Source: Streptomyces albogriseolus (lineage in GTDB: Bacteria > Actinomycetota > Actinomycetes > Streptomycetales > Streptomycetaceae). From it: DNA of 64,000 bases. Both the position numbers and the translations under genes were made by a program. Location: assembly GCA_014650475.1 (NCBI GenBank), contig BMVA01000026.1, positions 25,714-89,713 on the forward strand. Reading direction: 5' to 3'. Shown piece after piece: positions 1 through 64,000 of the stretch (positions are counted from its first letter, which is position 1; each line of letters begins with the position of its first letter). The notes beneath the pieces were generated by a model. That model was not told the DNA's origin. It searched no databases and saw only the letters and a program-made list of their open reading frames with translations.

Positions 1-143
1 AAGCCGCTGCGCTGGTGGACGAGGGCAAGCTGCGCCCCCTGCTGGACGGGACCCGCTACACGCTCGCCGACGTGGCGGACGCCCACAGGTCCGTGGAGAG
101 CGGTACGGCCGACGGCAAGGTCGTCGTCGACGTCGAGCCGTGA
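1..143 (+). CDS. C-terminal fragment of a zinc-type alcohol dehydrogenase / quinone reductase
   Basis: Only the last 46 codons are inside the window, and the reading frame begins at base 3. The peptide ends with a pattern of the form YTLADVADAHRSVESG followed by GKVVVDV, the usual end of medium-chain (MDR) NAD(P)H:quinone reductases and zinc-type alcohol dehydrogenases, where this helix closes the catalytic domain and the final strand returns to the core. The cofactor-binding and catalytic parts lie upstream, so the substrate cannot be inferred. Codon bias in the third position is strong, as expected for a real gene. The TGA is 130 bases before the next likely start. Confidence 0.7.
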   Translation, partial: AAALVDEGKLRPLLDGTRYTLADVADAHRSVESGTADGKVVVDVEP

Positions 144-209
144 CCCCGCCCCGCGCCGCTCGCCCCGGCCGCGGACCGTGAGCCGTCGCCGCATCCGGAG
201 GAACACCCG

Positions 210-236
210 CGCTGTTCTGCCAGCGGCAGAACAGCG
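210..236. promoter_or_regulatory. Perfect 12-bp inverted repeat upstream of the dienelactone-hydrolase-like gene
   Basis: Two 12-base arms, CGCTGTTCTGCC at 210-221 and GGCAGAACAGCG at 225-236, are separated by three bases and match perfectly. The site ends 37 bases before the ATG at 274, where a dimeric repressor would sit. No T-run follows, so an operator is more likely than a terminator, although it could also close off the dehydrogenase transcript. The cognate regulator is not obvious in the window. Confidence 0.6.
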
Positions 237-273
237 GCCCGACCGGACCCGTCGATCACTACCGTCCGGTCTC

Positions 274-999
274 ATGACGACGATCACCACGCGCACGGTC
301 GAGTACCTGGCCGACGGTCTGACGATGATCGGGCACCTCGCCCTCCCGGCCGGTGCCGATCGCCGGCCCGCGGTGCTGCTCGGGCCGGAGGGCACGGGGC
401 TCAGTGACGTCGAGCGCCGCCGGGCCGACGCGCTCGCCGAGCTGGGATACGTGGCGCTCGCCTTCGACCTTCACGGCGGGCGCTATCTGGACGACCCCGA
501 GGAGATGCTGGCCCGCTGCCTGCCGCTGCTCGCCGATCCCGACCGGATGCGGGACATCGGCCACGCGGCGCTCGACACGTTGCGCGCCGAACCACGGACC
601 GACCCCGACCGGATCGCCGCCGTCGGCTACGGCACCGGCGGCGCGATCGCGCTGGAACTCGGCCGCGCCGGCGTCGACCTGCGCGCGATCGGGACGGTCA
701 ACGGACTGATCACAGGCCGGCCGGGCGAGGCAGCGCGCATTCGCTGCCCTGTGTGGGCCGGGGTCGGATCGGAGGACCCGATCATGCCGCCCGCGCAACG
801 GGAGGCGTTCACCGCCGAGATGCAGGCCGCGGGCGTCGACTGGCGCCTCGTGGTCTACGGCGGCGCCCTGCACGCCTTCCACCACCCGCCGGTCGACCAC
901 ACCACGCTCCCCGGCGTCGGCCACCACCCACGGCACGCGCAGCGCGCCTGGCACGACGTCGTCGGCCTCCTCAGCGAATGTCTGACCTCAGCGGAGTGA
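274..999 (+). CDS. Dienelactone-hydrolase-family protein with an altered nucleophile elbow
   Basis: An alpha/beta-hydrolase fold protein of 241 residues. The ATG at 274 is preferred over an in-frame GTG at 178, because the latter would put the palindrome at 210-236 inside the gene. Family members carry Cys or Ser in a G-x-C-x-G-G elbow and hydrolyse cyclic esters or act as general esterases. Here the elbow reads VGYGTGG, so glycine stands where the nucleophile should be. The other two triad positions look present: Asp in a GSEDP segment and His in GGALHAF near the C-terminus. The protein may therefore be non-catalytic or use another chemistry. No strong ribosome binding site is visible before 274. 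The last 12 bases overlap the end of the convergent LanB-like gene. Confidence 0.7.
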   Translation: MTTITTRTVEYLADGLTMIGHLALPAGADRRPAVLLGPEGTGLSDVERRRADALAELGYVALAFDLHGGRYLDDPEEMLARCLPLLADPDRMRDIGHAALDTLRAEPRTDPDRIAAVGYGTGGAIALELGRAGVDLRAIGTVNGLITGRPGEAARIRCPVWAGVGSEDPIMPPAQREAFTAEMQAAGVDWRLVVYGGALHAFHHPPVDHTTLPGVGHHPRHAQRAWHDVVGLLSECLTSAE

Positions 1000-3336
1000 C
1001 GCCGTCGCCCACCACGCTTCCGAACCGCGAGCCAGGGCCGCCCCCTCCGCCTCACTCCCCTGCGTGTCGAACGCGACGAACCTCAGCTCCGAGGTGTAGC
1101 GGTGGCCCTCGTCGTCCGTGAGCCAGGTCTGTTCCGGGGTCGGGAGCATTTCCGTGAACGTCGCCGTGGCCGACGGGTCCTTGCGGGCGAGTCGGCGCAG
1201 GGCCTTGGCCAGGATGGTGACGTAGACCGGGCTGTCGAAGTCGACGTAGAACGGACGGGACTCCGTCGGGGAGACGACGAACACGAAGCGGGGCAGGCCG
1301 AGGCGGGTGCGCCAGTGGCGGGCCCGCACGAAGCGCCGGGCCTCGTCCTTGTCGTCGGCGAACGTGGCCTCCGCGGCGGGCAGTTGCCAGGCCTCGCGGG
1401 CGATGACCAGGCGATCGACCGTGACCCGGGGTGTGTGGGCGGCCGGCCGCAGCGGCTGGAAGAGGTCCATCGACAGCGTGGTCAGGACGTGGGAGAAGAC
1501 GTCGATCGCGGGGAAGACCGCGCCGTCGGGCAGCCGGACCACGAGGGCGCCGTTCCGTTCCTCGACCAGGGCGTCGGCGCTGCGGACGGCGCGGGGGCGG
1601 GCCGGGTCGGCCGTGAAGTCGGTGAGGGCGACCTGGTAGTCCTCCGGTCGTACCAGCGTGTGCCGGACGCGGGCGGAGAGCCGGGCCCGGTGCTCCTTGG
1701 GAATGAGCGGCATCAGTCGGGGGCCGGGGTGGTCCTGGTCGGTCAGGGCGAACAGCTCGTCGACGTCGGGGTGTTGATGGGTGAAGAGCGAGGCGCCCAA
1801 GGTGTTGGCGGCCAGGTGGAGTTCGCCGAGGACCAGGGTGAGGTCACCGCGCGCGGCGGCCTCGGGGCCGTCGGCGGCCATCATGATGTCCGGGCTGAGA
1901 TAGCGGGCCGCCGTCCAGCCCCCGCCGCCCTCGAACTCCCGCCGCACGGACTCCTCGATGTCGACGGCCCGCCGAGTGACCCTGCGCGCGTCGTCCGGGA
2001 CCGCGAGGATCCGCTGCCAGCGCTCGGCGAACTCCCGCTGCACCTCGCTCGCCGCCGTACGGGCGGTGCCGTGCAGCACGGGCAGGCACGCGAACCAGAA
2101 GGAGGCCAGGTCGACCGGGTCGCCGCCGGCGGCGAGGCGGTGGTGCACCGTGCGGATCTCGGTCTCCACGACGGCGGCAAGCCGGGCGGTGAGCCAGCCC
2201 GCGCTGTCCATCAGGAGGCGCAGCGGGGACAGTGCCTCCACGACGGCCGGGCCGAGGCGCGCCGTGGCCGAGCGCCGGGTGTCGCTGTAGACGAGGGCGC
2301 GGCAGGGGGCGGTGGAGGCCGACTTCTCGCGGGTCGCGGCCGTGTCGGTGAGTGCGGTGAAGTCGCGTTCGAGGTCCTGGAGTGCGGTGAGGAGGGTGGT
2401 CTCGTCGGTGGCCGCCGCCACCTTCGCCCTGCCCCGCTCCAGGAGGTCGAGGGCGTCCAGGCCGCGTCGCCTGAGGTCCGGGTCGCCGACGGTCGACAGC
2501 CAGCCGCGCAGGGCGCGTTCGGGGTGGGTGCCGGCCGGGACCTCCAGTCGCCAGGTCACCCAGCGGCGGGCGACCAGGTCGTGCAGCGTCCGGGCCACGT
2601 CGGTGCCGGGGAGGTCGGCGGCGATGTCGCGGGCCGGACGCACCCCGTCGCAGCGGGCGAGGACCGCTGCCTCGGCGTCGGACACCGTGGTCGGACGGCG
2701 GCCGGGCACGCGTGCCTCGTTCCCGTTCAGCACGACGAACGGGACCGGTCTCGGGGCGATCCACTCGCGCAGCGCCGGGTCCGCGTCCAGCATCCTGGCC
2801 ACCGCGTCGATGCCCCAGCTCGCCCAGTAGACGGTGGAGTCGGCGATCAGCCCGGTACCCGGGTCGACGTGTGCGCCGGATGCCGCGGGGTCCCAGCGGC
2901 CCCAGCCGACGGGGCCGAAGAAGCCGATGGTGTCGTTCTTCACGCAGAACCGCTGCCAGTAGTGCGCGACGAGCTCCTCGCGCTGGCGGGGCATGCTGCT
3001 GCGCTTGTCGGTGTCGGGGTCCCAGCGCAGGAACGGGGCGATGCCGGAGTCGAGCAGCGGGCGGTTCTGCCAGGCCAGGGCCTCGCGGAACGCCGGGGTG
3101 CGGGCGATGTCCTGGAGGACGTGCGCGGTCTCCACTGCGGCGGTGCCCAGTTCGGCGGCGAAGGCGTCCCAGTCGGGGCCGGACAACGGCGTGTCCGGGA
3201 CGAACGTGTCGGCGGCCTCTGCGAGTCCGGGCGGGGCGAGGCGGAGCACGCCGTCGGCCGGGAACCCGGGCCCGCGCAGCGCGAACTGGTTCCACAGCCG
3301 CCATCTGCCGAGGAACGGCACGAGGTCTTCGGACAT
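988..3336 (-). CDS. Short LanB-like protein 1 (lantibiotic dehydratase N-domain family, no elimination domain)
   Basis: A 782-residue member of the lantibiotic-dehydratase N-terminal family, which uses aminoacyl-tRNA. Full LanBs (about 1000 residues) glutamylate Ser/Thr and then eliminate glutamate. Shortened versions lacking the elimination domain are either the first half of split dehydratases or peptide aminoacyl-tRNA ligases (PEARLs), which add an amino acid to a carrier peptide. The visible part ends with the family's RPFYVDFDSPVY segment about 110 residues before the stop, with no SpaB_C-like domain behind it. A conserved block near residues 115-155 includes KNDTIGFFGPVGWG. An AAAGGAG ribosome site precedes the ATG. 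It is the last gene of the five-gene operon, 150 bases after the carrier protein, and a clear paralogue of the gene at 6316-8637. Whether it transfers glutamate or another amino acid cannot be read from sequence alone. Confidence 0.8.
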   Translation of the reverse strand: MSEDLVPFLGRWRLWNQFALRGPGFPADGVLRLAPPGLAEAADTFVPDTPLSGPDWDAFAAELGTAAVETAHVLQDIARTPAFREALAWQNRPLLDSGIAPFLRWDPDTDKRSSMPRQREELVAHYWQRFCVKNDTIGFFGPVGWGRWDPAASGAHVDPGTGLIADSTVYWASWGIDAVARMLDADPALREWIAPRPVPFVVLNGNEARVPGRRPTTVSDAEAAVLARCDGVRPARDIAADLPGTDVARTLHDLVARRWVTWRLEVPAGTHPERALRGWLSTVGDPDLRRRGLDALDLLERGRAKVAAATDETTLLTALQDLERDFTALTDTAATREKSASTAPCRALVYSDTRRSATARLGPAVVEALSPLRLLMDSAGWLTARLAAVVETEIRTVHHRLAAGGDPVDLASFWFACLPVLHGTARTAASEVQREFAERWQRILAVPDDARRVTRRAVDIEESVRREFEGGGGWTAARYLSPDIMMAADGPEAAARGDLTLVLGELHLAANTLGASLFTHQHPDVDELFALTDQDHPGPRLMPLIPKEHRARLSARVRHTLVRPEDYQVALTDFTADPARPRAVRSADALVEERNGALVVRLPDGAVFPAIDVFSHVLTTLSMDLFQPLRPAAHTPRVTVDRLVIAREAWQLPAAEATFADDKDEARRFVRARHWRTRLGLPRFVFVVSPTESRPFYVDFDSPVYVTILAKALRRLARKDPSATATFTEMLPTPEQTWLTDDEGHRYTSELRFVAFDTQGSEAEGAALARGSEAWWATASLR
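2891..3040. repeat. Near-identical 150-bp segment shared by the two LanB-like genes (copy 1)
   Basis: From TCCCAGCGGCCCCAGCCGAC onward this block matches 8183-8332 with only a handful of differences. It encodes the KNDTIGFFGPVGWG region in both paralogues, which differ far more elsewhere. The copies are in the same orientation, about 5.29 kb apart. Confidence 0.8.
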
Positions 3337-3486
3337 GACGGCACTCCTTTGACGCGTGTACGGGACGAGGGAGGTGTGGTCGTGGAGGGGCGTGTGCGGT
3401 GGGTCCTGAGGTGTCGGTCGGTGTCTGTGGCCGACAGGGTCGGCGGGCGGCCCAGGCGCCGCGGGGCCGCCGCGCCGGCCCTCCCC

Positions 3487-3744
3487 TCAGTCGCGGCCGA
3501 AGTCCGCGTCGACGACCTCGGCGAGGTCGCGCGGGGTCGGGTAGGCGAAGACCAGGGAGACCGGGATGTCGTCGCAGCCCAGCGTCTCCTGGAGGCGGCC
3601 GATGACCTGAAAGGCCGCCAGGGAGTCGCCGCCGGCCTCGTAGAAGTCGGTGTCCGCGGTGAGGCCGGGACAGCCGAGGACGTCGCGGAAGATGTCGACG
3701 AGCAGGTCGAGGGTGCTGACGGCGGTGGCGGTGTTCTCGGTCAT
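3487..3744 (-). CDS. Free-standing peptidyl/acyl carrier protein
   Basis: An 85-residue carrier protein whose four-helix domain fills the whole protein. The phosphopantetheine site is the Ser at residue 41 in EAGGDSLAAFQ, the GGDS form typical of NRPS carriers. Its start overlaps the stop of the PLP enzyme as ATGA, so the two are translationally coupled. With the free adenylation domain two genes upstream it forms a likely A-PCP pair on which an amino acid is held as a thioester. The Sfp-type transferase at 9138 is the natural activating enzyme. Intermediates tethered here could be acted on by the PLP enzyme or the LanB-like proteins, or passed to the condensation domain that opens NRPS1. Confidence 0.9.
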   Translation of the reverse strand: MTENTATAVSTLDLLVDIFRDVLGCPGLTADTDFYEAGGDSLAAFQVIGRLQETLGCDDIPVSLVFAYPTPRDLAEVVDADFGRD

Positions 3745-4787
3745 GGCGTGTCCTTCCGGAGGATGGTGGTTGCGGTGAGGGTGTGGAGTCGGGCGGTGGT
3801 GTTGCCGCCGGAGACGACGGCCACCGCGGCTTCGCGGCGCCGGGCGGCCCGCAGGGCTCCGGCGAGGGCGACGGCGCCGCTGGGTTCGGCGTCGACGCCG
3901 TGGCGGTGCAGCAGAGCCGCCGCGGCGAGGATCTCGGCCTCGCCGACGGCGACGAGGTCGTCGACCCGGTCGCGGATGATCGGGTAGGTGAAGTGGCCGG
4001 GCCGCTGCCCGCGCAGGCCGTCGGCGACGGTCCGGGTCGGCGGCAGCTGGACCGGGCGTCCGGCGGCCAGGGAGCGGGCGTAGCGCGGGGTGAGCGCGGG
4101 TTCGACGCCGACGACGCGGACGGGGTGTCCGGCGGCGGCGAGGCAGACGCCGGCCAGGAGGCCGCCGCCGCCGACGGGGACGTAGACCGTGTCGGTGTCG
4201 GGGGCGTCGGTGAGGACTTCGGCGCCGACCGTGCCCTGGCCGGCGATCACCAGGGGGTGGTCGGAGGAGGGGACGAGTGCGGCGCCGGTCGTCTCGGCGA
4301 TCGTCCGGGCACGTTCCTCGCGTTCGGCCACTCCCCCGCCGGCCTGGACGACCCGTGCGCCCAGGGCGCGGATGGCGGCGGCCTTGGCGGGGGCCGCGCC
4401 GGCGGCCAGGACGACGGTCAGTTCCAGGCCGAGGGTGCGGGCGATGCGGGCGAGGGCGATGCCGTGGTTGCCGGAGGAACCGGTGACGACGCGGTCGGCG
4501 GCGAGGGCGAGGACGGCGTTGGCGGCGCCACGTGCTTTGAAGGAGCCGCCGGTCTGGAGGTGTTCGGCCTTCAGGAGCAGGCCTGGACCGCAGACGGTGG
4601 TCGTCGGGCCGGGCAGCAGGGGGGTGCGCACGGTGTACGGGGCGATGCGGGCGGCGGCGACGGCGAGGTCGGCGGGCCCGTGGACGCCGAGCGCGGAGTG
4701 CGGGACGGCGGCCGGCGTGGCCGCACGGACCGTGGTCGGCGGGCGGACCGTGGCGGCCGGGCGGCCCGTCGTGGTCGGTGTGCTCAT
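3741..4787 (-). CDS. PLP-dependent fold-type II enzyme, serine/threonine dehydratase-like
   Basis: 348 residues. The PLP lysine lies in TGGSFKARGA, the cofactor phosphate loop is GGGGLLAG, an SSGNHGIALA segment binds substrate carboxylate, and the C-terminal SGGNTT closes the ring-binding pocket. All four are marks of threonine/serine dehydratases and their relatives (serine racemase, diaminopropionate synthases). There is no ACT-type regulatory domain, unlike biosynthetic IlvA, so it is unlikely to serve isoleucine synthesis. A low-complexity Thr/Pro/Ala tail of about 30 residues precedes the fold. Both ends overlap neighbours by ATGA, linking it tightly to the A domain and carrier protein. 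It could make or remove an unusual alpha/beta-amino acid for the A domain, or act on the carrier-bound residue. The exact reaction is inference. Confidence 0.85.
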   Translation of the reverse strand: MSTPTTTGRPAATVRPPTTVRAATPAAVPHSALGVHGPADLAVAAARIAPYTVRTPLLPGPTTTVCGPGLLLKAEHLQTGGSFKARGAANAVLALAADRVVTGSSGNHGIALARIARTLGLELTVVLAAGAAPAKAAAIRALGARVVQAGGGVAEREERARTIAETTGAALVPSSDHPLVIAGQGTVGAEVLTDAPDTDTVYVPVGGGGLLAGVCLAAAGHPVRVVGVEPALTPRYARSLAAGRPVQLPPTRTVADGLRGQRPGHFTYPIIRDRVDDLVAVGEAEILAAAALLHRHGVDAEPSGAVALAGALRAARRREAAVAVVSGGNTTARLHTLTATTILRKDTP

Positions 4788-6316
4788 GCGGTGCTCCCTG
4801 CGACCAGGCGTCCGCGGTCCGCCTTGCCCCCACGGGTGGTGGGCAGGGCCGTGTGGCGCAGGAAGCGGCGCGGCATCAGGTGCGGGGGCAGGGTGCGGGC
4901 CAGGTGGCGGCGCAGGGCGGCGTCCGGCGTGGTGTGGTCGCCGGTGACGTGGGCGGCCAGGTACACGCGGCCCCGGTCGTCGGTGTGCGGGGTGACGACG
5001 GCTCCGCTCACGGCGGGGTGGGTGAGCAGCGCGCCCTCCACCTCGGCGGGGTCCACGCGGTAGCCGCGGATCTTGATCTGGCGGTCGCCGCGGCCTTCGT
5101 AGCGCAGCCCCTGCGGGGTCCACCGGCCCAGGTCGCCGGTGCGGTACATGCGGGAGCCGGGCGGACCGTAGGGGTCGGGGAGGAACGCGGCCGCCGTGCG
5201 GGCCGGGAGCCCTCCGTACCCGCGGGCGAGGCCCGTGCCGCCGATGTAGACCTCGCCCACGGTTCCGTCGGGGACGGGGGTCAGGTCGGGGCCGAGGACG
5301 CGGACGGTGGCGCCGGTCCGGGGCAGGCCGACCACGTCGTGGGCCGGGTCGGGGTCCGCCGGGACGTCGTGGCGGGTGGTCGTCATGGTGCACTCGGTCG
5401 GCCCGTACTGGTTGACCAGCCGGCCCGGGACGAGGGACCGGCCGCCCGCGGTGAGGAAGGGCCGCAGGGACTCGCCGCTGGACGCGACGAGGGTGACGCC
5501 GGCCAGCGGGTCGGGCAGGTCGCGCTGTCCGGCGAGGTGGGTGAGGAAGGAAGGGGTGACGCTGAGCAGGGCGGTGACGCCGTGCTCGCGCACCGTGCGG
5601 GCGAAATCGGCGGGGCGCAGCAGCCGCGCGCGCTCCACGAGGACGAGGCGTGCCCCGGCCAGCAGGGGTGCGAAGGTGTCGCGGAGCGAGGCGTCGTAGC
5701 CGAGCGGGGCGGTTTGCAGGACGACGGTGTCCTGGCCGAGCCCGAAGGCGCGGACGGTGTCGCGGAGGTAGGTGTCGAGGGCCTGGTGCTCGACGAACAC
5801 GGGACTCGGCTCGCCGGTGCTGCCGGAGGTGTGGCTGACGTAGGCGAGGGCGTGCGGGTCGACGGCCGCCGGGGAGGCGGAGGTGTCGGCGGCCGTCGGG
5901 TGCCACGCGTCGGCGGCCGTCGCGTCCGGGGCATCGGGGCCCGGGCCGTCCAGCTCGATCACGAGCGTGCCCAGGTCGAGGGCGGCTGCGTGGGCCGTCG
6001 TGGTCAGCAGGAGGCGGGCGCCGGCGCTGCGGACGAAGGAGGCCAGCCGGTCCCGGGGCTGGGTGACGTCCAGCGTGAGGAAGGCGGCGCCGCAGCGCAG
6101 GACGGCCGTCATGGCCGCGACGGCGTCCGGGCCGTGTTCCACGGCGACGGCGCAGACGGTCTCCGGGCGTACCCCGTGGGCGCGCAGCAGCCGGGTCACC
6201 TCCCGCGTCCGCCGGTCGAGCTGCCCGTAGGTGACGGGCCCGTCCGGGGTGTCCAGGGCGATCCGGTCCGGGTGTCGTGCGGCGTGTTCGGCGAGGTCGT
6301 CGGCGAGGGTGCGCAT
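4784..6316 (-). CDS. Stand-alone adenylation (A) domain protein
   Basis: A 510-residue amino-acid-activating domain of the NRPS type with no fused carrier or condensation domain. Core motifs A2-A8 are readable: HTSGSTGEPSP (A3), NQYGPTE (A5), YRTGDLG (A7), GRGDRQIKIRGYRVD (A8), and the A10 lysine in RGGKADR. The A3 loop departs from the usual PKG, reading EPSP, so the phosphate-loop lysine is missing. Reading the specificity positions by alignment to the GrsA and EntF patterns as remembered gives roughly D-A-R-S-A-S-Q-M-T-K, which I cannot assign. It overlaps the LanB2 stop by one base (TGATG) and the PLP gene by ATGA. Its likely partner is the carrier protein at 3487-3744, with MbtH at 8894 as possible chaperone. 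Confidence 0.88.
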   Translation of the reverse strand: MRTLADDLAEHAARHPDRIALDTPDGPVTYGQLDRRTREVTRLLRAHGVRPETVCAVAVEHGPDAVAAMTAVLRCGAAFLTLDVTQPRDRLASFVRSAGARLLLTTTAHAAALDLGTLVIELDGPGPDAPDATAADAWHPTAADTSASPAAVDPHALAYVSHTSGSTGEPSPVFVEHQALDTYLRDTVRAFGLGQDTVVLQTAPLGYDASLRDTFAPLLAGARLVLVERARLLRPADFARTVREHGVTALLSVTPSFLTHLAGQRDLPDPLAGVTLVASSGESLRPFLTAGGRSLVPGRLVNQYGPTECTMTTTRHDVPADPDPAHDVVGLPRTGATVRVLGPDLTPVPDGTVGEVYIGGTGLARGYGGLPARTAAAFLPDPYGPPGSRMYRTGDLGRWTPQGLRYEGRGDRQIKIRGYRVDPAEVEGALLTHPAVSGAVVTPHTDDRGRVYLAAHVTGDHTTPDAALRRHLARTLPPHLMPRRFLRHTALPTTRGGKADRGRLVAGSTA

Positions 6317-8637
6317 CACCGGTCCCCCTCGGCGGTGACGGTCTGGTCGACGGCGACGAAGCGGAGTTCGGAGGTGTAGCGCCGGCCGTCGGTGTCGGTG
6401 AGCCAGGCCTGTTCGGGGGTGGGGAGCATCTCGCTGACCTTCAGCCGGGCGTCCGGGTCGGTACGGGCGAGGCGGCGGGCGGCCTTGGCGAGGATGGTGG
6501 TGTAGACGGGGCTGTCGAAGTCGACGTAGAACGGGCGGGGTTCGGTCGGGGAGACGACGAAGACGAAGCGGGGCAGGTCGTGGCGGCGCTGCCAGTGGCG
6601 GGCGCGGACGAAGCGCGCGGCCTCGGACTTCTCGTCGGCGAAGTCGAGCTCCGCGACGGGCAGTTGCCAGGTCTCGCGGGCCAGGATCATGCGGTCGACG
6701 CTGATGCGGGGGGTGTGGTCGCCCTCGGGGCGCAGGGTGAAGCGGTCCATCACGCGCTGGGTGAGGGTGTTGGCGTAGGCGTCGAGGAGGTCGTAGCGGG
6801 TGCCGTCGGGGAGCCGGACGGTCAGCCTGCCGTCGACGTCCTCCACCGGGACGTCGGCGCCGAGCGCGGTGCGGGGGCGGTGCGGGTCTCCGGTCTGGTC
6901 GACCAGCGCCACGTAGTGGTCCTGGTCGCGGTCGAGGGAGGGGCGGCTGCGGGTGGACCACTTCAGCGGCAGTTCCTTGGCGAGCATGGGCAGCAGCCGG
7001 GGGCCGGGGAAGTCGCGGCCGGTCTCGGCGATCAGCTCGTCGCGGTCGGGGTGCTGGTGGACGAAGAGGGAGGCGCCCATGGTGTTGAGGGCGCTGTGCA
7101 TCTCGCCCAGGACCAGTTCCACGTCCCCGCGGGCCAGCGCCGCCTCGTCCTCGGCGACGACGAGGACGTCGGGGCTGAAGTAGCGGGCGAGCGACCAGCC
7201 GTCGCCGGGCTCGTCGAACTCCTCGCGGACGCGGGCGGCGAGTTCGGCGGTGGTCAGCCGGACACGGCGGGCGCCGGGCGGGATGTCCAGCAACCGGGCC
7301 CATTTGGCGCGCAGTTCGTCCTGGACGGCGTCGATGAGGGCGCCGGCCTCGGGGTGCGGGGAGGGCAGGGTGTGCAGCCACAGGGCGGCGAGGTCGACGG
7401 GGCCGTCGGCGGCGAGCCGGTCGTACACGGCGCGCAGCCGGGCACGGATGCCGTCGGCGAAGCGGTTGGTCATCCAGCGGGCGGCGGTCAGGCACAGCTG
7501 GAGGGGTTCCAGGTGGGCGAGCAGGCCGGGCCCGGCGGTGGCGGTGGCGGCGCGGCGGGTGTCGGAGTAGACGAGTCCGCGGCAGGGGGCGGTCCGGGCG
7601 CCCTTGGCGCGCTGGGCCTCGGCGTCGGTGAGGGCGGCGAAGTCGGCTTCCAGGGCGCCGATGGCGCAGGTCAGCGCCTCGGCGTCGTCGCCCGCGCCGG
7701 CGACGGCGTCGCGCCCGCGCTCCAGGACGGCGAGCTTGGCGAGGGCGCGGTCGCGGGCCTCCTCGTCGGGGACCCGTTCCACGATGGCGCGCAGGGCGCG
7801 GTCGGGGTGGGTGGCCGCGGGCACCTCCAGACGCCAGTGGACCCAGCGCCGGCGGACCAGCTCCCGGACGAGCGCCTCGGTCTCGTCCTCGGTGAGGTCG
7901 CGGGCGGCGGCGATCTCCGGCACCGGGCGGGTTCCGTCGCAGAGCTCCAGGACGGCCGCCTCGCGGTCCGTCATCTGCCGCGCGGGCCGTCCGGGCACGC
8001 GCACGGTAAGGCCGTCGGTGCGGACGAGGGAGACGCGGCGCGGCGGGATCCAGCGCATCAGTGCGGGGTCCTCGGCGAGCACCTTGGCCAGGGCGTCGAT
8101 CGCCCAGCCGGAGAAGTACACGGCGCTCGCGGCGAGGAAGGTGTCTCCGGCGCGGGTGGCGACGGCGTCCGTCGCGGCAAGGTCCCAGCGGCCCCAGCCG
8201 ACAGGGCCGAAGAAGCCGATGGTGTCGTTCTTCACGCAGAACCGCTGCCAGTAGTGGGCGACGAGTTCCTCGCGCTGGCGGGGCATGCTGCTGCGCTTGT
8301 CGGTGTCGGGGTTCCAGCGCAGGAACGGCGCGATGCCGGTGCGGAGCACGGCCGGGTTCTGCCAGGCCAGGGCCGCCTGGAAGCGGGGCCGGGCGGCGAC
8401 CTCCTGGAGGTGGCGGGCGGTGTCCACGGCGGCGGCGGCCAGCTCCTGGGTGAAGCCGTCCCACTCGGGGCCGGTGAGCGGGGCGCCGGGGGTGAACTTG
8501 TCGGCCGCCTCGGCCAGTCCGGGAGGGGCGAGGCGCAGCACGCCGTCGGCCGGGAAGCCCGGACCGCGCAGCGCGAACTGTTCCCACAGCCGCCAGCCTC
8601 CGCCCGGCAGCAGGACAGGTGCGTGCTCGTCCGACAT
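6316..8637 (-). CDS. Short LanB-like protein 2 (lantibiotic dehydratase N-domain family)
   Basis: 773 residues, first gene of the operon. It is collinear with the protein at 988-3336 from an N-terminal FALRGPGFPADGVLRL block through KNDTIGFFGPVGWG to the C-terminal EMLPTPEQAWLTD and RRYTSELRFVAVD, so the pair arose by duplication. As in the paralogue, the C-terminal glutamate-elimination domain of full LanBs is absent. Known biochemistry for short family members is tRNA-dependent acyl transfer, either glutamyl to Ser/Thr side chains or amino acids to a peptide C-terminus. A GGAAGGAG ribosome site lies before the ATG. The start is 256 bases from the divergent mbtH gene, so the promoter for the whole operon should lie between them. 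Having two copies suggests two separate transfers or two substrates. Confidence 0.8.
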   Translation of the reverse strand: MSDEHAPVLLPGGGWRLWEQFALRGPGFPADGVLRLAPPGLAEAADKFTPGAPLTGPEWDGFTQELAAAAVDTARHLQEVAARPRFQAALAWQNPAVLRTGIAPFLRWNPDTDKRSSMPRQREELVAHYWQRFCVKNDTIGFFGPVGWGRWDLAATDAVATRAGDTFLAASAVYFSGWAIDALAKVLAEDPALMRWIPPRRVSLVRTDGLTVRVPGRPARQMTDREAAVLELCDGTRPVPEIAAARDLTEDETEALVRELVRRRWVHWRLEVPAATHPDRALRAIVERVPDEEARDRALAKLAVLERGRDAVAGAGDDAEALTCAIGALEADFAALTDAEAQRAKGARTAPCRGLVYSDTRRAATATAGPGLLAHLEPLQLCLTAARWMTNRFADGIRARLRAVYDRLAADGPVDLAALWLHTLPSPHPEAGALIDAVQDELRAKWARLLDIPPGARRVRLTTAELAARVREEFDEPGDGWSLARYFSPDVLVVAEDEAALARGDVELVLGEMHSALNTMGASLFVHQHPDRDELIAETGRDFPGPRLLPMLAKELPLKWSTRSRPSLDRDQDHYVALVDQTGDPHRPRTALGADVPVEDVDGRLTVRLPDGTRYDLLDAYANTLTQRVMDRFTLRPEGDHTPRISVDRMILARETWQLPVAELDFADEKSEAARFVRARHWQRRHDLPRFVFVVSPTEPRPFYVDFDSPVYTTILAKAARRLARTDPDARLKVSEMLPTPEQAWLTDTDGRRYTSELRFVAVDQTVTAEGDR
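8183..8332. repeat. Near-identical 150-bp segment shared by the two LanB-like genes (copy 2)
   Basis: Direct-repeat partner of 2891-3040. The low number of third-position changes suggests gene conversion or strong constraint at this site. Confidence 0.8.
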
Positions 8638-8893
8638 CGCGTGCTCCTTCCGGAAAGGGGGTGCGGGGAGGCGACCGGCCCCGGGGCGGACGGTGGTCCG
8701 CCCCGGGCTCGCCGGGTTCTCCGGCCGGACAGCACGGTCCCGCGCGGCGGGGGCGGGCCGACAGAGAAGATCCGGCAGCAACACGTGCCGCAGGGTCGGC
8801 GTGTTCGTCCCTGACCTCGGTGTGCGGGCCCGGTGCACGCTGTCGGCGCCGGCCGTGACCTGCGGCCGGCCCATCACCCGCGGGAGGTTCACC
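8638..8893. promoter_or_regulatory. Divergent intergenic region between LanB2 operon and mbtH
   Basis: 256 bases separate two divergent starts, so at least two promoters should lie here. I see no confident -10/-35 pair or long palindrome. It contains no open frame with a convincing start. The GGGAGG at 8882-8887 is the ribosome site of mbtH. Confidence 0.4.
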
Positions 8894-9145
8894 GTGACGC
8901 AACCCGACTTCGCGAACGGCGCGGACGCCGAGGAGGCCCGCCCGGACACCGACGAGGAGTACCTCGTGGTGCGCAACGACGAGGAGCAGTACTCGATCTG
9001 GCGGGCGGACCGTGAGCTGCCCGCGGGCTGGTACCAGGAGGGGGTGCGCGGCGGCCGGCAGACGTGCCTGGACCACATCGGCGTGATCTGGACGGACATG
9101 CGTCCGCTGAGCCTGCGCCGGCGGCTGGCCGGGGCAGATGCCTGA
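8894..9145 (+). CDS. MbtH-like NRPS accessory protein
   Basis: An 83-residue protein with nearly all MbtH signature positions: a QYSIWR segment, LPAGWYQEG, a CLDHIGVIW run and the closing DMRPLSLRRR. MbtH proteins bind NRPS adenylation domains and are often needed for their solubility and activity. The GTG start at 8894 follows a GGGAGG ribosome site; longer upstream frames lack any MbtH homology. It is divergent from the LanB/A/PCP operon and overlaps the phosphopantetheinyl transferase gene by eight bases. This is the only MbtH in the window, so it may serve the free A domain, the four NRPS A domains, or all of them. Confidence 0.95.
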   Translation: MTQPDFANGADAEEARPDTDEEYLVVRNDEEQYSIWRADRELPAGWYQEGVRGGRQTCLDHIGVIWTDMRPLSLRRRLAGADA

Positions 9146-10025
9146 GGGGCTCCCGGGCAGGCTCCCGGGACCCTCGGCCCACGACCCGCCACCAGGGGGC
9201 CTGACGCCCGGCACCCTGATGTCAGGAGTCCAGCCGGCACGAGCCCCGACGACGGCCGCCGCGCCGCCGGGAGCGCCGCTGGCCGGGTCCGCCGCGCCGC
9301 CGGTGCTGCCGCAGCGGCTGTGTCCGGCGGTGCTGGACCTGTCGGGACTGCGGGACGGACGCGCCGCGCGGGGTCCGCGGGCCCTGCGGGCCCCGGTGGA
9401 GCTGTATCTGGCCCGGGTCGCGGAGCAGGACGCGCAGACCCTGCGGTACGCCCGCGAGGTCCTCGACGCGGAGGAGCGGGCCCGTGCCCGCGCCTTCCGG
9501 CACGGCCGGGACCGCGACGCCTACGTGGTCGCCCACGCGGCGCTGCGGAACGTGCTGAGCGTCGTGACGGGGGTGCGGGCCGACGCGCTGGCGCTGACCC
9601 GTGAGCCCTGCGCGGGCTGCGGCGGGCCGCACGGGCGGCCGGTGCTGTCCGCCTCGGGGGTGCACTTCTCCCTGTCGCACAGCGGCGGTCTGGTGCTGGT
9701 GGCGCTCGCGCCGGCGCCGGTCGGGGTCGACGTGGAGGAGCTGGCCACCGTCAAGGTCATGCTCAGCGCGCAGTCGGCGCTGCACCGGGCGGAGGCGGAG
9801 GAGCTGGCGCGACTGCCCGCCTACGGCAGGCCGGCCGCGTTCACCCGTGCCTGGGTGCGCAAGGAGGCCTACCTCAAGGGTCTGGGCACGGGTCTGGTGC
9901 GCAACCCCGCGCTCGACTACCTGGGCACGGGTCCGTCGCCCGCGGACCCGGCGCCGGGCTGGGCGGTGCGCGACGTCCTGGTGCCCTCCGGCTACGCGGC
10001 CGCGGTGGGACTGCGCACGTGCTGA
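9138..10025 (+). CDS. Sfp-type 4'-phosphopantetheinyl transferase
   Basis: Transfers phosphopantetheine from CoA to carrier-protein serines, turning apo-PCP/ACP into the active form. Two diagnostic motifs are present: PVGVDVEEL, with the magnesium-binding Asp and Glu, and WVRKEAYLKGLGTGL, with the Lys/Glu pair. An upstream LSHS segment helps bind CoA. The ATG at 9138 gives 295 residues and overlaps mbtH by eight bases. The first 60 residues are Pro/Ala/Gly-rich and unlike the family, so the in-frame ATG at 9219 (268 residues) is also possible. Co-transcription with mbtH and closeness to the carrier genes suggest a pathway-dedicated enzyme. A strong hairpin ends the unit 11 bases after the stop. 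Confidence 0.93.
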   Translation: MPEGLPGRLPGPSAHDPPPGGLTPGTLMSGVQPARAPTTAAAPPGAPLAGSAAPPVLPQRLCPAVLDLSGLRDGRAARGPRALRAPVELYLARVAEQDAQTLRYAREVLDAEERARARAFRHGRDRDAYVVAHAALRNVLSVVTGVRADALALTREPCAGCGGPHGRPVLSASGVHFSLSHSGGLVLVALAPAPVGVDVEELATVKVMLSAQSALHRAEAEELARLPAYGRPAAFTRAWVRKEAYLKGLGTGLVRNPALDYLGTGPSPADPAPGWAVRDVLVPSGYAAAVGLRTC

Positions 10026-10035
10026 CCGCGCACGG

Positions 10036-10079
10036 CAGCGCGGCGGGGGAACGGACAACTCCGTTCCCCCGCCGCGCTG
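10036..10079 (+). terminator. Long perfect hairpin after the mbtH-PPTase unit
   Basis: A 20-bp perfect stem with a 4-base CAAC loop begins 11 bases after the PPTase stop. GC-rich arms and little T-run are usual for actinomycete terminators. It separates this unit from the peptidase gene. Confidence 0.88.
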
Positions 10080-10202
10080 TTGGCATCTCCTCGGAGCCGT
10101 GCGCAAGCGCCCGGGCGCCGCTCCCCGAGAGGTCCGGCCCGCGCGCCGCCTTCACGGACAACGCACGCCTTCCACCGTGGCGACCGGGATACGATCACGC
10201 CC

Positions 10203-10937
10203 GTGACAGCGCCCGAACCCACCATCGTCGCCACCTCAGGCGGCTTCCGCCCCGGCCGACGTACACGGGTGCTCTTCGACGCCCTGGTGCACCACGCGGT
10301 CGACCTCTCCGGCGTGCACGGCCGACGGCCGCGCGTCCTCCATGTAGGGACGGCGGCGGGCGACGCCGAGATGGTCGCGGCACGGGTCTCCGAGGCGGCC
10401 CGGGTGGCGGGCTACGACCTCACTCCGCTCCAGCTGTTCCCCATGCCCAACGTCGAGGACGTCGAGGCCACGGTGCTCGACCACGACGTGGTGTGGGTGG
10501 GGGGCGGTTCGGTGGCCAACCTGCTCGCCGTGTGGCGGGTCCACGGCCTGGACGCGATCATGCGGCGCGCCTGGCGGTCCGGGGTGGTGCTCGCCGGGGT
10601 GAGCGCCGGCTCCATCTGCTGGTACCAGGGCGGCACCACCGACTCCTTCGGCCCCGACCTGCGCGCCGTCACCGACGGACTCGCGCTGCTCCCCTACGGC
10701 AACGGCGTCCACTACGACTCCGACGAGGGCCGCCGCCCGCTGCTCCACCGGCTGGTCGCCGACGGCACGTTCACCGAGGCCCACTGCACCGACGACGGGG
10801 TGGGCCTGGTCTACCGCGGCACCCGACTCGTCGAGGCCGTGGCGGAGTTGCCGCGCAAGGCGGCGTACGTGGTGCGGCGGGAAGACGGCCGGGCCGTGGA
10901 GGAGCGGATCGAGCCGCGTCTGCTTCCGTCGGCGTGA
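10203..10937 (+). CDS. Peptidase E-like serine dipeptidase (family S51)
   Basis: A 244-residue peptidase-E/cyanophycinase-type protein. The nucleophile elbow is GVSAGSICWYQGG, where the Ser of SAGS is the catalytic residue. WVGGGSVANLLAVWR is the preceding conserved strand-loop. The GTG at 10203 is favoured because homology begins directly with TIVATSGGF, and the longer frame upstream is Arg/Pro-rich shadow sequence. S51 enzymes cleave Asp-X dipeptides or related small peptides in the cytoplasm. It follows a strong terminator, so it has its own promoter, and is convergent with the LuxR pair. A role in peptide-leader turnover is possible, but general peptide metabolism is as likely. Confidence 0.85.
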   Translation: MTAPEPTIVATSGGFRPGRRTRVLFDALVHHAVDLSGVHGRRPRVLHVGTAAGDAEMVAARVSEAARVAGYDLTPLQLFPMPNVEDVEATVLDHDVVWVGGGSVANLLAVWRVHGLDAIMRRAWRSGVVLAGVSAGSICWYQGGTTDSFGPDLRAVTDGLALLPYGNGVHYDSDEGRRPLLHRLVADGTFTEAHCTDDGVGLVYRGTRLVEAVAELPRKAAYVVRREDGRAVEERIEPRLLPSA

Positions 10938-11050
10938 CCCCGGCCCCGTACCGGCCACCGCCGCTCGCACGACCGCGCGGGGCGACGGGCGGTCGGCCCC
11001 CGGCGCCCCCGCACCGGGTCCGCGCATTCCCGTGCCCCGCGTCATGAGCC

Positions 11051-11071
11051 ACCCCGTCCCCCCGACGGGGT
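11051..11071. terminator. Hairpin between convergent peptidase E and LuxR genes
   Basis: An 8-bp perfect stem (ACCCCGTC / GACGGGGT) with a 5-base loop lies between two convergent stops, and could act in both directions. Confidence 0.65.
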
Positions 11072-11095
11072 TCGGAGACCGGGATCGGACCGGGA

Positions 11096-11740
11096 TCAGA
11101 CCAGGCCCTGGCGAACCGCGTGGGCGACCGCGTGGGCGCGGTTGCGGGCCTGGAGCCGGGTCATCAGCTCGTAGATGACGTTCTTGACGGTGTGTTCGGA
11201 ACAGCCGAGGAGCAGCGCGATGTCCGCGTTGCCGTGGCCCTCGGCCATGAGCCGCAGGACGGACGTCTGCCGTGCGGTCAGGACCGGCGGTCTCCGGCGG
11301 GCCGGACCGTCCGCACGGCCTCGGGTGCTCAGCGCTCCGGACAACTCCGGGTAGGGGATGCTCGGATGGGGGTACGCGGCCCGGTGGACGGCCCTGAGCA
11401 GGCTCTCCTCGTCCAGTTCGGCCGCGCCGATGACGACCGCTCCGGCGCGCAGGATCCGCCGCCGGTCCTCGGGGGCGACGCTGTCGCAGACGAACAGGAC
11501 GGGCCCGGGCGGGCGCGGCGCGCGCAGCGCCTGGTCCGCGTCGGCGGCGACGAGCACGGTGACCGTGGCGCAGGGGGCCGGCTCGTCGGCGGCGGACCGG
11601 AGGCCGGCGCGTTCGGCGAGCGCGCGGACCCGTTCCGCGCCCGGCGCCGGCACGACCCGCACCACGACGGCGGGGGCGGTCGTGACCGTGGCGCCGGAGG
11701 ACGTCGCGGTGACGGGCGACGCCGTCAGGGTGGCGGTCAC
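11096..11740 (-). CDS. LuxR/NarL-family regulator, second gene of a coupled pair
   Basis: 214 residues. The C-terminal 65 residues form a LuxR helix-turn-helix: LTARQTSVLRLMAEGHGNAD, then GCSEHTVKNVIYELMTRL. The N-terminal half resembles a receiver-like fold but shows no obvious phospho-acceptor aspartate pocket, so it is probably an orphan or ligand-controlled regulator. The GTG start overlaps the preceding stop (GTGA), so it is made with its partner at 11737-12351. Both C-termini share RNRAHAVA, so the two are related and may form a heterodimer. The pair is divergent from the LanM gene, the usual position for its controllers. Confidence 0.85.
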   Translation of the reverse strand: MTATLTASPVTATSSGATVTTAPAVVVRVVPAPGAERVRALAERAGLRSAADEPAPCATVTVLVAADADQALRAPRPPGPVLFVCDSVAPEDRRRILRAGAVVIGAAELDEESLLRAVHRAAYPHPSIPYPELSGALSTRGRADGPARRRPPVLTARQTSVLRLMAEGHGNADIALLLGCSEHTVKNVIYELMTRLQARNRAHAVAHAVRQGLV

Positions 11741-12351
11741 AGCAGGCCCGCCCGGAGCGCGTAGGCGACCGCGTGGGCGCGGTTGCGCAGCCGGAAGCGC
11801 TGGGTGATGTCGTGCACGACGGTGGTGACGGTGCGGGGCGAGTAGGCGAGCCGCTGGGCGATCTCCGCCGTCTCGTGGCCGTCGGCCACCAGACGCAGCA
11901 CCGACCGTTCCCGCTCGGACAGCATGCCCTCGCTCCAGCCGCCGCCGGAGCCGCGCACGGGAGCTTCCGGCTGGTCCAGCAGCTCCTCCAGCAAGCCGGG
12001 GGGCAGGGTGCAGTCGTCGCGCGCGGCCGCCAGCACCGCGTGGGCGAGGCGGGAGGCGTCGGCCTCGCGGCGCAGCAACAGGCCCCGGGCGCCGGCGGCA
12101 AGGGCGTGCAGGACGTCTCCGGAGGCGAGGGCGCCCGCGACCAGGACGACGGCGGGGCGGTGGGGCTGGGTGCGGGTGGCGCGCACCGTGTCCAGCTCGG
12201 CGGGGCCGAGGCGGTCGACGGTGAGGACGGCGACCCGCGCGTCGGCGGGCTCGCACACGGTCAGTTCGGGCCGGACGAGCAGGGTCGCGCGGATGCCTGC
12301 CTCCAGCACCGGGTCGAGTGCGACCACACTGACAGGTACGGGTGCTCCCAT
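11737..12351 (-). CDS. LuxR/NarL-family regulator, first gene of a coupled pair
   Basis: 204 residues with a receiver-like N-terminal half (VSVVALDPVLEAGIRATL then AGARGLLLRR) and a C-terminal LuxR DNA-binding domain (LSERERSVLRLVADGHETAE, SPRTVTTVVHDI). The ATG at 12351 follows an AAGGAG ribosome site at good spacing. Aspartates typical of phosphorylated receivers are not clearly in place, suggesting an atypical response regulator without a partner kinase; none is encoded nearby. It is transcribed away from LanM across a 404-base gap that holds an inverted repeat at 12693-12749. Control of the LanM/peptide genes is inferred from position. Confidence 0.85.
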   Translation of the reverse strand: MGAPVPVSVVALDPVLEAGIRATLLVRPELTVCEPADARVAVLTVDRLGPAELDTVRATRTQPHRPAVVLVAGALASGDVLHALAAGARGLLLRREADASRLAHAVLAAARDDCTLPPGLLEELLDQPEAPVRGSGGGWSEGMLSERERSVLRLVADGHETAEIAQRLAYSPRTVTTVVHDITQRFRLRNRAHAVAYALRAGLL

Positions 12352-12755
12352 CTGCTGCTCCTTGGAGGTTCGTGCGCCCCTTCGACTGAGCGGGCGGTCT
12401 GGCGTGGGGACTCGGGAACACCGTGCCGCCCCCGTGACCGCCGGGGCATCGGTAGACGGACCCCACATTTGCGCGCCGGGCGCGCCCGGGTCGTGGGGGT
12501 GGGGCGGGCGGTCGGGCGGGGAGCGACGGCCCGGTGGGGGCCCAGAGGCGGCGCCGACCGGCCCTCCGGGGTGGGCATGGGGGGCGCGCACCCCTCCGGG
12601 TACCCGTCCCGTGCCCGCACGGCCCGTCGCGTCCGCGGGCCGCGCGTCACGCGTGCCCGTAGGGGATGCCCTCCCCTCCGCGGTTTCTCGTGCCGTCCCC
12701 CATGCCCCCCGCCCGTGGGGAGGGGGCCGGGGGAGAATATGGGGGACGGTTACCC
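12352..12755. promoter_or_regulatory. LuxR-LanM intergenic region with 11-bp inverted repeat
   Basis: The 404-base gap between divergent starts has no credible gene. CCGTCCCCCAT at 12693-12703 is matched perfectly by ATGGGGGACGG at 12739-12749, with 35 bases between the arms. The second arm lies just before the chosen LanM start and overlaps its ribosome site. The wide spacing would suit two separately bound dimers or a looped arrangement by the two LuxR proteins. A promoter was not recognised with confidence. Confidence 0.5.
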
Positions 12756-15700
12756 ATGTGGGGGGCGCGGGAGGTCTGGGACCTTTTTCCCGTGACCGAC
12801 ACCGCCAGCCTCCCGACCTCCCGGAGCACCGGACTCCCCGCCGCCTGGTGGGCCCCGGCGCTGACCCTCGCAGAGCGGCTCGCCGCCCCCGGGCTCCCCG
12901 GGCCGGCCGCCGCGACCGGCGCCGCCGGGCCGCTGCCCTGGACGGTCGGCGACGCGGAGGGCTTCGCCCTGCGGCTGGACCGGCTGGGTGTGGACGGCGC
13001 CACGGCGGCGGCCCTGGCCGCCGAGCCCGCGGAGCGTCTGGCGGAGCGGGCCGTCGAGCCCGACTGGGCGTCGTACGCGGAGGAGGTGCTGGCCGCGGCC
13101 CCCGAGGGGCTGCCGGAGGTCGAGGTCGGCGGCGAGGGTCCCGACGCGTTCGCGCCGGCCGTGCGCCCGCTGGTCGCCATGGCCGCCGCCCGCCTCGCGG
13201 ACCGGACGGCCGGCGTCCCGGACGCCGAGGCCACCGTGTGGCGGGACGCGTTCACCCGCCGTCTGACCCACCAGCTGGTCCGGCTCGCCGCCCGCACGCT
13301 GGCCCAGGAGCTGCACCGGGCCCGGCGCTCCCGGCGCCTGGCGGGCGCCGGCCCGCGCGAGCGGTTCGCCTCCTTCGTCGCGGCGGCCGGCACCCGGCGC
13401 GGACTGTCGGACCTGTTCACCGCCTACCCGGTCCTGGCGCGGATGCTGAGCCGGACCGCGCTGGACGCGACGGAGGCCACGGCCGAACTCGTCGCCCGCT
13501 TCCGGTCCGACCGCGCGGACCTGGTCGCCGCTCTCCTCGACGGCCGGACGCCGGGCCGGCTGGTCCGCGTCGACCTCGGCCGCGGCGACGCCCACCAGGG
13601 CAACCGGTCGGTGGCGATCCTGCACTTCGCGGACGGCCGCCGCCTCGTCCACAAGCCCCGTCCGCTCGACCAGCACGCCCTCCTCGACGACCTGGTCTGC
13701 TGGCTCAACGCGAAGGTCCCCGGTCTGGGCCTGCGCACCCCGCGCACGCTGCGCCGGGAGTCCCACGGCTGGCTGGAGTTCGTCGAGCACCGCTGGTGCT
13801 CCTCGGTGACGGAGACCGACACCTTCTACCGCCGCCAAGGCGCCCTGCTGGCCCTGCTGTACGCGGTGGACGGCGCCGACATGCACTACGAGAACGTCAT
13901 CGCGTACGGCGACCAGCCGGTCCTGGTGGACGCCGAGACGCTGCTGCACACCGGTCTCGGCCAGGCCCTCACGGCGGGCGCCGACCCGGCGGCGGACGCG
14001 CTGGCCGCCTCCGTCCACCGCACCTGCCTGCTCCCGCACCTGCTCATCGGGGAGCACGGCGCGCTGGACATCTCCGCGCTCGGCCGGGACACCGACGGCA
14101 CCTTCCCCAGCGAGGGCCTGCGCTGGGAGGACAGCGGACTGGACACCATGCGGGCGGTGCGCGGGCCGCTGGCCAGCCCCGCCGCCCAGAACCACCCGCT
14201 GCCGCACGGCACTTCCCTCTCCGTCACCGACCACACGGCGGCCCTGCTGGAGGGGTTCCGCGCCGCCTACGCGGCGATCGCCGCCCACCGCGGCGAACTG
14301 GTCGGCGATGACGGCCCGTTGACCCGCTGGGGCGACCGTCCGGCGCGGCTCATCGCCCGTGCGACCCGGCTGTACGCCACCCTGCTGGAGGAGTCCACCC
14401 ACCCCGCGCTGCTGGGCGACGCCCTGGCCCGGGAGGGGGTGTTCGCGGTGCTGTGGTCGGAGTCCGCGCAGGACCCGGCGCGCGAGCGGCTCATCGAGCA
14501 CGAGACGGCGGCGCTGTGGCGCGGTGACGTCCCCTTCTTCACCCACCGGCCCACCGGCACGGCCGTGATCGCCGACGGCGGTGCCCGCGTGCCCGACCTC
14601 CTGCCGGTGGCCGCCGTGACCGCGGTGCGCGAGAAGATCGGCCGCATGGACGAGGTCGACTGCCTCGACCAGGAGTGGATCATCTCGGCCACCCTCGCGG
14701 TGCGCGGGGCGAGTTCCCCGCCGGACCGCCCCCGGTCGGAGCTGGCACCGGCCCCCGTGCCGCCGGTGGCGCCGGACCCGTCCCGGCTGCTCGCCGCCGC
14801 CTGCGGGATCGCCGACGAGATCGCGGCCCGCGCGGTCCGCGGCGGCACCCGCACCAACTGGATCGGTCTGGAACGGGTGTCGGGCGACCACTGGGCCGTC
14901 CTGCCGATGGGGGCGGGCCTGGCCCAGGGCTACTGCGGAGTCGCCCTGTTCCTCGCCCACACCGAGGCGCTCACCGGCTCGGGACGCTACGGCGCGGCGG
15001 CCCGCGAGGCGGTGCGTCCGCTGCCGGCCCTGCTCAAGGCGCTCGCCGAGGACCCCCAGCTGAGCGAGGCCGCCGGCCCCGGCGCCTACGACGGACTCGG
15101 CGGGATCGTGTACGCCCTGGTCCGGCTGGCGGGGCTCCTCGACGAGGGACTGCGGGCGTGTCTGCCGGACGCGCTCACCGCCCTGGGACACGCGGCGGCG
15201 GCCTGCGCCGACCCCGGTCTGGCCCAGGGGCGGGCGGGAGCCCTGGCCGCCTCGGTCGCCGCGTACGAGGCCACCGGTGATCCGGCGGCGCTGCGGCTGG
15301 CGGACCAGGTCGCGGACCTGCTGCTGGTGCAGGCGCTCGGGGAGGGCCCGGTCACGCCCGGCGTGGCCGGTTCCGGCCTCCCGTCGTCCGCCGGTTTCGC
15401 CGACGGCGCCGCCGGCATCGCCTGGGCGCTGCGGCGCTACGCGGGCCACCGCCCCGAGCGCGCCGCCCACGCCGAGCGCACGGCCGTCGCCCTGCTGGAC
15501 TCCGGTGCGCGCCACGGCGATCCGGCGGACCTGTCCTGGTCGCACGGGCTGGCCGGACGGGCCGTCGCCGGGCTGCCGAACCCGGTCGGACCGCCGGACG
15601 ACGCGAGCCTGTTCGAAGCCTCCGTGCGGCTCGCGGACGCGCCCATCGGTCCCGACCTCAGCCTCGCCCAGGGCGTCCTCGGCCGGCTGGAGGCCCTGAC

Positions 15701-15926
15701 CGTCCTGGCCGGGCAGGGCGACAGCACGGCCCGTTCGGCGCTGCGACGGCACACCGGTCACGTCCTCGCCCTCGTCGAGGCACAGGGCCACCGCTGCGCC
15801 ACCCCCGACCACGTCCCCTCCCCCGGTCTGCTGACCGGCCTCGCCGGCATCGGCTACGGACTGCTCCGCCTGGCCCACCCCGGGACCGTCCCGTCGGTCC
15901 TGCTCCTGCACCACCCGGACCACTGA
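12756..15926 (+). CDS. LanM-type bifunctional lanthipeptide synthetase with a degenerate cyclase zinc site
   Basis: About 1056 residues. Residues 190-690 form the kinase-like LanM dehydratase, which phosphorylates and eliminates Ser/Thr in a precursor peptide. Its catalytic motifs are intact: GDAHQGNRSV (D278, H280), HKPRPL, GADMHYENVI (375-380) and VDAETLL (D392). Residues 740-1050 are the LanC-like cyclase with its (alpha/alpha) motifs GAYDGLGGIVYAL, GFADGAAGIAWAL and GLLTGLAGIGYGLL. The zinc ligands are gone: the W-C-x-G motif reads WSHG (Ser929) and the L-C-H-G motif reads LAQG (Ala971-Gln972). The start is uncertain; ATG 12756 has GGGGGA nine bases upstream, while GTG 12792 and ATG 12666 are alternatives. 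A candidate substrate follows at 16060. Dehydration without zinc-assisted thioether formation is the simplest reading. Confidence 0.9.
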   Translation: MWGAREVWDLFPVTDTASLPTSRSTGLPAAWWAPALTLAERLAAPGLPGPAAATGAAGPLPWTVGDAEGFALRLDRLGVDGATAAALAAEPAERLAERAVEPDWASYAEEVLAAAPEGLPEVEVGGEGPDAFAPAVRPLVAMAAARLADRTAGVPDAEATVWRDAFTRRLTHQLVRLAARTLAQELHRARRSRRLAGAGPRERFASFVAAAGTRRGLSDLFTAYPVLARMLSRTALDATEATAELVARFRSDRADLVAALLDGRTPGRLVRVDLGRGDAHQGNRSVAILHFADGRRLVHKPRPLDQHALLDDLVCWLNAKVPGLGLRTPRTLRRESHGWLEFVEHRWCSSVTETDTFYRRQGALLALLYAVDGADMHYENVIAYGDQPVLVDAETLLHTGLGQALTAGADPAADALAASVHRTCLLPHLLIGEHGALDISALGRDTDGTFPSEGLRWEDSGLDTMRAVRGPLASPAAQNHPLPHGTSLSVTDHTAALLEGFRAAYAAIAAHRGELVGDDGPLTRWGDRPARLIARATRLYATLLEESTHPALLGDALAREGVFAVLWSESAQDPARERLIEHETAALWRGDVPFFTHRPTGTAVIADGGARVPDLLPVAAVTAVREKIGRMDEVDCLDQEWIISATLAVRGASSPPDRPRSELAPAPVPPVAPDPSRLLAAACGIADEIAARAVRGGTRTNWIGLERVSGDHWAVLPMGAGLAQGYCGVALFLAHTEALTGSGRYGAAAREAVRPLPALLKALAEDPQLSEAAGPGAYDGLGGIVYALVRLAGLLDEGLRACLPDALTALGHAAAACADPGLAQGRAGALAASVAAYEATGDPAALRLADQVADLLLVQALGEGPVTPGVAGSGLPSSAGFADGAAGIAWALRRYAGHRPERAAHAERTAVALLDSGARHGDPADLSWSHGLAGRAVAGLPNPVGPPDDASLFEASVRLADAPIGPDLSLAQGVLGRLEALTVLAGQGDSTARSALRRHTGHVLALVEAQGHRCATPDHVPSPGLLTGLAGIGYGLLRLAHPGTVPSVLLLHHPDH

Positions 15927-16059
15927 CCCGCCCGCACCTTCCGTGCCGCTCGCTCCACCCGTCACACCCGCACCACTCGCACCGCGCTCGTCAGCACCAC
16001 GGCACCTCCCCGGATCCGAACCCGCGCGCCCACACGGGACACCAGAAGGGACCACCGTC

Positions 16060-16272
16060 ATGGACCAGCACCTCGCCGCCGCCGACTCCGCCGAGTTCAC
16101 CGCCGTCGAGTCCGCCGAGACGCACACCGAGCGGGACGTCGTGGGCGGCATCACCCTCTCCGGCCGCAACCGCGCCTGCGCCCGCGCCCGGGTGCTGGCC
16201 GGCATGGTCCTCACCAGCGGCATCGTCATCACGCTGAGCAGCCTCGACACCTCGGTCTCCGCCCCCAACTGA
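16060..16272 (+). CDS. Candidate RiPP precursor peptide for the LanM
   Basis: A 70-residue peptide, ATG preceded by AGAAGGG at good spacing, 133 bases after LanM and in the same direction. Residues 1-30 are acidic and end in a double-glycine-like DVVGG, as in many LanM leaders. Residues 51-70 are dense in dehydratable residues (T52, S53, T58, S60, S61, T64, S65, S67). The only cysteine is C40, between Arg residues and outside this tail. A hydrophobic run at about 45-60 could also be a membrane segment, so a small membrane protein is an alternative. It matches no lanthipeptide core I know. A hairpin terminator follows. Confidence 0.6.
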   Translation: MDQHLAAADSAEFTAVESAETHTERDVVGGITLSGRNRACARARVLAGMVLTSGIVITLSSLDTSVSAPN

Positions 16273-16301
16273 CCCCGCTTCCACCGGCTGTTCCCCGTGA
16301 T

Positions 16302-16331
16302 GGCGCGGGCTCGCCACGGCGGGCCCGCGCC
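16302..16331 (+). terminator. Hairpin after the LanM-peptide unit
   Basis: Arms GGCGCGGGC and GCCCGCGCC pair perfectly across a 12-base loop, 30 bases after the peptide stop and before the LAL gene. Confidence 0.6.
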
Positions 16332-16403
16332 GCGGCGTCGCGGTCGACCTCGACCCCGGCGCCACCTGCCCCCGGCCGACTCGGCCGATTATCATCAGCG
16401 TTC

Positions 16404-19319
16404 ATGCGTTCCCATGCGCCTTCCCTGGTCGGGCGGGACCTCCACCTCACCCAGCTCGAGCGCTCCCTGGCCGACGCCAGGCAGGGCATGGGCAGCGTCG
16501 TCTTCCTGGTCGGCGAGGCCGGGGTCGGCAAGTCCCGGCTCGCGGCGGAGGCGGTGGGCCAGGCCGTGGGCTCCGGGATGCGGGTGCTGCGCGGCCGGAG
16601 CAGCACCACCGGTCCCGCCGTGCCGTTCCGGCCGCTCACCGAGGCGCTGATGTCGCTGTTCCGCGGCGGCGATCCCATGGACGACCTCGCGCTCGGCCCC
16701 TACCGTCCGGTGCTGGGGCGGCTGATCCCGGACTGGGACACCGGGGAACGCGACAGCACGTCCATGGTCATCCTCGGCGAGGCCGTGCTGCGGCTGCTCA
16801 TCGCGGCCGGCCGCGGCCAGGGGCAGCTGCTGCTCCTGGAGGACCTGCACGACGCCGACCCCGAGACGCTCGGCGTCCTGGAGTATCTGGTCGACAACCT
16901 GGCCTACACGCCCGTGCTGCTGGTGGCGACGGTGCGCACCGACATCAGCGACGCGCTGGACCTCGCGCAGTCGGCCCGCCGCCGCGGGGCCGCCACCGTG
17001 GTGGAACTGCCGCCGCTGTCCCGGCCGCAGGTGCACGAGATGGTCGCCGCCCAGCTCGGCGTGGACAGCCCCGGCGACGTCCCCGCCGAGGTCCTCGACC
17101 GACTGTGGGAGGACAGTGCGGGCAGCCCTTACCTCGTCGAGGAACTGCTCCAGTCCATGATCGGCTCGGGCACCCTGGTGCAGGGTCCCGGTGGCTGGCG
17201 TGCCGTCGGCGATCCGCGCCGTGACGTTCCCTCGACGCTGGCGCGCGGCATCCTGCGCCGGATCGACCGGCTCGGCGCACAGGGGCTGACGCTGATGTCG
17301 GCCGCCGCGGTCCTGGGCCGCCGTTTCCCGCTCTCGGTGCTCCAGCGTGTCACCGGGGTCGACGACCGGACCCTGCTCGGCCATCTCCACGCCGGTGTCG
17401 CCGCCCGCCTGGTGGTCCCCGACGAACCCGCGCCCGACTGGTACTCCTTCCGCCACTCCCCCACGCTGAAGGCCCTGTTCACGCACATGACGCCGGGCCG
17501 GCGCGCGGAGCTGGCCCGGCGCGGCGCCCAGGCCGTGGAAGAGCTGCACCCGGCGCTGGAGGGCGACTGGTGCGCGCTGGCGGCCGGTCTGCGCTGCGAG
17601 GCAGGCGACCGGGTCGAGGCGGGGCTGCTCTACGCCGACGCCGGTGGTCGCGCCCTGGCCGCGGGCGCCCTGAACTCGGCGGTGACCCTGCTCAGCCGGG
17701 CCGAGTCGCTGCTCGCCGAGGGCGGCGATCCGCAGGCGCGGGCCGCCGCCCTGGAGAACCTGCTCCCCGCGCTCGCCGAGGCCGGCGACTTCGCGCGCGC
17801 CTTCGACCTGGCCGACGACCTGCACGCGCTCGGCGGCGAAGGGCTGAGCCCCGTCCGGCTGGCGACGCTGCACGCCCGGCTGGCCAAGGTGGCGCACACG
17901 GCGGGGCGGTGGAGCGACGGCAACCGGCAGGTCGACCGCGCCCGCGAGGTGCTGGCGGGCACCCCCGACGAGGCCACCGCGGCGGCCGTCGACGTCACCG
18001 CCGCCTACCTCGCCCTGGACACCCCCGGCCCCGACCGGACCCAGCACGCGGAGAAGCTGGCACGTTCCGCCGCCGACACGGCCGAGCGCCACGGGCTGCC
18101 GATCGTCGCCTGCCAGGCCTGGGAACTGCTCGCCACGGTCGCGCGCGAGCGGGATCCGCAGGAGTCGGAGGCCATGCTCGGACAGGCGATGTCCGCGGCC
18201 GAGCGGCACCGGCTGCCGTTGCAGCGCATGTACGCGGCGACCCGCATGGGCGGCAACGCCTGGCTGGCCGAGGGCGACACCGGCGGGCTGCTGTCGGCCC
18301 GTGCGGAGGCGCTGCGGCTGGGCTCGGTGAACATCGTGCACACCGTCGACGGCATCCTCGTCCTGGACGCCGTGCTGCGCGGCCGGGACGACGTGGCGCG
18401 TTCCGCCGCCGCGGAGTGCCTGGCCGTCGTGCGCCGGCTGCGGATGGCCCCGGCCGTGCGGTACGTGGTGATGGCGCAGGCGACGCTGGAGGCCCACCGC
18501 GGTGACCGGCAGGCCATGGAGGCGACGCTGGCGGCGTTCACCGAGTGGGACGGGGCCGGTTCGCAGGAGGAACCGCTCACCCGGGGCCTGGCGGGCGCGT
18601 TCTGCGCGCTGCTCGAGGAGAACCGGGAGCTGGCCCGCGAGGAGCTGGCGGCGGTGCAGGCCATGGAGGCGGACAACCCCTCCACCTACCATCTCGGCGG
18701 CACCCACGGACTGGGGCTCCTGCTGGACGTGCTGGAGGGTGACGCCGACCGGGCCCGGCACGCGGAGATCACGGCGACGGCGATGGCCCGCATGCGCTGG
18801 AACCGGCAGTTCGTCCACCTCGCCGAGGCGGTCCTGCTGGGCCGGGAGGGGGCCGGCGCGGACGCGGCGGCCGCCGTGGAGCGGGCGCTGGCGGCGGCGG
18901 AGCCGTATCCGCTGGCCCAGCACCTGGGGCTGCGGCTGGTCGCGGACGCCGCGCACCAGGACGGCTGGGGCGATCCGGTGGGCTGGCTGCGGCGCGCCGA
19001 ACACCACTTCCACGAGCGGGACATCGCGGCCGTCACCGGCGCCTGCCGGGCGGGGCTGCGCCGTCTGGGCGCCCCGGTGCACCAGCACCGCAGCGGCACC
19101 AGCGGCATTCCCGAGCAGCTGCGCACGCAAGGGGTGACGGTCCGGGAGTTCGACGTGTTCCGGCTGCTGGCGGAGCGGCTCAGCAACAAGGACATCGCGG
19201 ACCGGCTGTTCATCTCGCCCCGGACGGCGGAGAAGCACATCGCCAGCCTGATCACCAAGACGGGGGCGGCCAACCGCGCGGACCTGTGCGCGCGGTCGGC
19301 CGCCCTGCGCTCGGGCTGA
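16404..19319 (+). CDS. LAL-family (large ATP-binding LuxR) transcriptional activator
   Basis: 971 residues. The N-terminal AAA/STAND ATPase has Walker A GEAGVGKSRLA (about residues 30-40) and Walker B LLLLEDLHDAD. A long TPR-like helical region follows, and the C-terminus is a LuxR helix-turn-helix (VREFDVFRLLAERLSNKD then SPRTAEKHIASL). LAL proteins are typical pathway-specific activators of large polyketide and NRPS clusters. It sits beside and convergent with the MFS-P450-NRPS genes, with only 17 bases between stops, and directly after the LanM unit, so it could control either. The ATG at 16404 leaves only a short gap from the upstream hairpin. No clear ribosome site is visible, and leaderless initiation is possible. 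Confidence 0.92.
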   Translation: MRSHAPSLVGRDLHLTQLERSLADARQGMGSVVFLVGEAGVGKSRLAAEAVGQAVGSGMRVLRGRSSTTGPAVPFRPLTEALMSLFRGGDPMDDLALGPYRPVLGRLIPDWDTGERDSTSMVILGEAVLRLLIAAGRGQGQLLLLEDLHDADPETLGVLEYLVDNLAYTPVLLVATVRTDISDALDLAQSARRRGAATVVELPPLSRPQVHEMVAAQLGVDSPGDVPAEVLDRLWEDSAGSPYLVEELLQSMIGSGTLVQGPGGWRAVGDPRRDVPSTLARGILRRIDRLGAQGLTLMSAAAVLGRRFPLSVLQRVTGVDDRTLLGHLHAGVAARLVVPDEPAPDWYSFRHSPTLKALFTHMTPGRRAELARRGAQAVEELHPALEGDWCALAAGLRCEAGDRVEAGLLYADAGGRALAAGALNSAVTLLSRAESLLAEGGDPQARAAALENLLPALAEAGDFARAFDLADDLHALGGEGLSPVRLATLHARLAKVAHTAGRWSDGNRQVDRAREVLAGTPDEATAAAVDVTAAYLALDTPGPDRTQHAEKLARSAADTAERHGLPIVACQAWELLATVARERDPQESEAMLGQAMSAAERHRLPLQRMYAATRMGGNAWLAEGDTGGLLSARAEALRLGSVNIVHTVDGILVLDAVLRGRDDVARSAAAECLAVVRRLRMAPAVRYVVMAQATLEAHRGDRQAMEATLAAFTEWDGAGSQEEPLTRGLAGAFCALLEENRELAREELAAVQAMEADNPSTYHLGGTHGLGLLLDVLEGDADRARHAEITATAMARMRWNRQFVHLAEAVLLGREGAGADAAAAVERALAAAEPYPLAQHLGLRLVADAAHQDGWGDPVGWLRRAEHHFHERDIAAVTGACRAGLRRLGAPVHQHRSGTSGIPEQLRTQGVTVREFDVFRLLAERLSNKDIADRLFISPRTAEKHIASLITKTGAANRADLCARSAALRSG

Positions 19320-19336
19320 ACGGGCCGAGGGCGGGT

Positions 19337-20584
19337 TCAGCGCATCTCCCGCACCGCCCGGGATCCGAGCACCGCGAGCCCGGTGACCGCGAGGACCGCG
19401 GCCACGACCCCGAACAGGGCGAGGTGCCCCGTCCCGGCGAGGGCGCCGCACAGGATCAGCGACAGGGGGGCGGCGGCGTAGCCGAGGACCATGTCGACGG
19501 AGACGACGCGGGTGAGGACGTCCTGCGGGATGTTGCGCTGGATCCAGCTCAGTCCGAACACGCCCTGGTAGCCGATGGCGAAGCCCATGGCGAGGACGGT
19601 CGCGATGACGACCGGGGTGTTCTGGGCGAGGCCGAGGACGGCCATTCCGGCGCCCAGCCAGCCGGCGAGGCCGGCGACCAGGAGGCCGACGCGGGGCCGT
19701 CCGCCGACCGCCCCGCCGACGAGGGTGCCGAGGACAGCGCCGCCGGCCAGGGCGCCGTTGAGGACGCCGAGGGTGGCCGAGCCGCCGCGCAGCACCTGGT
19801 CGGCGAGGGTGGCGAAGCCGACCGTGAAGGGGCCCGCGTAACAGAAGTTGACCGCGGTGTCGAGGGCGACGACGGTGCGCAGACGCGGGTCGCGCAGCGT
19901 GAAGGTGACGCCTTCGCGGATGCGGGCGCCGAGGGAGGGCCCCTTCTCCTCCGGCGTGGCCTTGGGCGCGTCGGGGCGGGGGCGGGTGCGGATGCGGGCG
20001 ACGCACAGTCCGCACAGCGCGAAGCAGACGGCGTCGACGAGGAAGGCGACCGGCGCCTCGGTGAGTGCGATGACCGTGCCGCCGACGGCGGGGCCGAGGA
20101 CGGCGGCGGTGCGCGCGCCGGCGCCGAGCAGGGCGTTGGCCGGGGCGAGCAGGTCCTCGTCGACGACCGACGGCAGGATGGAGACGCGGGCGGGCTGGAA
20201 GAAGGCGTCGACGGCGCCGAACGCGGCGGCCGCCGCGCACAGCATCCACACGGTGAGGTGTCCGGTGAGTCCGGCGATGCCGACGGCGGCCATCAGGGCG
20301 CTGCGGGTCCAGCTGGAGGCCACCATGAGGGTGCGGGTGGACCAGGTGTCGCCGAGGGTGCCGCCGACCAGGGTGAGCAGGGCGCGGGGCACGGCCTGGA
20401 AGGCCAGGACGTAGCCCAGGGTGAGGGTGGAGCCGGTCAGGCTCAGGGTGATCCAGGAGAAGGCGACGACGGTGAATCCGTCGCCGAGCAGGGAGAGCGC
20501 CTGCCCCGTCCACAGCAGGCGGAAGGAACGGTGCCGGGCGGGCGCCCACAGCCGCGGGCGGTCCGCGGCGAGGGTCGTGGCCAT
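19337..20584 (-). CDS. MFS transporter, likely product exporter
   Basis: A 415-residue major-facilitator protein with about 12 hydrophobic segments. It opens with FRLLWTGQALSLLGDGF, the pattern of the enterobactin-exporter-like (MFS_3) subgroup, and has the GGTLGDTWSTRTLM loop 2-3 region. A basic cytoplasmic loop at roughly residues 200-215 (RIRTRPRPDAPK) divides the halves. It is the last gene of the NRPS-NRPS-P450-MFS set, 35 bases after the P450, with an AGAGAGG ribosome site. Proton-driven export of the peptide product, giving self-protection, is the probable role. Its stop faces the LAL gene. Confidence 0.9.
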   Translation of the reverse strand: MATTLAADRPRLWAPARHRSFRLLWTGQALSLLGDGFTVVAFSWITLSLTGSTLTLGYVLAFQAVPRALLTLVGGTLGDTWSTRTLMVASSWTRSALMAAVGIAGLTGHLTVWMLCAAAAAFGAVDAFFQPARVSILPSVVDEDLLAPANALLGAGARTAAVLGPAVGGTVIALTEAPVAFLVDAVCFALCGLCVARIRTRPRPDAPKATPEEKGPSLGARIREGVTFTLRDPRLRTVVALDTAVNFCYAGPFTVGFATLADQVLRGGSATLGVLNGALAGGAVLGTLVGGAVGGRPRVGLLVAGLAGWLGAGMAVLGLAQNTPVVIATVLAMGFAIGYQGVFGLSWIQRNIPQDVLTRVVSVDMVLGYAAAPLSLILCGALAGTGHLALFGVVAAVLAVTGLAVLGSRAVREMR

Positions 20585-20619
20585 GGGGTGCCTCTCTTCG
20601 GGGGACGTGTGCGGTCCGG

Positions 20620-21845
20620 TCAGTAGTGGACGGGCAGGGCGGTGAGGCTGCGGTTGAGCAGGGACGGCTGCCAGGAGAGCCGTGCGGGGTCGGCGAGGGC
20701 CAGGCCCGGCCGCTCGCACACGAGCGTGCGCACGGCGCACACGGCGACGAGGCGGGCGAGCGCGGCGCCGATGCAGAAGTGGGCGCCGAAGCCGAAGCCG
20801 AGGTGGGTCGCGCCGCCGCGGGTGACGTCGAAGCGGCCCGGGTCGGGGAAGCGGGCGGGGTCGCGGTTGGCGGCGGCGGTGACGAGGAAGATCCGGTCGC
20901 CCGCGCGCAGGGTGTGGCCGCCGAGTTCGAGGTCCTGGGCGGCGGTGCGGATGGACATCTTCGACGGCCCGTCCAGGCGCAGGGTCTCCTCCACGGCGCC
21001 CTGGGCCAGGTCCGGTTCGGCGCGGACGGCGGCGAGCTGGTCGGGGCGGGTGTGCAGGGCCAGGACGGTGTTGGCGATGAGGTTGCTGGTGGTCTCCCCG
21101 CCGGCGAAAGCCATCTGGGTGAGCATGCCGACGAACTCCTGCTCGCTGACGGTGTCGCCGACGCGGCCCTCGGCGAGGACCTGGCTGATCAGGTCGTCGC
21201 CGGGCTCGGCGCGCCGCCGTCCGACGAGCGCGCCGAGGTAGTCCTCCAGGCTCACCAGGGCCTGGAGGGAGGCCCGGTACTCGCTCTCCTCCTGGGCGGT
21301 GCCGAGCACGAGGTCGGCGACGCGGGCGTTCCAGTACCAGAAGGAGGGGCCGTCGGTGGGCGGGATGCCGAGCCAGCGGGCGAAGACGAGGGCGGGCAGC
21401 GGTTTGGCGACGTCGGCCATGAGGTCGCCGCTGTGGCCGGGAGCCGCTTTGCGGGTGAGGACGGCCCGGGTGACCTTCTCGGTGAAGGCGCTGTAGCGGG
21501 CGACGGCGCGGGCGGCGAAGGCCTCCTGGAAGACCTGGCGCAGCCGGCGGTGCTGGGGCGGGTCGTTGAAGACCATCCAGCGGGACAGGATGGAGAAGGC
21601 GCGCTCGGCGTCCTCGCGGGCTCCTTGCGGCACGGCGTCCATCAGGGGGCGGACCCGGTCGGCGGAGACGGCGCGGTCGCGCAGGCAGCGCATGACCTCG
21701 TCGTAGCCGGTGACGAGCCAGGCGTGGTGGAGCGGGCTCCACTGCACGGGGTCGCTCTCGCGCAGGGCGTCGAGGTGGCCGTAGGGGTCGGCGACCAGGT
21801 CGGGGGCGAGGAGATGGCGCTCGGTGGGGGCGGGGGCGAACGTGG

Positions 21846-21849
<4 letters not shown>
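20620..21849 (-). CDS. Cytochrome P450 tailoring enzyme
   Basis: 409 residues, soluble bacterial class. The heme loop is [15 protein letters not shown] with its cysteine ligand, the I-helix oxygen-activation segment is [11 protein letters not shown], and EETLR gives the K-helix E-x-x-R. The Thr pair in GGETT keeps the proton-relay position. It starts in a four-base ATGA overlap with the end of NRPS2, so it is translated with the assembly line and most likely hydroxylates or couples residues of the peptide or a carrier-bound amino acid. No ferredoxin gene lies beside it, so redox partners must come from elsewhere. The substrate cannot be predicted. Confidence 0.95.
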
Positions 21850-29153
<7,304 letters not shown>

Positions 29154-29233
29154 GAGGGCACTCCGAATCTCAGGGTCTGGGGCAGAGCTGCGGGCCGGGC
29201 GGCGAACCGGACGGGCGTCGGCGGGCGGCCGTC

Positions 29234-29300
29234 CGGGTTCGGCGGCGGAGTCCGGTGGTCAGAGTTCGACGGGCAGAGTCCGGTTGTCAGAGTTCGGCGG

Positions 29301-29317
<17 letters not shown>
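29234..29317. repeat. Six 14-bp tandem repeats across the NRPS1 stop codon
   Basis: Units of the form GAGTTCGGCGGTCA begin at 29234, 29248, 29262, 29276, 29290 and 29304. Two are identical and the others differ by one to four bases. The last unit and part of the fifth encode the C-terminus and TGA of NRPS1, since each unit carries TGA on the minus strand; the rest fill the gap to NRPS2. The period is not a multiple of three, so expansion moves the frame and stop. Confidence 0.85.
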
Positions 29318-35594
<6,277 letters not shown>

Positions 35595-35722
35595 TGTGAG
35601 CCTCCAAGCCGTGTTTTCCAGCAGACTGCCGCCGGCGGGGCGGGGCTCCATAGGGAAGAAGACGCAGCACCGGACGCAGACCGGGTTGCCGGAGCGGGGT
35701 CTGGTGGGCGGCAGGGGGGTTG

Positions 35723-35743
35723 CATGTGCCGTAGCGGCACATG
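35723..35743. promoter_or_regulatory. Perfect palindrome in the NRPS1-MerR divergent promoter region
   Basis: CATGTGCCG and CGGCACATG are separated by TAG, giving 9-bp perfect arms. The site lies 41 bases before the MerR ATG and 128 bases before the NRPS1 start on the other strand. MerR proteins bind palindromes of this size between -35 and -10, so autoregulation, and perhaps joint control of the NRPS operon, is plausible. The same half-site GCGGCAC recurs at about 35753. Confidence 0.65.
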
Positions 35744-35784
35744 GTCCAGTAGGCGGCACGTACGACATGGAGAGGTTCCCTCGC

Positions 35785-36642
35785 ATGCCCCTTCCTGCGA
35801 TTCCCCGCCGGGTCAAGATCGGCGATGCTGCCGCGTTCGCCGGGACCACACCCCGCGCCATCCGCCACTACCACGCCATCGGGCTCCTCGCCGAACCGGA
35901 ACGCGGCAGTGACAACCGCCGCCGCTACGGATACGACGACATGATCCGCCTGCTGTGGATCCGCAAGATGGCTGATGCGGGTGTCTCCCTGGACGACATC
36001 CGGGCCGGCTTCGAGGGCGCCACCGGCATCGAGCAGTCCCTGGCCCGGCTGGAGGAAACCCTCGCCTCCAAGGCGGCCGCCATCGCAGCCCAGCAGGCCG
36101 CCGTGCACCGCCTCCGCGAGGCGGGCAGCCCCTTGGGTCTGCTCTCACCGCTGGTCAGTGGCCGCCTGCATGATCTGCCACCCGGGTCCCTGCGCCAGGC
36201 CGATCTCGACACCCTCCTGGTCACGGAGCGTGTCTTCGGCCCCCAGGGGGCCGCCACCCAGGCCAACCGGTTCATCGCCCTGGCCACCCACCCCGAACTG
36301 CGGGCCGAGGAAGACCGCCTGGCCGAGGCCGAGGAGGCCCTGGACGACACCATGTCCCCCGACGACCCCGGCATCGACGACCTGGCTGCCCGGCGCTGTG
36401 CTCATGAGACCGCCTTGGGAGCCGCCATCGACAGATCCGGCCTGGACGAGGCCCTCGACGACCTCCTGGACCAGGACGACGAGCACGCCGGTGAGGAGGA
36501 AGGCGAGGCGAGGACGAGCGTGGTGGAGGCCATCGGCAAGATGCCGTACGACTTCTCCCCGGCCCGCGTCCGGTACGAGGAACGCGTCATCGAGCTGCTC
36601 CACCCGGCCGATCAGGACGGCGATACCCCACGGACCTGCTGA
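35785..36642 (+). CDS. MerR-family transcriptional regulator
   Basis: 285 residues. The N-terminal winged helix-turn-helix is classical: VKIGDAAAFAGTTPRAIRHY, then LLAEPERGSDNRRRYGYDD. A coiled-coil dimer helix (about residues 85-120) and a C-terminal effector region of about 160 acidic residues follow, with no metal-binding cysteine cluster, so the signal is probably an organic ligand. ATG 35785 has AGAGG at nine bases; an in-frame ATG at 35767 would add six residues. It is divergent from NRPS1 across 190 bases containing a perfect palindrome. It may mark the edge of the NRPS cluster or take part in its control. Confidence 0.88.
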   Translation: MPLPAIPRRVKIGDAAAFAGTTPRAIRHYHAIGLLAEPERGSDNRRRYGYDDMIRLLWIRKMADAGVSLDDIRAGFEGATGIEQSLARLEETLASKAAAIAAQQAAVHRLREAGSPLGLLSPLVSGRLHDLPPGSLRQADLDTLLVTERVFGPQGAATQANRFIALATHPELRAEEDRLAEAEEALDDTMSPDDPGIDDLAARRCAHETALGAAIDRSGLDEALDDLLDQDDEHAGEEEGEARTSVVEAIGKMPYDFSPARVRYEERVIELLHPADQDGDTPRTC

Positions 36643-36802
36643 CCGGCATCGGCGCTCGGGGCGAGCCCGACACGAGCGGCCTGGAACGGTCGCATGACGC
36701 GGACGCCGAGGCGGCGGCAGCAGCGCCTCCACAACCGAGCCGTGAACGGCGGACTCATCCTCTGAACTCGACGGCACAGCACCGTGAGGCGGGCCACCAG
36801 GG

Positions 36803-38215
36803 TCAGTAGGCGCGTGCCACGACGGCGATGTTGCCAGGCTGGTCGTCGCTGTCGGGAACGGAGCCGTCCGCGGCGACCAGGCACCGCACGGTGACGCCCT
36901 GTTCGGCGAGCTTGGCCTCACCCTCCACGCCCAGCGTTTCCCAGGCAATGCGCGCCCAGCCGGTGCTCGCCGCCTCCGCGGCGTCCTCGACCGTGGTCAC
37001 CTCGACGGTGCGGTCGTTGCGACGCTTACGGGACTGCGCCAGCAGAAGCGCCTGGTCGTCCTCCAGTACCGTGGGCAGGATCTCGGGCAGTGCCCCGACC
37101 GGCGTCGGCTCCTTGCTTCCCGCTACGCGGCGGACCAGCACGGCCGTCCCGTTCTCCACGTCACGTGGCCCGACCTCGATGCGTACCGGCACCCCCTTGA
37201 GCTCCCAGTCGACCACGCGGCGGCCGAACGGCGTGTCGGTGCGGTCGTCGACGTGTACGCGGACACCGGCCGCCTTCAGCCGGTCACCGATCCTGCGGAC
37301 CGTGTCCAGGACCGCGTCGTCGCCCTTGACGGCCACGACGACCACCTGAACCGGTGCCAGACGCGGCGGGACGCGAAGGCCGTCATCGTCGCCGTGCATC
37401 ATCACCAGTGCGCCGACCATCCGGGTCGTGGAACCCCACGACGTCTGCCAGACGTATTCCTCACGGCCGTCCTTCGACAGGTAGCGCGTCTCGAACGCCT
37501 TGGCGAAGTTCTGGCCCAGTTCGTGGCTCGTGGTCAGCTGGAGGGCCTTGCCGTCGCCCATCATGCCTTCCAGGGTGAGCGTGTTGACCGCGCCGGCGAA
37601 CCGCTCCCTGACCGTCTTGCGGCCCGGTACGGCATCCATGGCGAGGACGTTCTCCAGGAAGTCGGCGTACACCTCCTGGTGGATGTGTGCGGCGTAGTCC
37701 CGGGCGTCCTCGTAGGTGGCGTGTGCCGTGTGCCCTTCCTGCCACAGGAATTCCGTCGTACGAAGGAACACGCGCGGCCTCAGCTCCCAGCGGACCACGT
37801 TCGCCCACTGGTTGATCAGCAGCGGAAGGTCGCGGTAGCTCTGCACCCACTTGGAGAAGTAGTCGTTGACGATCGTCTCGGACGTGGGGCGGACGACGAC
37901 GGGCTCTTCCAGCTCCTTGCCGCCGCCATGTGTGACCACGGCCAGTTCGGGCGCGAAGCCCTCGACGTGCTCGGCCTCCTTCGTCAGGTACGACTGCGGG
38001 ATGAAGAGCGGAAAGTACGCGTTCTGCGCGCCGGCCGCCTTGATCCGGGCGTCCAGCTCCTGCTGCATCCGCTCCCACAGGCCGTAGCCGTACGGTCGGA
38101 TGACCATGGTGCCGCGCACCGGCCCGTTGTCGGCCAGTTCGGCCTTGCCGACCAGGTCCTGGTACCAGCGGGGGAAGTCGTCCGCCCGGGGGGTGAGAAC
38201 GGGTGCTTTTGCCAT
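36803..38215 (-). CDS. Prolyl-tRNA synthetase, archaeal/eukaryotic-like short form
   Basis: 470 residues. A class II synthetase with motif 2 around VVRPTSETIVNDYFSKW and RWELRPRVFLRTTEF, and a motif 3 region WGSTTRMVGALVMMHGDD followed by GLRVPPRLAP. An anticodon-binding domain and the C-terminal tyrosine typical of the short ProRS class complete it. There is no INS editing domain of the long bacterial type. It charges tRNA-Pro with proline. Some actinomycetes carry such a copy besides the housekeeping one. Its place next to aminoacyl-tRNA-dependent LanB-like genes and an NRPS cluster allows two special roles, target-based self-resistance or supply of Pro-tRNA, but neither is shown by the sequence. 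It is convergent with MerR and has no operon partner. Confidence 0.93.
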   Translation of the reverse strand: MAKAPVLTPRADDFPRWYQDLVGKAELADNGPVRGTMVIRPYGYGLWERMQQELDARIKAAGAQNAYFPLFIPQSYLTKEAEHVEGFAPELAVVTHGGGKELEEPVVVRPTSETIVNDYFSKWVQSYRDLPLLINQWANVVRWELRPRVFLRTTEFLWQEGHTAHATYEDARDYAAHIHQEVYADFLENVLAMDAVPGRKTVRERFAGAVNTLTLEGMMGDGKALQLTTSHELGQNFAKAFETRYLSKDGREEYVWQTSWGSTTRMVGALVMMHGDDDGLRVPPRLAPVQVVVVAVKGDDAVLDTVRRIGDRLKAAGVRVHVDDRTDTPFGRRVVDWELKGVPVRIEVGPRDVENGTAVLVRRVAGSKEPTPVGALPEILPTVLEDDQALLLAQSRKRRNDRTVEVTTVEDAAEAASTGWARIAWETLGVEGEAKLAEQGVTVRCLVAADGSVPDSDDQPGNIAVVARAY

Positions 38216-38361
38216 GACGCCGCAGAGTAGGACGCGGCTCCACCAAGGCGCGACTCGATTACTGCCCAGACGTCAGGACGCCGGCCGGTCCGGTTCGTCA
38301 GCTGCGATGGCGGGTTGAGACCGTGTCCCGCGAGGTGAGGCGGATGAGTCGCTCGGAGGTG

Positions 38362-39036
38362 TCAGGTCGTCGCGGCGACGCCGATGCCGATGCCGATGAA
38401 CAGCCAGCCGGTGGTCAGCTCCCAGCGGTGGCGGACCGTCGGACGGGCGAGAAGGGCGCCCAGTCGGGCGGCGACGGTGACGAGGGCGAACCAGTAGACG
38501 ACGCCGATGACGACGTCGAGGATGCCGAGGAAGAAGATCTGCCGGGCCGTCGAGCCCCCGCCGTCCACGAACTGGGGCAGGACGCTGAGGAAGAACAGTG
38601 CCGCCTTGGGGTTGAGCACGTTGGTGAGGAACCCCTGGGTGAAGCCGGCCCGCCACCGGTGCGGCTCCGGCCCGCCCCGAGGTGAGAGGGGCGGGGCCGG
38701 ACCGTCCTGGGGATCGCCGCCCGTCCCCCGCCCGTGCGTCCGTGCGCGGGCGGACCGGCGGGCCGCCACAACCGCCCGCACCCCCAGGTGGACCAGGTAG
38801 GCGGCGCCCAGAAGCTTGATGGCGTCGTACACCAGGGGGGAACGCGCGGCGATCACCGACAGTCCGGCCGCCGCGGCGAGCATGTGCACGCACAGCCCGG
38901 CCTGCGCGCCGAGCGCCGCCGCCCGTCCCTTCGCCGGGTGCTCGGTCGCCGACCGCACCACCACGAGGAAGTCCGGCCCGGGCACCACGTACGCCACCAG
39001 GACGACGCCGAGGAAGCCGACGAGGTCGACCGACAT
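38362..39036 (-). CDS. LysE/RhtB-type amino-acid exporter
   Basis: 224 residues with about six hydrophobic helices. VPGPDFLVVVRSA is the family signature near residue 20, and QGFLTNVLNPKAALFFL is the second conserved segment at mid-protein. Members export amino acids or homoserine-lactone-like molecules from the cytoplasm. The ATG at 39036 has GGAG upstream and matches family starts. A longer in-frame start at 39243 would add a piece of a decayed aminotransferase and is rejected. A Gly/Pro/Arg-rich cytoplasmic loop (about residues 95-125) is longer than usual. The neighbouring aminotransferase relic suggests a former diamino-acid locus. Confidence 0.88.
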   Translation of the reverse strand: MSVDLVGFLGVVLVAYVVPGPDFLVVVRSATEHPAKGRAAALGAQAGLCVHMLAAAAGLSVIAARSPLVYDAIKLLGAAYLVHLGVRAVVAARRSARARTHGRGTGGDPQDGPAPPLSPRGGPEPHRWRAGFTQGFLTNVLNPKAALFFLSVLPQFVDGGGSTARQIFFLGILDVVIGVVYWFALVTVAARLGALLARPTVRHRWELTTGWLFIGIGIGVAATT

Positions 39037-39167
39037 CCGCTCTCCGTTCATCGGGCCCGTCGGCCGGTGCGCCGCCGGGGAGTTGGTCCGGGGGCCGAGG
39101 CGCCCCCGTCCTGTCAGGCCGCCGACGGTCGGCGGCGGCAGGAGCTTGGTCACCTCGTCGCACAGCT

Positions 39168-39345
39168 CCAGCGTCCGGGCGGCGGTGACGAACGCCGGGT
39201 TGTGGCCGCGGAAGGTGCCGTTGTGCTCGCCGGGCTTCCCCACGTCGTACTCGGGCGCAGCAGCGTCAGGGCCATGGGCATCCCGTACCCGCTGAGAGAC
39301 GTGGACAGGCAGACGGGGTGCACGCTACCCGGCACGCACGCGCGC
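39168..39345 (-). pseudogene. Fragment of a diaminobutyrate aminotransferase (EctB-like)
   Basis: On the minus strand two frames together spell a stretch typical of diaminobutyrate-2-oxoglutarate aminotransferases: CLSTSLSGYGMPMALTLLRP in one frame, then KPGEHNGTFRGHNPAFVTA in another. A single-base loss near 39251-39254 breaks the frame. The PLP lysine expected in an L-S-K-S motif is Thr here (codon at 39300-39302). Nothing recognisable of the other 350 or so residues remains. This is a relic: the enzyme would have made 2,4-diaminobutyrate, an ectoine precursor and NRPS building block. Confidence 0.8.
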
Positions 39346-39432
39346 CACCGGACGCCGCAGCGGCGGCAGGAGGCACCGTGCGAGGGCGCGTGTCTGCGGG
39401 ACGGGTACGGTTCCGGCGGCAAGACTAGGCGC

Positions 39433-40332
39433 ATGAACATCCTCGTCGCGGTACTCGCCGCCCTGATGTCCGCCGGGTGCTTCGGCGTCGCATCGGTCGT
39501 GCAGCAGTACGCGGCAAGCAAGGCGCCGCGGGAGGAGTCCCTGCGCCTTCGGCTGTTGCTCGACCTGGCCCGGCAGCCGCTGTGGCTGGCGGGCATGGCC
39601 CTGACCGTCTTCTCCTACATCATGCAGGGCCTCGCCCTCGCCTTCGGACCGCTGGTTCTCGTGCAGCCGGTGGCGGCCACCGATCTGGCCTTCGCCCTGC
39701 CTCTGCTCGCCTGGCGCCGCTCGGAGCGCCTGACCCGCCCTGAGCTCACCGGCATCGCCTGCACGGCGGGCGGGGTGGCCGCCTTCGTCACCGTGCTGCC
39801 GCCTGCCTCCGCCGGGACACCGGTGGCACCCCTGAAGGACTGGATCCCGGTGCTCCTCATCGTCGCGGGCACGGTGACGCTGCTCGTCGCCGCGGGTGTC
39901 AGAAGCAGCGGCAGGTGGCGGACGGGCCTGTACGCCGCGGCCGCGGCATCGATGTTCGCTCTGCTGGACAGCCTGACGAAAGGCACCTCGGGGCGGCTTC
40001 GGACGGACGGTCCTGATGCCCTCGCCCACTGGGAGCCCTATGCGCTGCTCGGAGTCGGAATCACGGGCCTTGTCCTGTCCCAGAGCTCTTTCCAGGCCGG
40101 CTCCCTGGCGATCAGTCTCCCGCTGATCGACACGATCGAGCCGATCGGCGGAGTCCTGATCGGCATCGTCGTGTTCGACGAGCGGCTCGCCTCCTCCACC
40201 GGCGCGCTCCTCACGCAGGCGTTCGGAGCGCTGGTCGCCGTCGTCGGCATTGTGCTCCTGGCGCGGTCGCCCCTGGCACGAGACCTCAAATCCTCCCCGC
40301 AGCCCAGCACCGGACCGGACGATGCGGGATGA
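39433..40332 (+). CDS. DMT-superfamily (EamA/NIPA-like) membrane transporter
   Basis: 299 residues with about nine to ten hydrophobic helices. It starts MNILVAVLAALMSAGCFGVA and ends in a short charged cytoplasmic tail. The two-fold helix repeat of drug/metabolite transporters is visible: FGPLVLVQPVAATDLAF in the first half and GSLAISLPLIDTIEPIGG in the second. Such actinobacterial proteins are annotated simply as DMT transporters; the substrate is unknown. It has no close operon partner. The stress-protein gene begins 140 bases downstream. Confidence 0.85.
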   Translation: MNILVAVLAALMSAGCFGVASVVQQYAASKAPREESLRLRLLLDLARQPLWLAGMALTVFSYIMQGLALAFGPLVLVQPVAATDLAFALPLLAWRRSERLTRPELTGIACTAGGVAAFVTVLPPASAGTPVAPLKDWIPVLLIVAGTVTLLVAAGVRSSGRWRTGLYAAAAASMFALLDSLTKGTSGRLRTDGPDALAHWEPYALLGVGITGLVLSQSSFQAGSLAISLPLIDTIEPIGGVLIGIVVFDERLASSTGALLTQAFGALVAVVGIVLLARSPLARDLKSSPQPSTGPDDAG

Positions 40333-40472
40333 TTGCGGCATCTGCGAAGCGGCTCGGCGGCGCAGAACCGGGTGGACACGGCCCCCCGAGCACCGGCCCG
40401 CCCTGGGTTGCCTCAAGCCGGGAACGACGGTTCGACCGCCACTACTACGTCACGTGCCGAAGGAGTCCCGCA

Positions 40473-41351
40473 GTGATCCGTGGTGTGACTGCCGGTATCG
40501 ACGGGTCGCCTGGGAGCGGCGTCGTTGCCGAGTGGGCGGCACTGGAATCACTGCTGCGCGGTGTACCCCTGTGCCTCGTCCACGTTCACGAGGGGCCGCG
40601 TCCAGCGGCTGCGGATGCCGTCGACGCCAGTGCCGTACGTCATCAGGCAGAGGAGTTCCTGGCCGATACCGCCCGTACAGTGCGGCGGAACCACCCCTCC
40701 TTGCGGGTCAGCACACGGCTGCTGCTCGGGCGGGCGGCCACCGCCCTGACCGGCGCGGCCGCCGGGACCGGCCTCCTGGTTCTCGGCTCGCGTGGCCTGA
40801 GCGGCACCATGGGCTTCCTGCTCGGGTCGGTCGCGAGGGAGACGGTCAGCTCGACGCAGACGCCCGTCGTGCTGGTACGAGTCACCGGTCAACCGGCCGC
40901 GCCCCGGCAGTCAGCCCCCGACGTTCCGACTCGCGACGTGATCGTGGGCCTGGACATCCACCACGACTGCGCCTCCCTCCTCGACTTCGGTTTCGCAGAG
41001 GCCGCCCGGCGTGGCGACCGCTTGGTGGCGTTGCACGGATGGTCCATCTGGCCCGTGGTCCGTGACGCGGGAGCACTCGTCGCAGCACAGCGCGACATGG
41101 GCTCGGACGTCGCACGGCGCCTCACCCGGATCCTGGCCCCCTGGCGTGAGAAGTTCCCATCGGTCGACGTGGCGGAGCTGACGCCGATCGGATCCCCCGC
41201 GCACCTGCTCGTCCACGCATCGGACCGCGCAGACCTCGTAGTGGTCGGCCGGCGCGTCCACCCGGCCGCGCACGGCGGACGCATCGGTCTCGTGACCCAT
41301 GCCGTGATACAGCACTCTGCCGTGCCCGTCGCCGTCGTGGCCCACCACTGA
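40473..41351 (+). CDS. Tandem universal stress protein (UspA) family
   Basis: 292 residues made of two Usp domains (about 1-140 and 150-292). Each begins with a beta-strand/Asp segment (VTAGIDGSPGS; DVIVGLDIHHD). The first keeps the ATP-binding loop pattern GSRGLSGTMGFLLGSV; the second has a looser GRRVHPAAHGGRIGLVTHAV and may not bind ATP. The GTG at 40473 is supported by AAGGAG at the right distance; the longer frame adds unrelated Pro/Gly sequence. Tandem Usp proteins are common in Streptomyces and related to stress or dormancy. Nothing ties this one to the biosynthetic genes. Confidence 0.87.
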   Translation: MIRGVTAGIDGSPGSGVVAEWAALESLLRGVPLCLVHVHEGPRPAAADAVDASAVRHQAEEFLADTARTVRRNHPSLRVSTRLLLGRAATALTGAAAGTGLLVLGSRGLSGTMGFLLGSVARETVSSTQTPVVLVRVTGQPAAPRQSAPDVPTRDVIVGLDIHHDCASLLDFGFAEAARRGDRLVALHGWSIWPVVRDAGALVAAQRDMGSDVARRLTRILAPWREKFPSVDVAELTPIGSPAHLLVHASDRADLVVVGRRVHPAAHGGRIGLVTHAVIQHSAVPVAVVAHH

Positions 41352-41388
41352 TCCACGCCGCGCGGGCGGACACGATGGAGGGGGATGC

Positions 41389-41973
41389 TCAGGCAGTCGG
41401 GGTGTTCAGCACGTACTCGCGCGAGGCGTTGACCTCGGCGCGCAGGGCGGACAGGTCGACGTCAAGGACGTGGTGGCGAAGTCCAGGACGTCGTGGGTGG
41501 TGATGCGCTGGGGCTGCCGGTCGGTCCCGTAGGCGGCGTTGACGGCGCGCATCCGCTGGATGGCGTGCAGGGCCCGCGTCTGCGTGAACATGTCGCCGGC
41601 CAGGGCGACTTCGACGTCGATGCTCAGGCCGGGACGGATGCCGGCGGACAGGGCCTCGTCGACGGCGGGGATCGCCGTCTCCAGGCCGATCTGGGCGTCG
41701 GAGGTGGGGGCGAGCGCCACGGTGGTGCCGGTCTCCCCCATCGCCTTCCACGCCTCGGGGGTCAGTCCGGTGGAGTGGATGAGGGTGACGTCGGGGTTGA
41801 GGATGCCGTCCGAAGACGGCGTCCACGCTCACACCGATGCCCAAGTCCGCGGCGACGCGGGCGAGTTCAGGGCCGTAGGCGAGCGCCGGTCCGGCGATCT
41901 CGTCGGTGGCGAGCGTCGCCAGGAGCAGGGTCAGGGCCGGTGGTCCGGCCGGGGCCGGCAGCCGCGTGACCAT
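41389..41973 (-). pseudogene. Frameshifted remnant of an amidohydrolase
   Basis: Pieces of one amidohydrolase (deaminase/chlorohydrolase-like) are spread over two minus-strand frames. An N-side piece reads LATDEIAGPALAYGPELARV. The middle reads NPDVTLIHSTGLTPEAWKAM and later LAPTSDAQIGLETAIPAV in a second frame. The tail EVNASREYVLNTPTA is back in the first. At least two frameshifts, near 41815 and 41470, and the absence of the N-terminal metal-binding H-x-H and of the C-terminal strands show it is broken. Ancestral role: metal-dependent deamination or hydrolysis. Confidence 0.8.
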
Positions 41974-42098
41974 CAGGTTCGTCGCGCTGCGGAATCGGAA
42001 CCAGGCCGCCGTGTCCCCAGGTGCGCGGCACCCAGGAAACCCGCACCTGGGGAGACGGCGGCCTGGCTGCCATCGGCCGCCGGGCCAACCATGGAGGC

Positions 42099-42437
42099 AT
42101 GACCAGCAACGACACGCCCCGCGACCCTCACCCGTACGTCGGGATGTGGGTGACCGCGGACGGATTCATCCGCCAGGAACTGCTGCCGAACGGCCGCTAC
42201 GACGAGGCCCGCGGAAACCGTCAGAGCGCCTACACCGGCAGCTACACCGTCACCGGCGACCACCTCGACTACGTCGACGACACCGGCTTCACCGCCACCG
42301 GCGACATCCGCGACGGCGTTCTCTTCCACGAGCACCTGGTGCTCTACCGCGAGGACGACGAACGCGCCCGGCAAGGAGGCACCCGGCCGCTCGGCCGCGG
42401 TGGCAGCACTTACCCCGGTGCTCCCATGGTCGATTGA
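42099..42437 (+). CDS. Atu4866-family small protein
   Basis: 112 residues. Short beta-rich protein with HPYVGMWVTADGFIRQELL, GRYDEARG and a YTGSYTVTGDHLDYVDD run, as in the Atu4866 lipocalin-like family of unknown function. The family signature G-x-W-V-T-x-D-x-x-I-R is present. The ATG at 42099 is directly preceded by GGAGG with unusually short spacing. It sits just before the hydrolase-TetR operon but is separated from it by a promoter and two palindromes. The last 25 residues (RARQGGTRPLGRGGST) are flexible. The function is unknown; members often neighbour short-chain reductases. Confidence 0.75.
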   Translation: MTSNDTPRDPHPYVGMWVTADGFIRQELLPNGRYDEARGNRQSAYTGSYTVTGDHLDYVDDTGFTATGDIRDGVLFHEHLVLYREDDERARQGGTRPLGRGGSTYPGAPMVD

Positions 42438-42480
42438 CAGGTGAGGCTAATAAGATTAGCTTTTGGCTAATCCGGTTAGC
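42434..42480 (+). promoter_or_regulatory. Promoter overlapped by two GCTAA-N5-TTAGC operators
   Basis: A consensus -35 TTGACA lies at 42434-42439. Two 15-bp palindromes, 42446-42460 and 42466-42480, share GCTAA and TTAGC arms and different 5-base centres, with centres 20 bases apart. They cover the -10 region and likely transcription start of the hydrolase gene. The low GC of this block stands out from its surroundings. The TetR protein encoded by the second gene of the operon is the obvious ligand, giving autorepression. Confidence 0.8.
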
Positions 42481-42497
42481 TTGAGCGAGGGGATGTC

Positions 42498-43334
42498 ATG
42501 ACCGAGTACCTTGCCGTCGACGGCGGCACGATCGCGTACGAGGTGGCGGGTTCCGGCCCGCTGATCGTTCTCGCGCACGGCATGGGCGACAGCCGCGCCG
42601 CGTACGGTGCTGTGATCCCGCCGCTGGTGGCGGCGGGCTACCGGGTCGCCGCGATCGATCTGCGCGGCTGCGGCGAGTCCAGCGTCGGCTGGCCGGCCTG
42701 GAGCCGCACCGCCATAGCCGGCGACCTGCTCGCCGTGATCCGCCACCTGGGCGGCCCGGCCGTACTCGTCGGCCACTCGATCTCCGGCGGCGCCGCCACC
42801 ATCGCCGCGGCGCAGGAACCCTCGCTGATCGACGCGGTCGTCGAGTTGGCGCCGTTCACCCGCAAGCAGTCGATCCGCCTCGGCGACCTGCGGGTGAAGC
42901 GCTTCCGGCAGGGCATGCTGCGGCTGCTCGGCGCGGGCGTGTTCGGCAGTGTGCCGCTCTGGCGCTCGTACTTCGACCTGGCCCACCCCGGCGTGAAGCC
43001 GGCCGGATGGGCCGAGCGGCTCGGCCGTGTCGACTCCCTGCTGCGCGAACCGGGCCGGATGAAGGCCATGCAGGGCATGGGCCGCAGCGCTCCGACCGAC
43101 GCCGGCGCACAGCTCGCAGGCGTCCGCTGCCCGGTCCTGGTCGTGATGGGGACGCTCGACCCCGACTGGGCCGATCCGCACGCCGAGGGCTCGGCGATCG
43201 TCGAGGCCCTGCCCGCCGGCCTCGGTCGCCTCGAGATGATCGAGGGCGCGGGGCACTACCCGCACGACCAGTTCCCCGACCAGGTGGTGTCGCTCATGCT
43301 TTCCTTCCTCCGATCGGATGTCGCTCGTGCCTAG
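42498..43334 (+). CDS. Alpha/beta-fold hydrolase
   Basis: 278 residues. The nucleophile is the Ser in GHSISGG (about residue 96), an oxyanion HGMG lies near residue 30, the Asp is probably in GTLDPDW, and the His is in GAGHYPHDQFP. The layout matches haloalkane-dehalogenase/esterase-type hydrolases; the substrate is unknown. The ATG at 42498 follows GAGGGGAT. It overlaps the TetR gene by 17 bases, so the two are co-expressed from the operator-bearing promoter. A likely arrangement is that the TetR ligand is a substrate or relative of the hydrolase substrate. Confidence 0.9.
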   Translation: MTEYLAVDGGTIAYEVAGSGPLIVLAHGMGDSRAAYGAVIPPLVAAGYRVAAIDLRGCGESSVGWPAWSRTAIAGDLLAVIRHLGGPAVLVGHSISGGAATIAAAQEPSLIDAVVELAPFTRKQSIRLGDLRVKRFRQGMLRLLGAGVFGSVPLWRSYFDLAHPGVKPAGWAERLGRVDSLLREPGRMKAMQGMGRSAPTDAGAQLAGVRCPVLVVMGTLDPDWADPHAEGSAIVEALPAGLGRLEMIEGAGHYPHDQFPDQVVSLMLSFLRSDVARA

Positions 43335-43896
43335 GGCCGGCCTGAACCAGGCGGCCGTGGTCGCTGCCGGCGCCGCCCTCGCCGACGAGGTGGGCCTGGC
43401 CGGCCTGACGATGGGGTCGCTGGCCGAGCGGGTGGGCGTGCGCACCCCGTCCCTCTACAAGCACGTCGGCGGCCAGGACGACCTCAACCGGCGCATCGCG
43501 GCCCTGGCGTTGAACCAGGCCGCCGACGCCGTCGGCAGCGCGGTCCAGGGATACGCGGGCCGCGACGCCCTGGCCGCCGCGGCGCGCGCCTTCCGCGCCT
43601 TCGTGCTGGAGCACCCCGGCCGGTACGCCGCGACGATCGGCATGGAACCGTCCGGCCCGGACGATCCGCTGGCGACCGCGGGCCGGCGACTGCACGACGT
43701 GTTCACGGCGGTCCTGCGCGGCTACGAGATCGCGGAGTCCGACGTGGACCACGCCCTGCGCATGCTCCGCAGCCTCTGCCACGGCTTTGCCACGTTGCAG
43801 GCGGGCAATGCCTTCCAGTGGAGCGCCGACATCGACGAGAGCTTCGAGTGGCTGATCGCCTTCGCCGACCAGGGCCTGCGGGCTGTCCGACGATGA
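43318..43896 (+). CDS. TetR-family repressor with WHG-type C-terminal domain
   Basis: 192 residues. The helix-turn-helix covers about residues 10-55 (LTMGSLAERVGVRTPSLYKHVGG). The C-terminal domain has the conserved SLCHGFATLQ (W/C-H-G) pattern of the TetR_C_WHG family. It overlaps the hydrolase gene; ATG 43318 and GTG 43327 are both possible starts. It most probably binds the two GCTAA-N5-TTAGC sites upstream of the hydrolase and represses the pair until a small ligand enters the C-terminal pocket. Confidence 0.9.
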   Translation: MSLVPRAGLNQAAVVAAGAALADEVGLAGLTMGSLAERVGVRTPSLYKHVGGQDDLNRRIAALALNQAADAVGSAVQGYAGRDALAAAARAFRAFVLEHPGRYAATIGMEPSGPDDPLATAGRRLHDVFTAVLRGYEIAESDVDHALRMLRSLCHGFATLQAGNAFQWSADIDESFEWLIAFADQGLRAVRR

Positions 43897-43973
43897 TGCC
43901 GCGCCGGTCGCTTCGACGTCATCGGCCCCCATGTCACGCCGCCGGCGGCGGAGTTGCCGAGTGACGAGCACCG

Positions 43974-44400
43974 CTACCGCGGGAAAGGGTGACGGGTGTC
44001 GCGGGCGGCGGTGGCGTAGCGGGTGGCGAGCTGTGAGCATGCGTCCTTGAGCTCGGGTGGGCCGACGACTTCGATGTCCGTGTCGAAACGGCCGAGGGCG
44101 GCGGCCAGGCCGGTCCATGACCAGGAGCCGAAGGTGAGGCGGCAACGGTCGGGGCCGAGTGCTTCGACGACGCCGTCCTGGGCGAAGGGGGCGGCGGCGG
44201 TGGCGGGGAGGTCGAGGATGACCTGGCCCTGGCAGGGCCAGTCGGTGCGGGTGCCGTCGTTGCCGCGGAATCGGCTGGTGATGAAGGCGCCGACGCCTCC
44301 TCCGGGGATGTCACGCGGGGTGAAGCGAGGTCCGGTGGGGGTGCGGGGGCGGACCTGGTCGACGCGGAAGACGCGCCAGTCGTCGCGGTCCGGACCTCGC
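43974..44400 (-). pseudogene. Truncated WYL-domain regulator (YafY/DeoR type)
   Basis: About 140 residues of the C-terminal half of a WYL regulator: DRDDWRVFRVDQVRPRTPTG, then a WCX-like tail with FGSWSWTGLAAALGRF and a closing EVVGPPELKDACSQLATRY. The N-terminal winged helix and first half of the WYL fold are missing: upstream codons turn into Pro/Arg-rich sequence with no homology. Without the DNA-binding part it cannot work as a regulator, so it is scored as a remnant. Confidence 0.75.
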
Positions 44401-44511
44401 CGCCCGGACACACGCGCCGTGACCGGAACCGTCGTCACCACCGAGAACGCACCCGCCCTGCCGGCCCCAGCCTGCGGTCGGAGGGACTGTGCGGGCGGCC
44501 ACCGGGCCGGA

Positions 44512-44889
44512 TCAGGTTGCGGTGGGCCAGGTCCGGAGCAGGGCGGCGATCTTTCCGGCGGTGCAGGACGGGTCCAGGAGGAGGTCCTTGAGGGCCAGGG
44601 CGTTCTCACGGGTCGGCTTGACGGTGATGCCGGCGGCCTCGAGGTACATGACGCCGGTGGCGGCGGCGACCGCCAGGTTGGAGCGCTCCAGCCAGCGGCA
44701 GCGGCCCAGGGTGTGGACCAGGGCGGCGGCCTTGGCGTAGGGACCGTCGTAGACGGGCTGCTCGAACAGTTCGGCCCGGTGGCGGGCGACCGCGGAGACG
44801 GGGACGCCGTAGTCGTCGGGGGCCGGGTCGTCCGCGCCGGCGGCTTCGGCCACCTGAAGGATCCAGGGGACGTCGATGTGCAGGTTCAT
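44512..44889 (-). CDS. Fic/Doc-like toxin component with a degenerate Fic motif
   Basis: 125 residues, second gene of a toxin-antitoxin pair. Overall helix pattern and size match Doc/Fic proteins: LVHTLGRCRWLERSNLAVAA, then MYLEAAGI. Classical Fic enzymes carry H-P-F/L-x-x-G-N-K-R and transfer AMP or phosphate to a target such as EF-Tu. Here the corresponding stretch is CRWLERSNLA, with the catalytic His and the NKR residues gone. I recall a subgroup of Streptomyces proteins annotated as Fic-family toxin components with this form, so it may be a functional variant rather than decay. Its ATG overlaps the antitoxin stop by one base (TGATG). Confidence 0.75.
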   Translation of the reverse strand: MNLHIDVPWILQVAEAAGADDPAPDDYGVPVSAVARHRAELFEQPVYDGPYAKAAALVHTLGRCRWLERSNLAVAAATGVMYLEAAGITVKPTRENALALKDLLLDPSCTAGKIAALLRTWPTAT

Positions 44890-45152
44890 CAGGCGGCGCG
44901 AGCTCCCCGCGAGCTGTCCGGCCGGCGGCCGTCCTCGGCTTCGGCTTCGGCTTCGGCTTCGTCGAAGATCGCCTGGTGTTCGGCCAGGAAGCGTGCGGCT
45001 GCGTCCACGGCTCGGGCGCGCAGGCCGCTGGCATCGTCCTGCACCAGTCGGGCGAGGTAGTCCCCGACGCTCAGTCCCAGGTCGGCGGCGCGCTTCCGCG
45101 CGAGTTCCGCGACGTCCTCGTCCACGCGCGCACCCAGTTGTGTTTTCGCCAT
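44889..45152 (-). CDS. Antitoxin, probable ribbon-helix-helix type
   Basis: 87 residues. The N-terminus (MAKTQLGARVDEDVAELARK) and following LGLSVGDYLARLV look like a ribbon-helix-helix DNA-binding fold, which would dimerise and bind its own operator. The C-terminal 30 residues are acidic, with an EAEAEAEAE run, and end in a disordered Arg/Ala tail, as expected of the part that wraps the toxin. The ATG at 45152 lies nine bases from a palindrome. It is coupled to the toxin by a one-base overlap, the usual order of antitoxin first. Confidence 0.78.
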   Translation of the reverse strand: MAKTQLGARVDEDVAELARKRAADLGLSVGDYLARLVQDDASGLRARAVDAAARFLAEHQAIFDEAEAEAEAEDGRRPDSSRGARAA

Positions 45153-45160
45153 GGATGCAT

Positions 45161-45176
45161 GGTAACAGGTGTTACC
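45161..45176. promoter_or_regulatory. Antitoxin operator palindrome
   Basis: GGTAAC-AGGT-GTTACC, a perfect 6-bp inverted repeat, starts nine bases upstream of the antitoxin ATG. It is well placed for autorepression by the antitoxin or toxin-antitoxin complex. Confidence 0.6.
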
Positions 45177-45215
45177 GAGAACTCGTGACCCTCCAACAGA
45201 ACGAGACGTATCGTC

Positions 45216-45266
45216 TTGCCAAGGGGCCGGACCTCGCGTACTGTCCTGCACATGGGTTCCCTGTGA
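45216..45266 (+). promoter_or_regulatory. Promoter and four-codon upstream ORF of the first ABC-F gene
   Basis: A -35-like TTGCCA (45216-45221) and -10-like TACTGT (45239-45244) are 17 bases apart. The expected start of the RNA falls at about 45251, next to ATGGGTTCCCTGTGA (45252-45266), a tiny frame encoding M-G-S-L. A 115-base leader follows before the ABC-F start at 45382. Antibiotic-responsive attenuation through short upstream ORFs is known for other ABC-F genes; here it is proposed from layout only. Confidence 0.5.
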
Positions 45267-45381
45267 GATCGCCGGCGCCGACCGCGTAGAGCTGTGCTCC
45301 GCCGTCGTCGCGCCCCGCCGCGCAGCCGTCCGCCCCGATCCGGCCCGGGTCCCACCCCGTGCGGCCAGGAGGGAACTCAAC

Positions 45382-47046
45382 GTGCACACACCGCAACTCA
45401 CCCTGTCCCACGTCACCAAGGCCTACCCCGGCCGTACCGTCCTGGACGACGTCTCCTTCACCCTCGGACCCGGCGAGAAGGCCGGGCTGATCGGCGACAA
45501 CGGCGCCGGCAAGTCCACGCTGCTGCGGCTGATCGCCGGTCAGGAACGCCCCGACAGCGGGGAGGTGACCGTGAGCGCCGCCGGCGGTGTGGGGTATCTG
45601 CCCCAGTCCGTCCCCCTGCCGCCGGCCGCCACCGTCCAGGACGCCGTCGACCTGGCCCTCGCGGACCTGCGCGCCCTGGAGGCCGAGCTGCACCGGGCCG
45701 GGCGGGCGCTCGAGGACGGCGACGACCCGGCGGCGCTCGCCGCGTACGAGGCGCTCCTCGCCCGCTACGAGGCCCGGGAGGGGTACGACGCCGACCACCG
45801 GGTGGACATCGCGCTGCACCACCTCGGCCTGCCCGGGCTGCGCCGCGAACGCCCGCTGGGCACCCTCTCCGGCGGTGAGCGCTCCCGGCTCGCCCTCGCG
45901 GGGGTCCTGGCCGGCCGGCCGGAGCTGCTGCTCCTGGACGAGCCGACCAACGACCTCGACGACCGGGCGGTCGAGTGGCTGGAGGCGCAGCTGCGGGCGC
46001 ACCGCGGCACGGTGCTCGCGGTCACCCACGACCGTGTCTTCCTGGAGCGCCTGACCACCACGGTCCTGGAGGCCGAGGAGGGGAAGGTCACCCGCTACGG
46101 CGACGGCTACGACGGTTACCGCACCGCGAAGGCGGCCGAACGGCGCCGCCGGATCCAGGAGTACGAGGAGTGGCGCTCGGAGCTGGCCCGCAACGAGCGG
46201 TTGGCCGCCGGACACGCCGCCCGCCTCGGCGTCATCCCGCGCAAGGCGCCGCTGGCCAACTTCGGCCACGGCGGCTTCCGGGCCCGCGGCCGGGCGCACG
46301 GCGCGATGGCCCGCATCCGCAACGCCCGTGAGCGGGTCCAGCGGCTGACCGCCGACCCGGTGGCGCCGCCGCCCGAGCCGCTGGCCTTCACACCCCGCAT
46401 GGCGGCGCCGGGCGCCGTCCCGGAGGGGGGTGCCGGGGCCGTTCCGGCGGACCTGCCCGCCGTGCACCTGTCGGACGTGCGGGTGGGCGACCGTCTGCGG
46501 CTGGACGCGCTCACCCTCGGCCGCGGCGGCAGGCTTCTCGTCACCGGTCCCAACGGCGCGGGGAAGACCACGCTGCTGAAGGTGCTCGCCGGTGAACTGC
46601 GGCCGGACGAGGGCACGGTGCGGGTGCCCGGCCGGGTGGGGCACCTGCGCCAGGACGAGACGCCGTGGCCGCCCGGCCTGACGGTGGCCGAGGCGTTCGG
46701 GCTGGGCCGCGTGGGCTCGCCCGACGAACACGCCGACGCCCTGCTCGCCCTCGGCCTCTTCGGCCCCGCGGACCTGCGCTCGCGCGTGGGCGAGCTGTCC
46801 TACGGGCAGCGCCGACGGGTGGATCTGGCCCGGCTGGTCACGGAACCCGCCGGTCTCCTGCTGCTCGACGAGCCGACGAACCACCTGTCGCCGGCGCTGG
46901 TCGAGCAACTGGAAGAGGCGCTGAGCGGATACCCGGGGGCGATCGTGCTGGTCACCCACGACCGTTCGCTCCGGGCGCGGTTCGAGGGCGAGCGGCTGGA
47001 ACTGCCGCGGCGGGAGGCGGGAGTTCAGGGGGTCCGGGTGGGCTGA
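45382..47046 (+). CDS. ABC-F ribosome-protection-type ATPase 1
   Basis: 554 residues with two ABC domains and no membrane segment. First domain: Walker A GDNGAGKST, signature LSGGERSRLA, Walker B LLLLDEPTND. Second: GPNGAGKTT, LSYGQRRRVD, LLLLDEPTNH. The linker of about 100 residues (roughly 235-335) holds the basic, helical interdomain region that in ARE ABC-F proteins reaches the ribosomal E-site and frees the exit tunnel from macrolides, lincosamides, streptogramins or pleuromutilins. The GTG at 45382 has AGGAGGG upstream. It is convergent with a second ABC-F gene. Self-resistance or environmental resistance is likely; the drug class cannot be read from the sequence. Confidence 0.92.
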   Translation: MHTPQLTLSHVTKAYPGRTVLDDVSFTLGPGEKAGLIGDNGAGKSTLLRLIAGQERPDSGEVTVSAAGGVGYLPQSVPLPPAATVQDAVDLALADLRALEAELHRAGRALEDGDDPAALAAYEALLARYEAREGYDADHRVDIALHHLGLPGLRRERPLGTLSGGERSRLALAGVLAGRPELLLLDEPTNDLDDRAVEWLEAQLRAHRGTVLAVTHDRVFLERLTTTVLEAEEGKVTRYGDGYDGYRTAKAAERRRRIQEYEEWRSELARNERLAAGHAARLGVIPRKAPLANFGHGGFRARGRAHGAMARIRNARERVQRLTADPVAPPPEPLAFTPRMAAPGAVPEGGAGAVPADLPAVHLSDVRVGDRLRLDALTLGRGGRLLVTGPNGAGKTTLLKVLAGELRPDEGTVRVPGRVGHLRQDETPWPPGLTVAEAFGLGRVGSPDEHADALLALGLFGPADLRSRVGELSYGQRRRVDLARLVTEPAGLLLLDEPTNHLSPALVEQLEEALSGYPGAIVLVTHDRSLRARFEGERLELPRREAGVQGVRVG

Positions 47047-47050
47047 CGAG

Positions 47051-47079
47051 CGGGCCCCTGCCGGTACGGCAGGGGCCCG
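47051..47079 (+). terminator. Terminator after ABC-F 1
   Basis: A 13-bp stem (51-63 paired with 67-79 of this block) with a 3-base loop starts five bases after the stop codon. It is GC-rich and without a T-run. Confidence 0.85.
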
Positions 47080-47214
47080 GCCGGTCAGTGGGCGGGCGGA
47101 GGCGTCGGGCGTTCGATCAGACCGTGCACGTCCTGGTCGCCGCGCGGGTCCAGAAGGAGCCGGCGTCGTCCGCCGGTGCCGGGTCGTAGACGTTGGCGCA
47201 GGTGTCGGAGCCAC

Positions 47215-48873
47215 TCAGGCCGGGGGCGGTTCGCCGTTCGCGTTCCCCGGGGGATCAGCCGGTGAGTGGAGTGGGAGGGGGAGGTGGGTGCCGGTCCAGC
47301 GGGTGCGGAGGCGGCGGTCGTGGGAGACCAGGAGGATCGTGCCCGGGTAGTCGGCCAGGGCCTGTTCCACATCTTCGATCAGCGAGGGGGACAGGTGGTT
47401 GGTGGGCTCGTCCAGCAGGAGGACGTCGCTCGGGCGGCTCAGCAGGCGTGCCAGGGCCAGGCGTTGACGCTGGCCCGTGGACAGGTCCGTGACCCGGGCG
47501 GTGAGGCGGTCCGGGGTGAACAGGCCCAGGGCGAGGAGGGTCTCGGTGTGCTCGTCCGGGTGGCCGGGCAGGCCGCGGGCGAACGCCTGGAGCACCGTCT
47601 CCCCCGGCCGGCCGGGTGCCGGTTCCTGGGGCAGGTGGCCGATCCGGCCTCGGCGGGTGACCTGGCCGGTGTCGGGGGCGAGGCGGCCGGCCAGGACCGT
47701 CAGCAGCGTGCTCTTGCCGGTGCCGTTCGGGCCCGTGATCAGCAGGCGCTCCCCCGCCTTCACCGTCACATCGGTCGGGGCCAGGCGGCCGGTCACCGTG
47801 ACGCCCGTTGCTTCCAGGACCGTGCCCTGCAGACGGCCGCCCTTGGGTGAGGCAAGCGTGAAGCGCAGGGGCTCCGGGGGTCTCGGAACCGGGTCCGCGA
47901 GAAGGCGGCGCAGGCGTTCTTCGGCGTTGCGGATGCGGCCGGCCACGGACTGCTGGACGCGGCCCGCGGCGCGGTCGTAGGCCATCTTGTTGCCGTCCTT
48001 CATCGCCCGGCCGGGGGCGACGCGGCGGGCGGTGACCGCGGCGGCTTCACGCTGGGCGGCCACCTCCGCTTCCCAGCGGGCGTACTCCTGCTCCCAGCGG
48101 CGGCGGGCCGCGGCCTTCTCGGCGAGGTAGCCGGTGTAGCCGTTGCCGTAGCGGGTGACCGTACGGCGGTCCGCGTCCACCTCCAGGAGGGTGGTGGCGA
48201 CCCGGTCCAGGAAGGTGCGGTCGTGGGAGACCGCGATCGTGGTGCCCCGGCGGGTGCGCAGGTGGTCCTCGAGCCAGGTCAGGGCCTGGTCGTCGAGGTG
48301 GTTGGTCGGCTCGTCCAGCAGCAGGACCTCCGGAGACGCGGCGAGGAGGGCGGCCAGGCGCAGGCGGACCTGCTCGCCGCCGGAGAGGTCGCCGATCGCG
48401 CGGGTACGGGGCAGGTGGGCCAGGCCCAGACCGTGCAGGGCGCGTTCGACACGGGCGTCCGCCTCGTAGCCACCGCGTAACTCGAACGCGGTCAGCAGGT
48501 CGCCGTACTCGGCCAGCACCTGGGCGTTGTCCCCTGTGCCGTCGGCCATGGCGGCTTCGAGGTCGCGCATGCGGGCCTGCATCGCGCGCAGGTCGCTCAG
48601 CGCCTCGTCCACCGCCTGCTGGACCGTGTGATGCGCGGGCAGGGTGCCGTCCTGGGGGAGGTAGCCGACGCCGCCGTCCGCCCGCACCGTCACCTCACCG
48701 CCGTCCGGCCGCTCGGCGCCGGCCAGCAGGCGCAGCAAGGTCGACTTGCCCGAACCGTTCTCCCCGATGATCCCGGTGCGTTCACCCGCGGCCAGGGTGC
48801 AGGAGACCGCGTCCAGGACGAGACGGCCGTTGTACGACTTCGAGACCGAGCGGACGGTGATCTGCGTGGGCAA
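47215..48873 (-). CDS. ABC-F ribosome-protection-type ATPase 2
   Basis: About 552 residues with twin ABC domains: GENGSGKST, LSGGEQVRLRLA and LLLDEPTNHLDD in the first; GPNGTGKST, LSTGQRQRLALA and LLLDEPTNHLSP in the second. A linker of about 110 residues contains a conserved RRVAPGRAMKDGNKMAYDR stretch, typical of the actinomycete macrolide-resistance-like ABC-F branch. The start is uncertain: TTG 48873 has GGGAGG six bases upstream and gives the usual PTQITVRSVSK N-terminus. ATG 48927 would add 18 residues (MPRTAFDYVWG...), which might instead be part of a regulatory leader. It is convergent with the ABC-F at 45382, yet the two differ clearly in linker and termini, so they are not a recent duplication. 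Confidence 0.92.
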   Translation of the reverse strand: MPTQITVRSVSKSYNGRLVLDAVSCTLAAGERTGIIGENGSGKSTLLRLLAGAERPDGGEVTVRADGGVGYLPQDGTLPAHHTVQQAVDEALSDLRAMQARMRDLEAAMADGTGDNAQVLAEYGDLLTAFELRGGYEADARVERALHGLGLAHLPRTRAIGDLSGGEQVRLRLAALLAASPEVLLLDEPTNHLDDQALTWLEDHLRTRRGTTIAVSHDRTFLDRVATTLLEVDADRRTVTRYGNGYTGYLAEKAAARRRWEQEYARWEAEVAAQREAAAVTARRVAPGRAMKDGNKMAYDRAAGRVQQSVAGRIRNAEERLRRLLADPVPRPPEPLRFTLASPKGGRLQGTVLEATGVTVTGRLAPTDVTVKAGERLLITGPNGTGKSTLLTVLAGRLAPDTGQVTRRGRIGHLPQEPAPGRPGETVLQAFARGLPGHPDEHTETLLALGLFTPDRLTARVTDLSTGQRQRLALARLLSRPSDVLLLDEPTNHLSPSLIEDVEQALADYPGTILLVSHDRRLRTRWTGTHLPLPLHSPADPPGNANGEPPPA

Positions 48874-48940
48874 CAAGAACCTCCCTGACGATGGCCCCCA
48901 CACATAGTCAAACGCGGTGCGCGGCATGCGGATGACGCGT

Positions 48941-48957
48941 CTCGAGTGGTTCTCGAG
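48941..48957. promoter_or_regulatory. CTCGAG-N5-CTCGAG palindrome upstream of ABC-F 2
   Basis: Two CTCGAG hexamers separated by TGGTT lie 67 bases before the TTG start of ABC-F 2. A 15/16 match (TCGAGGGGTTCTCGAG) occurs at 50290-50305, between the TrpC-like and second LAL genes. Confidence 0.45.
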
Positions 48958-48975
48958 CGTGCGGCGGAGGGAGGG

Positions 48976-49017
48976 TCCGGCAGGGCCGCGGACGGGGGGT
49001 GACGCGGCCCTGCCGGA
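48976..49017 (-). terminator. Terminator of the TrpC-like / NTF2-like unit
   Basis: A perfect 15-bp stem (TCCGGCAGGGCCGCG with its complement) around a 12-base loop lies 30 bases beyond the stop of the minus-strand unit. Confidence 0.8.
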
Positions 49018-49046
49018 GCGGGAGGGGCCCGGGGCGGGCCCGGCGG

Positions 49047-49472
49047 TCAGAGGTTGTCGCCCCAGCCGCCCTGGATCATGGTCTGGAACGCCCAGGCGCC
49101 GTCCTTGCGGACGAGCACGTCGGCGTAGTCGGTCTCGTAGGTCTGGTCGCCCGCGGTGACGACGGAGTGGGTGAAGACCACCGCCATGGAGGCGGAGAGG
49201 AAGACCGGGGTGCGGGTGTTGCGGAAGGTGACCTCCTGGGTGCCGTCGCCCATGACGTGGGCCATGGTCTCGACGAACTGGCGGCGGTCCCACTGGGCCG
49301 ACCTGCCGTTGCCCGCCGAGTCGTCGCTGATCAGGTTGAGCGGGAACACCGCCTGGTCCGCCATGCGTTCGACGTCGCACTTGGTGCACAGCAGGTCGTA
49401 CTGCTCGAACCAGGCGTCGAGGCTCGCGCGGTCCTCGGCGGTGGGGGTGTAGCCGGTCTGGGGCAGGGTCAC
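49047..49472 (-). CDS. SnoaL/NTF2-like small protein
   Basis: 141 residues with the cone-shaped alpha+beta pattern of NTF2-like proteins. An N-terminal helix with YDLLCTKCDVERMADQAV, a central EVTFRNTRTPVFLSASMAVV strand pair and a C-terminal RKDGAWAFQTMIQGGW match ketosteroid-isomerase or SnoaL-type folds. Such proteins act as cyclases, isomerases or ligand binders in secondary metabolism, or as general enzymes. The GTG start at 49472 follows a GGGAG site. It is 31 bases downstream of the TrpC-like gene and probably co-transcribed, which suggests a joint pathway. No catalytic residues could be assigned with confidence. Confidence 0.72.
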   Translation of the reverse strand: MTLPQTGYTPTAEDRASLDAWFEQYDLLCTKCDVERMADQAVFPLNLISDDSAGNGRSAQWDRRQFVETMAHVMGDGTQEVTFRNTRTPVFLSASMAVVFTHSVVTAGDQTYETDYADVLVRKDGAWAFQTMIQGGWGDNL

Positions 49473-49503
49473 GCAGGGCTCCCGGGTGGTGCGGTCCAGC
49501 TGT

Positions 49504-50232
49504 TCAAGTTTGACTACAGGCCACCCTAGACGGAACTCGGCGCTCCGCCAAAAGTCCGGACCCGGCCGCGGACCAGGCGTCGAGGTCCTCGGAACGCAGG
49601 AGCGCCGTGCCGATCAGCAGGCCCCGGTAGCCGGCCGCGAGCAGCCCGGCCGCGGCCGACGGCGTGTCGATGCCGCTGGCGCTGACCGGGCAGGGCGTGC
49701 CCGACGCCCGCAGGGCCGGCAGCAGGGCGTGACTGCGGGAGAGGTCGGCCGGATCGCGTTCCCGGGCCCTGATGTCCTTGTTGTTGACGGCGATCACGCA
49801 GTCACCGGGCCGGGGCACCCGCTCCAGCTCCGCCTCGGAGGTGATCTCGACGAACGGGGTGAGCCCCTCGCGCAGCGCCGCGTCGACCAGGGTGCGCAGG
49901 GCCGACACCGGGAGCAGGCCCGCGGTGAGCAGGACGGCGGAGGCGCCGAGCTCGCGGGCGTCGGTCAGCTGGGCGCGGCGGGTGATGAAATCCTTCTGCA
50001 GCAGGGGCACGGAGGCGTGGCGGGCGACCTCGCCCAGCAGGGCGGGGGTGCCGCCGAACCAGCGGCCGGTCACCACCGACAGGCAGGGCGCGCCCGCCTC
50101 CTCGTAGGCGGCCACGAGGTCGGCGGGGGTGCGGCCCGCGACGAGGTCGGCGCCGTGCGCGTCGCGCGGTTTGATCTCCATCACCAGCGGGCGTCGCGCC
50201 CCGAGCAGTGCCTCGACGAATGCGGAGTCCAT
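49504..50232 (-). CDS. Indole-3-glycerol-phosphate-synthase-like protein (TrpC paralogue)
   Basis: 242 residues, a TIM barrel clearly of the IGPS family. VMEIKPRD has the first-strand Glu/Lys, LLQKDFI the catalytic Lys, FVEITSEAEL the Glu, AVNNKDI the Asn, and GLLIGTALL the phosphate loop. Two normal features differ: the SPS after EIK is missing, and the usual S-E-S-G-I motif reads SASGI, replacing a Glu implicated in catalysis by Ala. Housekeeping TrpC makes indole-3-glycerol phosphate in tryptophan synthesis; this copy is away from any trp operon and probably has a modified or pathway-specific task. It is divergent from the second LAL gene and followed by the NTF2-like gene. Confidence 0.85.
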   Translation of the reverse strand: MDSAFVEALLGARRPLVMEIKPRDAHGADLVAGRTPADLVAAYEEAGAPCLSVVTGRWFGGTPALLGEVARHASVPLLQKDFITRRAQLTDARELGASAVLLTAGLLPVSALRTLVDAALREGLTPFVEITSEAELERVPRPGDCVIAVNNKDIRARERDPADLSRSHALLPALRASGTPCPVSASGIDTPSAAAGLLAAGYRGLLIGTALLRSEDLDAWSAAGSGLLAERRVPSRVACSQT

Positions 50233-50289
50233 GACGCCGTTGTACGGCGCGGCGTTGGTGTGCCGGTGGAGTGTGTGGCGGCCCGGGGG

Positions 50290-50305
50290 TCGAGGGGTTC
50301 TCGAG
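50290..50305. promoter_or_regulatory. Second copy of the TCGAG-N6-CTCGAG-like motif
   Basis: TCGAGGGGTTCTCGAG lies in the 170-base divergent region between the TrpC-like gene and the second LAL gene and matches 48942-48957 at 15 of 16 bases. It is a candidate shared binding site. Confidence 0.4.
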
Positions 50306-50402
50306 CGGGCCGAGAGCGGGGGCGCTTAGTCAGGGTCCGGGCGGGTGTGTCCGTGGGCCGTCACCCGTGCCGCTGACGCCGGTTCACCGGACGGGGAGAA
50401 AC

Positions 50403-53400
50403 ATGCCGATCGACACGGGGCAGCAGTGGGTGCTGGCGGGACGCGAGAGCGAACTCGGCGCGGCGGGCGCGGCGTTGCGGCAGGGCGGGGGGGTGCTGCT
50501 GACGGGAGGCTCCGGTGTGGGCAGGACCCGGCTGCTGGCCGCCGTGCTGGAGGAGGCCGCGGCGGCGGGGCGCACGGTGGTGACGGTCGGCGGGGTGGGC
50601 GGCCGGCGGGGGTCCGGTGGGGTGCGGGCGTTCGGCTCGGTCGCGGAGTGCCTGCGGTGGCTGCGGCAGTCCGGGGGCGGGCAGCGGATGGTGCTCGGCT
50701 GCGACGACGCCCATCTGCTCGACGAGGCGGACGCCCACCGGGTGTACCGGACCGCCGCGGCGGGGCAGTTGGCGGTGGCCGCGACGGTGCGGCAGGACGC
50801 CCGGCATCCGGTGGGCGTGGACCGGCTGTGGGTGGAGCAGCTGGTGGAGCGGGTCGAGGTGGCCCCCTTCGACCGGACCGCGACGGCGGCGGTGCTGCGG
50901 GCCCGGCTGGGCGGCCGGCTGGACGCCGGCTCGCTGGAGCGGCTGTGGTCGGCGACGCAGGGCAATGCGCTGGTCCTGCGTGAGCTGGTGGAACACGCCC
51001 TGGATGACGGCTCGTTGCGGCGGGAGCGGGAGGTGTGGAGCTGGTCGGGCCTGGCGGGCGACCCGCCCCGGCGGCTGGCCGACGTGCTGCTGCTGTGGCT
51101 GCGGGATCTGTCGGCGCGGGAGGAAGAGCTGGTCGGCATGCTGGCGGTCGCCGAGCCGCTGGAGGCGGACGCCGTCGCGCGGCGCGGGCTGGCGTCCGCC
51201 GCGGAGGCGCTGAGCCGGCGGGGCGTCGTACGGGTGGAGCAGACGGGGCGGCGGGTGCGGCTGCGGCTGGCGCTGCCGCTGGCCGGCCGGACGGTCGTGT
51301 CGCGGATGCCCGCGCTGACCGCGCGCCGGCTGCGGCTCCAGGCCGCCGAGGCGATCGAGGACGGTGAGCGCACCGGCCCGGACGAGGTGCTGCGCACGGT
51401 CGCCCTGCGGGTCGCGGCGGGTCTCGTGCCGGAGCGGCGCCTGCTGCTGGAGGCGGCGCGTACGGCGGTACGGCGTCAGGAGTTCGCCCGGGCCGAGCAG
51501 TTGTGCCGGCTGGTGACGGACGAGGACCGCGAGGGCGGTGAGGAGCGCGGGGCCGGCCGCACGGCGGCGGGCGGGGACGGGGAGGTGGCGCTGCTGCTGG
51601 GCCAGGTACTGGCCGGGCAGGGCCGCCACGAGGAGGCCGAGGAGGTGTTCGCCTCCGTGCGGGGTCGCCCCGGCGGCGCGGCCGGGCGGGCCGAGGCGGT
51701 CGCGGCGCGGGTGGCGAACATCGCCTTCGGACTGGGGCGCGTCGAGACGGCCGCGGCGGTGCTGGAGGAGGAACGAGACCGGCTGGGCGCTGCGGGCGCC
51801 GGGTCGCTGCTGACCGCCCGTGCGGTGCTCGCCGTGCTGGCCGACCGGCTGCCGGAGGCAGTGGCGGCCGGAGAGGCGGTCGTGGGCCTGGGTGGGCCGG
51901 GTCCGGCGTCGGCCGGAGGGGGCGGGGGTCGGGTGCGGGCAGGAGGAGACGCGGGTCGGGCGTCGGCCGGAGGGGACGGGGCGGTGGTGGCCGGGGAGGC
52001 GGTCGTGGGCTTGGGTGGGCCGGGTCCGGCGTCGGCCGGAGGGGGCGGGGGTCGGGTGCCGGCCGGAGGGGACGCGGGTCGGGTGCCGGCCGGAGGGGAC
52101 GGGGCGGTGGTGGCCGGGGAGGCGGTCGTGGGCCTGGGTGGGCCGGGTCCGGCGTCGGCCGGAGGGGGCGCGGGTCGGGTGCCGACCGAAGGGGACGCGG
52201 TCGCGGGCCTGGGTGGGCCGGGTCCGGCGCCGATCGGAGGGAGCGGGGGTGCGGCCCCGGCCGGACGGGGCGAGGGGGCGGCAGGCGGGCCGGCCGGCTG
52301 GTCCGGCGGGACGGAGGCGGGCGGCGGGGCCGGTGTGGCCGGGCTGCTGCCGGTGGTGGCGTTCGCCCGCGCCGAACTCGGCGATCCGGGCGGCGCGTCG
52401 GCGTTGCTGGCGTCCTGGGCCCGGCAGGCCGAGGCGTGGCCGGAGGAGGCGCTGCTGGACTTCCGTTCGGTGGCGGCGCACTGCGCGCTGGTGCAGGGCG
52501 ATCTGCGGGCGGCGGGCACGGCGGTCGCCCGCCTGGTCCGCGGGGCCGCGGGGGCCGGCCGGCTGGGGCAGCTGCGGGCGTGGGTGTACCAGGCGCGGCT
52601 GCTGCGCCGGCGCGGACGCCCGGAGGACGCGGCGGCGCTGCTGTGGCAGGCCGGCGCGGTGCGGGCGGGGTACGACTGGCTGACGTCGCCGTCGTGGGTG
52701 CTGGCGCTGCTGGCCGGGGCGCTGGCGGAGGCGGGGCGGCACGGTGAGGCGCTTCGGACGCTCGCGGAGGCGCGCTCCGCGCAGCGGGCCGGGGTGCGCA
52801 GGCCGGTGCTGGACGACGCGATCGGCTTTGAACGTGCGGTGGTGCTCGCGCACGCGGGGGACCGGTCGGGGGCCGCGGCGCAGGCGCTGGAGGTCGCCGA
52901 CCGGGCGGAGGCGGGCGGGCGGCTGCCGGCCGCGATCGCGGCGCTGCATCTGGCGGCGCGGGCGACGGACGCGGCGCCGTCGGCGGCCCGGGTGCAGCGG
53001 CTGGCGCTGCGGTGCCGGGCGGAGGAGGCGCGGTTGCAGGCGGAGCAGGTACGGGCGCTGGCCCGGGGCGACGCCGAGGCGCTGGTGGCGGTGGCCGGCC
53101 GGTTCCGGTCGCTGGCGGCGCTGCCGGCCGCGGCCGAGGCGGCCGAGCAGGCGGGCCGCGTGCACCGGGCGGCGGGGCGGCGGCGCAAGGGGCGGCTGGC
53201 GAGTGCGGCGGCGCAGGAGCTGTGCGCGCGGTTCGGGGGTGCGCTGCCGCCGTGGGCGGAGCCCGGGGAGCGGGGTACGGACGCCACGGCGGCGCTGACG
53301 ACCCGGGAGCGGGAGGTGGCCGCGCTGGCGGCGGGCGGGCTGTCCAACCGGGAGATAGCGGACCGGCTGGTGGTGTCGGTGCGGACGGTGGAGAACCATC

Positions 53401-53618
53401 TGCACCGCGTGTACCACAAGCTGGGCGTGGTGCAGCGTGCCGCTCTGTCGGAGCTGCTGGTGACCCGTCCGGTCCCCGAGGGCGGGGACGCGGGGGCCGT
53501 GGGCGCCGGGAGGACGGCGCAGACCGGGCGGGCGGCGCGCCCCCGTCCCCGGCCGGCGGGCGGCGAGGAGCGGGGGCGGTGCGCGATGTGCGCGCAGCCG
53601 CTGGGCTCCGCGGGGTGA
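50403..53618 (+). CDS. LAL-like LuxR regulator with altered Walker A and internal 41-residue repeats
   Basis: 1071 residues. The N-terminal NTPase domain has a Walker A-like TGGSGVGRTRLL in which Arg replaces the invariant Lys, and a Walker B-like MVLGCDDAHLLD. TPR-like helices follow. At about residues 490-620 an inserted Gly/Pro/Ala stretch repeats a 41-residue unit around VVGLGGPGPASAGG. The C-terminal LuxR domain (TTREREVAALAAGGLSNRE then SVRTVENHLHRVYHKLG) is intact. A Cys-containing tail, CAMCAQP, closes the protein. The ATG at 50403 is supported by GGGGAG. ATP binding may be lost or weakened. Its likely targets are its divergent neighbour or the downstream gene set; a shared motif at 50290 may be its site. 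Confidence 0.88.
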   Translation: MPIDTGQQWVLAGRESELGAAGAALRQGGGVLLTGGSGVGRTRLLAAVLEEAAAAGRTVVTVGGVGGRRGSGGVRAFGSVAECLRWLRQSGGGQRMVLGCDDAHLLDEADAHRVYRTAAAGQLAVAATVRQDARHPVGVDRLWVEQLVERVEVAPFDRTATAAVLRARLGGRLDAGSLERLWSATQGNALVLRELVEHALDDGSLRREREVWSWSGLAGDPPRRLADVLLLWLRDLSAREEELVGMLAVAEPLEADAVARRGLASAAEALSRRGVVRVEQTGRRVRLRLALPLAGRTVVSRMPALTARRLRLQAAEAIEDGERTGPDEVLRTVALRVAAGLVPERRLLLEAARTAVRRQEFARAEQLCRLVTDEDREGGEERGAGRTAAGGDGEVALLLGQVLAGQGRHEEAEEVFASVRGRPGGAAGRAEAVAARVANIAFGLGRVETAAAVLEEERDRLGAAGAGSLLTARAVLAVLADRLPEAVAAGEAVVGLGGPGPASAGGGGGRVRAGGDAGRASAGGDGAVVAGEAVVGLGGPGPASAGGGGGRVPAGGDAGRVPAGGDGAVVAGEAVVGLGGPGPASAGGGAGRVPTEGDAVAGLGGPGPAPIGGSGGAAPAGRGEGAAGGPAGWSGGTEAGGGAGVAGLLPVVAFARAELGDPGGASALLASWARQAEAWPEEALLDFRSVAAHCALVQGDLRAAGTAVARLVRGAAGAGRLGQLRAWVYQARLLRRRGRPEDAAALLWQAGAVRAGYDWLTSPSWVLALLAGALAEAGRHGEALRTLAEARSAQRAGVRRPVLDDAIGFERAVVLAHAGDRSGAAAQALEVADRAEAGGRLPAAIAALHLAARATDAAPSAARVQRLALRCRAEEARLQAEQVRALARGDAEALVAVAGRFRSLAALPAAAEAAEQAGRVHRAAGRRRKGRLASAAAQELCARFGGALPPWAEPGERGTDATAALTTREREVAALAAGGLSNREIADRLVVSVRTVENHLHRVYHKLGVVQRAALSELLVTRPVPEGGDAGAVGAGRTAQTGRAARPRPRPAGGEERGRCAMCAQPLGSAG
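51873..52241 (+). repeat. 123-bp tandem repeat inside the LAL gene
   Basis: Units start at 51873, 51996 and 52119, each 123 bp, with a partial fourth copy from about 52195. Copies are highly similar, so the array is recent or homogenised. The period is 41 codons, so the frame is kept. It encodes Gly/Ala/Pro-rich, probably disordered sequence. Confidence 0.88.
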
Positions 53619-53620
53619 GC

Positions 53621-53645
53621 CGCCGGAACCCGGAGGGTTCCGGCG
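53621..53645. terminator. Bidirectional hairpin between LAL 2 and the MFS efflux gene
   Basis: An 11-bp perfect stem (CGCCGGAACCC / GGGTTCCGGCG) with a 3-base loop lies between two convergent stops. Confidence 0.85.
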
Positions 53646-53668
53646 GGGAGGGTGCCCCGGGCCTCCCG

Positions 53669-55120
53669 TCAGGCCGGAGCCGGAGTCCTGTCCTGGTCGG
53701 GGGCGGCCGCTTCCGGGGTGGTGTCGTGGGCGGGGCGGGGGATGGCAAGGGCGCAGAGCGCGCCGGCGAGGACGACGGCGACGCCCGTCCAGACGGCGGG
53801 GCGCAGGCCGTCGACGAACTGCTGGGGGCCGCCGTGGTCGCTGCCGTGGTGGAGGAAGACCGTGCTCAGCACGGCGATGCCGAGGGCGCCGCCGATCTCG
53901 CGGACGGTGGTGTTGGCGCCGGAGGCCTTGCCGTGGTGTTCCTTGGCGACCGAGCCGAGGACGACGGCCGCCGTGGGCGCGAAGGCGAAGCCCATGCCCG
54001 CCCCGGCGATCACCATGCCGCCGACCAGCCGGGAGTAGGGGGTGTCCGGGCCGGCCACCAGGGCGAGCCAGGCCAGTCCGGCGGCCTGGAGGAACAGGCC
54101 GAGCGCCATCAGCCGTCCGCCGCCCACCCGGTCGGTGAGGGCGCCGGCCAGCGGGGCGATGAACATCGGCATCAGCGTCCAGGCCAGGGTGAGGACGCCG
54201 GCGTGCAGCGGGCTGCGCTCCGGGGCGACCTGGAGGTACTGGGCGAGCAGGAAGATCGACCCGAAGACGCCGAAGTACATCGCCACGGAGACGACGTTGG
54301 ACAGGACGAACGGGCGGATCCGGTAGAAGGACAGCGGCAGCAGCGGCTGCCGGGCGCGGCGTTCCCACAGGACGAACGCGGTCAGCAGGACGGCTCCGGC
54401 GGCGAAGGCGCCGAGGACCGTGCCGGAGGTCCAGCCGTGGGACTCGCCGTGGACGATGGCCCAGACGACGGCGATCAGGCCGCCGGTGGCGAGGGCCATG
54501 CCGAGCAGGTCGATGCGGGTGCCGGGCAGGCTGCTCTCGCGCAGCACGGCCAGGGCGAGCGGGACGGCGACGAGGCCGACGGGCACGTTGATCCAGAAGA
54601 TCCACTGCCAGCCGAGGCCGTCGGCGACCGCGCCGCCCACGACCGGTCCGAGGGCGACGGCCAGGCCGCTGACGGCGGACCACAGTCCGAGGGCCAGGCT
54701 GCGCAGCCGGTCGGGCACCGCCTGCGCCAGCAGCGTCAGGGACAGCGGCATCACGGCCGCGGCGCCGACGCCCTGGGCGGCCCGGCCGGCGATGAGCTCG
54801 CCGCTGGTGTCGGCGAAGGCGCAGGCGAGCGAGGCGAGGGTGAAGGCGGCGATGCCGAGGACGAACAGGCGTCGCCTGCCGAAGCGGTCGCCGAGGGCGG
54901 CGCCGGTCAGCAGCAGGCAGGCGAAGCTGAGGACGTAGGCGTTGACGAACCACTGGAGGTCGGTGGTGTCGGCCTGGAACTCGGCGGCGAAGGTGCGCAG
55001 TGCCGTGGAGACGACCAGGTTGTCGAGCGCGACCATGAACATGGGGACGCTGCACGCGACGATGGACAGCCACAGCGGCGGGCGGCGGCGCTCGGCCGCG
55101 CTGAGCGGTGCGGTGCTCAA
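53669..55120 (-). CDS. DHA2-type MFS multidrug efflux transporter (14 TM)
   Basis: 483 residues with about 14 hydrophobic helices. The first helix carries VALDNLVVSTALRTF, the D-x-x-V-x-x-x-A-L pattern of DHA2/EmrB-QacA drug:proton antiporters; motif A is GAALGDRFGRRRLFV and motif C-like GLAVALGPVVGG. The TTG start at 55120 follows GAGGAG. It lies 97 bases after the DUF3291-like gene, with a hairpin between them that may lower downstream expression. A divergent MerR probably controls both. Drug or product efflux is likely. Confidence 0.92.
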   Translation of the reverse strand: MSTAPLSAAERRRPPLWLSIVACSVPMFMVALDNLVVSTALRTFAAEFQADTTDLQWFVNAYVLSFACLLLTGAALGDRFGRRRLFVLGIAAFTLASLACAFADTSGELIAGRAAQGVGAAAVMPLSLTLLAQAVPDRLRSLALGLWSAVSGLAVALGPVVGGAVADGLGWQWIFWINVPVGLVAVPLALAVLRESSLPGTRIDLLGMALATGGLIAVVWAIVHGESHGWTSGTVLGAFAAGAVLLTAFVLWERRARQPLLPLSFYRIRPFVLSNVVSVAMYFGVFGSIFLLAQYLQVAPERSPLHAGVLTLAWTLMPMFIAPLAGALTDRVGGGRLMALGLFLQAAGLAWLALVAGPDTPYSRLVGGMVIAGAGMGFAFAPTAAVVLGSVAKEHHGKASGANTTVREIGGALGIAVLSTVFLHHGSDHGGPQQFVDGLRPAVWTGVAVVLAGALCALAIPRPAHDTTPEAAAPDQDRTPAPA

Positions 55121-55170
55121 GAGGACTCCTCGGGGAGGCGGGGCTCGGTGCGGCCTTCGGGAAGGGGGGT

Positions 55171-55201
55171 CCGGCCCGGGGACGGGGGCGCCCCGGGCCG
55201 G
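55171..55201 (-). terminator. Intra-operon hairpin before the efflux gene
   Basis: CCGGCCCGGGG and CCCCGGGCCGG form an 11-bp stem around a nine-base loop, between the DUF3291-like stop and the MFS start. It may be an attenuator or partial terminator. Confidence 0.6.
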
Positions 55202-55216
55202 AGGTCTTGTCGCGGC

Positions 55217-55630
55217 TCAGGCGTCGCCCGCCGCGTCGGTGCGCGCCTGCTCCGTCAGGCGGCGCCTGGCGTCGTCCCAGGTGATGGGCAGGCCGGTGGT
55301 GTCGACTTCCCAGAAGGTGAAGGTGGAGGCGCGCATCGTGGAGCGCAGCGACGTCATGATGCCGCGGTGCGGTTCGGTCCTGGCGTAGGCATAGAGGGCG
55401 TCGCGGTCCTGCCAGGCGGACAGCGTGTAGAAGACGCGCCGGGCGGGCTGCGCGATCAGTGAGGCGCCGTAGGCGCCGGGGGCCGAGCGGACCTGCTTCC
55501 AGGCGGCCAGGGAGCGGAGGAAGAAGCGGGGCACGTCCTTGAGCGTCCGCACTTCGAAGCGGGACGCCATGACGAACGCCGTGCCGTGCGGCGGGGGCGG
55601 ATTCGGGACGGTCCAGGGAAGTGTGGGCAC
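55217..55630 (-). CDS. DUF3291/antibiotic-monooxygenase-like protein
   Basis: 137 residues with a ferredoxin-like barrel pattern: MASRFEVRTLKDVPRFFLRS, then RVFYTLSAWQDRDALYAYAR and a C-terminal STFTFWEVD. It resembles spheroidene-monooxygenase/DUF3291 proteins, which have a dimeric alpha+beta barrel and sometimes oxidise aromatic or polyene substrates without metals. GTG 55630 is preferred; GTG 55663 would add 11 residues but overlaps the palindrome at 55662-55690. It leads the unit with the DHA2 efflux protein, so a detoxification role (modify and export) is a fair guess. Confidence 0.7.
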   Translation of the reverse strand: MPTLPWTVPNPPPPHGTAFVMASRFEVRTLKDVPRFFLRSLAAWKQVRSAPGAYGASLIAQPARRVFYTLSAWQDRDALYAYARTEPHRGIMTSLRSTMRASTFTFWEVDTTGLPITWDDARRRLTEQARTDAAGDA

Positions 55631-55661
55631 CGTGGTCTCGCCTTCAGGAGTGGTGAGTGGC

Positions 55662-55690
55662 ACTATCCATTGTAGTCGGTTATGGACAGT
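55662..55690. promoter_or_regulatory. MerR-type operator in the efflux/MerR divergent region
   Basis: ACTATCCAT (55662-55670) and ATGGACAGT (55682-55690) form an imperfect palindrome, 8 of 9 pairs, around 11 bases. It sits between the DUF3291-like and MerR starts. Size and place suit a MerR dimer. Confidence 0.6.
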
Positions 55691-55746
55691 GGCACTAGCC
55701 GTTATCCGACGGACAATGGAAAACAGGACGAGCAGGAAGCGGACCG

Positions 55747-56412
55747 ATGCGTATCTCCGAGCTGAGCCGCCGCAGCGGGGTCTCCATCCCCACGATCAAG
55801 TACTACCTGCGGGACGGTCTGCTGCCCGCGGGCCGCCCCACCGCCGCCAACCAGGCCGAGTACGACGAGGACCATGTGCGCCGGCTGCGGCTGATCCGCT
55901 CCCTGATCGGCGTCCGCGGGCTGTCCGTCAGCGCCACCAAGGACGTCCTGGCCGCGGTGGACGAACAGCAGGGCGACGTGCATCTGCTGCTCGGGCTGGT
56001 GCTCGGCGCGCTGCCCGTGGAGCGGTCCGGCAGGCCGCCTCGCCGCGACGGCGCCGCGGAACCGGCCGGCGCCGGGGCCGCTGCGGGGGACGCCGCCGAG
56101 GACGTGGCCGCGCTGACCGCCGAGATGGGCTGGAAGACGTCCCCGAACCCGCCCGCCGCGCAGGTGGTCGCCGAGACGCTGGAGACGATGCGGGCGCTCG
56201 GGGTGGACTACGACTGGCGCTCCCTCGTCCCGTACGCCGAACTCGCCGACCGGGCGGCGCGGCTCGACCTCGACCAGCTGCGGGACGCGGGCGACCCGCT
56301 CCAGCAGGCCGAACGGGCCGTCCTGCTGACCGTGCTGCTGGAGCCCGCGCTGCTGGCCCTGCGGCGGCTCGCGCAGGAGCACCACTCGGCGCTGCGCTTC
56401 GGCAACGGCTGA
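55747..56412 (+). CDS. MerR-family regulator of the efflux operon
   Basis: 221 residues. The N-terminal winged helix is MRISELSRRSGVSIPTIKYY followed by GLLPAGRPTAANQAEY. The usual dimer helix follows, then an Ala/Gly-rich linker (about residues 100-122) and a helical C-terminal domain without metal-binding cysteines, so it probably senses organic molecules. It is divergent from the DUF3291/MFS unit over a palindrome, giving a self-contained drug-responsive module. The ATG at 55747 matches the family N-terminus exactly. Confidence 0.9.
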   Translation: MRISELSRRSGVSIPTIKYYLRDGLLPAGRPTAANQAEYDEDHVRRLRLIRSLIGVRGLSVSATKDVLAAVDEQQGDVHLLLGLVLGALPVERSGRPPRRDGAAEPAGAGAAAGDAAEDVAALTAEMGWKTSPNPPAAQVVAETLETMRALGVDYDWRSLVPYAELADRAARLDLDQLRDAGDPLQQAERAVLLTVLLEPALLALRRLAQEHHSALRFGNG

Positions 56413-56516
56413 CGCGGCCGCCGGCGCCGTGCGCCTCGGCGCGCGGGTGCGGGCGCGGGGTGCGGGAGCGGGACAGGGGCATGGCGTCAGGAAAGCAGGG
56501 GCTCCCCCGCCCGCGC

Positions 56517-56535
56517 CTGAGTGGACGTCACTCAG
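56517..56535. promoter_or_regulatory. Palindrome upstream of the SARP gene
   Basis: CTGAGTG-GACGT-CACTCAG has 7-bp perfect arms and lies 132 bases before the SARP ATG. A further CACTCAG half-site occurs at 56585-56591. The rest of the 254-base gap after MerR shows nothing else I can name. Confidence 0.55.
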
Positions 56536-56666
56536 CTTCGGCCCGGCCGCGGGGCGGCGCGGGCGCCGGGTGATGAGTGCCCGCCACTCAGGCGCGGGCG
56601 CCGGCCGCGTGGTGGACTCGGCGTCGAGGGCGGGCCAGGCCCGCACGCCGTACGGGGGAGGCAGCC

Positions 56667-57515
56667 ATGCAGTTCAGGATGCTCGGACCGCTGCAGATGT
56701 ACGACGACAGGCGGCGAGCGGCCACGGAGCTGACCAGCCCCCTGCAGCAGCGGCTGCTGAAGGCGCTGCTGGCGCATCCCAACACCCTCGTCCCCGCCTC
56801 CGTCCTGGTGCGGGAGCTGTGGGGCGGCCGGCCTCCGCACAAGGCGGGCAACGCCCTGCAGGCCCACGCCTCCCGGCTGCGCCGGGCCATGGAGCGGGCG
56901 GAGCCCGGCGGCCCGGGAGCGGCCCGGCTCGTGGCCCGCGACGCGGGATACCTGCTGCGGGTGGGTCCCGAGGAGCTGGACAGCGCGCGTTTCCGCCTCG
57001 GGGTGCGCCGGGCGCGGGCCCTGGCCGGGAGCGACCCCGAGGAAGCCGGTCTACTGCTCCGTCAGGCGCTGAGCCGGTGGCGGGGGGACGCGCTGGCGGG
57101 CCCCCGCGGACCCGCCGGGGACGCGCTGGCTGTCGTACTGGAGCAGGAACGGCTCGGCGCGCTGGAGGCCGTGTTCGACCTGTCACTGCTCACCGGGCAG
57201 CACCGGCGGATCGTGCCGGAACTGCGTGAGGCGGTTCTCGCGCACCCGGCGCGCCCGCGGTTCCGCGAGCAGCTGGGCCGGGCCCTGGCGGGCCCGCGCG
57301 TGACGCCGCCGCCGGCCGGCGGCGGACGGGCCCTGCGGCCGGTCCCCCCGGCCCCGGGTGACGCCCGCTCCGGCGGGGCGGGCCGGGACGGCGGCGCCGG
57401 CAGCGGTGAACTGGACCGGCTGCGGGCCCTCGTGGAGCGGATCGCTTCGGACCAGCACGCTCTGCGGTCGGCGATCGCCCAGCTGAGCGAGCTGGTGGGG
57501 CGTACCGCCGCGTAG
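56667..57515 (+). CDS. SARP-family transcriptional activator
   Basis: 282 residues. The OmpR-like winged helix spans about residues 1-95 (MQFRMLGPLQMYDDRR, LKALLAHPNTLVPASVLVRELWG, ALQAHASRLRRAM). The bacterial transcriptional activation domain covers about 100-200 (ELDSARFRLGVRRARAL). A Gly/Pro-rich linker then joins a C-terminal helix predicted to coil (LDRLRALVERIASDQHAL), an unusual addition. SARPs turn on antibiotic clusters by binding direct repeats near -35. The ATG at 56667 follows GGGGGAGG. The nearest biosynthetic genes downstream are the flavoprotein-ACP-TE-synthase set from 58418, its likely target. Confidence 0.92.
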   Translation: MQFRMLGPLQMYDDRRRAATELTSPLQQRLLKALLAHPNTLVPASVLVRELWGGRPPHKAGNALQAHASRLRRAMERAEPGGPGAARLVARDAGYLLRVGPEELDSARFRLGVRRARALAGSDPEEAGLLLRQALSRWRGDALAGPRGPAGDALAVVLEQERLGALEAVFDLSLLTGQHRRIVPELREAVLAHPARPRFREQLGRALAGPRVTPPPAGGGRALRPVPPAPGDARSGGAGRDGGAGSGELDRLRALVERIASDQHALRSAIAQLSELVGRTAA

Positions 57516-58417
57516 GCTCCGCGGGCGGGCCCGCGGAGCCGCCGAGGGTGGGGGCCCGTGGCGGCCCCCTCGACGCGCCACCACGGGCCCCTGCGCCCGC
57601 ACACCGTCCCGACGTGGCTCGGCAGGCCTGCCGAGCACCTCGGACTCACGGCGGTCCCCGCGACCGGCCGCCACGGGCTCCCGCCCGAGCGCCCCCCGGC
57701 GTAGGACGGCGGGTCCGGCGGAGCGCGCCGAAAACGACCGGGATCTCCCCGACCGCCACCACAGGCGCCCCGCCCCGCACCGTCCCCACAGGGCACGGCA
57801 GGCCCGCCGAGGGTGGCGGCCCAACCCTGACCTCCCCGCCCGACGACCACGGCTCCCCGCCCCGCACCGTCCCTACGAGGCGTGGCAGGCCCGCCAAGCA
57901 CGTCGGACCGACCGCGACCTCCCCGCCCGGCCACCACGGCTTCCCGCCCCGCACCCTCCCTACAGGGCGTGGCAGGCCCGCCGAGCATGTCGGACCGGCG
58001 GCGGTCCCCTCGACGCGCCGCCACGGACCCCTGCGCCCGCACACCGTCCCGACGTGCAGCGACAGGCCCGCCGAGCGCGTCGAGCCCGGCCGCGAGGCGG
58101 CGGAACGGCGGTGGGCCCCCAGGGCGGTCGCCGTGGGTTTCCCGGTCGCGTGCCGCCCCGGCGGTGTGTGGGCGCCGTGTGGGCGGGCCGTGTGCGTGGG
58201 TGCTTTGCGACGAGTACCGGCCATGCGGAGTTCCGGCGGCCGTAACCCGGTGGTGCCGGGTGGCCGGTTTCCGGGTTGTCCGGGAGCCGCGGATCCCCGA
58301 GGCAGCAGGCGGTTTTCGATTCCGTGTATCCGGGAGGCCGCCGCCGCCTCTGTCTGAATCGACGGTCTCGTTTCGAGACAGCACGACGTGTTCATCAATG
58401 CCGGTCGGAGGCTGACT
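57516..58417. repeat. Non-coding stretch with six 87-90-bp degenerate tandem repeats
   Basis: About 900 bases lie between the SARP and flavoprotein genes with no credible gene. A unit containing CACCGTCC followed by GGCAGGCCCGCCGAG recurs: the CACCGTCC-like site is at 57602, 57778, 57865, 57952 and 58042, with one more diverged unit between the first two. Spacing is 87-90 bp. Minus-strand frames through the array give Arg/Gly/Pro-rich text with no start context. From about 58110 to 58417 I see only the flavoprotein promoter region and its GGAGG at 58407-58411. Confidence 0.75.
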
Positions 58418-59722
58418 GTGAAAGCACGAGTGGCGGTCGTGGGAGGTGGCGTGGCCGGCGTCTCCGCCGCCTACCACCTGCGTGACGACGCACAGGTCAC
58501 GTTGTTCGAGTCGGAAGCCCGGCTGGGAGGCCACGCCAACACCATCGAGGTCGAGGACTCGGGCCGCACGCTGGGCCTCGACACGGCGTTCATCGTGTAC
58601 AACGAACCGCACTACCCCACGCTGACGCGGTTCTTCGCGGACCTGGGGGTGGCCACCCAGAGCCATCCGGGGAAGTTCTCCTTCTTCGACCTGGACGCGC
58701 AGACGACGTACGTGTCCGACGACTTCGAGCTGCCGGAGGAGGAGATCCGGGCACGCTACCCGGACGACTTCGTCCAGCTGTGGCAGGAGGCGCGGCGCTT
58801 CCTGCGGGAGTCGCCGCGGCACTTCATGCGCAGGCAGGCGGACATCCCGCTGGGCGAGTACCTGGACCGGCACGGCTATTCGGACGACTTCCGGTACGGG
58901 TTCATCGTGCTCATCTCCACCGCCGCCTGGTCGGTTCCTGCCGAGCAGATCTGGGAGATGCCGGCGAGCACGGTGATCGCCTTCTTCTACGCGCACGGCG
59001 CCGAGGGCCTGGGCGGACGCACCGCCCCGTGGCGGACGGTCACCGGGGGAAGCATCAGCTACCTGCGGGCCGTCGAGCGGGTGCTGCGCGAGGCGGGCGC
59101 GGACCTGCGGACGGGCACGCCGGTCACCCGCGTCCGGGAGACCGACGACGGGGTGGAAGTACGGTCGGGTGCCGCGGAGTTGGGCCGGTACGACTACGTG
59201 GTGCTGGCCACGCACGCCGACGACGCGCTGCGCGTGCTGGAGAACCCCAACGAGCGGCAGCGCCGGCTCGAGGCCGTCCGCTACCACCCCACCCGCGCCA
59301 CGCTGCACACCGACGCCGCCGTGATGCCCAAGGACACGGCGGGCTGGCGCAGCTGGAACTACGGGCGCCGGCAGGTGGACGGGCAGCAGGCGTCGTGGGT
59401 GAACTACTACCTCAACGACCTGCAGTGCCTGACGGCCTCCCGCGACTACTTCCTGACCCTGGACTCCGGCGTGCCGATCCGCGAGGAGTGCGTCGTCGCG
59501 GACATCTCCTACCGGCACCCGGTGTTCTCCCTGCCGGCCCGCCGGCTGCAGGCGGACATCCACTCGGTCAACGACTCCGGGTCCCGCGTCCGGTTCGCCG
59601 GGTCGTACTTCCACTCCCGGAAGATGGGGCCGGACATCATCGGCTCGCACGAGTCCGCCTTCGACTCCGGGAGCGCGGCGGCCGAATCGATCCGGCGGTC
59701 CGCGCGGGCGGCCGCCGGCTGA
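58418..59722 (+). CDS. FAD-dependent oxidoreductase (amine-oxidase-like fold)
   Basis: 434 residues. The N-terminal dinucleotide-binding loop is VAVVGGGVAGVSAAYHL followed by the Glu of LFESEARLGGHANTI, the standard FAD-binding pattern of flavin amine oxidases and phytoene-desaturase-like enzymes. The closing SRVRFAGSYFHSRKMGPD contains the C-terminal FAD contact. Relatives encoded beside fatty-acid-modifying genes act on lipid chains. The GTG at 58418 has GGAGG at ideal distance. It is first in a run with ACP, thioesterase and a PfaA-like synthase, so it probably desaturates or oxidises the acyl product. The substrate is not known. Confidence 0.88.
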   Translation: MKARVAVVGGGVAGVSAAYHLRDDAQVTLFESEARLGGHANTIEVEDSGRTLGLDTAFIVYNEPHYPTLTRFFADLGVATQSHPGKFSFFDLDAQTTYVSDDFELPEEEIRARYPDDFVQLWQEARRFLRESPRHFMRRQADIPLGEYLDRHGYSDDFRYGFIVLISTAAWSVPAEQIWEMPASTVIAFFYAHGAEGLGGRTAPWRTVTGGSISYLRAVERVLREAGADLRTGTPVTRVRETDDGVEVRSGAAELGRYDYVVLATHADDALRVLENPNERQRRLEAVRYHPTRATLHTDAAVMPKDTAGWRSWNYGRRQVDGQQASWVNYYLNDLQCLTASRDYFLTLDSGVPIREECVVADISYRHPVFSLPARRLQADIHSVNDSGSRVRFAGSYFHSRKMGPDIIGSHESAFDSGSAAAESIRRSARAAAG

Positions 59723-59783
59723 CCGGCCGTCCCCCTCCTTTCCCGCTCCTTCACCACAACGCACCGCATCTGAGAGGTGGACC

Positions 59784-60071
59784 GTGTCCGAAACCATCGA
59801 GGGGCGCAGCTCCGCGCCGCTGACGCCCGCGGCCGTCCAGGCCTGGCTCGTCGAGAAGGTGGCCCACAAGCTGGGCGTGCCGCCCGCCGACGTCGATCCG
59901 GACCAGTACTTCGACGAGTTCGACCTCGACTCCACGGAGGCCCTGGTGCTCTCCGGGGAGCTGGAGAACTGGCTCGGGTTCGAGCTCGAGACCACCGCCC
60001 TGTGGTACCACCCGACGATCGCCGAGCTGTCCCGCCACATCGTCGAGAGGCAGGCGGAGCATGCGGCCTGA
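59784..60071 (+). CDS. Free-standing acyl carrier protein
   Basis: 95 residues. The phosphopantetheine serine is in FDLDSTEALVL, the D-S form of PKS/PUFA-type carriers rather than the NRPS GGDS form. The flanks PADVDPDQYFDEF and LWYHPTIAELSRHI match helices I and III of such carriers. The GTG start has GAGAGG upstream, 61 bases after the flavoprotein. It overlaps the thioesterase gene by 11 bases. It probably accepts an acyl chain from the downstream synthase or serves as its starter. Confidence 0.92.
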   Translation: MSETIEGRSSAPLTPAAVQAWLVEKVAHKLGVPPADVDPDQYFDEFDLDSTEALVLSGELENWLGFELETTALWYHPTIAELSRHIVERQAEHAA

Positions 60072-60939
60072 CGCACGTCGCCCGGCCCCGCCGCTGGTCC
60101 GGGCGTTCGGTCCCGCGGCCGGCACGCCGCGGCGGCGGGTGCTCGTCGTGCACCCGGGCGCCCTGCCGGCCGGGCACTACGCGGAACTGGCGGCCGTGCT
60201 GCCCCCGGACGCCGCGCTGCACGTGGTGGACCTGGAGCAGGTGCCGGAGTACTTCCAGGCCGCCCTGCGCGGCGGCCGGGCCGGCGTCACCGTGCCCGAG
60301 CTGGCCCGGCAGGCGGCGGACGCCCTGCGCGCGCAGGGGCTGTTCGACCGGCCGTGGACGCTGGTGGGCTGGTCCTTCGGCGGCGTCGTGGGTCACGCCC
60401 TGACCGCGCTGCTCGCGACGCACGAACTCCCCCGCCGTGCCGTGCTGCTGGACAGCATCGCCCCGGTGCCCGCCTACACCCGCGACGACGAGGAGGTCGG
60501 CGCGGACCTGGTGGTCCCCTGGTTCTGCATGTATCTGGCCGCCAAGCGCGGCGGGACGCTCACCGCTCCCGTGCCGGGCCCGGCCGGACCCGGCGACGTG
60601 GACGGCCCGCTGACCGCGGTGCTCGGCCAGGCGCTGGAGCACGGCGTGCTGCGGCCCGGCACGACACTGCCCGGACTGCGCAAGGTCTACGACGCCTACG
60701 TGGACGGACTGCTGCGCAACAACCGGCTGGTACGGGGCTTCCGGCCGGGCCCGGCCCGCGTCCCCGTCACCCTGCTGCGCCCGGAGCGCGGCCTGCTGGA
60801 CACCCCGGCCCCCCTGGGCTGGGAGGAGCTCGCCGGCGATCTCACGGTCGAGCACACGCCCGGCGACCACTACACGATGCTGCGCGACCCGGTGGCCGTG
60901 AAGACCACCGCCGCGCGCGTCCTCGACAGCCGGACCTGA
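60061..60939 (+). CDS. Type I/II thioesterase-like alpha/beta hydrolase
   Basis: 292 residues with the thioesterase fold used to release or edit chains on carrier proteins. GWSFGGVVGHAL holds the active Ser, an LLDSIAP motif the Asp-strand region, and GDHYTMLRDP the His near the C-terminus. An N-terminal VLVVHPGALPAGHY covers the oxyanion loop. Its ATG lies within the end of the ACP gene, so the two are made together. A role in chain release from the free ACP or the PfaA-like enzyme is likely. Confidence 0.9.
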   Translation: MRPDARRPAPPLVRAFGPAAGTPRRRVLVVHPGALPAGHYAELAAVLPPDAALHVVDLEQVPEYFQAALRGGRAGVTVPELARQAADALRAQGLFDRPWTLVGWSFGGVVGHALTALLATHELPRRAVLLDSIAPVPAYTRDDEEVGADLVVPWFCMYLAAKRGGTLTAPVPGPAGPGDVDGPLTAVLGQALEHGVLRPGTTLPGLRKVYDAYVDGLLRNNRLVRGFRPGPARVPVTLLRPERGLLDTPAPLGWEELAGDLTVEHTPGDHYTMLRDPVAVKTTAARVLDSRT

Positions 60940-61067
60940 GGCGGCCCGGCCGCAGCGCGGCGCCCGCGGCCCCGCGTCCGCCCGCCCGGCCCGTACAGCA
61001 CGTACGGCCCGTACTCCCCCGCAACGCCCACGCCCTTCCACACCCTGCCCCACGGCATGGAGTCGTC

Positions 61068-64000
61068 ATGGTTCAGCACAGCACCACCAGCCGGAGACTC
61101 GCCGACACGCCGATCGCGATCATCGGCCTGGGCGCGCTCTATCCGCGCTCCGGTGATCTCGGTGAGTTCTGGAACAACGTCGTCGACGGAACCGACTGCA
61201 TCGAGGAGGTTCCCGAGACCCACTGGAAGATCTCCGACTACTACGACCCCGACCCGGCGGCACCGGACAAGACCTACGCCAGGCACGGCGGTTTCGTCCC
61301 CACCGTGCCCTTCAACCCGCTGGAGTTCGGGCTCCCCCCGAACACCCTCGAGGTGACCGACGTCCTGCAGCTGCTGAGCCTCACGGTGGCCAAGCAGACG
61401 CTGCGCGACGCGGGCGCCACCGGCTCCGGGTGGTACGACCCCTCCCGCACCGGTGTGGTGCTCGGCATCACCGGCGCCAACTCGCTGACCCAGCCGCTGG
61501 CCACGCGGCTGCAGACGCCGGTGCTCAAGGAGGTCGTACGGTCCTGCGGGCTGAGCGAGCGGGACGCCGAGGAGATCGCGGACAAGTTCACCAAGGCGTT
61601 CGCGCCCTGGGAGGAGAACTCCTTCCCCGGGATGCTGGGCAACGTCGTCGCGGGCCGGATCGCGAACCGGTTCGACCTGGGCGGCACCAATTGCACCGTG
61701 GACGCGGCCTGCGCGAGCTCGCTGGCGGCCGTGCGCATGGCGGTGTCCGAGCTGGTGTCCGGGCGCGCCGACCTGATGCTCACGGGCGGCTGCGACGCGG
61801 AGAACACCATCCTGATGTACCTGTGCTTCTCCAAGACGCCGGCCTTCTCCCGCAGCGGGCGCATCCGCCCGTTCGACGAGGACAGCGACGGCACGCTGAT
61901 CGGTGAGGGCATCGGCATGCTCGCCCTGAAGCGCCTGGAGGACGCGGAGCGGGACGGGGACCGGATCTACGCCGTGCTGAAGGGCGTGGGCTCCTCCAGC
62001 GACGGCCGCTTCAAGAGCATCTACGCGCCGCGCCGCGAGGGCCAGGTCGTCGCGCTGCAACGGGCCTACGAGGACGCCGGGTTCGGGCCGGAGCAGGTCG
62101 GTCTCGTGGAGTGCCACGGCACGGGCACCTCGGTCGGCGACCTGACGGAGCTGACGGCGCTGCGCGACGTGTTCGGCGCGGCGACCGACGAGCGGCAGTT
62201 CGCCGCCGTGGGCAGCGTCAAGTCGCAGATCGGGCACACCAAGGCCGCGGCCGGCGCGGCGAGCCTGATCAAGGTGTCGCTGGCGCTGCACGAGCGGACG
62301 CTGCCGCCGACGATCAACGTGGAACGGCCGCGCGAGGCGGTGGACTTCCCGAACTCGCCGTTCTACCTCACCACCACGGCCAAGCCGTGGATCGCCGACC
62401 CGGCCCGCGAGCGGCGCCGTGCGGCGGTGTCGTCGTTCGGGTTCGGCGGGACCAACTTCCACTGCGTGCTGGAGGAGCACGACCCGGGCGACGCCGCCGA
62501 GCGGCGGGTGCTGGGTCCCGCGGCCCGGGTGCACGTGTGGCACGCCGCCGGTCCGGAGGACCTGCTGGAACTGCTGGAGTCGCGGGAGCCCGGGCAGGAC
62601 CCGGGCGAGCCGGTGCCGGCGGGGCACGCGCGGCTGGCCCTGGTGGCCCGTGACGACGAGGAGGCGGCGGCGCTGCGGCGGGCGGCCGCGGAGCGGCTGC
62701 GCAAGGACCCGCAGGTGTCCGGCTTCTCCCTGCCGCGCGGCGCGTTCTACCGGCGTGCGGCACCGGCCGACGGCGGCAAGGTGGCCGCGCTGTTCGCGGG
62801 CCAGGGCAGCCAGTACGTCGGCATGGGGGCCCGTGCGGCGCTCGCGGTGCCGCCGGTCGCCGCGGCCTTCGACGCCGCCGCCCGGCACTTCGCCGGTGAA
62901 CAGCCGCTCGGCAGGGTGGTGTTCGCGCCGACCGCCTTCGACGACGAGACCCGTGAACGGCACGAGGCGGAGCTTCGCCGCACCGACTACGCGCAGCCCG
63001 CGATCGGCGCGCTGGCGGCCGGACAGTACCGCTACCTGGCCGGGCTGGGCTTCGCCCCGGACGGCGTCCTCGGTCACAGCTACGGCGAGCTGACCGCCCT
63101 GTGGGCGGCCGGCAGCCTCGGCGACGAGGACTTCTTCCGCCTGTCGCGGGCCCGCGGGGCGGCCATGGCGGCCCGTCCCGAGGGCGCCGAGGACCCGGGG
63201 ACGATGGCCTCCGTCAAGGCGGGGCTCGACCGGGTCACCGAACTGCTCGCCGGCCACGACGACGTCGTCGTGTGCAACGTCAACGCGCCCGAGCAGATCG
63301 TGGTCGGCGGCGGCACCGAGGCGGTCCGCGCGTTCGTCGCCGCGTGCGCCGAGGCGGGCGTCACGGCGCGGGAGCTGCCGGTCGCCGCGGCCTTCCACAC
63401 CCGGTACGTGGCGCATGCCGTCGAGAGGTTCGGCGCCGCGGTGGCCTCCGCCCGGGTGCGGGCGCCGAAGGTGCCGGTGTTCGCCGACACGCCGGGCGCG
63501 AGCTACGGCAAGCGGATCGCCGCCAACCGCGAGGTTCTGGTGGGGCAGTTGGCCGCGCCGGTGCACTTCGCGCCGCGGGTGAACGAGATGTACGACGCCG
63601 GCTACCGCGTCTTCGTCGAGTTCGGCCCCCGGTCGGTGCTCTCCGGACTGGTCCGGGCCACCCTCGCCGGCCGTGACGACGTCGTCGTGCTCAGCGCCGA
63701 CGCCGGCCCCGGCGGGGACGGCGACCGGGCGCTCAAGCAGCTCGCGGCCCACCTGCTCGTCCTGGGTCTGCCGCTGACCCGCGTCAACCGCCACCTCGCA
63801 GACATCGAACCGGCAACGCCGGCCGAGGGGATGACCATCCCGCTGAATGGAGTGAACCACGTGCCCGAGGCTCGCCGAGAGGCCTACCGGCAGGCTCTTG
63901 AGAACGGCTACACCGTCGCGTCCGCCGCCGGGGCCGACGCCCCCGCGCCCGACGCCGCCCCGTCCGGGACGCCCGCCGCGCCGCCGCCCGCGACGGCCAC
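61068..64000 (+). CDS. PfaA-like (PUFA/heterocyst-glycolipid-type) synthase, KS-AT portion, runs off the window
   Basis: 977 codons visible, no stop. The KS (about residues 15-460) has its Cys in VDAACASSLAA (C215) and His residues in ECHGTGTS (H350) and QIGHTKAAAG (H390). Features special to PUFA-synthase KSs are clear: YYDPDPAAPDKTY and NPLEFGLPPNTLEVTD. The AT (about 575-890) has GHSYGELTAL with S671 and the late His in AAFHTRYV. From about residue 955 an Ala/Pro-rich linker begins, the usual lead-in to tandem ACP domains. ATG 61068 is preceded by GGAG. It follows flavoprotein, ACP and TE genes and probably makes an iteratively built acyl chain. Confidence 0.93.
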   Translation, partial: MVQHSTTSRRLADTPIAIIGLGALYPRSGDLGEFWNNVVDGTDCIEEVPETHWKISDYYDPDPAAPDKTYARHGGFVPTVPFNPLEFGLPPNTLEVTDVLQLLSLTVAKQTLRDAGATGSGWYDPSRTGVVLGITGANSLTQPLATRLQTPVLKEVVRSCGLSERDAEEIADKFTKAFAPWEENSFPGMLGNVVAGRIANRFDLGGTNCTVDAACASSLAAVRMAVSELVSGRADLMLTGGCDAENTILMYLCFSKTPAFSRSGRIRPFDEDSDGTLIGEGIGMLALKRLEDAERDGDRIYAVLKGVGSSSDGRFKSIYAPRREGQVVALQRAYEDAGFGPEQVGLVECHGTGTSVGDLTELTALRDVFGAATDERQFAAVGSVKSQIGHTKAAAGAASLIKVSLALHERTLPPTINVERPREAVDFPNSPFYLTTTAKPWIADPARERRRAAVSSFGFGGTNFHCVLEEHDPGDAAERRVLGPAARVHVWHAAGPEDLLELLESREPGQDPGEPVPAGHARLALVARDDEEAAALRRAAAERLRKDPQVSGFSLPRGAFYRRAAPADGGKVAALFAGQGSQYVGMGARAALAVPPVAAAFDAAARHFAGEQPLGRVVFAPTAFDDETRERHEAELRRTDYAQPAIGALAAGQYRYLAGLGFAPDGVLGHSYGELTALWAAGSLGDEDFFRLSRARGAAMAARPEGAEDPGTMASVKAGLDRVTELLAGHDDVVVCNVNAPEQIVVGGGTEAVRAFVAACAEAGVTARELPVAAAFHTRYVAHAVERFGAAVASARVRAPKVPVFADTPGASYGKRIAANREVLVGQLAAPVHFAPRVNEMYDAGYRVFVEFGPRSVLSGLVRATLAGRDDVVVLSADAGPGGDGDRALKQLAAHLLVLGLPLTRVNRHLADIEPATPAEGMTIPLNGVNHVPEARREAYRQALENGYTVASAAGADAPAPDAAPSGTPAAPPPATA

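Follow-up and report, generated by a model that had tools for sequence, protein, structure and literature searches.

The stretch of Streptomyces albogriseolus DNA analysed here (the window, 64,000 nucleotides) carries on its forward strand a gene (12756..15926) that encodes a LanM protein of 1056 residues, with a DUF4135 dehydratase domain at residues ~160-640 and a LanC-like cyclase domain at residues ~690-1050. Pfam detected these domains with 386.7 bits (DUF4135) and 70.5 bits (LANC_like), and the whole protein scored 644.9 bits with the NCBIfam LanM model TIGR03897 (cut-off 304), as compared with 47.8 bits for the class III model. The fusion of both domains is the architecture of a class II LanM, here present by descent. 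A structure model of the protein showed a pLDDT of 87, and the best PDB matches obtained with Foldseek were LicM2 (6st5) and CylM (5dzt). The true start of the gene may be located near position 12792, since a RefSeq ortholog present in plasmid NZ_CP139176.1 starts twelve codons further in.

Downstream of lanM on the same strand is the gene of a probable precursor peptide of 70 residues (16060..16272), a probable substrate that was overlooked in the preliminary description of this DNA, followed by a gene (16404..19319, forward strand) that encodes a LAL-type regulator with AAA_16 and LuxR HTH domains according to Pfam. Upstream of lanM, two divergent LuxR-type regulators are encoded on the reverse strand (11096..12591), the first at 11096-11740 and the second from 11737 to 12327 or further, the starts of both being unsure. 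The LanM-peptide pair adjoins an NRPS cluster. No C39 leader protease was found on the contig that includes the window, and the only match in this genome is located on another contig.

A search for related loci yielded 58 candidates; two distant and partial ones (L058 and L059) were dropped, and the remaining 56 were compared together with the window (57 loci), using gene calls from our own codon-bias caller, for which the starts are rough. The order LanM, peptide and LAL on one strand was observed in 44 of these 57 loci. The LAL family is present in 53, including the window, and the four loci without it are on contigs that stop no more than 1.6 kb from lanM; the LuxR family was detected in 43. 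To evaluate the zinc site, L022 and L042, where the contig ends before it, and L056, which is out of frame there, were excluded; this left three loci that bear the zinc triad (L054, L055 and L057) and 51 other rows (the window and 50 loci), nearly all of them titled Streptomyces or Streptacidiphilus. Column statistics were calculated on 50 zinc-less rows, given that L044, read in two frames, was also left out (its second piece is included in the tally of 51). Other rows that were dropped are L109 (short, with an unreadable zinc site), L146 (no LanM in the stretch) and L067 (no distance from L025 on a tree).

The dehydratase domain of the window LanM carries D278, H280, K300, D375, H377, E379, N380, D392, E394, R531, R535 and T537. 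D278 and H280 (13587..13595) correspond in the 5dzt alignment to Asp252 and His254 of CylM, which are involved in phosphate elimination (PMC4550811), and they do not vary in any of the 49 zinc-less rows that can be read at these positions. The kinase/dehydratase motif from D375 to E394 (13878..13937) includes six residues (D375, H377, E379, N380, D392 and E394) that are invariant in 50 zinc-less rows. Likewise, R531 and T537 (14346..14366) align with Arg506 and Thr512, whose roles in CylM are described in PMC4550811; R531 was invariant in 45 aligned sequences (A1), and T537 is present in 49 of the 50 zinc-less rows. The initial observation that the dehydratase residues are in place is therefore borne out, these positions being invariant or nearly so across the zinc-less rows.

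The cyclase domain shows the opposite picture at its zinc site. S929 (15540..15542, forward strand, within SWSHG) replaces the first zinc Cys of the W-C-x-G motif, and A971-Q972 (15666-15668 and 15669-15671, within SLAQG) replace the Cys-His pair of C-H-G; translation and alignment both confirmed these three states, which had been noticed initially. A full Cys-Cys-His triad was found in none of the 51 readable zinc-less rows, and column by column, the 50 rows include a single Cys at 929, none at 971, and 13 His residues at 972. The Ser-Ala-Gln state of the window recurs in the records of S. werraensis (L003) and S. althioticus (L012), which makes a sequencing error at this place very improbable. 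From our own reading of the alignment, D883 (15402..15404) would be a fourth change in this domain, absent from the preliminary description: it aligns near the column of the equivalent residues NisC His212 and CylM His835, and the His is not kept. In the 50 zinc-less rows this column contains D (27), H (10), E (8) and other residues (5); of 30 other LanM rows, 21 have H.

Columns 929 and 930 are within the most variable 7% of the cyclase columns, while W928, G931 and G973 around them are invariant. The pN/pS values are 0.62 for the cyclase and 0.48 for the dehydratase, and below 1 in every domain; as judged from these comparisons, the constraint on the cyclase domain is relaxed, not free. The ratio of cyclase to dehydratase distances has a median of 1.45 in 1222 zinc-less pairs; in 17 zinc-bearing pairs it ranges from 0.65 to 1.49 with a median of 1.02, and it is 1.11 or less in 15 of them. 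It had been stated that this is not random decay, as the gene is full length and in frame. LanM is indeed intact and under purifying selection, and the gene is not decaying; nevertheless, the zinc positions themselves look released, as the high variability of 929 and 930 indicates.

Of the 50 zinc-less loci that have room for the gene, 49 contain the peptide family, as does the window. Its leader-like motif, DVVGGITL in the window (16135..16158) and D[AP]AGGITL as the family form, resembles the [HN]PAGxIEL found beside other LanMs; precursors beside zinc-bearing LanMs read NPAGSIEL, HPAGVIEL, HPAGDID and HPAGTVDL (L091, L093, L094 and L096). The window peptide has a single Cys, C40 (16177..16179), located in a basic stretch that precedes a hydrophobic segment of 17 residues, VLAGMVLTSGIVITLSS (16192..16242; Kyte-Doolittle mean 1.89). 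A Cys occupies this place in all 51 peptides of the zinc-less clade, and is absent there in the relatives L103 and L105-L108. The tail reads DTSVSAP, where T64-S65-V66-S67 (16249..16260) are the predicted dehydration sites; in the zinc-bearing sister group this place reads T[TS]CC. T52-S53 are also invariant across the 51 peptides. None of the 51 has a Cys within the last 20 residues, although C40 could still count as part of the core, depending on where the leader ends. An absence of Cys thus holds for the tail of these precursors, but not for the place of C40, which is kept in 51 of 51. The pN/pS of the peptide is 0.32 (42 C-terminal codons), and its tail is nearly invariant while the N-terminus varies. 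This is opposite to the usual pattern of such precursors, in which the N-terminus is conserved relative to a variable tail. A search for the peptide in one other family gave weak matches in 2 of 250 genomes, and the two stretches (L147 and L148) contained no LanM. Ten other weak matches, with E from 2.9e-4 to 9e-4 and in open frames of 473-531 aa, seem fortuitous, judging from a similar one in the genome of the window that falls inside a gene of 451 aa (L113).

Three combinations of triad and tail were observed. The full triad accompanies the tail T[TS]CC in L054, L055 and L057 (3/3), and a tail TTVS with no Cys in all nine readable LanMs from ten TTVS-type loci; enzymes without the triad accompany DTSVS, which in L036 reads DTQVS. 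In a tree that was built from the dehydratase columns only and included 21 of the 51 zinc-less rows, these 21 formed one clade with support 100/99, which sits inside a group of 30 rows (100/99), all of them without a tail Cys; in the trees this clade branches among zinc-bearing LanMs. Given that the nine triad-bearing TTVS LanMs stand between the other groups, the tail was already without Cys when the zinc site disappeared. A simple coupling of both losses was rejected, because triad-bearing enzymes with Cys-free tails exist. We also rejected that the CC tail of L054, L055 and L057 is surely ancestral, as the scored rows require a single change in the tail, which could be a gain. Of the ten TTVS-type peptides, L103, L105 and L106 have no Cys, L107 and L108 have it only at the far N-terminus, and five of the ten (L104 and L109-L112) have a Cys at the place equivalent to C40. 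L107 and L108 combine Cys-free tails with a full triad on a long branch (stem of 0.78 changes per column); since they kept the triad on such branches, Cys loss alone does not explain the decay of the zinc site, and in these enzymes the site seems to do something without a tail Cys.

The explanation that we favour, and consider reasonably probable, is that the window LanM is a dehydratase-only class II synthetase with a LanC scaffold, whose product would contain Dhb and Dha without a thioether ring. LanM would bind the neighbouring peptide through the D-x-x-G-G-I-T-L leader motif, then phosphorylate and eliminate the Thr and Ser residues of the tail, first T64, S65 and S67 and perhaps T52/S53, so that the peptide would end roughly in Asp-Dhb-Dha-Val-Dha-Ala-Pro. 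As there is neither a zinc site in the enzyme nor a thiol in the tail, we infer that no ring would form, and that the LanC domain stays as a scaffold or as a substrate-binding part needed for dehydration. An enzyme that makes no rings by the zinc route had been predicted; the intact protein, the complete dehydratase, the absence of the triad and the tail without Cys are consistent with this, and the conservation of C40 argues against a complete agreement. With its nearly constant tail and freely varying N-terminus, the product is more likely to be directed at a conserved partner than to be an antibiotic that diversifies fast.

A rival reading is that the LanC domain closes a ring without zinc, between the conserved Cys40 and a dehydrated Ser or Thr such as the invariant T52 or S53. 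We consider this unlikely, despite the fact that the class III enzyme ThurKC, with Ser, Phe and Asp in place of the triad, still forms rings (PMC10604976). The replacing residues of ThurKC matter (PMC10604976), whereas here the three positions vary widely; besides, C40 lies outside the tail, in a basic stretch near the leader motif, and the TTVS-type L103 and L105-L108 do without it, even if L104 and L109-L112 have it. It is similarly doubtful that LanM and the peptide, whether modified or unmodified, work for the LAL regulator, with the peptide as a membrane sensor or signal that controls the adjacent cluster instead of a secreted product. Apart from the frequent presence of LAL, this regulator follows lanM and a peptide in L054, L055, L057, L089 and L090 amid different gene sets, with an NRPS near it in L054, a PKS in L057 (Pfam) and an ACP-synthase-III gene in L055; the nearly invariant tail, the variable N-terminus and the hydrophobic segment would also suit a signal, and a regulatory role is reported for the Clostridium LanM-like protein CA_C0082, though this protein also lacks the dehydratase residues (PMC10301443). 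However, adjacency is not interaction, and pathway regulators are ordinary beside biosynthesis genes. A more speculative and equally improbable combination is that LanM writes Dhb and Dha into a membrane-seeking peptide of nearly constant sequence that acts on LAL or on another fixed partner to control the NRPS cluster, the loss of the ring being part of this change; where relatives with Cys-free tails retain the triad, their zinc site may have served to attach an external thiol to dehydro residues. That other residues, e.g., His, hold a metal in the pocket is very improbable: His is present at 929 in 11 of 50 rows as well as in the 13 at 972, and L032 and L138 read His-His-His, but the pattern varies among near relatives (HHH in L032, HHR in L029, L034 and L040, HHS in L047) and the window reads Ser-Ala-Gln. 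A pseudo-enzyme on its way out is just as hard to sustain, for although the cyclase evolves more quickly, with respect to the dehydratase, than it does in most pairs that bear zinc, frames are broken or short in L044, L056 and the TTVS-type L109, and the 17 kb examined at L006 contain lanM and LAL yet no member of the peptide family, LanM is full length in most loci, with an invariant dehydratase, a nearly invariant peptide tail and pN/pS below 1 throughout.

The dehydratase-only reading gives these loci a wider relevance. They may represent a natural series for a two-step enzyme that loses one step, in which the tail thiols are absent first, the metal site is lost later and the scaffold is kept. 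The 50 genome records also supply a set of LanMs that are probably dehydratase-only and would be useful for placing dehydro residues without rings. Databases label these proteins as 'type 2 lanthipeptide synthetase LanM', when lanthionine is probably not made; and searches that require a Cys in the core, a rule given in PMC7268733, would miss the peptide if C40 is counted as leader.

In the literature searched, which mostly leaves subscription journals outside, no description of this LanM-peptide family was found. Zinc-less LanMs are known elsewhere (CcaM, CA_C0082 and 'D-Unk'), and the clade of the window adds another variant. The 'D-Unk' class, noticed computationally, includes DUF4135 proteins with an undefined cyclase triad and 47 predicted peptides (PMC11251773); the passages on this class describe no order of loss, and one is proposed here. 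CA_C0082 and its Clostridium relatives also lack the zinc ligands and adjoin regulators; they differ in their size of 670-728 aa and in the loss of the dehydratase residues (PMC10301443), which the window LanM keeps. LanM+LanKC clusters are described in which the LanM precursors have no Cys (PMC7268733, PMC11251773), as in the tail of the peptide beside the window LanM. L089 could be one of these clusters, as it has a kinase-domain gene near by; L061 and L063 (the LanMs of L090 and L089, respectively) have Cys-free peptides beside them and, unlike the window LanM, keep the full triad. ThurKC shares a LanC fold without zinc ligands, but this class III LanKC dehydrates with a kinase and a lyase, and its rings do form (PMC10604976). 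In CcaM, a LanMbC enzyme of the dehydrazoles, a DUF4135 dehydratase is likewise joined to a LanC-type domain that has no zinc ligands; the enzyme introduces dehydro residues, and dehydration depends on this zinc-less domain (PMC10676384). Nevertheless, LanMbC enzymes are reported to have a class III cyclase domain, belong to YcaO clusters, act only on a Ser that precedes an azole and work without a leader (PMC10676384). The position of the window clade among zinc-bearing LanMs would make a cyclase domain of class III type less likely here, and the three YcaO matches in the genome of the window are on contigs C43, C14 and C13, none of them on that of the window (C26).

The lanM gene of the window (12756-15926, + strand) encodes a full-length protein of 1056 residues with matches to the Pfam families DUF4135 and LANC_like. 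Its translation has Ser929, Ala971 and Gln972 at the zinc positions of the cyclase domain, exactly as given in the preliminary description, which considered the zinc ligands lost and the dehydratase intact. The latter claim was also borne out, since the dehydratase residues are in place, invariant in 50 aligned rows except for T537 (49/50). In the available part of the CylM study (PMC4550811), the zinc ligands are Cys875, Cys911 and His912, and the residues for phosphate elimination are Asp252, His254, Arg506 and Thr512; a phmmer alignment pairs these last four with D278, H280, R531 and T537. The AlphaFold2 model has a mean pLDDT of 87, with 84-92 for blocks 921-940 and 961-980, and its nearest solved structures are LicM2 (6st5, E 2.6e-40) and CylM (5dzt, E 2.0e-35).

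The 58 loci compared (L-numbers) come from a single scan of GTDB genomes; two distant ones were left out. With three triad-bearing loci set apart, the Cys-Cys-His triad was present in none of the 51 LanMs readable at the zinc columns (the window and 50 loci), referred to here as zinc-less. Their record titles are nearly all Streptomyces or Streptacidiphilus; that of L029 reads only "Actinobacteria". Among the 50 aligned rows, Cys occurs at 929 in one and at 971 in none, and His at 972 in 13; given that the flanking W928, G931 and G973 are invariant, the frame of the fold is retained and the ligand positions are drifting. Position 883, which from our reading of the alignment would be the column of NisC His212, is drifting as well (D 27, H 10, E 8, others 5). 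In L032 and L138 the zinc columns read His-His-His, and in near relatives His-His-Arg or His-His-Ser. Three Streptomyces records carry this lanM on plasmids, i.e., CP042595.1 (99% identity), NZ_CP139176.1 (98%) and NZ_CP023408.1 (73%). The ratio of cyclase to dehydratase protein distance has a median of 1.45 for zinc-less pairs (1222 of 1225) and 1.02 for the 17 zinc-bearing pairs below the distance limit, L077, L082 and L083 excluded (0.65-1.49; 15/17 at 1.11 or less), values that are a description and not a test because the pairs have branches in common. For LanM, pN/pS was 0.48 in the dehydratase, 0.62 in the cyclase and 0.75 in the N-terminus (250 random pairs of 47 rows).

Between lanM and a LuxR-type regulator gene (LAL) lies the gene of a 70-residue peptide (16060-16272, +), the probable precursor, labelled 'hypothetical protein' by RefSeq on plasmid NZ_CP139176.1. 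Besides the window, its family was found in 49 loci (50 copies), L035 having two (13346-13567 and 16773-16979), one of them beyond the LAL gene near an NRPS gene; genome G660 has two copies too. Among the 53 zinc-less-type loci, the contig ends too early for the peptide in L022, L042 and L043, and in L006, which has lanM and LAL (13111-17177), it was not found in the stretch examined even with a looser search. In L015, L018, L044 and L056 only a far copy was found, past LAL and on the opposite strand. Across the 51 peptides the N-terminus differs in both length and sequence, and the final ~40 residues are nearly fixed (pN/pS 0.32, 42 codons), including D-T (51/51), S (50/51) and V-S (51/51) in the tail. 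A further motif, D-x-A-G-G-I-T-L (DVVGGITL in the window), resembles HPAG/NPAG in the peptides that accompany ordinary LanMs (L091, L093, L094, L096). The preliminary description asked whether such precursors lack Cys: the tail does, but the window peptide has a single Cys (C40), and exactly one occurs in 50/51 peptides, with two in L052.

The sister group (L054, L055, L057) has LanMs with the triad and peptides ending in T[TS]CC. The window peptide was also searched against 392 genomes of the genus and matched in 42. From reading the list, these include 22 matches of the window type (E 1e-17 or less) and a more distant set of 10 (E 5e-11 to 1.3e-5). The remaining 10 (E 2.9e-4 to 9e-4) are apparently chance matches. 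Each of the ten distant loci (L103-L112) encodes a LanM together with a peptide that carries TTVS close to its end; LAL adjoins in nine, the contig of L104 ending too soon. Their triad is intact in 9/9 readable LanMs (L109 is too short), and no tail Cys was found in the ten peptides; Cys is entirely absent in L103, L105 and L106, single and far N-terminal in L107 and L108, single and at the C40 place in L109-L112, and double in L104, with one at that place. Likewise, L061 and L063, from two more genomes of the genus, combine the triad with a Cys-free peptide ending in WTTM. In an IQ-TREE analysis of 41 rows, with dehydratase columns only, the 21 zinc-less rows used (of 51) form one clade (support 100/99), nested in a group of 30 rows (100/99) none of which has the tail Cys, and the triad-bearing TTVS rows form several branches around it, not one clade. 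So the absence of the tail Cys is older than the loss of the triad. The CC end may be ancestral or regained. On another tree, L077, L082 and L083, relatives lacking the usual triad, fall outside the zinc-less clade; zinc-site loss thus seems to have occurred more than once. An order-wide peptide search matched 26/293 genomes; of 10 stretches examined, one showed no LanM and nine had zinc-less LanMs with the same kind of tail, several from species of the earlier loci.

Counting the window and the sister loci, the LAL family is present in 53/57 loci, the other four contigs ending within 1.6 kb of lanM, and the strict order LanM, peptide, LAL in 44/57. Other neighbours are adenylation/NRPS (47), LuxR (43), MFS (38) and P450 (38) families; no NRPS was seen in the stretches examined of L103 and L105-L108, and therefore the LanM module is probably independent of any one kind of cluster. 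Two LanB-like proteins of the window (988-3336 and ~6316-8640, both -; Pfam Lant_dehydr_N, no NCBIfam match) lie in an NRPS cluster, near a carrier protein, an adenylation enzyme and a threonine-dehydratase-like enzyme. Both orthologs on NZ_CP139176.1 bear the RefSeq name 'lantibiotic dehydratase', and in L054 a comparable LanB-carrier-NRPS set adjoins the LanM module. Close to the two LuxR genes, a gene for an S51 peptidase (peptidase E-like; 10080-10934, +; family in 28/57 loci) is a possible candidate for processing; one C39 protease match and three YcaO matches in the genome are all on other contigs.

The best account, as judged from sequence, is that the window LanM would be a dehydratase-only enzyme acting on the 70-residue peptide, with its LanC domain possibly retained as a scaffold. 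The invariance of Cys40 in the peptides of the zinc-less clade leaves room for a metal-free ring formed through this residue. The dehydratase-only account fits awkwardly with the long-branch relatives that lack a tail Cys and have a perfect triad, which hint that zinc is put to another use there. Mutants of lacticin 481 synthetase in the zinc ligands reportedly keep dehydration, according to the title of a cited paper. Our literature search found no account of this LanM family or its peptide, nor of the order in which the losses took place; zinc-less LanMs as a category, and LanM precursors without Cys, were already known. Near LanM in the genome of L063, a gene with a kinase domain (L089, 17911-19899, -; Pfam 32.2 bits against a cut-off of 31.7) and no LANC_like match at E 1e-5 is possibly LanKC-like, and this set of triad-bearing LanM, Cys-free peptide, LAL and kinase-domain gene is perhaps similar to the LanM and LanKC clusters in the part available of PMC7268733. 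For the scaffold role of the LanC domain, CcaM, as presented in the accessible portion of PMC10676384, offers a direct parallel.
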